Origin: Porphyra umbilicalis
Lineage: Eukaryota; Rhodophyta; Bangiophyceae; Bangiales; Bangiaceae
NCBI GenBank assembly: GCA_002049455.2
Contig: KV918771.1
Coordinates: forward strand, 310,001-374,000
DNA: 64,000 bases
Reading direction: 5' to 3'
The notes under the pieces were generated by a model that was not told the DNA's origin, searched no databases, and saw only the letters and a list, made by a program, of their open reading frames with translations. The position numbers were made by a program, and so were the translations under genes. Below are positions 1-64,000 of the stretch, piece by piece. Within the stretch, counting starts at the first letter, position 1; each line of letters begins with the position of its first letter.

Positions 1-1354
1 GCCCACCTGCGTTTCTTCTGGGGCACCAGATGGCACAGGTGCGCAGTCTCTGTCTTGTGGACTGTAGAGACCCGGCTCAATTACTGTGAAACTAGGCCGC
101 CTGACGCAGCCAATGGGCACGTGGTCACATTCATTGAACCGGCAATCTGACAGGGTTTGGGCAGTGTTCTTGACATTGAATCATGAGAAGTCATTGGCTG
201 CATGAAGAGCCATCAGTGCCCTGTCTTACCATGTGACAGTGGGTGGCTGTGGCTTTCGCCGGTCATGCCAGGAGCAATTGCACTTCGGACGCTATCGGTC
301 CCCCGAAGCCAGGTGAGAGACGATCTGATGGACATCCTGACATCGGTCCACATCGGCAAACGTTTGCACTCGCAAACGTGCATGCTCCATTTCTCAGCAA
401 AGCACCATATGTGGCGCTTTATTTTAGAATTCTCATCTTATGAGGCTTGACGAGTTTGCAAGATGAGACACACACCTTATGCTCTTTGACGTGCTCTTTC
501 TGATGGTGCTCCCTGCGATCTTCATGCTTCTCTCCTTGTCACGTAGCGCTTGTATCTGTCCAAGAACAAATGTCAGGTACGTTCGACCTGGACGGAGAGC
601 CTTGCACGAAATCGCTCTCTCAGGGGCAGTCCGCATGGATTGGTAGGCTACTTCTGAACCAAGCGGCCCTGGAGGCCTCGACCTTTGAATGCCTCTAGCT
701 CCGTTCGGCACTGCACAAAAAAAATGAGATTTCTAAAGTAAAGCGCCACATATGACGCCTGATCCGTGATTGACCAATCAGGGCGGCGTTATGTTTATGC
801 GAACCAGCGATATGCGAGTCTGCGAACGGGCCACAGTATGAGGTCCTATTCCCTAGACTTCAGTCTTGGGTACTTATCAACATGGTAATGGGGTCACACA
901 CATACCTTTATTTTTCTAGTGCATGCGCGGGAGTACTTGCGGTTTTCCCCGTGTGCACACCTTTCAGAGGTGTGATTATAATCATTCCTGGGCTCGGGTA
1001 AAATGATTATAATCAACCCCTTGATTTTAAATCGTATGGGGCGATTTTTATTGATTTTAATCATTGGCCATGATTATAATCATTGGGCGCCTTTACGACA
1101 GTCCAGAAGTATGCACAAATATGACAGAAGTCCAATCAAGTCAACATTAGACGTGATAAGCCAACTTCCCAAACATCCTGTGCCAAGCTACGAGAGTGAC
1201 TTCGGCAGGGTTGCAGGCTGTGTCCCTGTCGAATGAAGACAGTGCCGACACCGCCGCCGCTGAGCAGCAACTGATGGTGAGAAACGATCGTGGAGCTGAA
1301 GCGACATGTTATTCTGGATAGTGAGACTCAGGTCTGGCCTGAGCTGTTGCTCGT
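1..1354. other. Left flank without recognisable gene
   Basis: Only short, overlapping open frames are present and none has a recognisable domain. Between about 970 and 1085 the sequence turns AT-rich and the palindromic motif TGATTATAATCA or close variants recurs several times. The region ends where homology to the NLR gene's last WD40 repeat begins. Confidence 0.6.
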
Positions 1355-1695
1355 GACAAGACACTGCGGGTGTGGGACGTGGATGCTGGGACCCTCTTGG
1401 CTGTTCTGGACGGGAAGTCCCAGTGGACATCGAGTTTTTTTCGGAAAAGCATTGCGTTCCCTGCATAGAACCCTCCCTGGGGAGCTGCGGGAGTGCGATG
1501 TGTGTGGTTGGTGGTGCTTCCTTTGCCGGGTTTGTCGACTATGATGGCAGGTGTGCACTCGTTGGCGATCATGGTCGGAGTCTTCGGTTTTTTGGTGCTC
1601 CGCCTCGGACGACTGTGGTGTGCTGTGTTTCGCCGAGTTGTGTCGTGTTCGGAACGCACCATGGCGGTGTTCATGTGGGCTGCTTCTTCTCTTAG
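1355..1695 (+). pseudogene. 3'-terminal fragment of the WD40 NLR gene
   Basis: Translation matches the C-terminus of the intact gene at 24130-29184: the end of the 13th WD40 repeat and the roughly 93-residue terminal blade, ending with the same Cys-Phe-Phe-Ser stop. Everything upstream (PH-like, helical, NB-ARC and twelve repeats) is missing because the inverted duplication began within the last repeat. Two extra T residues in a homopolymer shift the frame relative to the intact copy near the upstream edge. With no promoter or upstream exons it is a truncated copy, but its transcript, if any, would be antisense to the intact gene's 3' end. Confidence 0.9.
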
Positions 1696-1708
1696 ATAGC
1701 CTGCTAAT

Positions 1709-4700
1709 TTGTTTTCTCTCTCTAGACGGGCCAAACCGCGCGCCACCGCGCTGAGCTTGTGGGGTTTTCGCGCGCGGGGTGCTGATACGGCTGGTTTCAA
1801 CTGCCGTCTGCCTCTCTGCCTCCCGGCTGCAGGAGCGCTGCTCGCCACGCGGGGCCGATGCGCGCACGTTCAGCCTCTGCCCTACAACTGCGGTGGGGCT
1901 GCCTGCCAACACACGCAAGAGGTGCAAAATGGACACGAGGGCACCCGCGTGGGACACAGCGAGCTCCACAAACGCGAAAGGGACCGCCCCGTGCTCGCCG
2001 CCCGCCGCTGGAACCGACACCACTGGGCGCACGTCACCCCCACGGCACACGCGAGAACAGAAACGGTTCCGTTGAGCCCATCGTCCCCCGCTGCCAGGCC
2101 AGCCGCCGCCGCCAGAGGCGGCGCACCCGCCATGTCCGGGCTCTGTGATCGGGAGGAGTGGCCAACAGCCGCTCCGCCACCCAGGTGCGAATCAGGGGTC
2201 GAGGAGGGGAAGAGGACGCGCCCCAGCCCCGCTGCCCCCTGGCCGCCGCCGCGGCCGCGGCGGCCACACCCGCGGTGCCCGCCCGGAGCAGCAACGGAAG
2301 CAGGCTCGACGTACGTCGCCCGACCGCCGCGGGTGGGCAGCCCGCCGCCGCTGCCGCCGCCGCCGATGCCGCCTGTGCCCAGCGGCGGGCGGTCTGATGA
2401 CGCAGACACCACGTGCAGGAGGGGGGACAGGAGCGGCGCGGGGAGCGCCCAGCAACCAGCACCGCGGGGGGTGGCGGTGAAGCCCGAGCCCCCGCTACCC
2501 CCCCACCCACCGACACCGCCCACGCCACCTGGGCTACGGCGACGCCGAGGCGCCCGACCGTCGCCCACGGAGGGGAGGCAAGCGGGGCAGCCGGCGTGGC
2601 CGCCGCTGAGGGCTGTGCAGGATGGACGCGCCGCCGCCGCCGCCGCCGTCCCCGCCATACCCGATCCGCTGTGTCAGCCACGCGAGGGGGCGGGCGGGCC
2701 CACGCCGACAGCACCTGCGACACGCTTGTTCCCACCAGGCGCCCCCACCGTCGACACCGCCGCCGCCGCCATGGCCGCCCGGCGAGCAGGCGAGCGCCCC
2801 GCCACAACGGTGCACGCCGACGGCAGTGTTGGCAACGCAGAGGCTGACGCTGCTCGGAGACGTCGCGGGCCAGACACGGCCCGCAGGCGGCCGCCACTCA
2901 TGCCGGCGCCTGCTCCCACCCGCCATGCGTCGACGGCGGTGGCACAGGTGGCGGCAGCGTCTGCGGCGGTGGGCCACCGTTGCCGCCGCCGCGACCCACG
3001 CCGGTGCGCCCGACCGCAGCGGCCTACCCCGCACGGAGGCTCCGCCACCCGTCGAGCCGCCGCCACCGTCGCCGCCCCGCGCGCAGCGCGTGCGCGGCCG
3101 CTCGGCGCAGCGGCGACAGCGGCGGCGGCTGCCCCGACCGCCGGGGTGTGGTCCGCTGGAGCGCCGCCGCCCGACACCCTGCGGCAGCCGCGGCGGCCAC
3201 GCGACGCGGCCGCGGTGGGGTCGACCGCCGCTCGCGCCGCGCGGGCGCGGTGCAGGTGAGCCTCCCGGTGCGACGGCGCGGGCGGCACCGCCGCCGACTG
3301 CGAGGAGCGGCGGAGGGGGAGCACCAGCGCCCGCATCGGCCGTGGGCGCAACGTCCCGAGGGGGTTCCCTCCCGCCCAGCCGCACGGCGCACGGTCGCCA
3401 CCGCCGCGCTGCCACCCCCGACGCACGGGCGGGGTGCGGCTTCCACGCGCCGCCCACGCACGGGAGCGCGTTTGCTCCCAGACGGCAGCGAGGCGGTCGG
3501 CGGACCGTGTCTCCACCCCAATCCCCCGCCCGATTAACGGCACCGGGCGGGGGCGGCGGCGCGTGCATGGACTTCGGCCTCCCGCACAGTGGGAAGGGAA
3601 ACAGGGTGCTGTGCAGGTAGGGACCACCACCTGATCGCGGCACAAACCGTGCAAGGGAGCGCGGCCGCCAATCTTGGGGTGCGCGGTGCCGGCGGTCACA
3701 CCCAACGGCAGCCGCGCGGGATTCACCCGCTCGCGACAGGTGCCGCCGCTTACCGTCATGTGCGCCGCAACGACCCCGCAAGCCCAACCGCACGGCGTCC
3801 CGCCCGTCACCCCCGCCACTTGGGGTCGTGGCGGCGGCGGCGTAGACGCCCCCGCCCCCCAGCGACGCTGCCGCCGGCCGACCGCCGGTCTGACTGCGGC
3901 GGGTGTGGGCGGCCGACGCGCTCACCAGCCATGCTGCGCCCGCCCACACGCTGCGGCTGCGGGCGCGGGCGCCACCGCCGTCGCCGCTCTGGTCGTCGTT
4001 GCCGTCGCGCCGAGTCGCCCCCAGCACGACAGCGCCGTCCCCCTACCCCCCCCCAATCCCGCAGCCCCCCCACACCCCACCCCCCCGCCAGCACAACAGG
4101 CGCAGCGTCCGCCACCGCTCCGCGTCGTCACGGTGGCGGTGGCGACGCCACCCGCCGTCAGCGACGTTGCCACCAGACAACCACCAACATTGGCGCGGGG
4201 GGTGGCGGCGACCGACGTGCCCGCCGGCAGGGCGGCCCCCATCCCCCCACGGCGGCTGCGGGTGTGGGCGCCGCGCCCGCCGCCGCCACCCCGTGCCGCG
4301 TCGGCACGGCACGCCCGCCCTCCCAGGCGCGGCGCTTATCCCCCCCCGCTCCCACCCGCCGTCAACCGCCACGCGTAGTGGGCACAGCCGCCGTCGTCGC
4401 CGCAGCCACAGCCCCCGTGGCGGCAGCCGCCGGGGGGTCCACGCGACCACACGGGAAGGACGGGGGGAAGAGGGGGGCGGCGGGGCGGCGGCGGCGGCGG
4501 GAGGGTCCCTTCAGCCAAGGCGGCGTGGCGTGGCCACGACGCCGCCCCCGCAGGCGCCATCCTCGACGGCACCCGCCGACCACACGGGGGGCCGATGCGG
4601 CGACGGCGCCGCATCGAGGGAGCGCCGGGAGAGGAGGAAACGGACCGACCGCCGCCATGGCCCGCCGGGCGTCCAGCCTCCCCCACGCGGCATGCCACTG

Positions 4701-5009
4701 ACGGCCAGCCGCGCGGTACTCGTGGCTACGGCCGCCCGTCACAGGCTGCGCTGGCGGCGGCCAGATGCGCCACCCGGTGACGTTGCCGGCAAAGCGGCAA
4801 GGCGGGCGGAGCGGGTAGGGAGGGGCGGCGCGAGCGGGCGCCAAGCGGCCGCGGAGAAGGCCGGCGACAGGGCGGCCGGCAGCGACGGCCGGGGGGCAGG
4901 CGTCACGCGGGAGTGTCGCGGTCGCGACGACTACGGTCGAGGAGACCCGACATCCGCCGCAACGCCATCGAGCCAGGAAAAAGCCAGCTGCGTGCCGCCT
5001 TTGGCTTGA
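1709..5009. other. GC-rich low-complexity block, left arm
   Basis: About 3.3 kb dominated by GCC/CGG-type triplets, Pro/Arg/Ala-rich in every frame, with long overlapping open frames on both strands (for example 1709-3259 plus, 3903-5009 plus, 2534-4027 minus). Such overlap is expected from GC richness alone because stop codons are AT-rich. The plus frame 1709-3259 is open in both arms with about ten residue differences, so a 516-residue Ala/Pro/Arg-rich protein is possible but unsupported by any domain. Confidence 0.6.
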
Positions 5010-6496
5010 GGCGCTGAGAAGCTAAGGGTTCGGACGTGGAACGAGGGCGGGAATGGAGCTCGTTAAATGGGCTTTCCATTTGATGTAGTTCCTCCTTCTG
5101 AATGGATCTTAAGATAAGTTCGTGCGAATACCTTGGCCTGAGCTGGCATAACTGTCTGACATGCTCTCAGTAAATACACAACGCCCGTGTCAAAGGAGCA
5201 CACCTGCATTAAGTGATTATTTAGTGAATAACAACCAGGCAGATTTTAATGTGTACTTAATACAAATGGGCTCCTGCTTGATTTTAATTCTATGACCCAT
5301 TGGAGGTAACCCCCCTCGTTTAGAGATGTAATGATTTTCAGGTGCAGCTGTGGGTAGGACATCAGCAGAGCTGACAGGAATGCGCTTCGAGGTGATGGCC
5401 TTGTCATCCACCCCCTCCTTCCAAACGTTTCCAGCATTGGGAATAATCCCCACCGTCAGAAAGTGGCACTGTTCTACCACTACGACCATGATAGTGCAGC
5501 GGCACGCCGGGCCTACTCTCTTTCGTGCTCACATTCCGGACTGCGTGATGGCTCAAGCCATCCTCTTTTTCTGCTTGGACGAGCTGTTCGTGCCACTATG
5601 CTGCCCGCTACGTACGAGAATGCATGCCGGTGGATCTGCCCCCCCTCCACCTTGAACTGTATCGACCACCTCACTCGCGCAAAGCACAGCGGCACATTCT
5701 TCCGGCCTCTCCAGTCCATGACCTGAAAATAAACGCCCTCGGTGACATCTGAGACCTCCGCTCTCAAAGTATTGCTGATCCGCGAATTTCGTCCTTGGGG
5801 ACCGAGACCGACTTGCAAACAGACTCTGTACCAATCAGATGACCCCCTGAGACTGACTTGGGGCCGCAGATTGCTTAATTGTGCCCACACGGTCTGGAAA
5901 CCCACATCGGCACTTCTGTTTATTCGCCGTTCACGCAATAAAACAGTGGAAAATCTCAAGATCTCACCTGGAACGCCTGCTGCGCGTCAAGACATGCAGA
6001 TCGAGGGGAAGGAAACAGTGAGTTCTCCTTAATCCAAGGTCGTCGCACCCGATCCAGGCATTCTATTGGCCTTGGGACCTTCTTACTGTCGTTTTAGAAT
6101 GCTCTTATTCACAGTCAGTCTCTGTCTCTGTCCTCCAGGACATAAATCGGGAATCAGCAATGCCATCGACACTGCACTGCGCCACACCGCCGGAGAGCCC
6201 CGTAGACAGTGCACCCCGCCTCACGACCCTTTCCATCCAGATTCTTTCGCTATGAACACTATCGCGAACCGTACGGGCCAGCAAGAGCTCCCCATGGCGT
6301 TCAACTAGCTACGAGACACCCGACCACACGTACCAACATTCCCAGTTCAAAAAAAACGTTTGCGAAACTTTCAGGGGCTGCCGAAGGAACGAAAAGGATG
6401 TGTTGTTTGGTCTCAAAAAGTACTCCCACAACGCGCTCAAGCTCGCAAAAGAAGTTAAAAACGGTCTTCACCACGTTTGTAGATACCCTGACCTAG
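5010..6496. other. Moderate-GC arm segment with unplaced ORFs
   Basis: Base composition drops sharply after the GC-rich block. Several modest open frames are kept in both arms. The minus frame 5513-5959 (148 codons; mirror 19866-20312 plus, two residue differences) has ordinary-looking composition, and 5217-5489 minus (mirror 20336-20608) is identical in both arms. None matches a family I recognise. An A-run near 6350 differs by one base between arms and shifts the small plus frame 6209-6496. I cannot say which, if any, are genes. Confidence 0.35.
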
Positions 6497-6541
6497 TGTC
6501 TATTCTACCACGCCGTGGGATCAATTGATCACAGCTTGTAT
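6497..6541. repeat. piggyBac left terminal and subterminal repeat
   Basis: The first 15 bases are the inverted complement of the last 15 of the element. They are followed by GGGATCAATTGATCAC, which reappears beside the right end. Confidence 0.85.
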
Positions 6542-6990
6542 CATTTGATCCCATCCCCAAATCTTCGATTCCGGCCAGCCTACATATGTAAGCGGCCAGT
6601 GTACGGTGTCGCCTGCGCTTCTCGACGTCGACTTGCAACCTCAGCCGACTCGAGCGGCTCGCACTCAATATCAGTTTGATGGCAACATCCACGAGAAAGG
6701 TTCTGCATGCGCGCTCTAACAAAAACACACGAGTAGCATCGGTCCTCGACTCCCCGAAGTGGACCGCCCCCGGTTGCTCGAACGTGCCCCCTCGCCCCCG
6801 CCGCCAATCACCCATGCCGTGTGCCGTCGAGTTACACCTGCTGCTAGACGCTTCCGACCTCGAGAGTCGTATTGACAGCCTCAGTGCAAGATAGGAACAG
6901 AATACAGTGACCTACCCATTCGTCTACCCCCCTTCCCCCCCCTCCTCCCCTGGCCCGACAAATGCCTCAGACACGCGGGGCGACCAAGAA

Positions 6991-9342
6991 TCACATGACT
7001 GCGTCGTGCGCAGAAAGCACATGAGATGCAAAGAAGTTGCGCCCCGTCTTGGCCCCACACACGAACATCTCGCGGCCACTATCAGGTTGACGGCACTCAG
7101 AGCAGACCAGCGTGCTTGTTTGGGTGCTGCACACGCAACAGCGGCGTTGCGCCAAAAATACCCCCGCACCACCCGCCGATGGATGACGACGCTTGGTCGT
7201 CGGGGTCAGATGCACGCCTAAACCATATCCCAACGGTGGCGTGGGATTAGTGTCACCCGTGGCGGCACGAGGCCGTGCGCCCGTTGAATCAAGAGTGTTG
7301 TCGATGAGACCGGATGCCAGGTCCTCGTAGAACGCCGCCTGCTTCAGGGAGGCCGGTCCTCGCGCCCCCGAATGCAGCAGCCATGCATCGACGATGCAAA
7401 CACCCAGCAAAGAGATATTCACTCTCTGTGACCATTCGTGCGTCCCAAGCTTATGCTCCAATCTCAGGTCGTCTTGTCGACACCGGTTGTGACGGTCAAT
7501 CCGCGCACAACAGCCGTAGAAAATCTCAGCCACCTCCAGCTGGGGCACCGGAACCGCGATACGCTCCGCCCCCCCGTTTAGTTGACGCCAGCGCAACTGC
7601 TCGCACGGGGCGCCGGGACGCGCAGAACCAGCGGTCGCGACAAAAAAGCGCCGGTTTCGGTCCGCCCACATCGATGCCATGAGGTCTGGCGCCCCCGACG
7701 TGTCTGTGTGCACCATCAAGACCCAGCTCCCACGCGCACGAAACTCTCGAGTCGCGAGAGAGGCCATCGGGAACCGGCGTTGGGCCGTCTTGACAACACC
7801 AATCAGCCGGAGGCCCACGCGCTTGAGTGCCAGGGCGGCCTCCACGCTTGAAGAGTAGGAGTCGGCACAGACGATGGGGTCTGACCCGGCCCACGGGCCA
7901 ACAAGGCGCTGTAATACGGCTGTGCCGTGCAGCACCTGGCTCTCTTCTGCGGACATGTTGGCGTGTTGGTCGGCAGCAGGTTTCACGAGATGAAGCCGCA
8001 GCATGATACCGCTCCGTGCGCAGGCCGCATTTTAGATCTCGCAGCCGTTTTCCGGCTTACGGTTGATGGCAACGTACATAGGTAGCCCAACCGAGATCCA
8101 CGGCCCACCGAGACCATACCACTTGATCATCGACTCATCGACACAGATGGTGTCTCCCGGGGTCACGTATGCCTCCCGGTGGACATTGATGGAGGAGATG
8201 AAATCGTTGATGAGCGCCCACCAGTAGCGCTCGCCGCCGCTCTGGCCGTTGGCAGGCACACCGCCAGCCGGTTGCTGACTGAATGTCAGCGCCGACCACA
8301 GGGCGTCAAAACGGTGACGGGGCATGCCGGTTCGGGCGCCAAACGCCGGCGCGGGCATGTGCATGGACCGCGGCGCCGTCGCTCACAGGTCCGCACGAGG
8401 CCCAAACTGGAGGCGCGTTGCGAGGATAAGGATACCAAAAAATTTTAGAATCTCCCCCGGCGACGTAGGCGGTAGGCGCCGACTCTCCAAATTGGAGGAC
8501 GTCAGTTCCGTCACACGCGTCAGCTGGTCTTGGGGGAACACAGCAAAGAAGTATTCAAGCGGGGTCCTCGTACGACCAAAACCGACGGGATCCCCGCCCT
8601 CGTTGATGATGTCGCCCCCGAGAGCCCGTACCGACCACGGCTTCCTTGGACCCGGTCACCCGATGGGCTGTAAAACCTGTTGGTCGCGACACTCAAATCC
8701 GTGCGCCAATGTCGGAGATGCATCCGTGTGGGAAGCCAATCCAGACGTTCATTGTCCGGCCGACACGAGCGGTGGCGCAGGAGGTGACCCGCCAGCGGAC
8801 GGTGGTGAGACAGGGGTGCCGACCGGTGGCGTCGGTGGGCCTCTCGGGAACTCAGAAGCCCGCAACAGCAGGGCAGGCCCACCACCCACCATAACTGGGA
8901 GCTCCGCTGCCGAGTGACACGGGCTGGTCGCTGGTTCCGCCATGTCAACACGAGACAGGTCCCGAGCCGAGTCGGTTGGCGCCGTCGTGAGAGGAGTCGT
9001 CGGTGGGGGTTGAGTGGGCGTGGAATGCCCGTCAACACTGGAATCAAGCGGGGGGGGGATGGCATTGGATGGTGGGGGGCGTGGCATATCGAGCGCGTCG
9101 CCAGAACGAATGCTCCGCAGACCCAGGGTCTTAACGGCTGTCTTTCCGAGGCACTCAAACCGAACCGTGATCGTCGTGGATGCACGGCCACCGATCTTGG
9201 ATCTCTTGACCTCCAAAACGACGCCGTTGGCCATCGCCTCGTCAGCTTGGCTGCCCAAAAGCAGCGAGCACGTGAATGCGGAGCGAATGTGCTTGACCCT
9301 GGCATGCACGCGGGACCCCACAAGCAATCGAGGGTCGCCCAT
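6991..9342 (-). pseudogene. piggyBac transposase (degenerate)
   Basis: Cut-and-paste transposase of the DDE_Tnp_1_7 family, read leftward from 9342. The N-terminal part (9342 to about 8750) is followed by a Pro/Thr-rich linker. The catalytic region spans about 8560-7250 and shows the three family acidic motifs: VDESM (around 8110), VCADSY (around 7860) and ARIDRHNR (around 7490). The C-terminus has a Cys/His cluster (CCVCS, VCSEC, then His-rich end; about 7140-7000) typical of the family's zinc finger. The frame is interrupted by at least two premature stops (near 8390 and 8033) and by one frame change between about 8750 and 8556, so it is not expected to be active. The two stops look like C-to-T or G-to-A changes. 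All three catalytic Asp are still readable, so decay is recent. Confidence 0.85.
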
Positions 9343-9911
9343 GGTGGGACACGGCTGTCACACGAGGGGGCTAGCGCGTGGAGGAGTTTGGGGGGGGAGC
9401 AATGAAAGGGAAGGCACAGAGAAAGAGATGGAGTGCGGTGCGCGTGAAGCGGGCGATGCTCGGAGCGCAATTTCCTTCCCTCGAGAAAGGCATACCGCAT
9501 GTGACACGCCCGCACCAGGCCTGCGAAACGGCAAAGGGTGGGGAGGCGCACGGGCGAGGGGCAGGGTGGTTGAGCGCTCCCATGGCAAGGAAAAGCGCGC
9601 CTGTCACGGGTGTGGTGGGCTGTAAAACGCGGATGCACGGAGGCACGCCTTCGGCTGAGGTCCGGGGAAGAGTGCCTCCTCACTCTCTCTGTTGCTGCGC
9701 GGCGGGCCTTGCAAGCAGCACCCACGGCACTCCGCCTCTGAGGCCTCCAGACGCACGACAAGCATTTACACTGAAGGGGCTACCACTCAGCAGCCACATA
9801 CACTGAGAGGTCTTCCTCCTGTCCCAAAGCTAAACAGCCACGGCTGAGCTCGATTCTGGCGTCAGAATCCAAATCAAACGAGCGTTTTCTGCGCGGTCGC
9901 GTACTCAATAG

Positions 9912-9963
9912 TGGGATCATTTGATCCCATTGGGATCAATTGATCACAGTGGTAGAATAGACA
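9912..9963. repeat. piggyBac right terminal and subterminal repeat
   Basis: Contains the palindrome GGGATCATTTGATCCC, then GGGATCAATTGATCAC, then the 15-base inverted terminal repeat ending at the CTAG junction. Confidence 0.85.
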
Positions 9964-10850
9964 CTAGAGGCCAGGAAATTTGCTATAGATTTCGCGTTCG
10001 AATATGCAATCGTGGGATTGAATGCGTAATCGGGGTCGAGGTTCCCCCTTGGCACAGCATTCCATCGCAGTGGTGCATATCGTGATTTCACGCGCAAAGT
10101 TTGCGGCAAGTCGGTAGCAACGCACGCCGCAAGCCGGTAGCTACCCACGCGGCAAGCCAGTAGCCGCGCCCCTGACAGGAGGTGGCAGCGGTGCAGATTT
10201 GGCGGGGCAGCGGCGGCGCCCCAGTGGGCGGGCGGCGACGGCGGCCTCGCGAGGGGACGGCGCTGGCTCCCCCTCGGGAAGGCGGTGGCGGTCAGCGGCA
10301 CGACCTCCCCGCGGGTGCGGCGCCGCCTCCTCGTAGCTGGGCGCTGGACGGCAGATGTTCCAATGTCTATGGGCTCTCAGCGCATGCTCGACTCTGTGCG
10401 GCCTGCACCGTTTCCAACATCTCGCACCATGTCGCCCAGCTTTCCCATGGCGTCACTGCCTTTATTGCCCACAGAGGTGCGGCGGCTCTTGGTCGCCCCG
10501 TCGTGTTCAAGACCGCTTGCATCTCCGTGCTTCTGCCTTACGTCGGCACCCACGGTCCGCTTGATGCCTGTGTCACGCTCTCGCCCCCGCGATGTCTCCC
10601 ACTGTGTCAATGTGGGCGCCAAGACGCACGCTGCACGGCCGGACTTCCCCATACGGCGGGCTTCGTATGAGGACGCTAGTGCCAACATGGACGGCTTTGG
10701 GGACAAGGGAGACCTGCGGGGGGGGCAGAAGCAACGGGGCGGTACCCGCAAGAAGGGGGGCAGTCCGGTCGGCACGCGATGCTTTACGCGCGGGAAGCTC
10801 TCGACCGGGTGCTGCAAGGCCATTGAGAGGCCTGTGGCCTTTTACGCCAC
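9964..10850. repeat. Giant inverted duplication, left arm, inner part
   Basis: Continuation of the left arm beyond the transposon, reverse complement of 18444-19330 (coordinate sum about 29294). Between 10105 and 10172 there are nearly three copies of a 23-bp tandem unit (GCAAGCCGGTAGCTACCCAC and variants). The mirror arm has an open frame here (18449-19216 plus); in this arm that frame is interrupted. No recognised domain. Confidence 0.9.
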
Positions 10851-11984
10851 ATTTCTCGATCGCGTTTATCTCGGCTCGGTCGGCCCAAATAGAATGAGGA
10901 TTCTATCGTCACACGCCACAACTCCACGATCACGGACCGGGCATAGTCAGGTACTCGCAGTTCTGCCGGGCGCGCTGCAGCACGCCCGGCACTTCGGGGC
11001 AGCACCTTGGCTGGCGCATGACAGGCACTTGCCGGTCCCTGGTCGCTCAGCCTCAAGCCGCTTTCTTCCACTCTCGTTCGCGCAAGATGAGGTACGTTCA
11101 ACTGGCTTGCATACTCGTAGAAGTGGTGACAGACCAGGCCCGTAGGGTCCTAGCAAGCGTGCTTTCATGAGGCTGTGTATGGTTTCGGTACGCTCGTGCT
11201 TCATTTATTTTAGTCGCTTAATCGCTAGCTGATGCGTGTCACGGTTCGTGATTTGGGTGCGGTGGCTGAAATGCGTGTTCTGTGTGCCTTGCTTCATCAA
11301 CACACGTACCATGAGTGCATGGGACGCAGATGTGCATCAGCAGACTCCGCCACTTCAGCCGCCCCCCGCGTCCCGTCGGGGGCCCATGCAGGCCCGCGGC
11401 GCGCCGCCGCCGCCCGCCGGCGCCGACGCGGGCGACGCCCGCGGCGGCAGCCCCGACCGCGCGGGCGTGGCCACCGTGCCGGGGGGGCAGCCGCTCCCCT
11501 GCCACCCCGTCCGCAGAAGAGCGGCGGGTCGGCGCTGCCCTCGCCGTCGTTGTCTGTTTTCTTTTTGCCGGCCGCCGCCCCGCCCGGGCGGGCCGGTCGG
11601 CGACGCCCGCGATGGGCGCCCGCGTCGGCAGCGTTTTGGCGGCGGCCGAGGCGGCGGCGGCCGCCGCCGCCTCCCCCCCCCCGCACGGTCGGCCTTGTGC
11701 CGCGCCGGTTCCCCGCGGCGCGTCGCGGGGGTGGTCGTGCCTGCCGTTGGCGGCAGCGCCGCCTGCCTCCCCCGCCGCCTGCCGCCGCGTGGGGCGGGCA
11801 GTAGCGCTCGCGGGCGGCGGCGGGGGCCGCGCTGGACGCCACCGCGGCTGAGTGGCGGTGCGGAGAGCAGACATTAGGTCTACAACAGGAAGGAACGACA
11901 GCAGTAGAGCAAGGAGAAAAGTCAAGAGAGCAGTTGGAATGCGAGAAGAAAGAAATTAAACCGACAAGAAAGGCCGCCACATAC
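10851..11984. other. Spacer start with small GC-rich block
   Basis: Unique sequence at the centre of the inverted duplication. About 11350-11850 is again extremely GC-rich with overlapping Arg/Pro/Ala frames on both strands. No domain or RNA gene recognised. Confidence 0.5.
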
Positions 11985-13363
11985 TCAAGACCTGACGTCA
12001 ACAGCAGGTGTACGCAAATCGTCCTCAAATACGTGCTCAAGGGCGGACAGCTCGCGACGCACGACGTCGGACTCGCCAGCGTGAGCGCAACAGCACGCAA
12101 AATGCCATACCTGGCGCACCGCCTCAACCAGGGACACGCTCGACTGAAACGTCTCTGCCCTCGCATCCAGCATCACGAGCCCCAATCCCCACGATTGGTC
12201 GACCCCCACACCAGACACACCAAGAGGCAGGTCGCGACTGCGGTGATACGCCAGCGCTTCTCGTCTATTGAGGAGGCGGGGAAGCACTGTGTCAGTCAAA
12301 CAGCCCAGAAGACGGCGGTCCTCGGTCCTTGTCATATCAGGCGGGGGGGTCCAGAACGCAGGAGACGTACGCCACCGTCCGCGTCCCTCTCCAAACTCAG
12401 ACACCCCTCTCCCTGTTACGGATGCACGTGACGCCGCCCCCCCCCCGTACCACTTCCCCCTTCCGCCGGGTCCTCCGGGACCGCGAGCTCCACAAGCCCG
12501 GTGCGTATGGGCGAAAACCCCATTGCCTTCCTCAAATAGATGTGGAAGCAGACGTGACGGAAGTCGTAAGCCGCCCCGGCGTGCACCAAATCTTGTGTAA
12601 AGACAAAGATGTCCCCGACCCCAAAATCCTCCGTGGTGACATTCAATTCTCCTTCCGGAAGCACCAAGCAATGGTGGCGGTGGATGAGGCGGTGCGTGCC
12701 AGCCGCCACTTCCAGACGGGGGTCCGGCTGGACAATAATAAGCGCCCCCGCGTTTGGCGCGCTCCTACTCTCACGCCACGCGCTGCATGCGTCGGTATGT
12801 AGAGCTTACTGCGGCAGGGGAGGCACGGAGAAGATGTGCGTCAGCTTCTTCGCTGTGTAGGCATTCCCCGTCGCAGCCGATAGGAGGTCCGCTACTGCGC
12901 GCACACAACTGCGTAGCACATCCGGTGCTGCCACGTCCACCGCCGTGAAGTATGGCGGCCGCGCGCCTTCGTCATCAAGCGCATACGTCATGAGGCGCCG
13001 CGCGGGAGCCGCCGATTGGTTCTGGCTAACCCGAATGCGGGCATCCTCCTCCTCCACAGTCGCAGCGTTGAAGATGACGGGGAGGGCCGGATGAGAGGCA
13101 GGCACGCGGCTAGCCGCTCCCGAGAGTGCCGAAGCCAGCGCCGGCGACAGACAAGCTCCCAACGTCATTCCGCCTGGCCCGTCGTAGGCAAGGGCAGCAG
13201 CAACCTGCTCGCAAGTGGCGGCAATGTTAAATCCCAGCTCGTTCGGCTCCCATGACGCCGCCGAAGCAACCTCGGGAAATGCACGTCCCTCCTCATGCGC
13301 CCGCCGGGCTGCGGCCCTTTGGGCTTTTGACCGCCGTCGCCGCGGCATCGCCAGGGAGAACAA
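11985..13363 (-). CDS. Probable 2OG/Fe(II)-oxygenase-like gene, three exons
   Basis: Exon 1 runs from ATG 13363 to about 12810 and encodes a basic N-terminus followed by an Ala-rich globular part. Exon 2 (about 12763 to 12419) encodes a double-stranded beta-helix-like stretch: AAGTHRLIH, PEGEL, then GDIFVF and DLVHAGAAYDF, a pattern seen in phytanoyl-CoA/2OG-type oxygenases, where the His residues would bind metal. Exon 3 (about 12330 to 11985) continues with a helical, ordinary-composition C-terminus. The frames of exons 1 and 2 both end exactly in GTAA (GTAAGC at about 12809, GTAACA at about 12418), so each apparent stop is better read as a splice donor. A 45-nt first intron ending GAGAGTAG keeps the frame. 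Acceptor positions, especially for intron 2, are estimates. Alternative: a decaying pseudogene. The fold assignment is tentative. Confidence 0.5.
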
Positions 13364-14021
13364 ATCAAGGGGTTGGCGTTGGGGTAGCTGAGGAGAAGTC
13401 GAGGGGGATTAGGTCGGAGATGGTGGAGACTGGTCGTAAGGGATCCCGTGGGGGTGTCTAGGTGACAGAGTCGACGCTGTCGACGCGGTCTCGCCCTCGT
13501 CGCCTGTCGGTGTGACAACGTCGGAAACAGTCGATGAGGCCCCCGTAAAATCTGTCAAATCGAACGAAGATAGAACCAAGCTGTGACATCTGTCTCGGCG
13601 GCGGAATGAAGACCAGTCGAGAGCACTATATATGGGGGCTACAGTACAGTTTTGATTGCATTGACCGCCGTCGAGTCCCAGCTGGCGACAGCCTGAGTCG
13701 GCTCCACGCACAGCGGCCTACGTTGCTCGGTCCCTCTGTCCCTCCATCCTTCTGCCCCTCCCGCGCTCTTTTGCACCCCCATGGGATCCCCTGGCCATGT
13801 CTTTGGTGCGTGTACCTTTCCTCCCCTCCCCCTCCGCTGACACGCCTTCGGCAGGCACCGCGCCTGCGCACGGGTACACAAAAGACGCTTTTCAGCGTCG
13901 CCCTGGCTCCACGCCGATGCGCCTCGCGCCTCTCGGTGCGCCCAGGATACTGTGCCCTGGGCGCTACGCGGCGCCTGACGAGGTTGTGCGGTAGAAGCGG
14001 GACGGACAAGAAGTCACTTCG
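13364..14021. other. Intergenic, no gene recognised
   Basis: Apart from the TATA-like motif, only short overlapping frames on both strands are present. None has a recognisable domain. Confidence 0.5.
13627..13633 (-). promoter_or_regulatory. Possible TATA box for the 13363 minus gene
   Basis: TATATAT lies about 265 bases upstream of the ATG at 13363 in an otherwise GC-rich region. The distance would imply a 5' UTR of about 230 bases. No other promoter element is visible. Confidence 0.25.
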
Positions 14022-14470
14022 CCCAACCGACCCAGCCGCGCAACCACCTCCCACCATTTACCGCTTACTCCGCCCAACCACACCCTCCGCCCAACCGCTC
14101 CCTCCGCCGAACCGCTCCCTCCGCCCAACCGCTCCCTCCGCCCAACCAGTCCCCCCGCTTAACCACTTCCTCCGCCCAACAACTCTCTCCGCCCAACCGA
14201 CCCGGCCGCGCAACCACCTCCCACCATTTACCGCTTCGCCCGACCAACAACTCCCTCCGCCCAACCACTCCTTCCGCCCCACCACCCCCTCCGCCTAACC
14301 GCTCCCTCCGTCCAAGCACTCCCCCCGCCCAACCACTGCCGACGTCCCACCACTGCCGCCCGACCACTCCTTGTGACCAGCCTCCCCCTGCCCAATCACT
14401 TCGCCCGCCTAACCACTGCCCCAGGCCCAACCGCTCGCGGCGACCGCCCATTCGCTTTGGCCAACCTCTC
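14022..14470. repeat. 17-bp minisatellite
   Basis: Degenerate tandem array of CCTCCGCCCAACCGCTC-type units, roughly two dozen copies. A longer higher-order segment (GACCCAGCCGCGCAACCACC and what follows) occurs twice about 170 bases apart (near 14022 and 14192). Open frames across it are by-products of the repeats. Confidence 0.85.
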
Positions 14471-14908
14471 TCCTCCGCCAAGCACAGGTAAAACACGTTG
14501 CACTGGTTGTCGTGGGCCGCCAACGTGAGAACACCTGGACGGTAAGTGGAGAGGTTTTCGTTCTTGTACCTGCAGGTTGCGCCTCAGAATATCCCCGTCG
14601 TGCGGCCGTTGTCGAGAACGTGAATTTTTGGGCTGCCCGTCGCGTCTCAGCGATGTGGAAGGGGTCTTGTGGAGAAAGAGGAGCTAGTGGAGGCGGGCGT
14701 GCTGCGTCTGCGTGCGAACGAGGACGTTCAGCGGGCTGAGTGGGGCAACCTGGGTGAAACGGCGCTGCCGCTGACCGGCGCGGTCGTACATAGACCAGTG
14801 TTGGGCTCACAACGGACGTCGGTGTTGTGCAACTCAGCTGCCTCTACGCTGTCTTCCTACACGCCTTTATCGTTTTGCTGACTTTATCTCCTTCGGCGTT
14901 CAATTGAT
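14471..14908. other. Intergenic upstream of 14909 gene
   Basis: No recognisable gene. It becomes T-rich just before the ATG at 14909, as expected for a 5' flank, but no TATA box is evident. Confidence 0.4.
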
Positions 14909-16963
14909 ATGGACGGCAATCCCATAGATGACTTCGAGTCGCAGAGTGAGCGCTCTCCATCTCCCTCTTTAGCCACTGGTCTCAAGCCCGAACGAGCGCG
15001 CAACGTCTCTCAATGCCCGTCACAGAGGACCCAGCGACGCCGCACGTCATCGTGGCAGCCAAGCATAGGGCACGTCTGTTCGGCCAGCTCGTCGGCGGCT
15101 GCCACCGCTATGCCACGCGGCTCGTCGGTTGGCTCCTTGGCTGCCGCCGGCTCGTCAGTACTTGCCGCCTTTGGCTGGGGCAAGGGAAATCTCCTTTCGG
15201 CAAGCTCGTTAGCGTCCGGCGGCTCGTCGGCGGCTGCCGACGTTCGGAGCGGCGGGAGCACCCGCATGTCGACCGGCTTGTCGGCGACAGCCTTCAGGCA
15301 GGGACTTGCATTGCTTCCCGGCTCGTTGGCGGGCGGCGGCCTGTCGGTGGCTGCCAACTTCGGAAGCGGTCTGAGCAGCCGCCCGTCAACCGGTCTGTCG
15401 GCGGCTGCCGCTGGTCAGGGACTTGCGTCGCTTCCTGATTCTTTGGCGGGCGGCGGCTTGTCAGCGGCTGCCGACGTGGGGACCGGCGGGAGCAGCCGCT
15501 TGTTGGCTGGCGCGTTGGAAGTAGGCGGCTCTGCTGCGGCTGCCGTCTCGGCTGAGGGGAGATGCAGCCGTACATCCGCCAGCACGGAGGCGGCCGGCTT
15601 CTTGCTGTCTGATGGTGGGGCGGGCCGCGCGGCAGCCGTGGAAGCACCTTTCCTCCAATCGGTCGAAGGCGGAGGCGGTAGCCCATCTCCAGTTGGCGGG
15701 ACGGTCTCCGGTCGAGGGCCGCGAAGCAAGGCTGTTCTGAAGCTGCGCGCCGACGCTACCACGCCGGCCAATATTCTGTGCCTGCTTGAAGACTGGGACG
15801 CCATGCCTGCTCGAGAGCGGGAGCGTGTCTGGCGGCGCGTTGAGAAGCGGCGACGAACGCTCCGGTCACGCTTCCCGCAAGCGACCTGGAGTGTCCTGGT
15901 AGGCCGCCAAAGCCCGTTCAAGGGCCGTCGTCGTCAAAAGAGGACTTCTGAAGACAAGAGCGGCGACAGCCCAGGCGGCCGCGAGCTTGTGGGTATCGCC
16001 GGTGATGGAGGTGGAGGCGCCGCCGGCGGCGGCGCTGGTCGTGCCGACGGAGATGGCGTTGCCGCTGATGGCGGTGCCGGTCGCGGCGGTGATGCTGCCC
16101 ATGTGGCAGGCGTCAAAGGTGGAGCTGGTGATGCCGCCGCCGATGATGGCGGCGGTCACGGTGATGGACGTGAAGAAGGCGACGCCGGCGATGGCGCTGT
16201 TCGTGCCGACGGCGATGCCATTGCCGCTCGAGGCGATGCCTGTCGTGGCGGTGATGGTGTCCGGGGAGGTCGCACGCTAGCCGGGTGTGAAGCGGGTCGT
16301 GCGGACGGCGGACCTTGTGATGATGGCCAGGTGGCCGGCGCCGGCGCCGTCGTCCAAGGTGCCCGCAGTCCGCTGCCGGCACAATGGGAAATCGCTTTGG
16401 CTCTCGCGCACTGACGACCCGCTGTTTTTGAGCTTTGCTCCGACATCAAGGGTATAAAGGAAGAAGTTACCGACGCGGTTACCTGCACGGACGAGTGCGC
16501 ACAGCTCGGTGGGCACGTTCGGGAAGCCATCCGTTTGGCAAAGGGAGCCATCAACGACGCTAATGCGTACCTCCGCATTGTCGACACCAGTGCTCAGGCA
16601 GAGGCCTCGGCAGGCACCGTTGCTCAAGCGATGACAAGCGCCGCATCCGTGGCCGACGCGAAACGACCGGCCGCGGACGCTGCGCGGGACGTGCACGGTG
16701 TTGATGTCGACATCGCTGGACTCTCGGCGGGCGATGTCGACCAAGGCTGGTCTCGCGACAACAAGGGTGCCGTTTATCTTATTGTCGGAACGGAGGGCAT
16801 CTATGTCGGCATGACCTGCGGCCCGTGCGCCTCGACACGGGCGCCCCGTCAGCGCCAGCGCCAGCCTCTGCGCCACCTGCGCTTCCGCGGCCAACCGGCG
16901 CGGCGGCCACCAATGTCGGCGCCACGGAGCCCGCCTCACCGGCGGAGCGCTCTTCCGAGGTAG
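14909..16963 (+). CDS. Hypothetical Gly/Ala/Asp-rich repeat protein with one in-frame TGA
   Basis: The frame from ATG 14909 is open for 501 codons to a TGA at 16412-16414, then continues in the same frame to 16963. The part after the TGA is mostly of ordinary composition (amphipathic helix-like, residues about 508-630). N-terminal residues 100-200 contain a 39-residue unit two and a half times (starts at 100, 139, 178), a 117-bp DNA repeat rich in Gly, Ser, Ala and Leu. Residues about 283-345 form a basic, helix-rich segment (EDWDAMP, then RERERVWRRVEKRRR). Residues about 370-480 are Gly/Asp/Ala tandem repeats. No family is recognised. The lone TGA could be true termination, readthrough, a removed intron or recent decay. 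In the Gly/Asp part other frames look equally protein-like, so even the frame choice there is uncertain. Confidence 0.45.
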
Positions 16964-18443
16964 CACGACGGGTGCCAGAAGCAGCGGCTCCTCGAGGCTT
17001 GTACGGCACACAGCGGTCAGACAAGAGCGGAGGGTTGGGCGGAGTAGTCTTGCCATAACAAGCGCGTCTTTCACGCGACACGCGTGCAAACGCCGGACAA
17101 GCTCCTCGACACCGAGCTAGCTGGCTCGCCGTAAGCCCGACAGGTGCGGGCGCCGATCAGTCCGCGCCTTATTCGAAGGGGTTGGAGCCGCCTCGTCGAC
17201 CTCAATGGCGTCGCCGCCACCCAGGGCGGCGCCGGACTTGGCCGGCGCTACCGCGTCCACACCGGTGGTCGCTGCCGACTCAGGCAGCGACGCGCAACCG
17301 CCGGCAGTCGTGGTCGTCCCGCCCTTCTGGGACGTCGCCGATGCAGTGTCGGCGCCTGCTGTCGCGGTCACTGAGAGATTGTTCACGAGGCTGTCAAGGA
17401 CCCCGCCCCGAAAGCCCTGGCACTTGTCCCCACGTCCCGGGGGACACACCACCGACGCTCAGGTGGACACACACGAGTGAGTCCACCAGCGCGATCCATT
17501 TCTCTATTCTGGCCCGTCCTCGGCCCTCTGGAGGCACCCAAGGCGTCACAGGAGGAGTGAAAGCGCGGTGCAATCGTTCTGACTCAGCAAATGGGGCCAG
17601 GCACGCAGCAGAGGTGCACAGGGGCGCGGCGCTTGTGCCACGCGCATGGCTCTCGGGCCACCCGTTTGCGCGGGTTGTCAGGCCACGGAGGCCCCAGGCG
17701 ACCGCTCAACCGGCATGATTCAGGCTTCAACACCTTTCACCACCTGAGGGGGTGCGACCGCAACACATGTCACGCACTCGAGCGGATTCGATCCAAATTG
17801 GTACACAAAGGCCTCCACTTGTCTCGCTAGATTGCGCTGATTTGGGCGGTTCGGGCTCCGTTCACACGCTTTCCGTTACATGTTCGGCAGCCATTCGACG
17901 GACGCCTCTTCATTTCGATACTGGCGACGACGCTGATACGTTTCCTCCGTTGGCAACCACCCAGTGCGGCCAACAACGTCGAGGCCAACGGCACTGAGAT
18001 CTTCGAAAGGTAGCCCATTCCATTTTACCCATTACATTGCCCGTTGGCAAGGCGTTGGCCCGTTGACAACTGACCATTCGCAAGGCCACACGTAGCGTTT
18101 TCATTTCACCGTTTTAGACCGTTGACCTGACATTGGTGGAAATGCTCTAAGGGACGCGCGCACTGATGGTTCTTCCCTAGAGAGCAACACGACTGACACC
18201 GACTCCCTTTGGTGCCGTTGAGCTGACACCGGATCGTCTAGAGTTAGATGCCGCGTCTCGCTGAGTCAGCGGGGTGCTGGATGGCCCCACGCCGGATCAG
18301 GGTTATCGCCGTGTCATGAACTTCCACCGAAAAGAGGAGGGCCGTTGTGGCGGGTGTTGGCCGCGTGCCGAAAGTCACGGACGAAGCGTGCCACGTGGAA
18401 AGTGGTGTTCAAAATGGTTGAAAGGTTGAAAGGAGCTTACCAC
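16964..18443. other. Spacer remainder, no confident gene
   Basis: 17144-17480 is open on both strands (plus 17205-17480; minus 17117-17452) with Ala/Val/Pro-rich composition, and could be the 3' end of the preceding gene or chance. 17720-18443 holds nothing recognisable. The right arm of the inverted duplication starts at 18444. Confidence 0.4.
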
Positions 18444-18448
18444 GTGGC

Positions 18449-19216
18449 GTGAAAGGCCACAGGCCTCTCAATGGCCCTGCAGCACCCGGTCGAGAGCTTC
18501 CCGCGCGTAAAGCACCGCGTGCCGACCGGACTGCCCCCCTTCTTGCGGGTACCGCCCCGTTGCTTCTGCCCCCCCGCAGGTCTCCCTTGTCCCCAAAGCC
18601 GTCCATGTTGGCACTAGCGTCTTCGTACGAAGCCCGCCGTATGGCGAAGTCCGGCCGCGCAGCGTGCGTCTTGGCGCCCACATTGACACAGTGGGAGACA
18701 TCGCGGGGGCGAGAGCGTGACACAGGCATCAAGCGGACCGTGGGTGCCGACGTAAGGCAGAAGCACGGAGATGCAAGCGGTCTTGAGCACGACGGGGCGA
18801 CCAAGAGCCGCCGCACCACTGTGGGCAATAAAGGCAGTGACGCCATGGGAAAGCTGGGCGACATGGTGCGAGATGTTGGAAACGGTGCAGGCCGCACGGA
18901 GTCGAGCATGCGCCGAGAGCCCATCGACATTGGAACATCTGCCGTCCAGCGCCCAGCTACGAGGAGGCGGCGCCGCACCCGCGGGGAGGTCGTGCCGCTG
19001 ACCCCCACCGCCTTCCCGAGGGGGAGCCAGCGCCGCCCCCTCGCGGGGCCGCCGTCGCCGCCCGCCCACTGGGGCGCCGCCGCTGCCCCGCCAAATCTGC
19101 ACCGCTGCCACCTCCTGGCAGGGGCGCGGCTACTGGCTTGCCGCGTGGGTAGCTACCGGCTTGCGGCGTGCGTTGCTACCGACTTGCCGCAAACTTTGCG
19201 CGTGAAATCACGATAA
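18449..19216 (+). CDS. Hypothetical ORF in right arm
   Basis: 255 codons, basic, Arg/Ala/Gly-rich, with a middle part of more ordinary composition (about residues 60-150). The corresponding frame in the left arm is split by small differences, which argues against a conserved function in both copies. No domain is recognised, and it begins only a few bases inside the arm boundary. It may be a gene fragment captured by the duplication. Confidence 0.25.
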   Translation: MKGHRPLNGPAAPGRELPARKAPRADRTAPLLAGTAPLLLPPRRSPLSPKPSMLALASSYEARRMAKSGRAACVLAPTLTQWETSRGRERDTGIKRTVGADVRQKHGDASGLEHDGATKSRRTTVGNKGSDAMGKLGDMVRDVGNGAGRTESSMRREPIDIGTSAVQRPATRRRRRTRGEVVPLTPTAFPRGSQRRPLAGPPSPPAHWGAAAAPPNLHRCHLLAGARLLACRVGSYRLAACVATDLPQTLRVKSR

Positions 19217-19865
19217 GCACCACTGCGATGGAATGCTGTGCCAAGAGGGAGCCTCGACCCCGATTACGCATTCAATCCCACGAATGCATATTCGAACGCG
19301 AAATCTATAGCAGATTTCCTGGCCTTTAACTAGGTCAGGGTATCTACAAACGTGGTGAAGACCGTTTTTAACTTCTTTTGCGAGCTTGAGCGCGTTGTGG
19401 GAGTACTTTTTGAGACCAAACAACACATCCTTTTCGTTCCTTCGGCAGCCCCTGAAAGTTTCGCAAACGTTTTTTTGATCTGGGAATGTTGGTACGTGTG
19501 GTCGGATGTCTCGTAGCTAGTTGAACGCCATGGGGAGCTCTTGCTGGCCCGTACGGTTCGCGATAGTGTTCATAGCGAAAGAATCTGGATGGAAAGGGTC
19601 GTGAGGCGGGGTGCACTGTCTACGGGGCTCTCCGGCGGTGTGGCGCAGTGCAGTGTCGATGGCATTGCTGATTCCCGATTTATGTCCTGGAGGACAGAGA
19701 CAGAGACTGACTGTGAATAAGAGCATTCTAAAACGACAGTAAGAAGGTCCCAAGGCCAATAGAATGCCTGGATCGGGTGCGACGACCTTGGATTAAGGAG
19801 AACTCACTGTTTCCTGCCCCTCGATCTGCATGTCTTGACGCGCAGCAGGCGTTCCAGGTGAGATC

Positions 19866-20312
19866 TTGAGATTTTCCACTGTTTTATTGCGTGAACGGCG
19901 AATAAACAGAAGTGCCGATGTGGGTTTCCAGACCGTGTGGGCACAATTAAGCAATCTGCGGCCCCAAGTCAGTCTCAGGGGGTCATCTGATTGGTACAGA
20001 GTCTGTTTGCAAGTCGGTCTCGGTCCCCAAGGACGAAATTCGCGGATCAGCAATACTTTGAGAGCGGAGGTCTCAGATGTCACCGAGGGCGTTTATTTTC
20101 AGGTCATGGACTGGAGAGGCCGGAAGAATGTGCCGCTGTGCTTTGCGCGAGTGAGGTGGTCGACACAGTTCAAGGTGGAGGGGGGGCAGATCCACCGGCA
20201 TGCATTCTCGTGCGTAGCGGGCAGCATAGTGGCACGAACAGCTCGTCCAAGCAGAAAAAGAGGATGGCTTGAGCCATCACGCAGTCCGGAATGTGAGCAC
20301 GAAAGAGAGTAG
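19866..20312 (+). CDS. Hypothetical ORF, mirror of 5513-5959
   Basis: 148 codons, two residue differences from its left-arm partner. Composition is normal for a protein, with Trp and aromatic residues spread through it, but there is no recognised domain and a shorter overlapping frame (19991-20272) exists. Listed because both copies stay open. Confidence 0.25.
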   Translation: MRFSTVLLRERRINRSADVGFQTVWAQLSNLRPQVSLRGSSDWYRVCLQVGLGPQGRNSRISNTLRAEVSDVTEGVYFQVMDWRGRKNVPLCFARVRWSTQFKVEGGQIHRHAFSCVAGSIVARTARPSRKRGWLEPSRSPECEHERE

Positions 20313-20815
20313 GCCCGGCGTGCCGCTGCACTATCATGGTCGTAGTGGTAGAACAGTGCCACTTTCTGACGGTGGGGATTATTCCCAATGCTGGAAACGT
20401 TTGGAAGGAGGGGGTGGATGACAAGGCCATCACCTCGAAGCGCATTCCTGTCAGCTCTGCTGATGTCCTACCCACAGCTGCACCTGAAAATCATTACATC
20501 TCTAAACGAGGGGGGTTACCTCCAATGGGTCATAGAATTAAAATCAAGCAGGAGCCCATTTGTATTAAGTACACATTAAAATCTGCCTGGTTGTTATTCA
20601 CTAAATAATCACTTAATGCAGGTGTGCTCCTTTGACACGGGCGTTGTGTATTTACTGAGAGCATGTCAGACAGTTATGCCAGCTCAGGCCAAGGTATTCG
20701 CACGAACTTATCTTAAGATCCATTCAGAAGGAGGAACTACATCAAATGGAAAGCCCATTTAACGAGCTCCATTCCCGCCCTCGTTCCACGTCCGAACCCT
20801 TAGCTTCTCAGCGCC

Positions 20816-23800
20816 TCAAGCCAAAGGCGGCACGCAGCTGGCTTTTTCCTGGCTCGATGGCGTTGCGGCGGATGTCGGGTCTCCTCGACCGTAGTCGTCG
20901 CGACCGCGACACTCCCGCGTGACGCCTGCCCCCCGGCCGTCGCTGCCGGCCGCCCTGTCGCCGGCCTTCTCCGCGGCCGCTTGGCGCCCGCTCGCGCCGC
21001 CCCTCCCTACCCGCTCCGCCCGCCTTGCCGCTTTGCCGGCAACGTCACCGGGTGGCGCATCTGGCCGCCGCCAGCGCAGCCTGTGACGGGCGGCCGTAGC
21101 CACGAGTACCGCGCGGCTGGCCGTCAGTGGCATGCCGCGTGGGGGAGGCTGGACGCCCGGCGGGCCATGGCGGCGGTCGGTCCGTTTCCTCCTCTCCCGG
21201 CGCTCCCTCGATGCGGCGCCGTCGCCGCATCGGCCCCCCGTGTGGTCGGCGGGTGCCGTCGAGGATGGCGCCTGCGGGGGCGGCGTCGTGGCCACGCCAC
21301 GCCGCCTTGGCTGAAGGGACCCTCCCGCCGCCGCCGCCGCCCCGCCGCCCCCCTCTTCCCCCCGTCCTTCCCGTGTGGTCGCGTGGACCCCCCGGCGGCT
21401 GCCGCCACGGGGGCTGTGGCTGCGGCGACGACGGCGGCTGTGCCCACTACGCGTGGCGGTTGACGGCGGGTGGGAGCGGGGGGGGATAAGCGCCGCGCCT
21501 GGGAGGGCGGGCGTGCCGTGCCGACGCGGCACGGGGTGGCGGCGGCGGGCGCGGCGCCCACACCCGCAGCCGCCGTGGGGGGATGGGGGCCGCCCTGCCG
21601 GCGGGCACGTCGGTCGCCGCCACCCCCCGCGCCAATGTTGGTGGTTGTCTGGTGGCAACGTCGCTGACGGCGGGTGGCGTCGCCACCGCCACCGTGACGA
21701 CGCGGAGCGGTGGCGGACGCTGCGCCTGTTGTGCTGGCGGGGGGGTGGGGTGTGGGGGGGCTGCGGGATTGGGGGGGGGTAGGGGGACGGCGCTGTCGTG
21801 CTGGGGGCGACTCGGCGCGACGGCAACGACGACCAGAGCGGCGACGGCGGTGGCGCCCGCGCCCGCAGCCGCAGCGTGTGGGCGGGCGCAGCATGGCTGG
21901 TGAGCGCGTCGGCCGCCCACACCCGCCGCAGTCAGACCGGCGGTCGGCCGGCGGCAGCGTCGCTGGGGGGCGGGGGCGTCTACGCCGCCGCCGCCACGAC
22001 CCCAAGTGGCGGGGGTGACGGGCGGGACGCCGTGCGGTTGGGCTTGCGGGGTCGTTGCGGCGCACATGACGGTAAGCGGCGGCACCTGTCGCGAGCGGGT
22101 GAATCCCGCGCGGCTGCCGTTGGGTGTGACCGCCGGCACCGCGCACCCCAAGATTGGCGGCCGCGCTCCCTTGCACGGTTTGTGCCGCGATCAGGTGGTG
22201 GTCCCTACCTGCACAGCACCCTGTTTCCCTTCCCACTGTGCGGGAGGCCGAAGTCCATGCACGCGCCGCCGCCCCCGCCCGGTGCCGTTAATCGGGCGGG
22301 GGATTGGGGTGGAGACACGGTCCGCCGACCGCCTCGCTGCCGTCTGGGAGCAAACGCGCTCCCGTGCGTGGGCGGCGCGTGGAAGCCGCACCCCGCCCGT
22401 GCGTCGGGGGTGGCAGCGCGGCGGTGGCGACCGTGCGCCGTGCGGCTGGGCGGGAGGGAACCCCCTCGGGACGTTGCGCCCACGGCCGATGCGGGCGCTG
22501 GTGCTCCCCCTCCGCCGCTCCTCGCAGTCGGCGGCGGTGCCGCCCGCGCCGTCGCACCGGGAGGCTCACCTGCACCGCGCCCGCGCGGCGCGAGCGGCGG
22601 TCGACCCCACCGCGGCCGCGTCGCGTGGCCGCCGCGGCTGCCGCAGGGTGTCGGGCGGCGGCGCTCCAGCGGACCACACCCCGGCGGTCGGGGCAGCCGC
22701 CGCCGCTGTCGCCGCTGCGCCGAGCGGCCGCGCACGCGCTGCGCGCGGGGCGGCGACGGTGGCGGCGGCTCGACGGGTGGCGGAGCCTCCGTGCGGGGTA
22801 GGCCGCTGCGGTCGGGCGCACCGGCGTGGGTCGCGGCGGCGGCAACGGTGGCCCACCGCCGCAGTCGCTGCCGCCACCTGTGCCACCGCCGTCGACGCAT
22901 GGCGGGTGGGAGCAGGCGCCGGCATGAGTGGCGGCCGCCTGCGGGCCGTGTCTGGCCCGCGACGTCTCCGAGCAGCGTCAGCCTCTGCGTTGCCAACACT
23001 GCCGTCGGCGTGCACCGTTGTGTCGGGGCGCTCGCCTGCTCGCCGGGCGGCCATGGCGGCGGCGGCGGCGTCGACGGTGGGGGCGCCTGGTGGGAACAAG
23101 CGTGCCGCAGGTGCTGTCGGCGTGGGCCCGCCCGTCCCCTCGCGTGGCTGACACAGCGGATCGGGTATGGCGGGGACGGCGGCGGCGGCGGCGGCGCGTC
23201 CATCCTGCACAGCCCTCAGCGGCGGCCACGCCGGCTGCCCCGCTTGCCTCCCCTCCGTGGGCGACGGTCGGGCGCCTCGGCGTCGCCGTAGCCCAGGTGA
23301 CGTGGGCGGTGTCGGCGGGTGAGGGGGTAGCGGGGGCTCGGGCTTCACCGCCACCCCCCGCGGTGCTGGTTGCTGGGCGCTCCCCGCGCCGCTCCTGTCC
23401 CCCCTCCTGCACGTGGTGTCTGCGTCATCAGACCGCCCGCCGCTGGGCACAGGCGGCAGCGGCGGCGGTGGCGGCGGCGGCGGGCTGCCCACCCGCGGCG
23501 GTCGGGCGACGTACGTCGAGCCTGCTTCCGTTGCTGCTCCGGGCGGGCACCGTGGGTGTGGCCGCCGCGGCCGCGGCGGCGGCCAGGGGGCAGCGGGGCT
23601 GGGGCGCGTCCTCTTCCCCTCCTCGACCCCTGATTCGCACCTGGGTGGCGGAGCGGCTGTTGGCCACTCCTCCCGATCACAGAGCCCGGACATGGCGGGT
23701 GCGCCGCCTCTGGCGGCGGCGGCTGGCCTGGCAGCGGGGGACGATGGGCTCAACGGAACCGTTTCTGTTCTCGCGTGTGCCGTGGGGGTGACGTGCGCCC

Positions 23801-24116
23801 AGTGGTGTCGGTTCCAGCGGCGGGCGGCGAGCACGGGGCGGTCCCTTTCGCGTTTGTGGAGCTCGCTGTGTCCCACGCGGGTGCCCTCGTGTCCATGTTG
23901 CACCTCTTGCGTGTGTTGGCAGGCAGCCCCACCGCAGTTGTAGGGCAGAGGCTGAACGTGCGTGCATCGGCCCCGCGTGGCGAGCAGCGCTCCTGCAGCC
24001 GGGAGGCAGAGAGGCAGACGGCAGTTGAAACCAGCCGTATCAGCACCCCGCGCGCGAAAACCCCACAAGCTCAGCGCGGTGGCGCGCGGTTTGGCCCGTC
24101 TAGAGAGAGAAAACAA
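20816..24116. other. GC-rich low-complexity block, right arm
   Basis: Mirror of 1709-5009. The long frames from 20816-21922, 21124-22236 and 21447-22151 are identical in translation to their left-arm partners. Nearly all the differences in the block fall in the part towards the NLR gene (about 22850-24000). Confidence 0.6.
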
Positions 24117-24129
24117 ATTAGCAGGCTAT

Positions 24130-27100
24130 CTAAGAGAAGAAGCAGCCCACATGAACACCGCCATGGTGCGTTCCGAACACGACACAACTCGGCGAAACAC
24201 AGCACACCACAGTCGTCCGAGGCGGAGCACCAAAAAACCGAAGACTCCGACCATGATCGCCAACGAGTGCACACCTGCCATCATAGTCGACAAACCCGGC
24301 AAAGGAAGCACCACCAACCACACACATCGCACTCCCGCAGCTCCCCAGGGAGGGTTCTATGCAGGGAACGGAATGCTTTCCCGAAAAACTCGATGTCCAC
24401 TGGGACTTTCCGTCCAGAACAGCCAAGAAGGTCCCAGCATCCACGTCCCACACTCGCAGTGTCTTGTCCAACGACCCCGACACCACCCGCGCTGCGCCGC
24501 CGCCCCCACCGCCGTCCACCACCGCCACGCAGCTCACCGTGCGGGTGTGGCCCGTAAGGGTGGCTACACATGTGCCATTGGCCAAGTCCCACACCCGCAG
24601 CGTCTTGTCGTAAGACCCCGACACCACCCGCGACGCGCCGCCGCCCCCGCCGCCGTCCACCACCGCCACGCACGTTACCCAGTGCGTGTGGCCCGTGAAA
24701 GTGGTCACGCACGTGCCGTTGGCCACGTCCCACACCCGCAGCGACTTGTCGTCCGACCCCGACACCACCCGCGACGCGCCGCCGCCCCCGCCGCCGTCCA
24801 CCACCGCCACGCACTCCACCCAGTTGGTGTGGCCCGTCAGGGTGCTCACGCAAGTGCCGTTGGCCACGTCCCACACTCGCAGCGTCTTGTCGCCCGACCC
24901 CGACACCACCCGCGCCGCGTCGCCGCCCCCGCCGCCCTCCACCACCGCCACGCACGTCACCCAGTGAGTGTGGCCCGTGAGGGTGGTCACGCACGTGCCG
25001 CTGGCCACGTCCCACACCCGCAGCGTCTTGTCCAACGACCCCGACACCACCCGGGACGCACCGCCGCCCCCGCCGCCGTCCATCACCGCCACGCAGCTCA
25101 CAGTGCGGGTGTGGCCCGTAAGGGTGGTCAAGCACCTGCCTTTGGCCACGTCCCACACCCTGAGCGTGTCGTCGCCCGACCCTGACACCACCCGCGCCGC
25201 GCCGCCGCCCCCGCCGCCGTCCACCACCGCCACGCAGCTCACCGCGCCGGTGTGGCCCGTGAGGGTGGTCACGCACGTGCCGTTGGCTACGTCCCACACC
25301 CGCAGCGTCTTGTCGCGCGACCCCGACACCACCCGCGCCGCGCCGCCGACCCCGCCGCCCTCCACCACCGTCACGCACTCGACCCAGTCGGTGTGACCAG
25401 TGCGGGTGCTCACGCACGTGCCGTTGGCAAAGTCCCACACCCGCAGCGTGTTGTCGCGCGACCCCGACACCACCCGCGCCGCGCCGACGCCCCAACCGCC
25501 GTCCACCACCGCCACGCAGCTCACCGTGCGAGTGTGGCCCGTGAGTGTGGTCGCGCACGTGCCGTTGGCCAAGTCCCACACCCGCAGCGTCTGGTCGTGT
25601 GAACCCGACACCACCTGCGCCGCGCCGCCGCCCCCGCCGCCGTCCACAGCCGCAACGCAGCTCACCGTGCGAGTGTGGCCCGTGAGGGTGGTCACGCACG
25701 TGCCGTTGGCCACGTCCCACACCCGCAGCGTCTTGTCCAACGACCCCGACACCACACGCACCGCGCCGACGCCCCCGCCGCCGTCCACTACGGTCATGCA
25801 GGTCACCCAGTGGGTGTGGCCCGTGAGGGTGGTCACGCATGTGCCACTGGCCAAGTCCCACACCCGCAGCGTGTTGTCGCGCGACCCCGACACCACCCGC
25901 GACGCGCCGCCGCCCCCGCCGCCGTCCACCACCGCCACGCATCTCACCGCGCCTGTGTGGCCCGTAAGGGTGGCTACACATGTGCCGTTGGCCACGTCCC
26001 ACACCCGCAGCATCCTGTCGTCCGACCCCGATACCACCCGCGCCGCGCCACCACCCCCGCCGCCGTCCACCACCGCCACGCACGTCACCCACGCGGTGTG
26101 CCCCGTGAGGGTGGTCACGCACGTGCCGTTGGCCACGTCCCACACCCGCAGCGTCTTGTCGCCCGACCCCGACACCACCCGCGCCACGTCGCCGCCCCCG
26201 CCGCCGTCCAGCACCGCCACGCACGTCACCGTGCGGGTGTGGCCCGACAGCACGGCCATGCGGGACCCGGTCTCCTCGTCCATGACCAAAAGACGGCCAC
26301 CGACTTGTGGAAGGACCACTTGCGTGGCGCCTCCCGTCGTAACTGTGCACATACACCTGACGAAGCCATCGCTGCGAAAGACGCGACGCTCAGCCCGTGG
26401 CGCCAGGCCATCACCCGCGAGCAGCGCCAACGCTGGTTTTTCCAGAAACAAGCGGGCAGAGTGGTGGAGTCGCACCAAAAGCGGCTTTTCAGCCGCCTGA
26501 ACAGCAGGCTGCAAACGGGGGCCAAACCGCTCCGCCACCTCAAATGCCGCCTGCTGCAGCCGCACCGACAGCGACAAATCCTGATCGGCCAGCGCGCCCT
26601 CCACCACGGTAGCCACGCGGTCAAGCACGTCCACTTTGGCGTGTCGACACTCCGCGCGATAGAGACCACAGGTGCCGCCACTTACCTCCACCCGCCACGC
26701 GATGTACGGCATGGCGAGCAGGAGCAGTTTCAGCTCCTCTTCCGCGCCGCCGCCACGGAGCAGGCGCGGGAGGGCGCGCTCAATGAAGTTATCCATTGGC
26801 AGCTTCCACAGCTCCCGGACCGCCCCACTCGTTTTGCTGCCGCCGGTCGGCTCGGTGTCAATGCTGTGTCGCCGACAGTACCCCGACAAGAGCTTGCGGT
26901 TGAAGTCCTCCCGATCCGCCGCGGTCAGCGTGACGTCGCTACCCAAAAAGTCAACCACCAAGTCGTGTAGGCTCAAGCGCAGCGGCTCGCTGTGGCCATC
27001 GACGTCGCCGCCGCCTTGGAGCGTCACCAGCGAGCACGCCTGCAGCTTGCGCGCAATTCTTTCGACTGCAGGCATCTTTGCTCCCCACAATGCCGCCAGC

Positions 27101-29184
27101 CCCGCCGCGGGCACCTCCTCCTTATAGGTCATGACGCACAGCGCCAGAAACTGCTTCCAGCACTGATTGCGGTGCTCTTTGTTAATCCCCAGCGCCCGAC
27201 GGCTGATGCGCAGGCATGCCCAGAGAGAGACGTACGACTCGCTACCTGTGAAGGACTTGGACAGCAGGCTATCGCGGTCGTCTTGCACCTGTTTGATGGA
27301 TGCCTTCCACCCGCCCTCGCGCACCAGCGCGCCCATAACGGCTAGGGCGAGCGCCAAGCCGCTGCAGAGCTCCACAGCTTGCGTGACCAGGCTCTCAGAC
27401 CTGTCGACACGATCCACGCCGTCAACCTTGGCGTGGTTGCAGAGCACCCCAGCCGCAGCCGCACCTGAGAGCACATCAACGGACACAGCTTGGATGTCGG
27501 GCCACCGGTCGGTAAAGTCCGTCTGCCGCGTCGAGAATAGCAGAGATGAGCCCGCTCGTCCGTGTAGCGCCTGGTAAAAGCAGTCGACCCACGTAGAGTC
27601 CCACACATCGTCGACCACCACCAGGCAGCGCTTGCCCTTGAGCGCCTCATGCAGGCGTTTCACGGCCATGTCCAGATCAACGGCCTCGACCTTGTCGCGC
27701 GTCAGGGTTGTGGCAAGCGCGCAGATGGACTTGTGCACTTGCTCCCGGGAGATAGCTTTGCTCAGCTGCACCCAGTGGACGCCGTCAGAGAAGCGCTCCC
27801 GTCCTTCCTCCTCCGCAACCAAGCGGTGGGCGACCAACGTGCAGCAGACGGTCTTGCCCACCCCCCCCATGCCTTGCGCGCCGATCGCCACACACGACGC
27901 GTTGCCAGACTCCAAGAGCGCAGCGTACAGCGCCGTGGCAGGGTACCCTGAGTCGTCCCACTGGGTGAACACGTTGGGCGGCAGCGGGGGGAGGTCCTTC
28001 TTGGCAGCTTGTATCGCCGCTCGTTTCGGTGCGTCCTTCAAATCGCGCAGCTGCGCAATCGGCAGCAGGCTCATCACTCGGCGGGCTTCCTTGTCGATCT
28101 GCGACATGCGTGCCTCGAGCGCCTGCCCCACGTTCAAGCCCCGCGACACGGCCGAGCACGCCCGCCACCACCGCTGGCGGCGGGACCACATGAGGTGGTG
28201 CATCTCGCCGGCGGCCTCCTCCACGTCGGCGACAAGGGAGCTCAGCCGCTCGAGCAGTCCCCCGACGTTCACAACGCTGCTGACCTCCAAGTCCTTGACC
28301 ACGGGCAACAAGTACTGCTTGCACGCATCAATCACGTCTTGAAGCGCCGCCGACGCGTCGCCAACCGCACCGTCCACCTGCCCCGCAGCCACAAACACCT
28401 TCAACCCAAAGCTTAGCGCCGCGAGTGCCGTGCCTACGAGTGGACCAAAGGCAACCGCGAGGTTGTGTACCTCTGGGTTGGCAATTGACGTCGCCACCCC
28501 TGCACCATCCGCCAATGACCCGTCCGCTAGCGCGCGGCGGATGCCTTGGGTACAACTCGAGAGCGCTGTCAACCGGGTTGCGTCCCCCGCCCCGGCTGGC
28601 GTCGGGCCAACAGCGTCGCCGCTGCCGCTGCCGCCACCCACCACCCCCACGTGCCGCGCCCACACCATCCACAGCGGCGCAGTGCGCATGCGTAGCTGCC
28701 GCTGCCACGCGCGCGCGTCCTCCTCAGAGGCCGCGCAAAAGCGCAGCAGCGGGTCCGGATCCCTGCTCAGCGACACCTGTACCACCCAACGCCCCGCAAT
28801 ACTCGACCAGTCCCCAGTTGCCTGTGCGCGAAAGACGTCCACCAACGAGGCGGCGGCGCCCTCGCCATGGTTGCGCGGCAGCGGGCAAAACCGGTACCCC
28901 GTGCCGGGACGGTCCATCGGTGGCATGTCACCTGGGGAGGGCAGCGTGCACCCCGCATCACCCGGCTGCTCCAGGCGGTAGTGCACGCCGCAATGCACCC
29001 ACACCGTTGCTGGTATCAGCTTCACGCTCCCCGCCGTGCAGGTGACGCAGCCCAGCCGCCCAGCTGGCTCGATCAGCTGCACCCGTCCAGTGCACGGGCG
29101 CATCAGCGCCTTGAGCCCCTCCTCGTCGTCCGCCAGAGGCAAGTCATAGTCCGTAGGCGCAGTCCTGGACCCCGCAGCCGCCAT
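24130..29184 (-). CDS. NLR-like STAND NTPase with WD40 repeat array
   Basis: Uninterrupted frame of 1,684 codons from ATG 29184 (context GGTGCCATGG). The frame stays open to an upstream ATG at 29499, but that extension is low-complexity. Domain order: residues 30-170 PH-like, ending in the typical amphipathic helix (ARAWQRQL); 235-385 helical bundle with a hydrophobic first helix (FGPLVGTALAAL), like four-helix cell-death modules; 430-750 NB-ARC, with P-loop GMGGVGKT (438-445), kinase-2 VVVDDVWD, sensor SSLLFSTRQ, a GLPL-like SGLALALA and LHD in place of MHD (739-741); 981-1591 thirteen 47-residue WD40 repeats; 1592-1684 a final divergent blade, so 14 blades or two propellers. Such proteins are ATP-switch receptors that oligomerise on ligand sensing by the WD40 part; the ligand is unknown. 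The 3' end lies within the inverted duplication. Function in immunity or self-recognition is inference. Confidence 0.9.
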   Translation of the reverse strand: MAAAGSRTAPTDYDLPLADDEEGLKALMRPCTGRVQLIEPAGRLGCVTCTAGSVKLIPATVWVHCGVHYRLEQPGDAGCTLPSPGDMPPMDRPGTGYRFCPLPRNHGEGAAASLVDVFRAQATGDWSSIAGRWVVQVSLSRDPDPLLRFCAASEEDARAWQRQLRMRTAPLWMVWARHVGVVGGGSGSGDAVGPTPAGAGDATRLTALSSCTQGIRRALADGSLADGAGVATSIANPEVHNLAVAFGPLVGTALAALSFGLKVFVAAGQVDGAVGDASAALQDVIDACKQYLLPVVKDLEVSSVVNVGGLLERLSSLVADVEEAAGEMHHLMWSRRQRWWRACSAVSRGLNVGQALEARMSQIDKEARRVMSLLPIAQLRDLKDAPKRAAIQAAKKDLPPLPPNVFTQWDDSGYPATALYAALLESGNASCVAIGAQGMGGVGKTVCCTLVAHRLVAEEEGRERFSDGVHWVQLSKAISREQVHKSICALATTLTRDKVEAVDLDMAVKRLHEALKGKRCLVVVDDVWDSTWVDCFYQALHGRAGSSLLFSTRQTDFTDRWPDIQAVSVDVLSGAAAAGVLCNHAKVDGVDRVDRSESLVTQAVELCSGLALALAVMGALVREGGWKASIKQVQDDRDSLLSKSFTGSESYVSLWACLRISRRALGINKEHRNQCWKQFLALCVMTYKEEVPAAGLAALWGAKMPAVERIARKLQACSLVTLQGGGDVDGHSEPLRLSLHDLVVDFLGSDVTLTAADREDFNRKLLSGYCRRHSIDTEPTGGSKTSGAVRELWKLPMDNFIERALPRLLRGGGAEEELKLLLLAMPYIAWRVEVSGGTCGLYRAECRHAKVDVLDRVATVVEGALADQDLSLSVRLQQAAFEVAERFGPRLQPAVQAAEKPLLVRLHHSARLFLEKPALALLAGDGLAPRAERRVFRSDGFVRCMCTVTTGGATQVVLPQVGGRLLVMDEETGSRMAVLSGHTRTVTCVAVLDGGGGGDVARVVSGSGDKTLRVWDVANGTCVTTLTGHTAWVTCVAVVDGGGGGGAARVVSGSDDRMLRVWDVANGTCVATLTGHTGAVRCVAVVDGGGGGGASRVVSGSRDNTLRVWDLASGTCVTTLTGHTHWVTCMTVVDGGGGVGAVRVVSGSLDKTLRVWDVANGTCVTTLTGHTRTVSCVAAVDGGGGGGAAQVVSGSHDQTLRVWDLANGTCATTLTGHTRTVSCVAVVDGGWGVGAARVVSGSRDNTLRVWDFANGTCVSTRTGHTDWVECVTVVEGGGVGGAARVVSGSRDKTLRVWDVANGTCVTTLTGHTGAVSCVAVVDGGGGGGAARVVSGSGDDTLRVWDVAKGRCLTTLTGHTRTVSCVAVMDGGGGGGASRVVSGSLDKTLRVWDVASGTCVTTLTGHTHWVTCVAVVEGGGGGDAARVVSGSGDKTLRVWDVANGTCVSTLTGHTNWVECVAVVDGGGGGGASRVVSGSDDKSLRVWDVANGTCVTTFTGHTHWVTCVAVVDGGGGGGASRVVSGSYDKTLRVWDLANGTCVATLTGHTRTVSCVAVVDGGGGGGAARVVSGSLDKTLRVWDVDAGTFLAVLDGKSQWTSSFSGKHSVPCIEPSLGSCGSAMCVVGGASFAGFVDYDGRCALVGDHGRSLRFFGAPPRTTVVCCVSPSCVVFGTHHGGVHVGCFFS
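24412..26244 (-). repeat. WD40-coding tandem array, 13 x 141 bp
   Basis: Thirteen contiguous 141-bp units, all in frame and of identical length, encoding the pattern GHT-xx-V-x-C, a Gly-rich loop, RVVSGS-x-D-x-TLRVWD and ANGTCVTTLT. Units are nearly identical except at a few codons: the two residues after GHT (RT, AW, GA, HW, DW, NW), the residue after the next Val (T, R, S, E), the residue after SGS (G, D, R, L, H, Y) and the one after the following Asp (K, R, N, Q, D). Near-identity elsewhere implies homogenisation by unequal exchange or conversion. Confidence 0.95.
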
Positions 29185-30645
29185 GGCACCACCGCAACGC
29201 GAGAGCTCGACGCGGGGGATGGGCAAGGCGCCGACCCCTCGCACGGGCGCTTGCGGCGGCCACGCCGGGACGTACAGGCGGGAAGTACGGGCGCGGCGCC
29301 GGCGGCCGTACCTGCCCACCGCAGCGCCCAACGGAACAAGCCAACGCCGTCGCGCAGCAGGCCAAACGGGCGCACAGCAGCGCCGCTGTCGCTGCGTGTG
29401 GAAAACCCCGCAGCCCCGCAAGCACAGCGGGGCAGCGTCCCCCTCCCCCCGGCCGCCACGGACAGCGCCGGTGCCGCGGCCACTCGAGTCCCTCCCCACG
29501 CCTCCCGCGAGTGTGGCGGCGGCCCGGTGGGCACGGCGCGCGGAGGCGACCTCGGCGTGTGGCGGCAGGGCCCGCGCAGAGCGTCGTCTCGGCGCTCTGT
29601 TATCCGTCTGTCACCAGTTCTTGACACTTGCACCAGTTCTTAGCAAATCGGGACATGAAATCGGGTTCCTGGGGATGCTCCGAAACCGCCTACGGTGCAG
29701 TTCACTCTTTTTTATAAAATAAACAAAGCATATCAGCACGGTCTGAGTCACACCACTGGACTCTTCAACTCATCAGCTCTGCAACGATGCCTTGTGTGCC
29801 TCAAACGGAGCACTCCTGGACGAGAACCGCGTGTTTCCCTGGAAAATAGCAGGAAAAAGTACATCGCCGGACCGGTGCAATTCCGCGTCCACAGAGCCCT
29901 CCCAGTGATTTCCGAGCGGAACGTCTTGCTCCCGCCCGCTTTCGCCGCAGGGATCCGGGTGTCGAGTCTCTCCGATGCACCCCAGAGCCCCGTAGTGGCT
30001 GTATGGGCCGATTTCTCGGCCAAGGTCGACGAACAGGTGTGGTCAGCACATGAGAGAGGCTCTGGAGCCCGAGTTTCGCGGTCGCATTGTACTGGGCGAG
30101 TTTTTCAGGGCTGCTCATCGCCCCCCCCATCCCCCGCCCTTCGTGTCACCACAGCACAACCCTGTCCCAGTTCCCTGCGTACCAGCACAGGCTTACTCAT
30201 CACTTTATCGTCCATCTGATAGCCCCTGAGCCCCCCTAACCCACCTCCCCCCTTCCCATCCGCCCCCATTCCTCCCCCACCCGTGCGCCCCCCGTTCCCA
30301 TGTCTGTCATTGGCCCGCAGCCTTCCCCCCCCGCCTCCCCCCCTCCCTCCCCCCTGCTCTATCCTCGACCCCCGACCAAAGTCTTGTTTTAGCAACTCTC
30401 TGTGTCTCATGTCCGTAGAGGTTCTCAACAACTCATGTGCCCCTCGTCTGCGAAGCGTCTGGAGCTACACGCGCTCCCGTCACTGTCCACACAGCTCCTT
30501 CGTGTGTGAAGACCTGCGGGCACTTGTGAACTCCACGTGGCGCCTGGTGAACTCCACGTTGCGGCTGTGAACTCCACGTTGCGCCCCAGTGACCAAGTTC
30601 ACCGCAATGCTTGACAACTTTAACACTGGTACCGTCGGACTCGAG
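29185..30645. other. 5' flank of NLR gene and intergenic
   Basis: 29185-29600 is GC-rich and extends the NLR frame upstream, probably 5' UTR. 30120-30370 is a strongly pyrimidine-rich tract. Three tandem copies of a 20-21-bp unit (GTGAACTCCACGTTGCG and variants) lie at 30526-30590. No confident gene. Confidence 0.45.
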
Positions 30646-31667
30646 CTAATTGGAATTCAAATTGTCATTGTCTGTATTTCTCCTGCTTGCCCGCAGCATC
30701 GCAAAGAAGCGGCGCAACCGGTGGGGAAGGGTGGCGTCCAGGGTTGTAGCGAGGCGCATTGCCTGCTGCTCTAGCGGCTCGGCGCCAGGCCCTTCTGTTT
30801 GCCCATAAGCAACCGCGAGGAAGCTCAAGAAGCGAGCTGTGGCACGGTCATTCGCTGACCAGGACTTCTCCGTCATGGCATAGGACGCGGCGTTGTTTGT
30901 CGACGCGCGTCGAGCCGCTCGCTCCGCACAGTGCACCTCAAAGGCAATTTGCCCAACCGCTGGAGCGCCCTCCACGTGCAATTGCCCAGGGTCGACGGCA
31001 CCCGGCCCGAAGTCCTCCACCTCATCCCCCTCGTCGTCGCTATTACCCATGCCGCCAACATTGAGCTGTTGGGCAGCAGCAATGGGCGCGGCCATGGCAC
31101 CCTCAGGTAGCACCATCTCTGCGTGTACTGGATGCAGGGTCACCACGAAGAAGAGTGTGGGGCGCTGTGACCACGACAACGCAGTATGGGAAAATGACGA
31201 GGTCCTTTGCGCGCCGGCTGCGGGAAAGCCACCGCCGCGACTTCTTCCAGGCCCCGTTGGGTGGTAATTGTTGTTGCCGTAGACCTGTTCACGCAGTCCA
31301 TGAAAGGTTTTCACTCTGATGATTCACTTCTCCTTTATTTCCACAAAATAGGGCTGACGGGGAGAGAGTCCTCAAGCTGTTCGTGGCAGCATGTATAAGT
31401 AACGCTAGCGGCATGAAACTTGTCCTTATTCTGTGAGCAAGTTGCTTGGATTTGATCTGCGTGCACACTCTCTGTCAGCCCTGAGTTCCCAGCCAACCGG
31501 AAGACAGAGATCGAGTTCACACAGCGAGAGTGTGGTGGAAGGCGACACAAGTATGGAAACTCGGGGCTCCAGATGATCAAATACTCTGTTTATACTAAGT
31601 ATTTATGACTGTAGTGTGCGATTCCGAGATGTTCTAGTATGAGATATCATTGTGTCAAGAACTGGTG
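29612..31667. repeat. Segment bounded by 16-bp inverted repeats
   Basis: CACCAGTTCTTGACAC at 29612-29627 is exactly complementary to GTGTCAAGAACTGGTG at 31652-31667, and similarity extends a few bases outward (GTCTG). The left repeat is followed by a second partial copy. The 2.06 kb between contains the 30646-31314 ORF. No clear target duplication was found, so a transposon is possible but unproven. Confidence 0.4.
30646..31314 (-). CDS. Hypothetical protein, acidic middle, basic C-terminus
   Basis: 222 codons. The C-terminal two thirds look like a genuine protein: an acidic stretch (DDEGDEVEDFG), then a helical region (about residues 130-210) ending in basic and Asn-rich residues. A more likely start may be the internal Met that opens EMVLPEGAM (about residue 66). 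No family is recognised. It sits between the NLR gene and the Harbinger element, inside a pair of 16-bp inverted repeats, so it may be cargo of a small element. Confidence 0.45.
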   Translation of the reverse strand: MKTFHGLREQVYGNNNYHPTGPGRSRGGGFPAAGAQRTSSFSHTALSWSQRPTLFFVVTLHPVHAEMVLPEGAMAAPIAAAQQLNVGGMGNSDDEGDEVEDFGPGAVDPGQLHVEGAPAVGQIAFEVHCAERAARRASTNNAASYAMTEKSWSANDRATARFLSFLAVAYGQTEGPGAEPLEQQAMRLATTLDATLPHRLRRFFAMLRASRRNTDNDNLNSN

Positions 31668-31984
31668 CAGACATTTTCTTGGGTGCATTTTCCAGTAGAA
31701 GAACGGAAGCGCCCCAGCGGAAGCGGATAAAACCGCCGAGCCCGCCAGACTCTCCTGAGGCGAGCCATATTTTTATTTTCCGGTGGGGATAAGATTAAGC
31801 CTTCATCTGAGGCCAGTTGCTATGGTGGTTTTCTGAAAAATGGCCAGCCTGCGGGGGCATGGTTTGACCAAGTCATGGCAGGCCGAAGAACACCACTTGT
31901 GGCCCACCCACTCACGAGTTCTACCTGCAGCCAATTAGACGTCGAATCCGAGGGATGACGGTTCCCTGCCGATATGGGCTGTAA
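31315..31984. other. Intergenic, no gene recognised
   Basis: Moderate-GC sequence with only short frames. It ends at the TAA target duplication (31982-31984) of the Harbinger element. Confidence 0.5.
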
Positions 31985-32011
31985 GGGCAATCCCAACAAC
32001 GTCGGCCCCAT
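31985..32011 (+). repeat. Harbinger left terminal inverted repeat
   Basis: 27 bp beginning GGGCAATCCC, preceded by TAA. A related GTCGGCCCCA motif recurs at about 32226-32235. Confidence 0.93.
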
Positions 32012-32579
32012 CTCATATTCGTTACACGTTGTGCCACGAAGCAGAAACGTGTCTCTTTATTAAGGAAATGGGGCCACTGGGCTTTTCTGTCAACGTGATC
32101 GACCCCATTCTGGCCTTCAATGGTCATGATGGAATCCTGGAAGTACGAGACAACTCCGAAGCGCAAAAATGGGGCGGGCGTTGGACCTGCCCCATTCGTG
32201 AAGCGAAATGGGGCAGGTCCGGCGTCGGCCCCAATGCGTTCTGTGCTCTCATTGGTGGAGTGTAACCAAACATGTATTACTATATATTGGTTGAGCGCGC
32301 AACGTGTGTTGGGATGATCTTGATCAGTTTTGAAAGATAATGGTGCGGACCTGCACTCTTTGGCGATGAGGCCCGACCTCAGCATTCGAGAGCGGTCCAA
32401 AAGCTTTCGTCCATTGAACCAGGCTGATAGCGCAGGTGGTTGGCGTCTCGTGATTCGATTCCGACGCAGGCCGTCATTGTGGGCCGCGTGGGACGGGATC
32501 GGACATGTGGCTCAGGCAGGCGTGGAGTGGGACTCTCTCTCGCCTCGTGACCCCTGATCTGGGCTCTTGAGGGCCTGTT

Positions 32580-33115
32580 GGCGTGGGGACGATGGATGGT
32601 TCGCGTGGCGCCATCACGACCATGCGGTCGTTAGGTTGTGGCGGGCCGCCCACCACTGATACAGCGCCACTGAGGGGGGGGCGGCGGTTGAACGAGATCG
32701 CGCGGGCGGCCTGGTGCCACACCCACACAGATATTTTGAGGTGGCAGGCCGCCCCACACTGCGTCAGAGCCTCTGGAGGGGGGGGGGGGTCGGAGGGGAT
32801 CGCGCGTGGCCCCTGGGCGGGCACCCGCACAGAGATTTGCATGTGGCAGGCGGTGCGCCACCGCACCCAGAGCTATTTGAGAGGGGGGGGGGGGGTGGGC
32901 GGCGCCCGCGGGTCGCCTCCTGGCTCGTGCGCGGCCCAATCGGGGAGGTTGGTGGTCCGCCACCACCCACAGTGCCTTTCAGTGGGGGTGCGGCGGTCGA
33001 TCCTGGACCACGCGGTGCCTCGTTGGCTCCCGCGCAGCCTTTTCGGGGGTGGGGGCGGTCCACCACTGCGCACAGTGCGTTTTGAGAGGGGGGGGCTCGG
33101 TCCATCGCTCCTCAG
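32580..33115. repeat. Degenerate G-run tandem repeats in Harbinger
   Basis: Four to five diverged copies of a roughly 100-110-bp unit: a CGGGCCGCCACCA-like half, CACCCACAGAG-like half, then a run of 8-14 G. They lie between the left terminus and the transposase start. They may be subterminal transposase-binding repeats or the promoter. Confidence 0.6.
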
Positions 33116-33406
33116 TCCGTGCTGCCGCACCGTGCACACACCCGACCCATCGACGTCGCGCCCATCGTTGTGACGCGTCCGGCCATTACCTGCATCGTCG
33201 GCCCCCCGCTACTCTGTTGCCCTGTTCCTCGTCCACGACGTGCCCGCTTCGCCCGCACGTTCCCTGTCGTCGGCTTGAGACGCACGATCCGCGCACCCGC
33301 CGCACTTTCTTTGCTACCCCACCACTCTTACGACCCCTATCCTTGTGTCCCGTGCTCCACCACCATTTGCCCGCGCTCGCCCGCGACCCTCCCCTCCGCT
33401 GCTGGC

Positions 33407-34933
33407 ATGGAAGCTGCCGAGACGGGGCTGTCCAGCGCTGCCTCTCTCCTGGCCGAGGAAGATGGCGCCGTCGTTTGCGCTGCGGTGCAATCCCACATGG
33501 GCCTGCTGATGCTGATTCGACGACGGTCGCGCGCCGCCCGCGGACACCGCCGTCGCCACTACCGCGGTTCTGTTCCTGGGCGTCGGCCCAACAAGCGGCG
33601 TGACTTTGCCGCTGGCCTGTTCAACATCCAGCGTGTCTACTTCGGGGTCAACGCGGAGCCGCCGATCTACGACGACCGCGATTTCGAGACGCGCTTCCGT
33701 GTGCCGCGCAGTGTGTTTCGGCGCATCTACCTGGCCGTCAAGGACGAGCCGTTCTTCCAGCAGCGCATCAACGCGACGGGTCGCCTGCAGGCGCACCCGC
33801 TGCAAAAGGTCGTGGCCGCCTTCCGCGTCATCGCGTACGGCGAGGCGGCCGACCGGTCGGACGAGTACGTGCGCCTTTCTCGCTCGACGGTGGCGCAGGC
33901 AACGAAGCTTCTCCTAGAATTCATCGTGCGGCGGTGGGCATCGACCTACCTACGCCGTCCCAACCAGTCGGAGCTCAAGTCTATGATGGCGCGCAACGCA
34001 GAGCGTGGCTTTCCCGGCTGTATGGGCTCGCTGGACTGTACCCACTGGGAGTGGCATCAGTGCCCGACGGGCATGGCGGGCGCGTACCAGAGCCGGAAGG
34101 GCTCGCGCGGCGTTGTCGTCGAGGCCGTATGCGACGAGGACCTGTGGATTTGGCACCTGTTTGTCGGTGCTCCCGGCAGTATGAACGACATCAACGTTTT
34201 GAACCAGTCGCCTCTCTACCTAGACGTCACGGCAGGCCGGTGGCCGCCGCGGGGCGTGACGTTTACCGTGAATGGGACCACCCGCACGCTACCTTACTAC
34301 CTAGTCGACGGCATCTACCCTCGCTACGCGTTCCTAGTGTCCCCCCACCCCATGCCTATGACCGACGAGGACAAGACGTTCAACCGGCTGCAGGAGGCCA
34401 TTCGCAAGGACGTTGAGCGGCTGTTTGGCGTTCTGACAAAGCGGTTTCACATCGCCTTGCACCCAGGACGGTACCGCTCCGTGAAGCAGCTGATCACCAC
34501 GTACAAGGCGGTCTGTATTTTGCACAACATGTGCGTGGAGAGCCGTCGAGACGGCTTTTTGAGCCGCCGCAGAGGGGGGACTAACGAGGGAGGGGGTGCG
34601 GGTGGTGAGGGTGAGGGTCCTGCAGGCGCGGCTGCTGCCGCCGCGGGGGGTCATGATGGGAACGACGGTGGGGCGGAGGATGGTGGCGCTGCTGCCGCCG
34701 GGGGACCTGCGCCTGGCGGCGGCGGCGCCGCCGGCCCGGCCGACGCTGTCGATGCTGCTAACCCGCCCCCCGCATTGAACGCTGTGGGGCAGCCGCCCGC
34801 GGGCGGAATGGTTGCTGTCTTTGATGCTTGGGGCGAGACTCGCAACCCCGCCGAACACGCGCAACTCCGTGCCGACCTGTCGGCGCACGTGTGGAGCGAC
34901 CGCGGCGAGCTGCTGGCACCCTATGTTTTCTAG
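33407..34933 (+). CDS. PIF/Harbinger transposase (Plant_tran type)
   Basis: 508 codons from ATG 33407, chosen over the upstream in-frame ATG at 33119 because sequence before it is low-complexity and the context (GGCATGG) is good. A basic N-terminus is followed by the helix-turn-helix-like segment (about 105-175) and the DDE nuclease: D210 in MGSLDCTHW, D261 in GSMNDINVL, E337 in DVERLFGVL, with LVDGIYP between. These motifs are characteristic of the plant-type Harbinger family, whose partner is a Myb-like protein, as found nearby. The C-terminal 100 residues are a Gly/Ala-rich linker plus a short conserved-looking tail. It cuts and rejoins DNA at TWA sites. No break was seen. Confidence 0.95.
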   Translation: MEAAETGLSSAASLLAEEDGAVVCAAVQSHMGLLMLIRRRSRAARGHRRRHYRGSVPGRRPNKRRDFAAGLFNIQRVYFGVNAEPPIYDDRDFETRFRVPRSVFRRIYLAVKDEPFFQQRINATGRLQAHPLQKVVAAFRVIAYGEAADRSDEYVRLSRSTVAQATKLLLEFIVRRWASTYLRRPNQSELKSMMARNAERGFPGCMGSLDCTHWEWHQCPTGMAGAYQSRKGSRGVVVEAVCDEDLWIWHLFVGAPGSMNDINVLNQSPLYLDVTAGRWPPRGVTFTVNGTTRTLPYYLVDGIYPRYAFLVSPHPMPMTDEDKTFNRLQEAIRKDVERLFGVLTKRFHIALHPGRYRSVKQLITTYKAVCILHNMCVESRRDGFLSRRRGGTNEGGGAGGEGEGPAGAAAAAAGGHDGNDGGAEDGGAAAAGGPAPGGGGAAGPADAVDAANPPPALNAVGQPPAGGMVAVFDAWGETRNPAEHAQLRADLSAHVWSDRGELLAPYVF

Positions 34934-36514
34934 AGCTGCTGTACGGTTACACAAAGGTTTTTTTTTCCCCGTTGGGCAGGGGTTTTTTTTCCTTGACATG
35001 GTAGTCCATTGTGTGTCCCGGTAGGTCTGAGCCAGTTGGAACGCACGCGCGCGGATCCGGAAAAACGGAACAGGACAAGCAGTCGCCCGCGGGCGGCGTG
35101 CACAGAGATGCGATGGTCGCACGCGGGACCGGTCGGCCGCGCGGAGGGGTGCCAACAGGCGGCGCTGGTTGTGCCGGCCGACCCGCACGTGCCGCCGCCA
35201 GTCGCCAGCGAAGGGCCGGCTGCGACCGTGAGGAGAGGCGCAGAGCGCCGCGCCCCCGTCGGCGGTGCCCGGGGAGGCAACGACGCACCGATGGTAGCTG
35301 GGGCCACCGGCTCCTGGGAGGACGCGCCGGCGCTCGCGGCCAGGGGCAGCGCGCACGACGACACGCAGCCGCTCGCGGGCGGCGGCGGGCTCTGCTCTGA
35401 CGAGCTGCTGGCCTTGGCAACGACGGGCCAACAGCAGCGTGGTCTTCGACCAAGACACGGAAACCTTCGGCGGCAGGCCACTGACGCTTTGGGATTTTAC
35501 AAAGAGAACGGGTGTTCATTGGCTGCACGACACTAATTTTAATAAACATTTTGTTGAAGCTTGGAATTACAGTCGGATCTGTCCTAGTATAGACGAAATC
35601 ACAATCCAAAACGCCGGAAATGCCGGCGTTCGACCAATGAGCACAAAACAGCTGAATACTATATTTGCATTTCAGCCGTACTCTCGATGAAACACCTTCG
35701 CTGCTGTCGGTGGGGCCGTCCACCGCGGTGGCTTCGCGGTGGCTTCGCAACGCTGGAAACGGCCCCCGGGGGCCCTGTCCTGAGAAGGCCGCTGCGGCCA
35801 CAGCCGCCGCGGCCGCCCTCCTGCTGCGCCACAGCGCCGCCGTCCCTGCCGCCAGCCGCGGCCACCGCCCCTCTCCGTATGCGAGGGTGGGCGACAGCGG
35901 GGGTGGCGTCAGCGGCAGGGGCGCCGGCGGCGGCGGCAGAGGTGTCGGCGGTCGCGGCGGTGGCCGCCGCGTTACCGAGGAGCTGCCGCACCTGCTGCGC
36001 CTGCGGCGCCCCGCCCTGACGCGCCGCCTGCATCAAATTGGTGTCGAGCGGCAAGGGGCGGGGCGCGCGTGTAGCCGCCGCTCCCTCGGCGTCGTGCGTC
36101 GGCGCGGAGCCGAGGAGCGGCACGCGGCGCGGCGGCAGCGCATCGCGCTCCAGCGGGGCGGGGCGCATCGCGCGCCGCCGGGGGGCAGCGCAGGTCCACA
36201 CCGCGCGTTACCCCACGCGCCGCGCCCTGGTCGGCCGCTGCGACGGAGATGTGCGCGCATGTCACGCGCGCGGGGGGGGGGGGCGCGTGTTTAGCTGGTG
36301 TGGAGGATGCGACTCGGGCCGGAAAAGAGTGCGGGGGGTGCGGGGGGTCATAGGCAAACGCTGCGCGCTCGATCCTTTTCATGCCGCACGTGGGCAAGCA
36401 ATGATACTTGTGTAGGAAAAAAAACCCCTGCCCAACGGGGAAAAAAAAACCTTTGTCATCCTCAACATACACACGCAACACGTCGCACACAAAGGCAACA
36501 AACTACAGGTCCCT
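34934..36514. other. Segment between the convergent Harbinger genes
   Basis: A perfect 42-43-bp inverted repeat (ACAAAGG, T-run, CCCCGTTGGGCAGGGG, T-run) lies at 34951-34993 and 36414-36456, one copy just past the 3' end of each gene. Between them are a minus frame 35659-36201 with Ala/Gln-rich ordinary composition and a plus frame 35439-35690 that also looks protein-like; neither is recognised. The repeats may be a nested element's ends (no target duplication seen) or matched 3'-end signals able to form a hairpin. Confidence 0.55.
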
Positions 36515-37717
36515 CTACTCGGAATCATCGCTGTCGTCCAGCAACTCGCTGTCCTCGTCCAGGTTGCGAGTCGTGTTCGGGCTGCGCGCAAGCTGAGCCG
36601 CGGCTGCCTGCCGCTTGGTCTCCAGCGACCGACGGCCAGCGCCAGTCTTGGCGTGTTGACGCACGCGGGCCGGCGCAGCCTTGGCCGCCGCCGCGGCCGC
36701 CAGAGCAGAGGCTGATGTACCATCAGCACCCAAAGGCGCCGCCAGCGCTCCTCGCCCCGGCGGCGCCCGCGCTCCGGCGGCAGGGCCGGCAGCCGCCCGC
36801 ACCGTCCCCGTCGAGTTATCAACACCCAGACCGGCGACGCCGTCGCCCACACCGCCGATAGAGTCGTCAGTCCCCTCACCCCCTCCCTCGTCAATAGCAG
36901 ACGAGCTCGCCACACCGGCACGCTCCAGCATCTTCTGCGTAATGGCTAAACGGTAACGAGCCGCCTCAGGGGTGTGCCGCATCAGCGGCGAATCAAAAAA
37001 GCAAAGGGCAGTGCGCTCGTGCTGCGCGTCGGTGAGCTTGTGGAGAGCTTCAGTGCTGGCCTTGACCTGAGCGTCCATCTGCACGTCCTCTTGGCGCTGC
37101 ATCTTGGCCGCCTTGATGCCGACAGGGCGACCCTGAAAGCCGCCGTTGCGTCGGCTGCGGCCGCTACCGCTGCCGCTGCCACTCTCCTCCTCGTCAGACG
37201 ACGTGTCGCCCATAATGTCCATGCCCGAGGCGTCGCCGCCGTTGGCGGCGCCGCTAAACTTGTCGCTCTGCCGCAGGACGCGCCAACACGCGACCCACTT
37301 GCAGTGCGCGACTTTGGCCTTGCGCTTGCGCGTCTTGTCGTCGACCTTGTCCTGGTTGCGGTCCGCTCGGATCGCGTCGTAAATGTCCAGCGAGCAATAG
37401 CGCGCCACAGCGCCGCTGATAATGTCCTCCTCCGTCGGGTTGCCAGTGGTCGGCATGGCCTTAACAGCCAGGTAGTGCGACGTGAAGGCGCTCACACCCG
37501 CCCGAATGCGCTTAAACTGCTTCTCCAGCGCACTTGGAAGGCGCTCCACTCTCATCGGCCCCTTCCTCCGCACTTTCTCACCCCACACGTTGTGCACCGT
37601 CGCCCATAGGTTTTCCTTGGTCCGGGCAGTCCCCTTCACCGCGTCGCTCGTCACCTCCAGGTACGCCTCACAGAGGGGCACACGGTCGGCGTCCGTCCAC
37701 CCCAGAGCAGACCCCAT
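36515..37717 (-). CDS. Myb/SANT-like DNA-binding protein of Harbinger
   Basis: Starts at ATG 37717 (MGSALGW); the frame stays open to 37966. About 400 codons. The first 80 residues form a trihelix/Myb-like domain (W7, W38 and W45 spacing, then ALEKQFKRIRAG), followed by a second conserved helical region with KVAHCKWVACW (about 140-150), an acidic serine tract, a helical stretch (about 210-290) and a Gly/Ala-rich tail ending in acidic residues. In known Harbinger systems this partner binds the transposon ends and brings the transposase into the nucleus; the same role is inferred here. Convergent with the transposase gene. Confidence 0.85.
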   Translation of the reverse strand: MGSALGWTDADRVPLCEAYLEVTSDAVKGTARTKENLWATVHNVWGEKVRRKGPMRVERLPSALEKQFKRIRAGVSAFTSHYLAVKAMPTTGNPTEEDIISGAVARYCSLDIYDAIRADRNQDKVDDKTRKRKAKVAHCKWVACWRVLRQSDKFSGAANGGDASGMDIMGDTSSDEEESGSGSGSGRSRRNGGFQGRPVGIKAAKMQRQEDVQMDAQVKASTEALHKLTDAQHERTALCFFDSPLMRHTPEAARYRLAITQKMLERAGVASSSAIDEGGGEGTDDSIGGVGDGVAGLGVDNSTGTVRAAAGPAAGARAPPGRGALAAPLGADGTSASALAAAAAAKAAPARVRQHAKTGAGRRSLETKRQAAAAQLARSPNTTRNLDEDSELLDDSDDSE

Positions 37718-37737
37718 CCTCTTGGGCAGCGAATACG

Positions 37738-38901
37738 TCACAGCCGGTAGGGAGGCGGCGGGTGGGCAGGGAACAGCTGGGGCGGCCGCCGAGGTACAGG
37801 GACGAGCTGGTAGGTCGGGTCGACAGAGGGATGGTTCCCCTGCAAGACGTACACCGGACGGCTCAGGGGCTCGGCCGACGTCGGCTGCCGCAACGGCTGC
37901 GACGGCGCGGGCCACCAGGTCCACGGCGAGGAGGTGCTCCGTGTCGGCGTCTGGGTCAGCACCCACTGCAGCTCTTGCGTGTCGCCCAGATCTCCGTACT
38001 GGTCGACCCGCCAGGGCGAGGGGGTATCAGGCACGCGCCAAAGAGGCGCCGGTCGTGAAGCCTCCCAGGTTGGGACTTGGTCGTCGCCCCACGCCTCGCA
38101 GGAGGGAGCCCACCTCCAACTCGGAGGGGGGCCCGCCGGACGACGGGGCAGGGTGCACGGGCGGTCCCAGCCGTCGCCCCTTGGAGAGCGCCAGTCGCCC
38201 TGTGGCGGGCCAGGCGGTGGGCCCCACAGCTGGCGCGGCGGGCTGCGCGGGCGGTAGTTGTCCCGGCCGCCCCTGAAATGGGGCGGACCTCTTGGCGGGC
38301 TTGGGGGAGGACCCGGCGTCGGAGGCCGCGGCGGGCCGGGAGGACCACCAGCCGGCGGGAGCCGAGCGCTCCCACCAAAGTGGTTGGGGGAGAATGGCGG
38401 GCCCCTTGTCGGCCGGGGAGGGGCGCCCAAGGGCGGCCGAGGGGGGCTCGGTCGTCGCCAGCCGTCGTTGTCGCCACCGCCACGCGGACCCGCACGCACA
38501 GGGCCAGGAGGGCCTCCGCCAGCACCGCGGTCGTCCCAATCGCCGCGGTAGCGCACGTTCCGCCGTTGCTGCTCACAGTCGTCGCGCTCGCCATGTCGGC
38601 GGCCGCGACCGAGAGGAGAGTGATGCCGCTTAAAAGGCCGGGGTCGCCCGCCCTCTGGGGCACCACCAAAGCCGGGGGGCGGGCGATGCCCACCCGGCGC
38701 CCCGTGCCGCATGGGCGGAGGAGGGGAGGGAGGGGGGGGCGGGGGCATGTGCGGGTGCTCACACGCGTCCTCGCAGGGACTTGGAGGGGGAGGCGGGCAC
38801 CAGGTACCGTTACGCTTCCGCTGCGTGCGCCGCCGCAGGGAGTCGTTGGCGCCCTTCCCGCGCGTCATGCTCAGGAGCGCGGGCGTCGCGAAGGCGGGCA
38901 A
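37738..38901 (-). CDS. Pro/Arg/Gly-rich ORF, possible N-terminal exon
   Basis: 387 codons, extremely Pro-rich with RGG-like stretches (for example GRGRRHGERDD and RRNVRYRGDWDD). It ends 21 bases before the Myb ORF's ATG, in another frame, and overlaps that frame's upstream extension. It may be a separate RNA-binding-like protein of the element, an exon spliced to the Myb gene, or a by-product of GC-rich sequence. Confidence 0.35.
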   Translation of the reverse strand: MPAFATPALLSMTRGKGANDSLRRRTQRKRNGTWCPPPPPSPCEDACEHPHMPPPPPPSPPPPMRHGAPGGHRPPPGFGGAPEGGRPRPFKRHHSPLGRGRRHGERDDCEQQRRNVRYRGDWDDRGAGGGPPGPVRAGPRGGGDNDGWRRPSPPRPPLGAPPRPTRGPPFSPNHFGGSARLPPAGGPPGPPRPPTPGPPPSPPRGPPHFRGGRDNYRPRSPPRQLWGPPPGPPQGDWRSPRGDGWDRPCTLPRRPAGPPPSWRWAPSCEAWGDDQVPTWEASRPAPLWRVPDTPSPWRVDQYGDLGDTQELQWVLTQTPTRSTSSPWTWWPAPSQPLRQPTSAEPLSRPVYVLQGNHPSVDPTYQLVPVPRRPPQLFPAHPPPPYRL

Positions 38902-40571
38902 GACGGTCAGCGCGGGCTAAAGAAGCCGCGCGAGTGGGGTACGGAGGTGGGCGCCGCCGCGTCGGCGGTGGATGGTGCGCACACACACGGCACGCGGCGG
39001 ACCCGCGCGCGGGAGCCACCACAGCGCCCCCAAAGGGGGCGCCTGCGACGGCGGGCGACCGTTGGCGGCAGGCCTGCGCCCGACCACGCAGCGCGAAAAC
39101 GAGTCGGGTGGGGGCCACGCGCGGCACCCCACAGCATGCCCCCTCTGCGTGCCTGGGTGGGAGGGCGACGGCGTGGGCCCCGCCCGTCCTCGCCGGCACG
39201 AGGCCAAAAGGCGTCGAGCGTAGGGCCCGCGCGCGGGGACAGCGTGACAGGTCCCCCAACACGTCGCCCCGCACGGCACGCGACCGCCTGTCGGCCCCCT
39301 CGGACTGTTCACGCTGGGAGGCGCTTATCTGAGGACCCACGTGTCGGCACTGCGCGCGCCTGACGAACGGGTGCGTGGCGCACGCGCGTGACCAGGCCCG
39401 CCCGGGCCCGCCCTAGCCACAAAAAAAGGCTGCGCCCGCCGGACACGTGCAGGGAACCTGGTGGGGGTCCTCCCATGCGTCGCCTGGCGAGGCGGGGTAC
39501 ACCCTCGCTGGCGCGCCCGAGCTCACAATGCCTGTTCATTGGACCGCCCACGAAGAGGGGACGGACGCCAGGGCCATGGCAGCCATCATCGGTGTCCGCC
39601 CACGCAATGCACTCAGCCGACAGACGTGTGTGTGAGGCCCAAATCACGATCACGCGACGGTCAAGCGAAGCCACTCATCGCTGCACAACGCTCACTCATC
39701 TCTCACCCAGTGTCACACCTGCCCGCCACACCATCCGTTTGAGACGAGCGGCGTCCAATCACGTTCACTGCAAAACTGATGGCGGAGCCAGTCCCGCCCA
39801 GATCGCGTCCAGATCGCGACATAACATTTTGAAAATACCTGAACTGAGCGAAAGACATTTTGAGGCCGGCGCACGGCCTGGAATTTTTGCATTTACAGCC
39901 AATCAAAGAGCGCCTCTTCCGTCCGCTGACCGGAGAGTCTGACCCGAGAGCGGCTCAGAGCATTCGATTCTACAAGCTTGCACTCCCGAGAGATGGTACA
40001 CGGGCGATGCACGCTGTTTGGCAGGACCACTCTGCGGTGCGGAGAGTGCCTTGATCCGCTCGCGCAGGTGATTGTCCACCAGACTAGCCCAGATCGCGGG
40101 TGTCGCGCCTCGTGCAACTCGGGTCGTCGCCTGTGTCAGGCTTTGATATCGAAAATTCTTGCTCGTGGAGCCGTGGCACTGCCAGGTGTCGTCGTATTCA
40201 CCCCATGTTATTGCGTGTTGAGCCCGATTCTGGTCGTATTGGGCCTCATTCGCAAGCTGTGCTTCAATCCTTTGTCGCGTGGCATGCCCGAATCCATTTT
40301 CGAATGAATCTAATGACTGTCTCTGCACGATCTACAATCGGTTTCGGACACATCAGCCATCGTCGTTTAGCTAGTCCCCTGCAATACGAAGCGAGGTCAG
40401 ATTGGGGCCTCGTCGGACCCACCAACGTAGACCCTATCGTTCAATCGGCCAGAGGGCATTCGATGGTCCATGTAGCAAAGTCCATCGCGACGTTTGGGAT
40501 ATGGGGCCCCCAGGATGGTCTTTCCATTCAGGGACCCACACGTTGCACCTCCAGATGGGGTTAAATGGAAG
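38902..40571. other. Right non-coding part of Harbinger element
   Basis: 38902-39450 is GC-rich with overlapping frames. 39450-40571 has moderate GC and short frames only. No further gene is recognised. It probably holds the promoter of the Myb-side genes and the right subterminal region. Confidence 0.5.
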
Positions 40572-40598
40572 ATGGGGCCGACGTTGCTGGGATTGCCC
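40572..40598 (-). repeat. Harbinger right terminal inverted repeat
   Basis: Inverted copy of the left end with a single A/G difference, followed by TAA at 40599-40601. Confidence 0.93.
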
Positions 40599-40874
40599 TA
40601 AGATTCCCGTTCCAAAGTGTTTGCGCCAGCCCCGCACACGAATGGAGAGTCAGAGGCCTGCGGCCGCCATCCCTCGGTGGCCTACACGGGTATCCTGGTT
40701 GTAATAAGAGAAGCACACAGCTACCAAGATCTCTCGCCATATACCTTATAGAGACACGAGAAGGCCGCAGCAGGTGGAAGGCTGCAAAGCAACAGTTCGG
40801 CGGGCCCATTTCGCGTCGGAGCACCATGGGCAGTACGACCCCTGCGCAGTGCATGTGACGACGACGACGACGAC

Positions 40875-41555
40875 GTGACGACGGCGGTAGCACGGTTCCA
40901 GTTCGAGCTCGGAGCAGCTCATGCGCGCGTTGCTGCCAGGTGGAGCTGGTGCTGCAGCGGTCGGAGCCGAGAGAGGTGGTTGGAGGTGGTCGAGTCGTGC
41001 CGCACGTGGACGACGCGCGCCATCGAGGCCGGCGGCGCGCAAGCCATGAAGTGCAGCCTTTGCCACTACGTTAGCCCACCGGACGGGCCGACGCACAACG
41101 CCCGTACCTGCCCGCTCCGGCAAACGCAGTGCCGACGCACTCTGCCGGTGGGCCACAAGTTTTACGAAGCTGGGCAGTGCGTCAGCGCCGACTGCGTACA
41201 CAAGCAGCAGTGCAACACGTGCGGCGTGCCGGGCCATCTGTATGGCACCCAGGCGCTGAACACCCGGCGGTGGAAGTTCAACAGCAAAGGCGCCTTGGTG
41301 CTCCGTGCAGCAGGTGGTGGAGCAGGAGGCGGCCGCAGCGGCGGCAGCGTCTGGAGTAGGGGCACCGACAGCAGTAGCACATGTTACTGGGTCGGGGGCG
41401 TGTGCGGCATCGCTGCCGCCGGATATTGGTGGCCAGCGTATTCCACCGAGCGCCCTGTAGGACGCCTCTTCCACAGCTCGTGCTGTGCAAGCGGTAGTGT
41501 CCTGTTCATCTTGTGTCGCTTGGGTGCTGCGTGTCTTTGCCTTTTTTCTCTATGA
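40875..41555 (+). CDS. Zinc-knuckle-like hypothetical protein
   Basis: 226 codons from 40875; a likelier start is ATG 41046, immediately before the Cys-rich domain. It shows C-x2-C-x10-H-x4-C (Cys60, Cys63, His74, Cys79 in the longer frame; the segment ends NARTCPL), the spacing of knuckles seen in many transposon-linked and RNA-binding proteins, followed by further Cys/His pairs (CVSADC, then CNTCGVPGH). The C-terminus is Gly/Ser-rich, then hydrophobic. It lies between the Harbinger right end and the Ty3 fossil. It may be a host gene or a remnant of another transposon gene. Confidence 0.45.
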   Translation: MTTAVARFQFELGAAHARVAARWSWCCSGRSRERWLEVVESCRTWTTRAIEAGGAQAMKCSLCHYVSPPDGPTHNARTCPLRQTQCRRTLPVGHKFYEAGQCVSADCVHKQQCNTCGVPGHLYGTQALNTRRWKFNSKGALVLRAAGGGAGGGRSGGSVWSRGTDSSSTCYWVGGVCGIAAAGYWWPAYSTERPVGRLFHSSCCASGSVLFILCRLGAACLCLFSL

Positions 41556-41663
41556 GTGCATATGCAACTGTGTGGTGCTCCACAGGCACGGGTGCAGCAC
41601 ACATCCGCGAGACCCTTCGTGTTAGCGTCAACTTGTGCGCCTTGGTGCTTGGGTCTTGCCGCT

Positions 41664-42391
41664 TGTGACGGTCCGTCACATGGCCCCCACACTCCGGGAA
41701 CCAGATTCCCCGGAAATATGCCCCACTAACGCATATTTCAAATTGTTCCGTTGGCGACCCACTTGTGATCATCTCGTGGCTCACCAACCACAACCGCAAT
41801 CCCAATACTTCCCTGGGATTCGTAACCCCCCCGAGCGGGCCCCTACTTAAGGGCCTAATTTTGTGTAAACCCAACTTGGATTATCGACTTATGTTACTTC
41901 GTGCCCCTGACCCCGGGGCGCCGCGAGGGTGTCACGTAGCACCCTTCCCCCGCCTCTACTCAAGGCGGTATTCGAAGCTTCGGCCGTCCTCCGGGTTATG
42001 GGCCCAGTGGGCCCTGAGGAGAGGGCTTTCCGTGGGTCCTTTGAGGGTGTCTGAGGAGGGTTTTCCGAGGGTCATTTGAGGGAGTCTGGGGAGGGTTTTC
42101 CGAGGGTCCTTTGAGGGTGTCTGAGGAGGATTTTCCGAGGGTCCGAGGGGAACGGATGGGATAAGAGGGTGAGGCGTGAGTATCGCCTCGAGGCCTTCGA
42201 CGCGGGCAAGTAAACTTCCGGTCACACAACTCGTGTTTGTCGCTCGGGGCGCCTTCCCCCGGTCGACGCCGTGCGTGTGTGCTCTTCGGGGTTTCCTTCC
42301 GCGGCGGGTATTCCCCGACAGGACTACCCGGCGACACGGTTTGGCTCGCCCTCCCCCCAACTGGGTGGAATGGGCTGAGCGTGTTGTCACA
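41664..42391 (+). repeat. Candidate 5' LTR
   Basis: Begins with the palindrome TGTGACGGTCCGTCACA and ends CACA two bases before the primer-binding site. Boundaries are inferred from these TG...CA ends only, as no second copy was seen. Confidence 0.35.
42012..42150. repeat. 35-bp tandem repeat
   Basis: Nearly four copies of GAGGAGGGTTTTCCGAGGGT plus about 15 further bases, with small substitutions, inside the candidate LTR. Confidence 0.8.
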
Positions 42392-42393
42392 TT

Positions 42394-42411
42394 TGGTGGA
42401 GCAGCAGGGGA
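42394..42411 (+). other. Primer-binding-site-like sequence
   Basis: TGGTGGAGCAGCAGGGGA directly follows the candidate LTR. The identical 18 bases occupy the same position in the second Ty3 element (60681-60698). It starts with TGG, as expected for pairing with a tRNA 3' CCA. Confidence 0.65.
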
Positions 42412-42531
42412 GGAAGGCAACTCAACCTTCCTCGGGGTGGTGGCGGTGCGCCAACCCGCCTCGGGGGGAACCTAGTTGGTCCTCCTCCCCTTGGTGCCTA
42501 GCGCTGCGGGCGGTGCCCCGCAACGCCAGGT

Positions 42532-44806
42532 TTGGCTGAGTCCGGCCGGGTCGATGGCCGATGGGGGGGGGATGGAGACCCCCCTGGTGTCGAGGTGCCT
42601 GGTGCCGGGGCGGATGAGATTACCCCCCCCGGAGGCGGATCGTCGGTTGACGATCGCCACACCAGTGCAGGCACCACGGATGCGGGTGCCCGCGGGGCGC
42701 GGACTTTGTTCCAACCCTTGCCCCCGGGCCTCGATCCGACTGGGACTCGCCCCCCGGCAGGCGCCCCCTCGGGTAGTACTCACCCCGAGGCGGTCCTCTC
42801 AGGTGCTGGCACTCATTTCGGCGTAGGACAGCTGCCCGACGTTACCACGTGGGGCGGTGGGTCTGTGCCACCACCGGCACGGGAACCTGTGGGTGGGAGC
42901 TCTAGTCGTGCTCCCCCAGGTTCACGGAGTGCCAAGGGTGCCCCGGCGCTTGAGCACGACGCCGGGACTCACGGTATCGGTCCGTCGGCCCTCGGGCCCG
43001 GTGGGAGATCCCCTCTCGGTGCTTGGGAGGGGGGGGCGATGCCAGGATTGGCACGGGAGCCTGCAGGCGGGAGCTCTAGTCGTGCTCCCCCAGGCTCACG
43101 GGGTGCCAGGGATGGCCAGGGTCTCGAGTGGCGAGACGCCGTGGCCGAGGTCGTTCGGTCCGAAGTTACCCGATCGCTGGTTATGATGTTGAGGGGCTCT
43201 ACGCCCAGGCCCGCTGAGCGGCGGGGCCGAGCCCGACGCTCTGCTCGTCGGCGCCGACGCGACAACTCGTCGTCGTCGTCGACCACTGACGTCTCCCGCT
43301 CGGGGGACGAGTCAGCTGTTGCGGCCCTACTTGGTGCGTTCCGTGCTACCCCTCCGCCGTCGACGGTGAGGGAGGGCACTCGGGGTATTGACCCGAGGGC
43401 CCAACCGTCTCCTGACTCGGCGGAGGGTAAGCAAGGCGGGGGAGCGGCGCGAGGGCTACCCCGGGGTATTGACCCGGGGTTCCCGACGCAAATCTCCTCC
43501 GCGACCAATCCAGAGGCTGGGAGGTGGCCTGATCAACCCACCCCGACACCCCCAACTCGGGTGGTGCCACCCAAGATTGTGGTGAACCACCCGTACTACC
43601 GGGTGATGTTCGATTGTGAGACCTACGCGCTAGACAACAAGTCGGTTGCCTACGCACGGCGCCAGGCCCGTTCTCTGGGCCGGCGCAAGAAGGAGGTCGC
43701 TCAGTCCTTCGGGGTGAACGACGAGTGGGATGGTTCCCCCCGGCCAAGGTCTTCCAGTTCTTGCGCAAGTTTGCCAAGGCCTGTGACGACAACAACATCT
43801 CCGAAGGCGAAGCCTTCTACATCCTTCAAGACTTTACAAAGGAACCTCTCAAGTCAGAGGTGATGATGGTTAAGCCAACTCGCCGGGCGGGTAACCCCGG
43901 CCAGGTCACTTCATACTTGGAGCTCATCAACTGGATGATCCGGCGTCACGTCGACGAGGCCTCGGTGGCTACTCCAGTAGAGACCCTGAACTTCGCGGTC
44001 CAACGGGACGACGAGGACGAGTTGTCCTTCGCCGAGCGCCTCCGCCGCCTCAACACCGAGTGCGGGTTCATGTACGGGGAGGGCGCCCTCAAGGGGCGCT
44101 TTGTGGAAGGTGTCCACCGCGCGGCGCGCGCCACTGTGCGCGAGCGCAACACCCCCGGCATGACTATGGCGGAGCTGGCTCGCGTCGCCCAGACTAAGGG
44201 CGACGAACACCGCTGGCTACGACTTGAGCAGCACAAGGAGCGGACCAAGGAGCGAGAAGCGCTCGCGGAGGAGGCCCGTCTCCGGCGACAAGCTCGGGCG
44301 GCCGCCCTTCCCCGGATCACTGGGGGGCGCGGGGTTACCAACCGCGGGACGCCCCCGTCCGGACCTTCGGGGCCGTGGGTGCCCCCACTCCGGGCCCCCG
44401 GTACGATGGGTCCCGACCCAAGACTCCGGGCGGCTCGACTCCCGGGGGCAACGACAACCCGCGCTACCGCTCCCGACCGAGGGATGGGCCTTCCCGACCC
44501 AAATCCCGGTCGGAAGATTACCCTTGCTGGCAGTGTGGCAAGGTGGGCCATTGGGCCGAGGTGTGCCCCGACTTGGACGCACGCCTACGCGACCGATTGG
44601 CCATAGCCAGTCGGTGGTCCCCTCTCGGGACGTCCTCGGGCTCCCGCGATACCCCGCGAGTGGGCCGGCGAGTAGCCGTTGCCACTCCCCACGAGGACTC
44701 CAGCTCAAGCGGCGAGGAGTCGACGCCGCTTGAGAAGGGGGAACCGCAGACCGAGCCCGAGTGCGGACCCACCACCTCCTCTGAGTCCGAGGAGGGAAAC
44801 GAGTAA
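42532..44806 (+). other. gag region of the Ty3/gypsy fossil
   Basis: A disordered Gly/Pro/Arg-rich N-terminal part precedes a helical capsid-like region (about 43560-44300) and a nucleocapsid zinc knuckle of the form CWQCGKVGHWAEVC near 44523-44564. The C-terminal part is acidic. Treated as a fossil part. Confidence 0.8.
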
Positions 44807-44838
44807 CCACCGGTGTTGGGCCCTCCCCGCGGCAACCG

Positions 44839-45120
44839 GTGGACCCAACCCGGGACGTGGATAAGATGCCAGTACGCATCCTATCCCGACCCAAGGGGAT
44901 CCGCCCCCGGGACGCACCCCTCCCGAAGGGGGTAAGCGGCCAGAATGTGGTGGCCATCCTGACGGGGTCCAACTACCAGGTGGCCAGTCGCGTCTGGCTG
45001 GACGCGGGGCGTGAGCTAGCCCTCCGCGTCATAGTCGACACGGGGTCTTGTGTTTCCCTAGTACGGGAAGCGCTACTCCCCCCGGGGATGGAGGTGGCGC
45101 CCTTAGACGCGGCGACCGCC
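44839..45120 (+). other. Protease region of the Ty3/gypsy fossil
   Basis: Carries the retropepsin active-site motif VDTGSCVSLV near 45034-45063. Only the start of the pepsin-like fold lies in this stretch. Confidence 0.75.
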
Positions 45121-45123
45121 TAG

Positions 45124-48100
45124 TTGTTTGACGTGAATGGGGGACTCCTTCCCATCACGGGCACCGTGACTCTTACGGTGCGAGTCGGCACTTACTCCAC
45201 CCCAGTCACGTGTGGGGTAGTGCCGGGCATGTCGGTCCCCCTACTCCTAGGGACCGACTACACGGACGTCCATGTCTCCAACATTTGCGGGCCCAAGGGG
45301 TACATCCGGTTACTAAACGGATGTAGGGTCCCCATCCTCCGTCGGGGTGAGACGGTGTCGTATGCCCGGGCGGACCAACCCCAGTCGGGGGCTGCTAGTG
45401 AGGCGGACACCAAGGTGCGCCTAGCACACGAGGTGGTTATACCCCCTCGGTCCCGGGGATACGTCCCAGTACAGACGTCATTCCAAGGGAATGGGGTCAT
45501 CACCCAGCGCCATCGAGTGTATGAGCGCCACCACGTGCATGTTGCAACTGGCACCATGGACTGCACCGCCAACCAGACGTGGTGGGTGGAAGTAACCCAT
45601 ACGGGGAACACGAGTAAGCGCCTCCCCAAGGGCATGGTCATGGGGCATATGTCGGCCTACTCCGGTACGGTAGCCGCCATATCCCGAGAGGACTGGGCTG
45701 CACTCAGCCCCAGTCCGACCACCGCACCCGACGCAATGGACCCCGTGGAGGAGCCCCACGTTCATACTTCGAACGTGCCCGAGGGGCTGCGGCCTCAAGT
45801 GCTCGCCCTACTGGAGAAGCACCGAGCCCTCTGGAGTGGGCACTTGGGCTCCATCAAGGCCACGGAGCACCGGATCGAGTTGAAGCCGGGCTCCAAGTCC
45901 GTCCGGCTCAACCCCTACCGGATGGGTCCCCGAACTAGGGAACTCATCAAGGCCCAAGTCGACCGAATGCTCAAGCTCGAAGTTATAGAGCCCAGCCAGA
46001 GTGAATGGGCCAGCCCGGTGGTACTCATCTCGAAGCCCGACGGGAGTCCCCGGTTCTGCATCGACTATCGGCAGTTGAACGAGCGCACAGTACGCGACTC
46101 GTATCCCCTACCCCGGATGGACGACTGCCTCTACTCCTTAGGGGATGCACAGTTCTTCTCCACGTTGGACTGCAACGCGGGGTACTGGCAGATCCCCCTA
46201 GCCGAGGAGGATAAGCCGAAGACGGCATTCACTTGCCACTGTGGGACGTACCAGTGTACGCGTCTTCCGTTTGGCCTGTGCAATGCCCTTGCCACTTTTC
46301 AGCGGGCTATTGACATGATCCTATCCGGAGTCAAGTGGCAGAATGTGCTCGTCTACTTAGATGACCTCATCATCTTCTCCGCCGATGCCGAGTCGCACCT
46401 GTCCCACTTGGACACGGTGCTCACCTTACTCGGGAAGCACGGGGTCACCCTCAAGGCACAGAAGTGCCACCTCTTTACTAACGAGGTGGAGTACCTTGGC
46501 CATGTAGTACGGCCAGGACGCTTGAGTGTGAACGAGAAGAACCTCAAGGCCATCAAGAAGGCCAGCTTCCCCCAGACCCAAACCCAACTTAGGAGCTTCC
46601 TGGGGATGTGCAATGTCTACCGTCGGTTCACGGTAGACTTCGCTAAGACCGCGAAGCCGCTGAACAACTTGAACAGCGTAAAGCTTCCGAAGCGGTTGAG
46701 TCCCCCTACTCCGGAGGAACAGAACGCGTTCGACAAACTGCGCGAACAGCTATGCCACCCGCCCATCCTTGCGATACCGCGCAAGGAGGGGAAGTACATC
46801 ATCGATGTGGACGCTAGCTACGACCAGCTAGGGTGCTGCCTACTACAGCAGCAACCCGATGGCAAGTACCTGCCCGTAGGCTACTTCAGTAAGGGCCTAC
46901 TACCGGCGGAGAAGAACTACACCGTCACCGAGATTGAGGGACTAGGTGTGGTGTGGGCGGTCGGTTTACTACGACCGTACGTCGAAGGCACCAAGTTCCT
47001 CATCCGGTGTGACCACAAGGCACTGAAGTGGATACTAACCACGACGGCCTGCACCAACAATCGACTCAATCGTTGGCGCATCCTCCTCTCGGAGTTCGAC
47101 TATGATGTGGAATACAAGCCCGGCCCCCAACATGCGGTGGCCGACGCTCTATCCCGCATCCCGACTGAGGGGCTGGACACGGGACCCATCTCCCAGGAGA
47201 TCCCCACAGTCGGGGTGACCACTCGATCAGGGGCGGTACTCGACCCCCGACTCCCCGAGAACAGGGAGACTGCCCGCATACCCCTGGGCGAACTATTCCA
47301 GAAGCAGGCGGCAGACGAGTTCTGTCAGGGGGTCAAGAAGTTACTTGACACCCCCACGCCCACGCGCTTCTACGAGAACGCGGACGGGTTGTTGTGTCGT
47401 CGCGGACACCGCGAGGGGACCCAGCAGGTACTGGTCCCCCAGTCCCTAGTCAAGGACGTATTACGGGCGGAGCACTCCTCCCCCTTGGCTGCGCATCCAG
47501 GTGGGACGCGCATGTACCAGACCCTGCGGGACCAATACTACTGGCCCTCGCTGGCGATGGATGTGTTCGGGTGGGTGGCCGCTTGCCCAACCTGTGCTAA
47601 GAACCGGCTCATGGGTACGCAGAGTAAAGCGTTCATGAGGTTATTCCCCGCGACGGAACCCTTCGCAGCGCTGGCCATTGACTTACTTGGCCCCCTGCCC
47701 AGGACCCCCGAAGGATATGAGTATATCCTTGTTATTTGTGACCGATTTACTAAGGTCACTCGGGCGGTCCCGCTTCGAGACATCACGGCTCTGGATGTTC
47801 TCAGCGCATTCCTTGACACGTGGGTTGCTAGCTATGGGATCCCCGATTCAATTCTATCGGATAACGGACCCCAATTCGCTGCCGTACTCTGGCAAGGGGT
47901 GCTCAAGACCCTGGGTATTGACACTAACTATGCCACCCCTTACCATCCACAAACTAATGGGCAGGTCGAACGGTTTAATAAGACCTTAGTTAAGCAACTA
48001 CGCCACTATGTAAGTGACCACGTAGTTACGTGGTCCCGATACTTAAGCCTGGTAGTAACGGCTTACAATTCGCAAGTGCATAGTAGCACCGGGCAGATCC

Positions 48101-48684
48101 CCTTTGCGTTCGTAAGCCCCCGACGGCTCACTCCCGTGGCCCTTGAGCGACTTACAGCGGGTACCGACCCCGGGGAGATAGTAACCCCCGGGCGAGCCAA
48201 GGAGAATTTCCTCCAGCGCCTTGACTCCCTTATCCCCCTAGTACGGGAGACCATGGAGAAGGCACAGGCCCGATACAAACGAGCATTCGACAAGCGCGTG
48301 CAGACTCGCCGCGAAGCCCTCCAAGTTGGAGACTGGGTATTCGTGAAGTCCCACGAGAACCAGGGGGGTAAGCTCGTCTTCAAGACACTGGGACCCTACC
48401 AGATCTTGAAGACCGACGGGCGTCGGCTTACCATCGAAAGTGACGATGGTATCCGGACCATCAATGGGAACCACGCCACCCGGGCCCCGGAACCACCCGA
48501 GGGGGACCCGGCGTGGGCACGGGCACTGGCCGCGTGGCGGGTCCCCTCCCTCCCCTCATCGGCCAGTAAATCGATTGAGGCTGTCTTCGACCGCTTTGTC
48601 GGACAGGGGTACGATGACCAGGAGCGACTCATGCTCAAGGTCAGGTGGTTCGGGTATGGTATACGCGTCCATTGGTCGGCTTGA
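45124..48684 (+). other. RT, RNase H, integrase region of the Ty3/gypsy fossil
   Basis: Reverse transcriptase (about 45880-46560, with the YLDD box near 46356), Ty3-type RNase H (about 46790-47080), integrase with an HHCC zinc domain (about 47470-47610), the DDE core (LLGPLP, SDNGPQF, GQVERFNK; about 47670-48010) and a C-terminal segment that begins a chromodomain-like fold near 48570. Order and motifs define Ty3/gypsy (metavirus-type). Confidence 0.92.
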
Positions 48685-49260
48685 CCTCCGGCCAGCGGGC
48701 ATCCCGCTGACCATGGTCCCTGACAAACTGCCCACCGCTCCCACGCGGGGTGGGCCAAAGGGCGGCGCCCCGTCCAGGCGCTGCCCGTCCAGGGGCGCAC
48801 GGTTAACCCCCGCGCCCCCGAGCTGGGACTCCATCAGCGTGGACGTCCATCCCGCGCCGGGAGAAGGACGAGCCCCAGTGGTCGGCGTGCGGCCGGGGTC
48901 CACGGGCAAGGAGTCCGACTCACCCGCCACCGTACCGCCGCCTCCAACCGGGACCGCCCTTCCACCCCCGACGGGGGCAAAGTCGACCAAGGCCGGTGTT
49001 GTCTCAGGGTCTGCCGCCTGTGGCGCGTCCGTCACCCGGCTAGTGCCGAACATCTCAAACGGAGGAGCGCCCCCGTCATGCGGAGAAGATGAGGAAGATT
49101 CGCGAGCCATGGAAGCGGGGCCCGCGTATCGATCGGATGTCCTCGGTCACCGCACCGCAATACAACCAACAAGGGTACCCCGACTCTGGTACCGAAAGAA
49201 GTGTTGATCCGAGACACGCACTGCGTGCGTACAGCGGGTCTCACCCGGAGCGCCAAATGT

Positions 49261-50940
49261 AGTACCACAATCTATGGAGTTACCTCAGAAGGAGGGAAGT
49301 AACGGCCGTCTTAGCCGCTCGCGTGACACCCGCTAAAGGACTCGAGGTCCGGGAAGTCGGGCCGATCGAAGGGCCAAGACATTGAGACACGGTTTACTTG
49401 CCGGTGACGACGGTGCCTCCCACCGTTGTCGCCATTCGTCCTAAAAGCGCGGAAACCGTCGCCCGGGCCCAATTTCCCTGAATGCGAATTGACCCGGGCC
49501 GTCACCAACCAATGCAGATAGTTCCCTCCATGCATATCAAGTCCCCCGAAGCGATCATTGCAATGCGAGGCGGAGTGAGCGTCCCACGCGCAACGCGCTG
49601 CAACCGCCGCGTGGCGCCCGGTCAGCCGACGCCTGCCGCGGCCTCTCGGGCGCGCCAACCCAGCCCGGCGTGTGGCCCGCGTGTTGCGGCGCGGCGTGCG
49701 GTAACGCTCCTCCGGTGGCTCGGCCCGCGGCGTGGACGGGCCCGCCGTCCCTGCTCCCGCACCGCCGTCTCGCCCGCGACCACCGCCACCGGCATCGCCT
49801 CCCCCCGCCGGTCGCCGCGTCCCACGGCGTCCTCAGACGCACCCGCGGCGGCTCCCGGGTGTACTGGGGGCCCCGTATTACTCACACAAGGCGCACCAGT
49901 CCGCGCGCCCAGGGCCCCAAAACAAATCAAAGCCCCGCCGCTCTCACAACGGTTAGGGCCCTCCGGCGCCGATACGCAGGCGCTGGGTCAAACTTCAAGA
50001 CGAAAGCGGGTCCTACCAGTGAAGGTCGGCCCGTAAGAGCACGTCAAGCTCGCAACGTGGCGCCGCCTGGTCCACCACCGGCGGCACCCATCCAGCCAAT
50101 CAGGTGCCGCGGGCGGTCCAACCGCACCGCCGCGGCCCGTCATTGGCCACTGCCAAGGGCCCCCCATCACGCCGTGCGCGAGGTTGATATCAAGGCTGAC
50201 AGTCCAGAATCTGTCGATTCAGAGACACGAATGCAGACTGCCACCTCTGAAACGGAGAGCATGTGCCTTGATATAAGTATATGTGGCTCTCTACGATAAC
50301 ATCCTCATTCTGACTGAGCAAAGCGGAACAAAGATACAGGGATTTGAAATTTGTGCACTCTAAAGTAATGTGAGTGACCTCCTCGACGGATAAGAGGTGT
50401 TCTTTAGTTCTCCTGTGACTGATGGCTTGCTACAGGGTTGTCCTTGATTGCGACACCAAGGTGCAAAGAGGTCCAAGCCAGAGGGCCCCCAGGGCTGGCC
50501 TGTGGAGCTCTTTCAAGCTTGTAGCCCCCCCTCCTGGAGCGGCCGTGTCAAAAGTATGGAAAATGAGCAAAATGTCTCCATCTTAAAGTTTTGTGGTCAG
50601 AAGTTGGGCCATGCCGACAAACTCAGCGGCGTTTGAAAGATTTTGGATGTGGCCATCACAGTTGTGTGCATAACTCCGAAATGGCAACCTGTCAAACAAT
50701 GGCCATTCTATTGTAGGGAGCCACACGTGTGTGCATCACTACACTTTGAGAGCACCCTGTCATAAAGGCCAGGGAGTACGCGTTCTGGCTCTAAAATAGT
50801 GAAGGCCTTGCGAGTTTCATGAAATAGGGGAGCTCTCAGTTCTGGCGCGCCTTCGGGCTGCAGGCATGGTGAAAACATGTGCGCGTGTAGCACTCTTCAC
50901 TCAAGACGGCGGGATTTTCAGCCCGCGTAGGTCGGATGTG
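49261..50940. other. Intergenic with GC-rich patch
   Basis: 49600-50200 is GC-rich with overlapping frames and no domain. 50200-50940 is moderate-GC with only short frames. No 3' LTR copy, RNA gene or recognisable coding sequence was identified. Confidence 0.45.
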
Positions 50941-53256
50941 CAGTATTTTTTTTGAGCTTCGCTGTGGCGCGACATACGGCGTCTCCTCTTGTCGTGACAC
51001 AGCCAGCAGCACAGGCGGCGTCTTCGTCCCGGGTTTCGCACGGCCTGTTTCTCTGGAGCGTGTGGGGCGCTGAGTCGCCGACTGGCGACGGCGACGCGAA
51101 CGGTGACGGCTGTGGCGGCGGCGGCGATGGCGACGACGGGGCGGCGGCGACGACGGCGGTCGTCCTTGCCGCCGCGTCGGCGGCCTCCGCCGCCGCCGCA
51201 ACGACATTCGCGTTGGCCATTGCCGGCGGCCTCCCCCCGGCCGCCAACGGCGCTGATGTCGCCGCCACGGCCACGGCGCCCAGCCTCCTCCTCGCGGTAG
51301 GGCAGGACAATGACGGACTGGCGGCAGCGGTGCTGGCGCCCGCCGCCGCCGCCGCTGGCCTTGACGCGCCTTGCCACCGCCCGCCTCCGTCGCAGCGGCA
51401 GACGACGTGGCGCGCCGGGTTGGGAGGCTTGCTGTCAAATCAGCGACGCGCTCCGGCCCCGCTCGGCACCGGGTCACAAGCGCCCACCCCCCCCCCCCCC
51501 CCCCGTTGCCACCGCCGCTGCGAGCCTCGCCGTCGACGTCCAGAACTGAGCGGCCGCAGCGGCGGCGGCAGCCTCCCCCCACCACTTCCCACGCCGCGGC
51601 GGCCGCCGTCGCTGCGGCCGCCGCCGCCGCAGTCGCCGCCGTGACGGGCGAGGCGGTTGAGACGCTCGCTGCGGCCACAGCCGCGGTCAAGGCTGCACTC
51701 TTCGCCGTCTCCGCGATGCCCGCCGTGCCAGCCGACGGCGCCGTGCCGGCGGTGCTCGTCGTCGGCTACGTTGATGTGCTTGTGCGGCCGCCGCCGGCCG
51801 CCGCGGGTGGGGGGGGGGGGTCAACACGCTCGCGGACGCGGCGGCCGTGGCGGCGGTGCTGGTGGGGCTGGGCAACGCGGTCGCCGCCGCGGCGGGCCGG
51901 CACCGGGAGGCCGACGTGGGGGCTGAGGCGGCGTATTTTGGGTGGGCGGCAGCGGTGGCGGCGGCGGGCGGCAGGGGGGCGCGGGCCGCCGCGCGGGTGC
52001 TCGTCGAGCCGTTTGCGCCCGCCGGTTCGACGGCGGCGAGTGCGGGCGACGCGGGGAGGGCTGTTGCGGGGGGCCGCAGCGTGCGCCCCCTGTCGTGGGG
52101 GGGTGGGCTTGCCGCGTTGCCGCCGCCCGGCGCGGCGACAGAGGCCGTCGCGGTGCCGCTGGTGCCGAGCCGCCGCGTCCGCGGCGCGGGCGTCAAGGCG
52201 CCCCCCCGCCCCCCGCCGTCTGTGGCTGTCGTCCGCGGCGCGGTGGCCCGCTGACAGGCGTCGCCACCGCCCGTGCCGCCGCCGCGGAAGTGGATGGGTT
52301 GTCGAGCTGTGCGGTCGAGGCGGCGGGCGCGGCGGCGGCGTACCGCCGCTCCGCGTCGGCGGTGGCACCCGGCGTTGTCCTGCCGCCGGCGTTGACGCGG
52401 GGGTGCTGACGTCCGTGCGTCGGGCGCCGGCGGTCGACCGGCTGCGGCTGCCGGCCGCTCCCCCCCGGGTGGTGGCGGCGGGGGAGGCCAGCCTCTCCGC
52501 GGCTGGCGTCGCAGCTGCCCTCTACGCCGTGGCGGGTGGGATCGCGTCGACTCCTCTTCGTCCGCCGCCATCTCGCCGACAACCGGGACATTGCTCGGCT
52601 GACGCGGACGCTGTTGGACGGGTGGCTCGGCGTGGGTGGGGGGTGGGGGTGTCAGGGGGGGTAAGGGGAGTGGAGGGGGTGGGGAGGGGGGGGGGGACCT
52701 CGTTGGCTTGGCCGCCGCGCTGGCCGCCGCCCGGTCCGAGTGCCACACGCGGTGCTTGGTTGGCGCAACACCGGTCGCGTACGGGCAGCCGTGAGTGCGC
52801 CGCTGAGGGGGGGGACGCCGCCGGCGGCGGCGGCGCCCGCAGAGGCGGACGCGGTGGAGGCGGCCGACACCGACGCCGAAGCCGTCGCCAACGTCGGCGT
52901 GGCAGTGGTGCAGGCGGCGGAGGCGGCGGCGCCCGCTGCGGCGGGGACGCCCCCGGCTCGGCGGCAGGCGCGCGCACCGCGGGCGGCGGCGACGCCGCGG
53001 CGGCGGGCGGCGGCGACGCCCGTGGCGGCGGCGGCGGCGACGCCAGCTGGCTGGGCGGCGGGCAAGGGGCGGCGGATGATACGCTCTCGTACCGCGCGGT
53101 CGGTGCGGCTGACTCGAGCGGTGGAGGGTTGGGGGGAGTGCGTGGCCGGCGGATGGGACGGGCGTGTCGGCGCGCGGCGAGTCATGTGTTCTTTGGTGCC
53201 CTTCTCACCACAAGCGTACGCCCGAGGCTGTTCGTTGCGCTTCGCGCCTTCTTTAA
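50941..53256 (+). other. Ala-rich coding-like GC block, frame changes at homopolymers
   Basis: Very GC-rich, but plus-strand stretches read like helical Ala-rich protein in successive frames: 51600-51800 (GEAVETLAAATAAVKAALFA), 51820-52070 (for example EADVGAEAAYFGWAAA), 52270-52400 and 52440-52560. The switches coincide with long C or G runs (51487-51504, 51809-51821, 52630-52700). It may be a host Ala-rich gene decayed or mis-sequenced at homopolymers, and it is cut at 53257 by the second inverted duplication. Exon structure cannot be assigned. Confidence 0.4.
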
Positions 53257-53402
53257 TGCGGGCGGGCCTACCGCAGGGCAAGTCGATTATTCGCGACCCA
53301 GTTGGCAGAACCAGCAGGGTGGAGATTGACTGGCGCGGTTTTGAGGTTGTGGAGAAGCACCTGTGCGAGGCGGTTCCTTGTGCTGGGAAGCGCAACGAGT
53401 GA
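52740..53402 (+). CDS. Chimeric ORF: Ala-rich N-part plus kinase tail
   Basis: 220 codons. Residues up to about 172 are Ala/Arg-rich sequence from the GC block. The last 48 residues (from RAGLP) are the C-terminus of the kinase-like gene at 56872-57783, in its native frame and ending with the same AGKRNE and stop. The junction coincides with the left boundary of the second inverted duplication (53257). The tail differs from the intact gene at about five of 41 positions. The fusion is visible in the sequence; expression is unknown. Confidence 0.5.
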   Translation: MPHAVLGWRNTGRVRAAVSAPLRGGTPPAAAAPAEADAVEAADTDAEAVANVGVAVVQAAEAAAPAAAGTPPARRQARAPRAAATPRRRAAATPVAAAAATPAGWAAGKGRRMIRSRTARSVRLTRAVEGWGECVAGGWDGRVGARRVMCSLVPFSPQAYARGCSLRFAPSLMRAGLPQGKSIIRDPVGRTSRVEIDWRGFEVVEKHLCEAVPCAGKRNE

Positions 53403-54304
53403 AGTTGTGGTGGCTAGTGTGCATGGCGAGGGAGTTGATGAGGGGAGCCGCCGCCGCCGTCCCATGTGTGGGGCATTGTTCTGCTTCGTGCTTCTTTTCT
53501 TTTCATTGTGTTACGTCAGCGCCCAAGGGGTCACATCCTGCTCCATGCTGACCCCGTATGGATTGCACGCGGGTGCGAGGTGGAGGAATACGGCCTGCCC
53601 TGGGAGCTACAATGGACAACGCTTCGCTCTCGACCGCAATTGGCTTTACTCTCCGTTATCAATGTGGCCGGGGACATGTGCATCCGGCGGCCTCCGAGAT
53701 AGATGAGCAGCAGGAAGAAAAGAAAACGGGAAAACAGAGGGCGGCACTACGGTTGCAGCCGGTGGAAACAAACAAATCAAGCACGCAACGCGGCCAGTGC
53801 CGCTGCCCCGACACACACCACTTGAAGCTTACTCTCCGGGGAGGCTCTTGCGTCTGTTCGATGTCAGACCTCTTGGGCTACGCATCGTCCGCAGGAGGCG
53901 GTGGCGGTGGTGGAGGCGGTGGCGGCGGTGGCGCGTAGATTCTGGACGTTGAACAGTCGGTCTGATAGCAGTCCTCAAAAAACAGCTCGGTCGCCCAGGC
54001 TTGAGTCCTTGTGTTCCATAGCCCCTTGAAGTCCCGGCACATGATGACATGTGCGCAGCGTTGGCCCGGAAAGTGACGGACCGGCAAGCGTCAGGAAGAG
54101 CCTTGAGGGGAAAGAGGCGGGCCTGGCGAGGCACGCGGCGCCCGTTGTCGAAATAAGGTAAAGAAAATCTTGGTTGTCAAAAGGCGGGGGGCAGAGGGCA
54201 TGCAGCACACACAACCCACGTTGGCAGAGGTGAACGCGGTGGGGCGGGGGTCCGGCAGGTGTTGGCTGCGGACGATGGCCACGTTCAGCGTCGTCTGTAT
54301 CGGC
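53257..54304. repeat. Second inverted duplication, left arm
   Basis: Reverse complement of 55970-57017; paired coordinates sum to 110274 throughout, so there are no indels over 1,048 bp. It begins inside the kinase 3' end and continues into its downstream flank. Inner ORFs are identical between arms. Differences cluster at the kinase end. Confidence 0.95.
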
Positions 54305-55969
54305 GAACAGCGTTTGCGGCTTCTCCAGGGGGGGCGAAATGGAACCTGTTTAATCACCCTCGATTAGGGATGTCCAACTGGTTGATTGAAATCAGCTCCA
54401 ATCTGTTGATTGATCAAAATATTGTGATCATTCCAAGACCGATTTCGCAAGTCGAAAAGTGGCGCAATCGTTTGGGATTTAAATACATAATAAATATGCC
54501 AGGACCATATGTTCATGTCTATATGACACACTGAAACACACATGTGGGTGTGCCAAACTCCAACCTCTGGCCGCTTGGGCTCTCAAGTACAAACGTCTGG
54601 CCGTCTTGGTTCGCGGCCTGGCGTCGTTTTGGGCGCATCACAGCGCTGCCGTAGCGCCGTTGCTTCCTAGGAGCTACCCACTGCACGAGCCCCACAGGCC
54701 ATAGACACCGCACCACTGACATCCTTCGCCCGCGTGGACACCACCATACCCCTTGCTCGTTCATCGACGTCGGCAGCTGCTTCCGTGTCTTCGGAATCCC
54801 CCCGCCGCCGGCATGTGCCGTTGCCGCCGCACCAGCCCCTGGCGGGGCAGCTGTCCAGGCCGGCGAGCTTCCTCTGGCGCCGTTGTCCAGCTGGCGGCCT
54901 GGTGTTGGGCGCCAGTGGGGGGTGAATCCTTCGGGCAAGCGTCGGAGCCCTGCATACGCGTACATTCGCGCGGAGTTCAAAGTGCCAATGGGAGGTATGG
55001 CGAACCCCAACCAGTCCACCCTGTGCAGTGGCATGCCCGCGGGGACATACTGAACGAAACCGAATGAAAACCAATCATCGGTTCATAGAAGTCGAACTCG
55101 ATTGGTCCAGCTCGGCTATCCGATTGCCCACCCCTAAATATCAGCGATCGGGCGGGTGCGGGGTCGTAGAGGCCGATTTGGAACTCTTTTGAAACAGTTG
55201 GTGTGCGGGATTTTTAGGAGAACGGCTGTACCTGGAGCGCATTCAACCGGATACTGACTGTACTGTATCCAGCGTTGGTCTCGTCTTACGAAATCGAGAG
55301 CCAATGGACGCGCCGCTTGTCTTCAGACTAGCCTATTACTTCAGACACCAACCCCCGACAAAGCAGCTCGCTTGGCGCCAAGAAAGAGGAGTGGCAATGG
55401 CCATGAACGCCACCAGACGTCCAAGGACGGAATCACAGCACGCAGGATCCTGCGAGGAGTGGCAATGGCCATGAACGTCACCAGCCGTCCTAGCACGGCT
55501 GGTGGCGTTCATGGCATTGCGTCCTAGGACGGCTGGTGGCGTTCATGGCCATTGCCACTCCTGGCAGCATCCTGCGTGACGAGATTCCGACGTCGACAAA
55601 AAATATCTTGGGATCCGCATGTGAGGCTCACCGAGCTGTCGGTCACACTGCATTGGCTGGTGTTGCGGGCGCCCTACAGCCGCGGTCCGCCATCGCGCCC
55701 GTTGTGCTTGCTTCCGGCCATGCGTCGCCCTGTTTTTTATGAGTCCTCCGCTCATCGCGAGTGGGCCTTTTCTCCGTGCACGCGAGGTTATCGCGCGTCC
55801 TGGCTTTTGCAGCACAGGTTTGGTGGCGCATATCTCCTGGCATGGAGCTGTCACCCGCCGTTGCAACAAACGTGGCTTTGGACGGTGCTGTATCGCTGCC
55901 AGAGAAGAAGCTTGCATGTGACAGGCTTGGCTGCAAGGCCCCGTGAGCCTTGAAAAGGCGCGGCTCAGA
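54305..55969. other. Spacer of second inverted duplication
   Basis: 1.66 kb. A minus frame 54519-55034 (171 codons) has fairly ordinary composition but no recognised domain. 55386-55562 is a nested hairpin cluster, described separately. 55070-55380 has only short frames. Confidence 0.45.
55386..55562. repeat. Nested direct and inverted repeats (hairpin)
   Basis: GAGTGGCAATGGCCATGAAC occurs directly at about 55389 and 55457. Its inverted form occurs in full at about 55541-55560, with a shorter inverted piece at about 55506. CGTCCTAGCACGG / CGTCCTAGGACGG cores lie in between. The whole can fold into alternative long hairpins. Confidence 0.8.
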
Positions 55970-56396
55970 GCCGATACAGACGACGCTGAACGTGGCCATC
56001 GTCCGCAGCCAACACCTGCCGGACCCCCGCCCCACCGCGTTCACCTCTGCCAACGTGGGTTGTGTGTGCTGCATGCCCTCTGCCCCCCGCCTTTTGACAA
56101 CCAAGATTTTCTTTACCTTATTTCGACAACGGGCGCCGCGTGCCTCGCCAGGCCCGCCTCTTTCCCCTCAAGGCTCTTCCTGACGCTTGCCGGTCCGTCA
56201 CTTTCCGGGCCAACGCTGCGCACATGTCATCATGTGCCGGGACTTCAAGGGGCTATGGAACACAAGGACTCAAGCCTGGGCGACCGAGCTGTTTTTTGAG
56301 GACTGCTATCAGACCGACTGTTCAACGTCCAGAATCTACGCGCCACCGCCGCCACCGCCTCCACCACCGCCACCGCCTCCTGCGGACGATGCGTAG
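55970..56396 (+). other. Possible gene remnant in arm (mirrored at 53878-54304)
   Basis: Plus-strand reading gives protein-like pieces in adjacent frames: a C2-domain-like start (LNVAIVRSQHLPDP, near 55988) and, further on, a stretch ending in a polyproline tract (near 56290-56396). They could be exons or a decayed gene convergent with the kinase. The opposite strand also has an open frame (56336-56716) ending in a Gly run, which is the same polyproline DNA. Undecided. Confidence 0.25.
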
Positions 56397-57017
56397 CCCA
56401 AGAGGTCTGACATCGAACAGACGCAAGAGCCTCCCCGGAGAGTAAGCTTCAAGTGGTGTGTGTCGGGGCAGCGGCACTGGCCGCGTTGCGTGCTTGATTT
56501 GTTTGTTTCCACCGGCTGCAACCGTAGTGCCGCCCTCTGTTTTCCCGTTTTCTTTTCTTCCTGCTGCTCATCTATCTCGGAGGCCGCCGGATGCACATGT
56601 CCCCGGCCACATTGATAACGGAGAGTAAAGCCAATTGCGGTCGAGAGCGAAGCGTTGTCCATTGTAGCTCCCAGGGCAGGCCGTATTCCTCCACCTCGCA
56701 CCCGCGTGCAATCCATACGGGGTCAGCATGGAGCAGGATGTGACCCCTTGGGCGCTGACGTAACACAATGAAAAGAAAAGAAGCACGAAGCAGAACAATG
56801 CCCCACACATGGGACGGCGGCGGCGGCTCCCCTCATCAACTCCCTCGCCATGCACACTAGCCACCACAACTTCACTCGTTGCGCTTCCCAGCACAAGGAA
56901 ACGCCTCGCGCAGGTGCTTCTCCACATCCTCAAAACCGCGCCAGTCAATCTCCACCTTGCTGGTTCTGCCAACTGGGTCGCGAATCATCGACTTGCCCAG
57001 CGGTAGGCCCGCCCGCA
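55970..57017. repeat. Second inverted duplication, right arm
   Basis: Carries the real 3' end of the kinase-like gene (minus strand) and its downstream flank. Partner of 53257-54304. Confidence 0.95.
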
Positions 57018-57783
57018 CACACGAGTCAAAGTCCATCAGCACTGCCACCTCCCGGTCGCCGTCTTTGGTGACCATGATATTGTGCACAGACACGTCGTTG
57101 TGGCAATAGGGGACCTGGACCCTGTTGCCGCCGTCGTCGCGCACGTACAGGTTGGTGTGCAGGTGCTCCAGCGCCGCCCTCACCTGCGCAAGAATCGCAT
57201 CCACATCCAGCGGCGTCGCCGTATCAAAGCACCGGTAGTATAACGTCGTTAGCAACCGGTCGAGAACCAAGCCCACAACTAGGCCGCCCATGACCTTGCA
57301 TCCGTGATACTTGACGATGTTGGGGTGCTCGTTATGCCGCAGCACCGACTCAAACAAGAGCAGCTCCAACTCCATGTACGACTTGATTTCCTTGCGTACG
57401 ACGGGGTCAGCGGCGTGGAGCAGCCTCGGCTGCTTGAGGAAGAACCGCGAGGTCCAGTCCTGGTCGTGAAACTCGGTGAAACGCGACTGAAACACCGGAA
57501 AAATCTCCGCCGAGGGCAACACCAGCGGCGGGCCACCGAGTTCGCCAGGTTGAGAACCACGCGCGGGGTCTTTGGGAAGCGCAGCCAGGATCTTGAGCAC
57601 GTCCAGCTTGCGAAACTCAACCTCGCACGAGCAACGCAAAATGCAATGACGCTCAGTCCGGTGTTCATCGTTGACAATCTCTATGTAGTAAATATCGGTG
57701 TAGAGGTACTCGTGGGTCACCGGGTCCGTTACATACCTGGCCGATCGGTGAAGGGCACGCTTGGTGGGCGACGGTGCATCCAT
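56872..57783 (-). CDS. Atypical protein kinase-like protein
   Basis: 303 codons from ATG 57783. The frame stays open to 58371, but the upstream part is low-complexity and overlaps intergenic G-runs. The kinase fold is recognisable: a possible beta-3 lysine K117 (FFLKQP), helix-C region (about 130-150) followed by HPNIVKYHG, catalytic loop HND at 228-230 with N235, and DFD at 251-253 in place of DFG. No clear Gly-rich loop is visible. HND and DFD are departures from canonical HRD and DFG, so activity could be altered or the protein could be a pseudokinase. The chain ends soon after the activation segment, with no full C-lobe, so it is shorter than a usual 250-300-residue kinase domain after the HRD. 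The 3' end lies in the second inverted duplication. Confidence 0.7.
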   Translation of the reverse strand: MDAPSPTKRALHRSARYVTDPVTHEYLYTDIYYIEIVNDEHRTERHCILRCSCEVEFRKLDVLKILAALPKDPARGSQPGELGGPPLVLPSAEIFPVFQSRFTEFHDQDWTSRFFLKQPRLLHAADPVVRKEIKSYMELELLLFESVLRHNEHPNIVKYHGCKVMGGLVVGLVLDRLLTTLYYRCFDTATPLDVDAILAQVRAALEHLHTNLYVRDDGGNRVQVPYCHNDVSVHNIMVTKDGDREVAVLMDFDSCVRAGLPLGKSMIRDPVGRTSKVEIDWRGFEDVEKHLREAFPCAGKRNE

Positions 57784-58260
57784 CAGCCAAGCAGAAACAA
57801 CAAGCTGCTCAGGCTGCGCCGATGGGGGAGGGGGCAGGGGGTGATCAAGCGGACCGGGGACGGGGGAGCACACAGGAGATGAGACAAGATGTACTGTACG
57901 CCGTCGCCAACGCACGGTGGCGAGGGCCGCAGAGCCACTCGCAAGAGGGCACGGGTCACGAGGTAGGGCGGGGAGGTATGATAGTATTTGACAATCTCGA
58001 TCACGTACCGTTTTTTGGTGCGTGAGGGGGGGGTTGGGGTGCGGCCTGTGCGCGCGCCACGTGGGGGGATTCAGGGGGCGCGTGGGGGGTGGTTTGGTGG
58101 GGGGGCTAGCTCTTTTTGAATTCTGTCGATTTCGTGCCACGATGCGACCTCGTGCATTTTTGTACTTGCAATGCAGCTCGTGTCCAGACATAACCGCCCC
58201 GACACCTGTGTCTGGCATCACGGTGATCCAGATGGGTGTTGGGCTGTCCTCCTCACTCAG
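57784..58260. other. 5' flank of kinase gene
   Basis: G-rich runs on the plus strand (around 57820-58110) and short frames only. The last five bases, CTCAG (58256-58260), are the left target duplication of the following element. Confidence 0.5.
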
Positions 58261-58809
58261 GCCCAGTCTACACGGCGAGCGACGTGAACGTGATTCGGCA
58301 CCAATAAGAACATAAGTCCGCCAAAAAACACGTGATGTGGCGCCGTCTTTCTTCACGGCACGCACGAACACACTGTGCCAGAAGTTTATAGTCAGATCTG
58401 GTTGATCGTATCGTGATTGACACCGACGCAGTGAGAGCTACGCGGCTGCACCGAGCAGGCGTCTCTCCAGAACTGACGGGTCTCCCATCTCTTGATCCAT
58501 GTGGGGCAATCGTGAGGAGCCTTCTCGTCCAATCATTCCTGCGAAAGCCAAAAGACGCAAATGGCATATTGCTTTCCAAACACGTTCACGTGCGCGAGAT
58601 ATTAAAAAAAATCTCGCGCACGTGAACGTGTTCGGCTTGAATGCGCCGAATGATCCCGTTTCGGCTCGTAAGTCTTTTGTGTGCGGGATCGCACGGTCGG
58701 CCGGATTGGGTCTAAAAGTATTAGCGTGATTGGGGTGTGATTGGAACGAAGCGCTCCCATTGGCTAGCACGTGTCTGAGCACGCCGTGCACGCGCCGTGT
58801 AGACTGGGC
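58261..58809. mobile_element. MITE-like non-autonomous DNA element, 549 bp
   Basis: Terminal inverted repeats GCCCAGTCTACACGGCG (58261-58277) and CGCCGTGTAGACTGGGC (58793-58809), flanked by CTCAG at 58256-58260 and 58810-58814. It has no transposase and an internal hairpin. Superfamily unknown; a 5-bp target duplication does not point clearly to one. Confidence 0.85.
58579..58632. repeat. Perfect 22-bp hairpin inside the MITE
   Basis: Arms 58579-58600 and 58611-58632 (AACACGTTCACGTGCGCGAG and two more bases) are perfectly complementary around a 10-base A-rich loop. Confidence 0.9.
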
Positions 58810-58814
58810 CTCAG

Positions 58815-58847
58815 GCCCAGTCTACACGGCGCGTGCACGGGCTGGGC
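58815..58847. mobile_element. 33-bp mini-remnant with the same ends
   Basis: Begins GCCCAGTCTACACGGCG and ends CTGGGC, flanked by CTCAG at 58810-58814 and 58848-58852. It looks like a nearly fully deleted copy or excision footprint sharing a target duplication with the neighbouring MITE. It forms one half of a perfect 53-bp palindrome (58786-58838). Confidence 0.6.
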
Positions 58848-59063
58848 CTCAGGCCCGTTCGCAGAAGCTGTGCAGCTGCGTCCATGCATGCACCAATCTG
58901 CGAACGAACTAAGCGCAGCGTTGCAGCTGCGGAAAGTAATTTTTCAATTTGGAACACCAAGTATGTTATGGTGTGCCCTCGTCGCCGACAGCACATGGGC
59001 ACTGGCTGAGAGACGTGGCCACATACCCTGGTCCCTTCCACATCCTACAGGTCGTCCACCCAT

Positions 59064-60332
59064 TTGCGCGGCACCATGTTGCCACCCGCGTGGCAAACAG
59101 TGACGGCGGCGTTTGCTACCAACGCCGCCGCCGCGATGCATTACCAACGGGGTGTTTTTTCCCGTCCGGTCCCCTCCTCTCCCCTGCCATCAAGATTCCA
59201 CTCCGCCACCACCGACCCGGCACCACCGCACTTTTGCACAATCCCCCTGACCGTGGACGACATCCAGACTCGCTATCGTGAGCACTTTTGTCGAGCCATG
59301 CGGATGCCTGTTGATGCATTCGTGGACCTGGTGGACAGCTTGCGCCCGAGGCAGCCTCGCCGTGGACTGTCCCCCGCGTGCCGCACGGCTATTGCCCTGC
59401 GGTACCTGGGAGGAGGGAGCTATTTGGACGTTTGCGCCGCCTTTGGGGTTCATCCTTCGACCATGTACCGTGCGCTCTGGGAGCTTGTTGACGCTGTAAA
59501 TACTACCCCCTCGCTTGCGTTTGATTTTGGGCTGGGCAATCGCCAGAGGCGGCTGGACTACGCCGGGGGATTTCAATCCCGGCGGAACTCACCGTTTGGT
59601 AATGTTGTTGGCGCTCTGGATGGTGTGGCGATAGAGCAAGAGCAGCCGCCTGCCTCGGATGTTCAGTGCGTTGCGGACTACTATAGTCGCAAAGGCTTTT
59701 ATGCTTTGAACACACAAGCAATTTGTGATTCCGACTATCGTTTCCGCTGGATAAGCTGTTTGAGCCCAGGCTCCAGCCATGACTCCTCGGCCTTTGCTTG
59801 CACTGAGCTCGGTCGCGCGCTTCTGGATCCGACCAACGTCCTGACACGTGCCATGGCGGAGGATGGGCACTGCATCGTGGCAGACGAGGCTTATGCTGCG
59901 AGTGAGGTGCTGGCAGTCCCGTGGCAGGGGTGTGGTCGCGGTGACCGTTGGAAAGATAGCTACAACATTCACCTATCTTCCTGTCGTATTCACATTGAGC
60001 AGGCTTTCGGGATGTTGTCTTGGCGCTGGGGTGTGTTTTGGCGGCCCCTCCGTGTTCCTTTTCCCAAGCGTCCGAGCCTGGTTCGCGCCTGTTTTCGTCT
60101 GCATAACTTTTGCCGAGGACACGAGAGTGCGAGGGATTGCTCTACTTCACCGTACGGTACCGATCGCGTTGGAGAGGTTGTGTCTCTGGCACCGAACGAC
60201 TCCGTGAGCGCTGATCAGCACGGGCGGCGTCGTGATCGGGAGCGCTCCCATATTCGGGTGAGCATGACGGCTCGAGTGGAGAGTCTGGGTGTAGCATATC
60301 TCTGCTACCAATTAGCAATTAGCCACGAGTAG
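59064..60332 (+). CDS. Harbinger-type transposase, second lineage
   Basis: 422 codons; an internal start at Met25 is also plausible. Helix-turn-helix-like region about residues 105-145, then the DDE nuclease: D186 in GALDGVAI, D240 in GSSHDSSAF, D274 in VADEAYAA, E312 in HIEQAFGML. This is the DDE_Tnp_4/HARBI1-like family and clearly differs from the 33407-34933 enzyme. The C-terminus after residue 355 is hydrophilic. No break was seen. I could not find matching terminal repeats or a Myb partner nearby, so the element may be truncated on the right by the adjacent retrotransposon, or the gene may be domesticated. Confidence 0.88.
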   Translation: MRGTMLPPAWQTVTAAFATNAAAAMHYQRGVFSRPVPSSPLPSRFHSATTDPAPPHFCTIPLTVDDIQTRYREHFCRAMRMPVDAFVDLVDSLRPRQPRRGLSPACRTAIALRYLGGGSYLDVCAAFGVHPSTMYRALWELVDAVNTTPSLAFDFGLGNRQRRLDYAGGFQSRRNSPFGNVVGALDGVAIEQEQPPASDVQCVADYYSRKGFYALNTQAICDSDYRFRWISCLSPGSSHDSSAFACTELGRALLDPTNVLTRAMAEDGHCIVADEAYAASEVLAVPWQGCGRGDRWKDSYNIHLSSCRIHIEQAFGMLSWRWGVFWRPLRVPFPKRPSLVRACFRLHNFCRGHESARDCSTSPYGTDRVGEVVSLAPNDSVSADQHGRRRDRERSHIRVSMTARVESLGVAYLCYQLAISHE

Positions 60333-60678
60333 CCCCCTTGACTGGCCGAATCCACGGATGTGTGTGACTCTGCTTGTGGCACGCCCTTTGGGGGGTTACT
60401 TCCGCATTGTTTATTTTTTATTGCTTGTTTGCTTGCCTGTCTTATCTGTCTGCCGGCACTCATTACGATCGCTTGATCGGACGGTCGATCGACCAGTGCC
60501 GTTGTTTGTATTAAACCACCGTGGGTCCGGGGTCGCCGTCGTGGGCACCACCCGGCTCCCCATCGGATGCCCTTCAACAAAAGGTCTTCTTCCTCGCCGC
60601 GACGGCGATAGAACTCGCTTTATTGCTTGGCTACGGTCGGTCTCAGTACACTGGAAATTGAACGTTACTAATACCACA
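60333..60678 (+). repeat. Candidate 5' LTR (left edge uncertain)
   Basis: The right edge is set by CACA followed by TT and the primer-binding site. The left edge may be near TGTGTGACTC (about 60361), giving an LTR of about 320 bp. The 3' copy is outside the window, so this is unverified. Confidence 0.4.
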
Positions 60679-60680
60679 TT

Positions 60681-60698
60681 TGGTGGAGCAGCAGGGGA
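60681..60698 (+). other. Primer-binding-site-like sequence
   Basis: Identical 18 bases to 42394-42411, in the same position relative to the LTR end. Confidence 0.65.
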
Positions 60699-60908
60699 GA
60701 CCCTCGCCTGCATCGTGCCTCGCGGCACGGTGTCCCCGAGAACTTTCTCACTGCCTCGTGGCATTGTGACGGTGTCGATACGGTCGCTTGGCGCGCGGGG
60801 CGTAAGCCATCGACTTGTGGGCGTGGTGCCTGGGGCATCACTGTTGAGATCTCCGACGTTGGCGCGCAGGGCGTAAGCCAAGTCGGAACACTTTGTTCAG
60901 GTCCCAGT

Positions 60909-62555
60909 ATGTCTACTGGTGGTACCGGCGGCACTCGGCGAGCCAGAGACGGCAAGTTGCCATCTGGCTACCGGCCGCCGGGCGGGGGACAAGGCACTCC
61001 TGCCGCCTCCGACGCCCCCACGGACGGTGCTCCAACTCCTCCCATCCCTGCGGATCAAGCCGCCTCTGGGCAGATGCAGGTGGTGGAGAGCCTGAAAGCG
61101 GCCGTTGAAGCACTTCAGCGACGCCTAACGGCCCAAGAACAGACTAACGAGTCTCTGGCGCGAGCCAATGACAAGTTGGTCGACGACGTCGAGGCCCTGC
61201 GCAAGGTCGACTCCCATGAGGAGGAACGCCGTGTGGCTAAGTCTCGCCGCCAGTCGGGCGACAAGACCAAGGACGTCAAGAAGACGAGCAAGGTGATTAA
61301 GGACAAGTCCGTCCGCAAGGACGCTCCGGCTAACGCCGCGCTTTCCTCATCTTCCGACGATTCCGCTTCTGGGTCAAGCCCGACGTCGTCAGACGACGAC
61401 AACCCCGACGCGACGGACACGTCCTCTTCGGACGATGGCCACGGGCCCCCACACCCGCCATCGCCCCCAAGTGGGTCCTCGCCGAGCGAAAGCTCGAGCG
61501 AGTCGGACGCGGCCGCGCGCAAGCGCCCCGCGCCCCCCACCAAACGGAAGGAGCGACTTGAAAAAGCCGATAGGATCAAGGTGATCCGCCCGGCTAATAG
61601 CCGCTTAAAGGCACTCCTGGACTACAGGACGTACTTCCTGATCCGCCGTCAACTGACGTATACGCCTAAAGAGGCACAGCGGTCGCACCGTCTCAACAAA
61701 CGTTTGGACGGAGCGTTCCATGGGCAACAGCCATTCACGGGAGCCCTGCCCTTGGGCATCTTCACGTTCTTGACGACCTTTCGACGCGCATGCGACGCGG
61801 CTGGGCTGACGCACGGTCAAGCCCTTCCGCTTATGGTCTTTCGACTAGCCGGCAACGCCAAGATGGCCTTCTCCGGCGCGCTTAACAGCACCCTCGGACG
61901 TAAGCGTTACGCCATCCGTACCTACGGAGATGCCGTCAACTGGCTTCTTTCGAAGTATGCGACACACGCAACCATGGCTAACGCCTATCAAGACATCATT
62001 ACGATGAAGCAACAAGACAACGAGGCGCCCACGGCCTTTGGTCATCGCGTGGAAACGCAATGCGACCTCCTGAACGGTTTGTTCGACATCCAAGACGTTA
62101 AGGACGTCTTCATCACTGGTCTTTCAGACCTTGTGCAAGCGCACGTCCGGGTACTGAACGACCAGTTCCCCGACCGAACCCTGTCCGAGACGGTCGCCAC
62201 CGCCCAGATGTACTGGGACGGCACCAACAAGTTGCGTTTGCAACTCAAGATTACCCGCTCAACGGAGATCAAAGTCGCTTACGCGACACAAGACCAGCGG
62301 ACGACGACGGAACGACCGTTCACACCGGTTCGCACCCCGCCGCCCCCTCGGGCCGCCGTCCCTCAAGCCAATCGGGCTGACATCTGTTTCAACTGTAACA
62401 AGCCGGGGCACTTCGCCGCACAGTGTGCCGAGCCTTATCGCCCTCGCGAGCGTCGGCAACCGCCTATCGGCGTTCATGCCCTTGCCGACGGCAACGTCGA
62501 GGAAGACGAGGTCGAGCATCCGGCGGACGCCGTGGACGACTCGAAAAACGTCTAG
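60909..62555 (+). other. gag region of the second Ty3/gypsy element
   Basis: 548 codons: Gly-rich N-terminus, coiled coil (about residues 58-100), Ser/Asp-rich linker, helical capsid-like domain (about 230-450) and a CCHC knuckle (CFNCNKPGHFAAQC, about 493-506). Fossil or young element part. Confidence 0.88.
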
Positions 62556-62559
62556 GCCG

Positions 62560-64000
62560 GGTGCCCGACTTGGGGTTGCCCGGCGGAACGCGAAAGCGTA
62601 CGGTGACAAGACTCTTACGTCGTGCCCTTCGGCACTATGAGATCGTAGCCACGTTAGGCCCATGCCTGCGCGTGATGCGAAGTTGCCGCCCTGTTTTAGA
62701 CACGGGCGCCGGGGTGAACATAGTGCGAACTAGTGTTCTCCCTTCGAACTGGATGGCTTACGCCGAAGAGTTGACTACGCTTCCGCGCATCCGAGATGCA
62801 AACAACAATCGTCTTTTGACGAAGTATGCCATACATCTGTATGTCGACACCGGAGGTGTGCGTCTATTTGACCGATTCCTCGTTGCCGACAACTTGTCAG
62901 TCCCGTGCATTCTTGGCACCGAGTTCATTGCACAAAACATCGAGGGCATTCTGCCGCGCTTGCGCAAGATCGTCTGGCAAGAGCACGTGCGATGCACGGA
63001 AGAGCAACCTCGGCCAACGCCGATCTTAGCTTGTCTTAACGACAGCGCGTGGGACCGCCACTGGCAAGATAAACCCGCTCGGGCTCGAGCCTGCAAACAG
63101 GTGCGTGTCAACGGACACAAGGAGGAGTGGATCATAGCCACGTGCGACACGCCTGGTACGGTTACCATCACACCGAAAATTCGGTTGTGCCGACACAAGT
63201 CCATGGCAGTCGCCCGCGGCATCGCCATCGTCAAACCGGACGAACCATTCCTGGTCAAGTTATGCAACTTCGGCAAGGACCAAGTCATTGTTCGCAAGAA
63301 CTCTACCTTGGGGTTTGCAGAACCCTACCAAGGGCCGATGCTTTCCGCCGTCTTGGATGACAACACCCCAAAGGGTGGAACCGATAACTCATCGGACGAC
63401 GCGAGTCGTGACCCACTCGAGGACCTCGACCTCAGTGAGGCACCCGAGTACCTGCACAAGCAGATTCGAGACATGCTGAAGACGCATTCGTCTATGTGGG
63501 ATGGAACCCTTGGCGTCATCCGTGCTACGGAGCACGCCATCGTCACTCCTCCCGACGCTCTGCCCATACGGGCCCAACCCTACCGCACCGGGCCGTTCAA
63601 ACGGCAGATCATCGCTGATCAGATCAACAAGATGTTGAAGCTCAACGTCATTGCCCCTAGCCATAGTGCTTGGGCAAGCCCCGTGGTAATTGTACCAAAG
63701 AAGAACGGCAAAGCCCGGTTCTGTGTCGACTATCGTCGATTAAACAACATCACCAAGAAGGATGCTTATCCATTGCCTCGGATGGAGGACTGCCTCGACT
63801 CCTTGGGAGATGCCCAGGTGTTCACGTCCCTCGACTGCACCGCGGGGTACTGGCAAGCACCCTTACGCAAGGACGACCAAGAGAAGACGGCGTTCACGAC
63901 GCACTGTGGTATATACCACTGGTTATCCATACCTTTCGGCTTGACGAACGCGCCCGGTACCTTTCAGCGCGCGTTGGATATTATCCTCTCGGGTTGGAAG
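62560..64000 (+). other. Protease and reverse transcriptase start of second Ty3/gypsy element
   Basis: Retropepsin motif VLDTGAGVNIV near 62694-62726, then the reverse-transcriptase fingers and palm (ASPVVIVPKKNGK, FCVDYRRLNN, AGYWQ, PFGLTNAPGTFQRALD) up to the window edge. Truncated only by the window. Confidence 0.88.

Follow-up and report, generated by a model that had tools for sequence, protein, structure and literature searches.

A single gene in the 64,000-nucleotide stretch of Porphyra umbilicalis DNA analysed here (the window) likely encodes an intracellular NB-ARC receptor, the WD40 sensor of which is homogenised by recombination while diversifying selection acts at four to five residues per repeat that are predicted to share one face. 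The architecture of the gene, the homogenised array, an excess of replacement change, the mixing of repeat segments and turnover between close relatives were computed, as was the recurrence of the pattern, which is shared by three loci of this genome, a single gene of Pyropia yezoensis and two related contigs. The gene probably represents a rapidly diversifying receptor class that is convergent with receptors of fungi.

Table 1. Features of the NLR-type gene and of its partial duplicate; positions are numbered from the first letter of the window.
Feature	Position	Strand	Description
NLR-type gene	24130..29184	-	single open frame, 1684 residues, starting at Met 29184
N-terminal domain	28681..29094	-	about residues 31-168; seven strands followed by a helix at the C-terminal end, as predicted (AlphaFold2 secondary structure)
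Helical region	28003..28584	-	about residues 201-394, between N-terminal domain and NB-ARC
NB-ARC nucleotide-binding domain	27274..27933	-	residues 418-637; Pfam E 5.9e-28
Apaf-1-like core (NBD, HD1, winged helix, HD2)	26419..28005	-	residues 394-922
Cryptic, diverged blade directly before repeat 1	26245..26349	-	four predicted strands, model residues 18-52, pLDDT about 41-76
WD40 array	24412..26244	-	13 repeats, 47 residues each; positions 4, 5, 7, 28 and 30 hypervariable
C-terminal tail	24133..24411	-	93 residues; low-confidence predicted strands
Inverted 5.1-kb duplicate of 24468-19329	1355..6497	+	99.5% identical

The frame upstream of Met 29184 stays open to a GTG at 29499 (minus-strand translation of 24130-29499, no internal stop), and Met 29184 was picked as the start because the ENA protein P0001 begins at the same Met. 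P0001 agrees with the window protein at 978 of the 980 residues before the array and throughout the C-terminal tail, the predicted strands of which possibly form further cryptic blades. The sequence-only reading had assigned the gene an NB-ARC rather than a NACHT domain, and correctly so: beside the strong NB-ARC match there was no NACHT match up to E 1, and the core is nearest to Apaf-1 in a fold comparison of the 980-residue model that covered mainly residues 395-908, with the region after NB-ARC aligning with the Apaf-1 winged helix and HD2. The G....GK[ST] motif begins at residue 438 in P0001, the numbering being that of the window protein. The NB-ARC part is 44% identical to P. yezoensis I4F81_003904 and 42% identical to I4F81_005506; with NB-ARC followed by WD40 and homology over NB-ARC to Bangiales proteins, the window protein belongs with the red-algal NB-ARC-WD40 proteins.

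The N-terminal domain may be PH-like in topology, as its predicted strands suggest. Sequence searches returned no significant Pfam or PDB match and no sequence family for it, and profile and Pfam searches for a PH domain yielded no convincing match; the best Pfam match for the N-terminus (E 0.17) occurred in one of six members and is unrelated. Within the first 395 residues, no Pfam family at all matched up to E 1, neither the HET domain nor the CARD, the N-terminal feature of Apaf-1, and no N-terminal cell-death domain was recognised. For the helical region that follows, the model suggests helix content alone, with pLDDT mostly below 50.

The array begins at 26244 and runs down to 24412 with 13 GHT starts spaced by exactly 47 residues, in agreement with the sequence-only reading of 13 consecutive repeats of equal length. 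That reading had also called the repeats almost identical, which overstates their similarity: mean pairwise identity is 78.7% for protein and 84.5% for DNA, the latter ranging from 72 to 92%. Tandem Repeats Finder gives the array a score of 2537 (period 141, 12.8 copies, 0% indels) versus 329 for the next best tandem array in the window. Positions 4, 5, 7, 28 and 30, which had been singled out as hypervariable (hereafter the named sites), indeed have the five highest entropies among the 47, hold 37% of all residue differences between the repeats and make up 12 distinct five-residue codes in the 13 repeats; among 1,533,939 possible five-position sets, the named set alone reaches its score. Positions 21, 37, 39, 43 and 44 also vary, less strongly. 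The array score and the site statistics together rule out a chance origin of the pattern.

The window holds a partial copy of the gene (Table 1), comprising codon 29 of repeat 13 onwards, the tail and the 3' flank without the rest of the array; the duplication breaks within codon 29 of the last WD40 repeat and could reflect either rearrangement in the recent past at the edge of the array or the way in which the sequence was assembled. The duplicate carries a 3467-bp insertion (6498-9964) bounded by inverted terminal repeats, which are about 56 bp long and 79% identical. A minus-strand frame in it (6991-8004) matches the transposase family DDE_Tnp_1_7 (E 3.5e-13); the insertion is missing at the corresponding place, 19328/19329. 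Elsewhere in the window lie a 1048-bp inverted repeat (53257-54304 and 55970-57017; arms 99.4% identical and 1.7 kb apart), a retroelement polyprotein frame with reverse transcriptase, RNase H and integrase (45124-48684, plus strand) and two plus-strand frames with DDE transposase domains (33119-34933 and 59064-60332).

A probe made from the repeat detected related arrays at other places in the genome. A search of the 83.8-Mb genome (665 contigs) gave 41 NB-ARC matches, from which 19 further regions, mostly the strongest, were taken together with one region that had no NB-ARC match. At least two matched WD40 repeats were present in 17 of 20 genes, the window gene included. Three of these 17 have homogenised arrays, with internal identities of 0.79, 0.80 and 0.84 when every matched repeat is counted; the other 14 have ordinary diverged repeats (0.36-0.47). 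The repeats of the two homogenised paralogue arrays, L039 on C78 and L040 on C40, are mostly of 54 residues, the seven extra residues being in the glycine-rich loop. Homogenised arrays were also found in P0007 of P. yezoensis, which lies on a 34-Mb contig, and in P0002 and P0003, which come from JGI contigs of 8.4 and 5.7 kb. Internal identity reaches 90% in P0007 and in ten repeats of L039. The window repeats are 0.79 identical within their array versus 0.60-0.69 to the five other homogenised arrays, and over all 15 pairs of the six arrays between-array identity is 0.55-0.76.

These six arrays (window, L039, L040, P0002, P0003 and P0007) constituted the test set. Low internal identity led to the omission of seven further proteins with at least two matched repeats (0.36-0.60) and of P0005 (0.64), P0004 (0.55) and P0022 (0.55), and small numbers of matched repeats to that of P0001 (2), P0006 (2) and P0023 (3); P0028 was omitted as being the L040 gene itself. 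Several observations concern other copies in the genome. One paralogue is 100% identical to BU14_0093s0020 over 1780 residues. L057 (C571) is a fragment whose sequence is almost the same as that of the initial repeats in the C40 array, with a broken frame that adjoins an unrelated enzyme-like frame, and may be an allele, a pseudogene or an assembly fragment. L039 departs from the repeat register within its last repeat, so the end of the C78 gene may be altered or misassembled. At C8:206066-212798, five WD40-like stretches with 52-61% protein identity to the repeat probe, in short frames of which two have stops, possibly represent a decayed relative.

Only the window had served to pick out the named sites, so the other five arrays test them separately, and in all five the named sites predict the variable sites. 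The number of five-position sets, out of the same 1,533,939, that equal or exceed the score of the named set, with that set counted, is 44 in L039, in which position 7 is invariant, 26 in L040, 1 in P0002, 55 in P0003 and 3 in P0007. In P0034 (internal identity 0.60), one of the proteins outside the test set, sites 28, 4, 5 and 30 likewise lead in variability; in P0035 and P0033, also outside it, the named sites lead less clearly. A control with 95 repeats of the 14 ordinary paralogues weakens the case, however, in that the named sites rank 3, 2, 4, 1 and 8 of 47 in variability there as well. The positional pattern is thus partly generic to free WD40 positions, and positions alone are no proof; the use of position statistics by themselves as proof of selection was dropped. 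When the named five were compared with other free positions, 15 positions in all, 1 to 15 of 3003 sets matched or exceeded them, themselves included, across the six arrays. A stricter permutation test, against three other equally free positions, was at its floor of 1/56 in four arrays and gave 4/56 in L039 and 3/56 in P0003.

As a consequence of the control, the test was switched to a comparison of replacement with synonymous change, made both for the named sites and for other free ones, using the three arrays for which DNA was available (window, L039 and L040), with the five sites taken together. We used a counting method rather than a likelihood codon model, with 1000 resamplings of repeats, the repeats not being mutually independent. 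Replacement difference at the named sites is 0.510 in the window, 0.472 in L039 and 0.383 in L040, and synonymous difference over all codons is 0.219, 0.097 and 0.147, respectively. The excess of replacement that the sequence-only reading would predict at these sites is therefore borne out, the ratios being 2.33 [1.73-3.31], 4.87 [3.38-7.06] and 2.60 [1.89-3.49], with all 95% intervals above 1. At ten other free positions (entropy of at least 2.5 bits in the diverged paralogues versus at least 2.97 for the named sites, hence somewhat less free), the ratios are 0.69 [0.49-1.03], where the interval just reaches 1, 0.09 [0.00-0.28] and 0.57 [0.40-0.74]. Neutral freedom predicts a ratio of about 1; the named sites lie above it and the other free sites do not. 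If the named codons alone supply the synonymous change, dN/dS is 2.80 in the window, 8.24 in L039 and 1.70 in L040, and the excess in L040 is then not significant (difference 0.120 [-0.028 to 0.249]).

Mixing within the arrays is evident from the four-gamete test, which is failed by 221 of 435 informative site pairs in the window, 78 of 171 in L039 and 213 of 561 in L040, i.e. by 38-51% of site pairs within repeats; these failures imply either that exchange mixed segments shorter than one repeat or that the same changes recurred. Neighbouring repeats are no more alike than distant ones within arrays. Turnover is most apparent between P0002 and P0003, which are 95.2% identical over the 673 residues before the array and have no code in common, P0002 having 18 repeats with 14 distinct codes and P0003 13 repeats, all with distinct codes; they may be paralogues rather than alleles. 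Whole repeats of the two are 0.740 identical between the arrays versus 0.760 and 0.767 within them, i.e. nearly as alike between as within, so homogenisation since the split has been weak, though the codes differ. P0001, on a 5.9-kb contig, has two repeats, which look like fusions, one of repeats 1 and 9 and the other of repeats 10 and 13. The assembly may have collapsed here, and the interpretation of P0001 as a real short allele was set aside, its array being unreliable on this account.

With respect to location on the propeller, the array model (mean pLDDT 63.8) has the strands of repeat 1 at 6-12, 22-27, 31-36 and 41-47, which puts sites 4 and 5 in the d-a loop, site 7 at the start of strand a and sites 28 and 30 in the b-c turn. 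The expectation that the variable sites would share one face is thereby upheld at the level of a prediction, the loop and turn being those described as the top face in HET-E. In the HNWD proteins of Podospora anserina, the selected codons map to the top of the propeller, 7 and 9 to the d-a loop and 25 and 27 to the b-c turn, according to the available part of PMC1805685. The accessible text of PMC12222747 describes HET-E as having 11 near-identical and 3 cryptic blades, modelled as two seven-blade propellers that form a clamp; by analogy, the 13 repeats and the cryptic blades of the window protein may fold into two propellers.

The alternatives to a diversifying receptor differ in which of these observations they address. 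It is conceivable, though unlikely, that ordinary repeat turnover accounts for the data with no diversifying selection, a GC-rich array being homogenised and the named sites being the least constrained WD40 positions. The high ranks of these sites in the 14 diverged paralogues are as this explanation would have them, and it draws further on the lack of significance in L040 when synonymous change comes from the named codons alone and on comparison positions that are somewhat less free than the named ones; however, it predicts ratios of about 1, which is not what was obtained either at the named sites or, in the opposite direction, at the other free sites, and it sits poorly with the small number of the 3003 sets that match the named five. 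Site-directed hypermutation of the named codons in place of selection is hard to credit. These codons differ by several bases, with mostly C or G at third positions, and synonymous change at them is raised in L040 (0.257 versus 0.147 over all codons); yet if mutation were elevated locally, synonymous change at these codons should rise too, and no clear rise is seen in the window (0.250 versus 0.219) or in L039 (0.085 versus 0.097), so this explanation is not favoured.

A different proposal is that the protein is a conserved Apaf-1-like cell-death adaptor with an internal ligand, in which repeat number and sequence drift and nothing foreign is recognised. The best alignment of the core is with Apaf-1, whose WD40 repeats sense cytochrome c (PMC7159879, available section), but 41 NB-ARC matches, three homogenised loci out of 17 and full turnover of codes would be unusual for a conserved adaptor, and we regard this proposal as improbable. 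We give still less weight to an assembly artefact, in which misassembly rather than biology would account for the number and mixing of the repeats. In Podospora, assembly of arrays of this kind from short reads is reported to be unreliable (PMC12222747, in the text available), and the ENA version of the gene has only its two apparently joined repeats; against this, frame and length are kept in all 13 window repeats, the same pattern occurs in two further loci here and in P0007 on its 34-Mb contig, and misassembly by itself would not yield a replacement excess at particular codons. The suggestion in the sequence-only reading of a convergent, rapidly diversifying recognition receptor is thus strengthened by the replacement excess, by segment mixing, by code turnover between relatives and by a family other than HNWD, and is weakened in so far as the site positions are partly generic.

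If the window protein is a diversifying receptor, the top faces of both propellers would bind a variable ligand, which could be a protein of a pathogen or a marker of self. If Apaf-1 and the fungal receptors are a guide, the propellers may keep the switch closed or sense the ligand; binding would open the Apaf-1-like ATPase switch, the protein would oligomerise and its N-terminal part would trigger defence or cell death. New codes would arise through unequal exchange and gene conversion among the repeats, and selection would retain the useful ones. We consider it somewhat better than an even chance that the Bangiales keep a dedicated class of NB-ARC receptors, the specificity of which is constantly rewritten by the shuffling of WD40 repeats, with selection at almost the same face residues as in HET-E, HET-D and HET-R. 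Red algae and fungi are lineages more than 1 billion years apart; if this proposal is true, WD40 geometry has on two occasions yielded one and the same renewable recognition code, and it could be possible to read the residues on the face of a repeat as a code for ligand specificity. To our knowledge, little is established about recognition in red algae, whether of pathogens or of one another, and a receptor class with the signature of a changing surface offers named genes and residues for testing in seaweeds that are also grown as a crop. Should the convergence hold, homogenised WD40 arrays on a STAND ATPase that vary at these four to five positions would be candidate non-self receptors in any organism.

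Apaf-1 and Dark have diverged WD40 repeats and bind a conserved self ligand. The window protein resembles the Apaf-1-like STAND ATPases in having NB-ARC with Apaf-1-like HD1, winged helix and HD2, and differs from Apaf-1 and Dark in that its array is homogenised. In architecture and lineage it matches the red-algal NB-ARC-WD40 proteins of Pyropia, Chondrus and Porphyra. In Chondrus crispus, 58 of 61 NB-encoding genes are NB-WD40 (PMC7145615, available part), and proteins with NBS and WD40 are mentioned for P. umbilicalis in PMC6928737, in the accessible portion of which 3 of at least 7 listed NB-ARC and WD40 transcripts of P. yezoensis rise more than 1.5-fold in red rot; this induction fits a defence role without proving one. 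The available descriptions in both papers do not mention homogenised arrays or hypervariable sites. A literature search, outside which the P. umbilicalis genome paper fell, showed, among the papers listed, none on hypervariable WD40 sites in red algae, and the main texts of the Neoporphyra haitanensis and P. yezoensis genome papers make no mention of NB-ARC, NLR or WD40. Judging from the parts of the sources at hand, red-algal NB-WD40 proteins are already known, as are homogenised, hypervariable WD40 arrays of fungi; our searches did not find the two combined, with a homogenised array that diversifies attached to an Apaf-1-like core in a red alga.

The PDB entry 2ymu, compared by its title, is a highly repetitive WD40 propeller. 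Fungal NLR repeats with high internal conservation (WD, ANK and TPR) show concerted evolution with positive selection at sites of the binding surface (PMC4986451, available text); relative to the cut-off of more than 85% identity given there, the window array (79%) lies below, and P0007 and the ten repeats of L039 (90% each) lie above. In the P. anserina proteins HET-E, HET-D and HET-R, the WD40 repeats are homogenised, while codons 7, 9, 25 and 27, which stand in pairs on either side of the conserved codons 8 and 26, are under diversifying selection (PMC1805685, same portion), and the repeats are of 42 residues and 80-100% similar (PMC12222747, same text). As far as these excerpts allow, codons 7, 9, 25 and 27 correspond by reading to positions 5, 7, 28 and 30 here, because the pairs flank the conserved V6 and D29 (HNWD codons 8 and 26); the spacing is 18 in HNWD (8 to 26) versus 23 here (6 to 29) because the 47-residue repeat has five more residues than that of 42. 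The two systems are alike in diversifying selection at pairs flanking a conserved V and D (here for the five sites jointly, by the counting method) and in similar repeats under concerted evolution, although the window similarity of 0.79 is below the range given for Podospora. They differ in that position 4 varies here in addition and in that the repeats here are of 47 or 54 residues with a glycine-rich a-b loop. The placement outside the HET-E/HET-D/HET-R family, likewise proposed from the sequence, stands for a red-algal gene without NACHT and with no HET found by Pfam. Having no NACHT domain and no HET domain by Pfam, the window protein is not a member of the Podospora HNWD family, though it appears to work like one.
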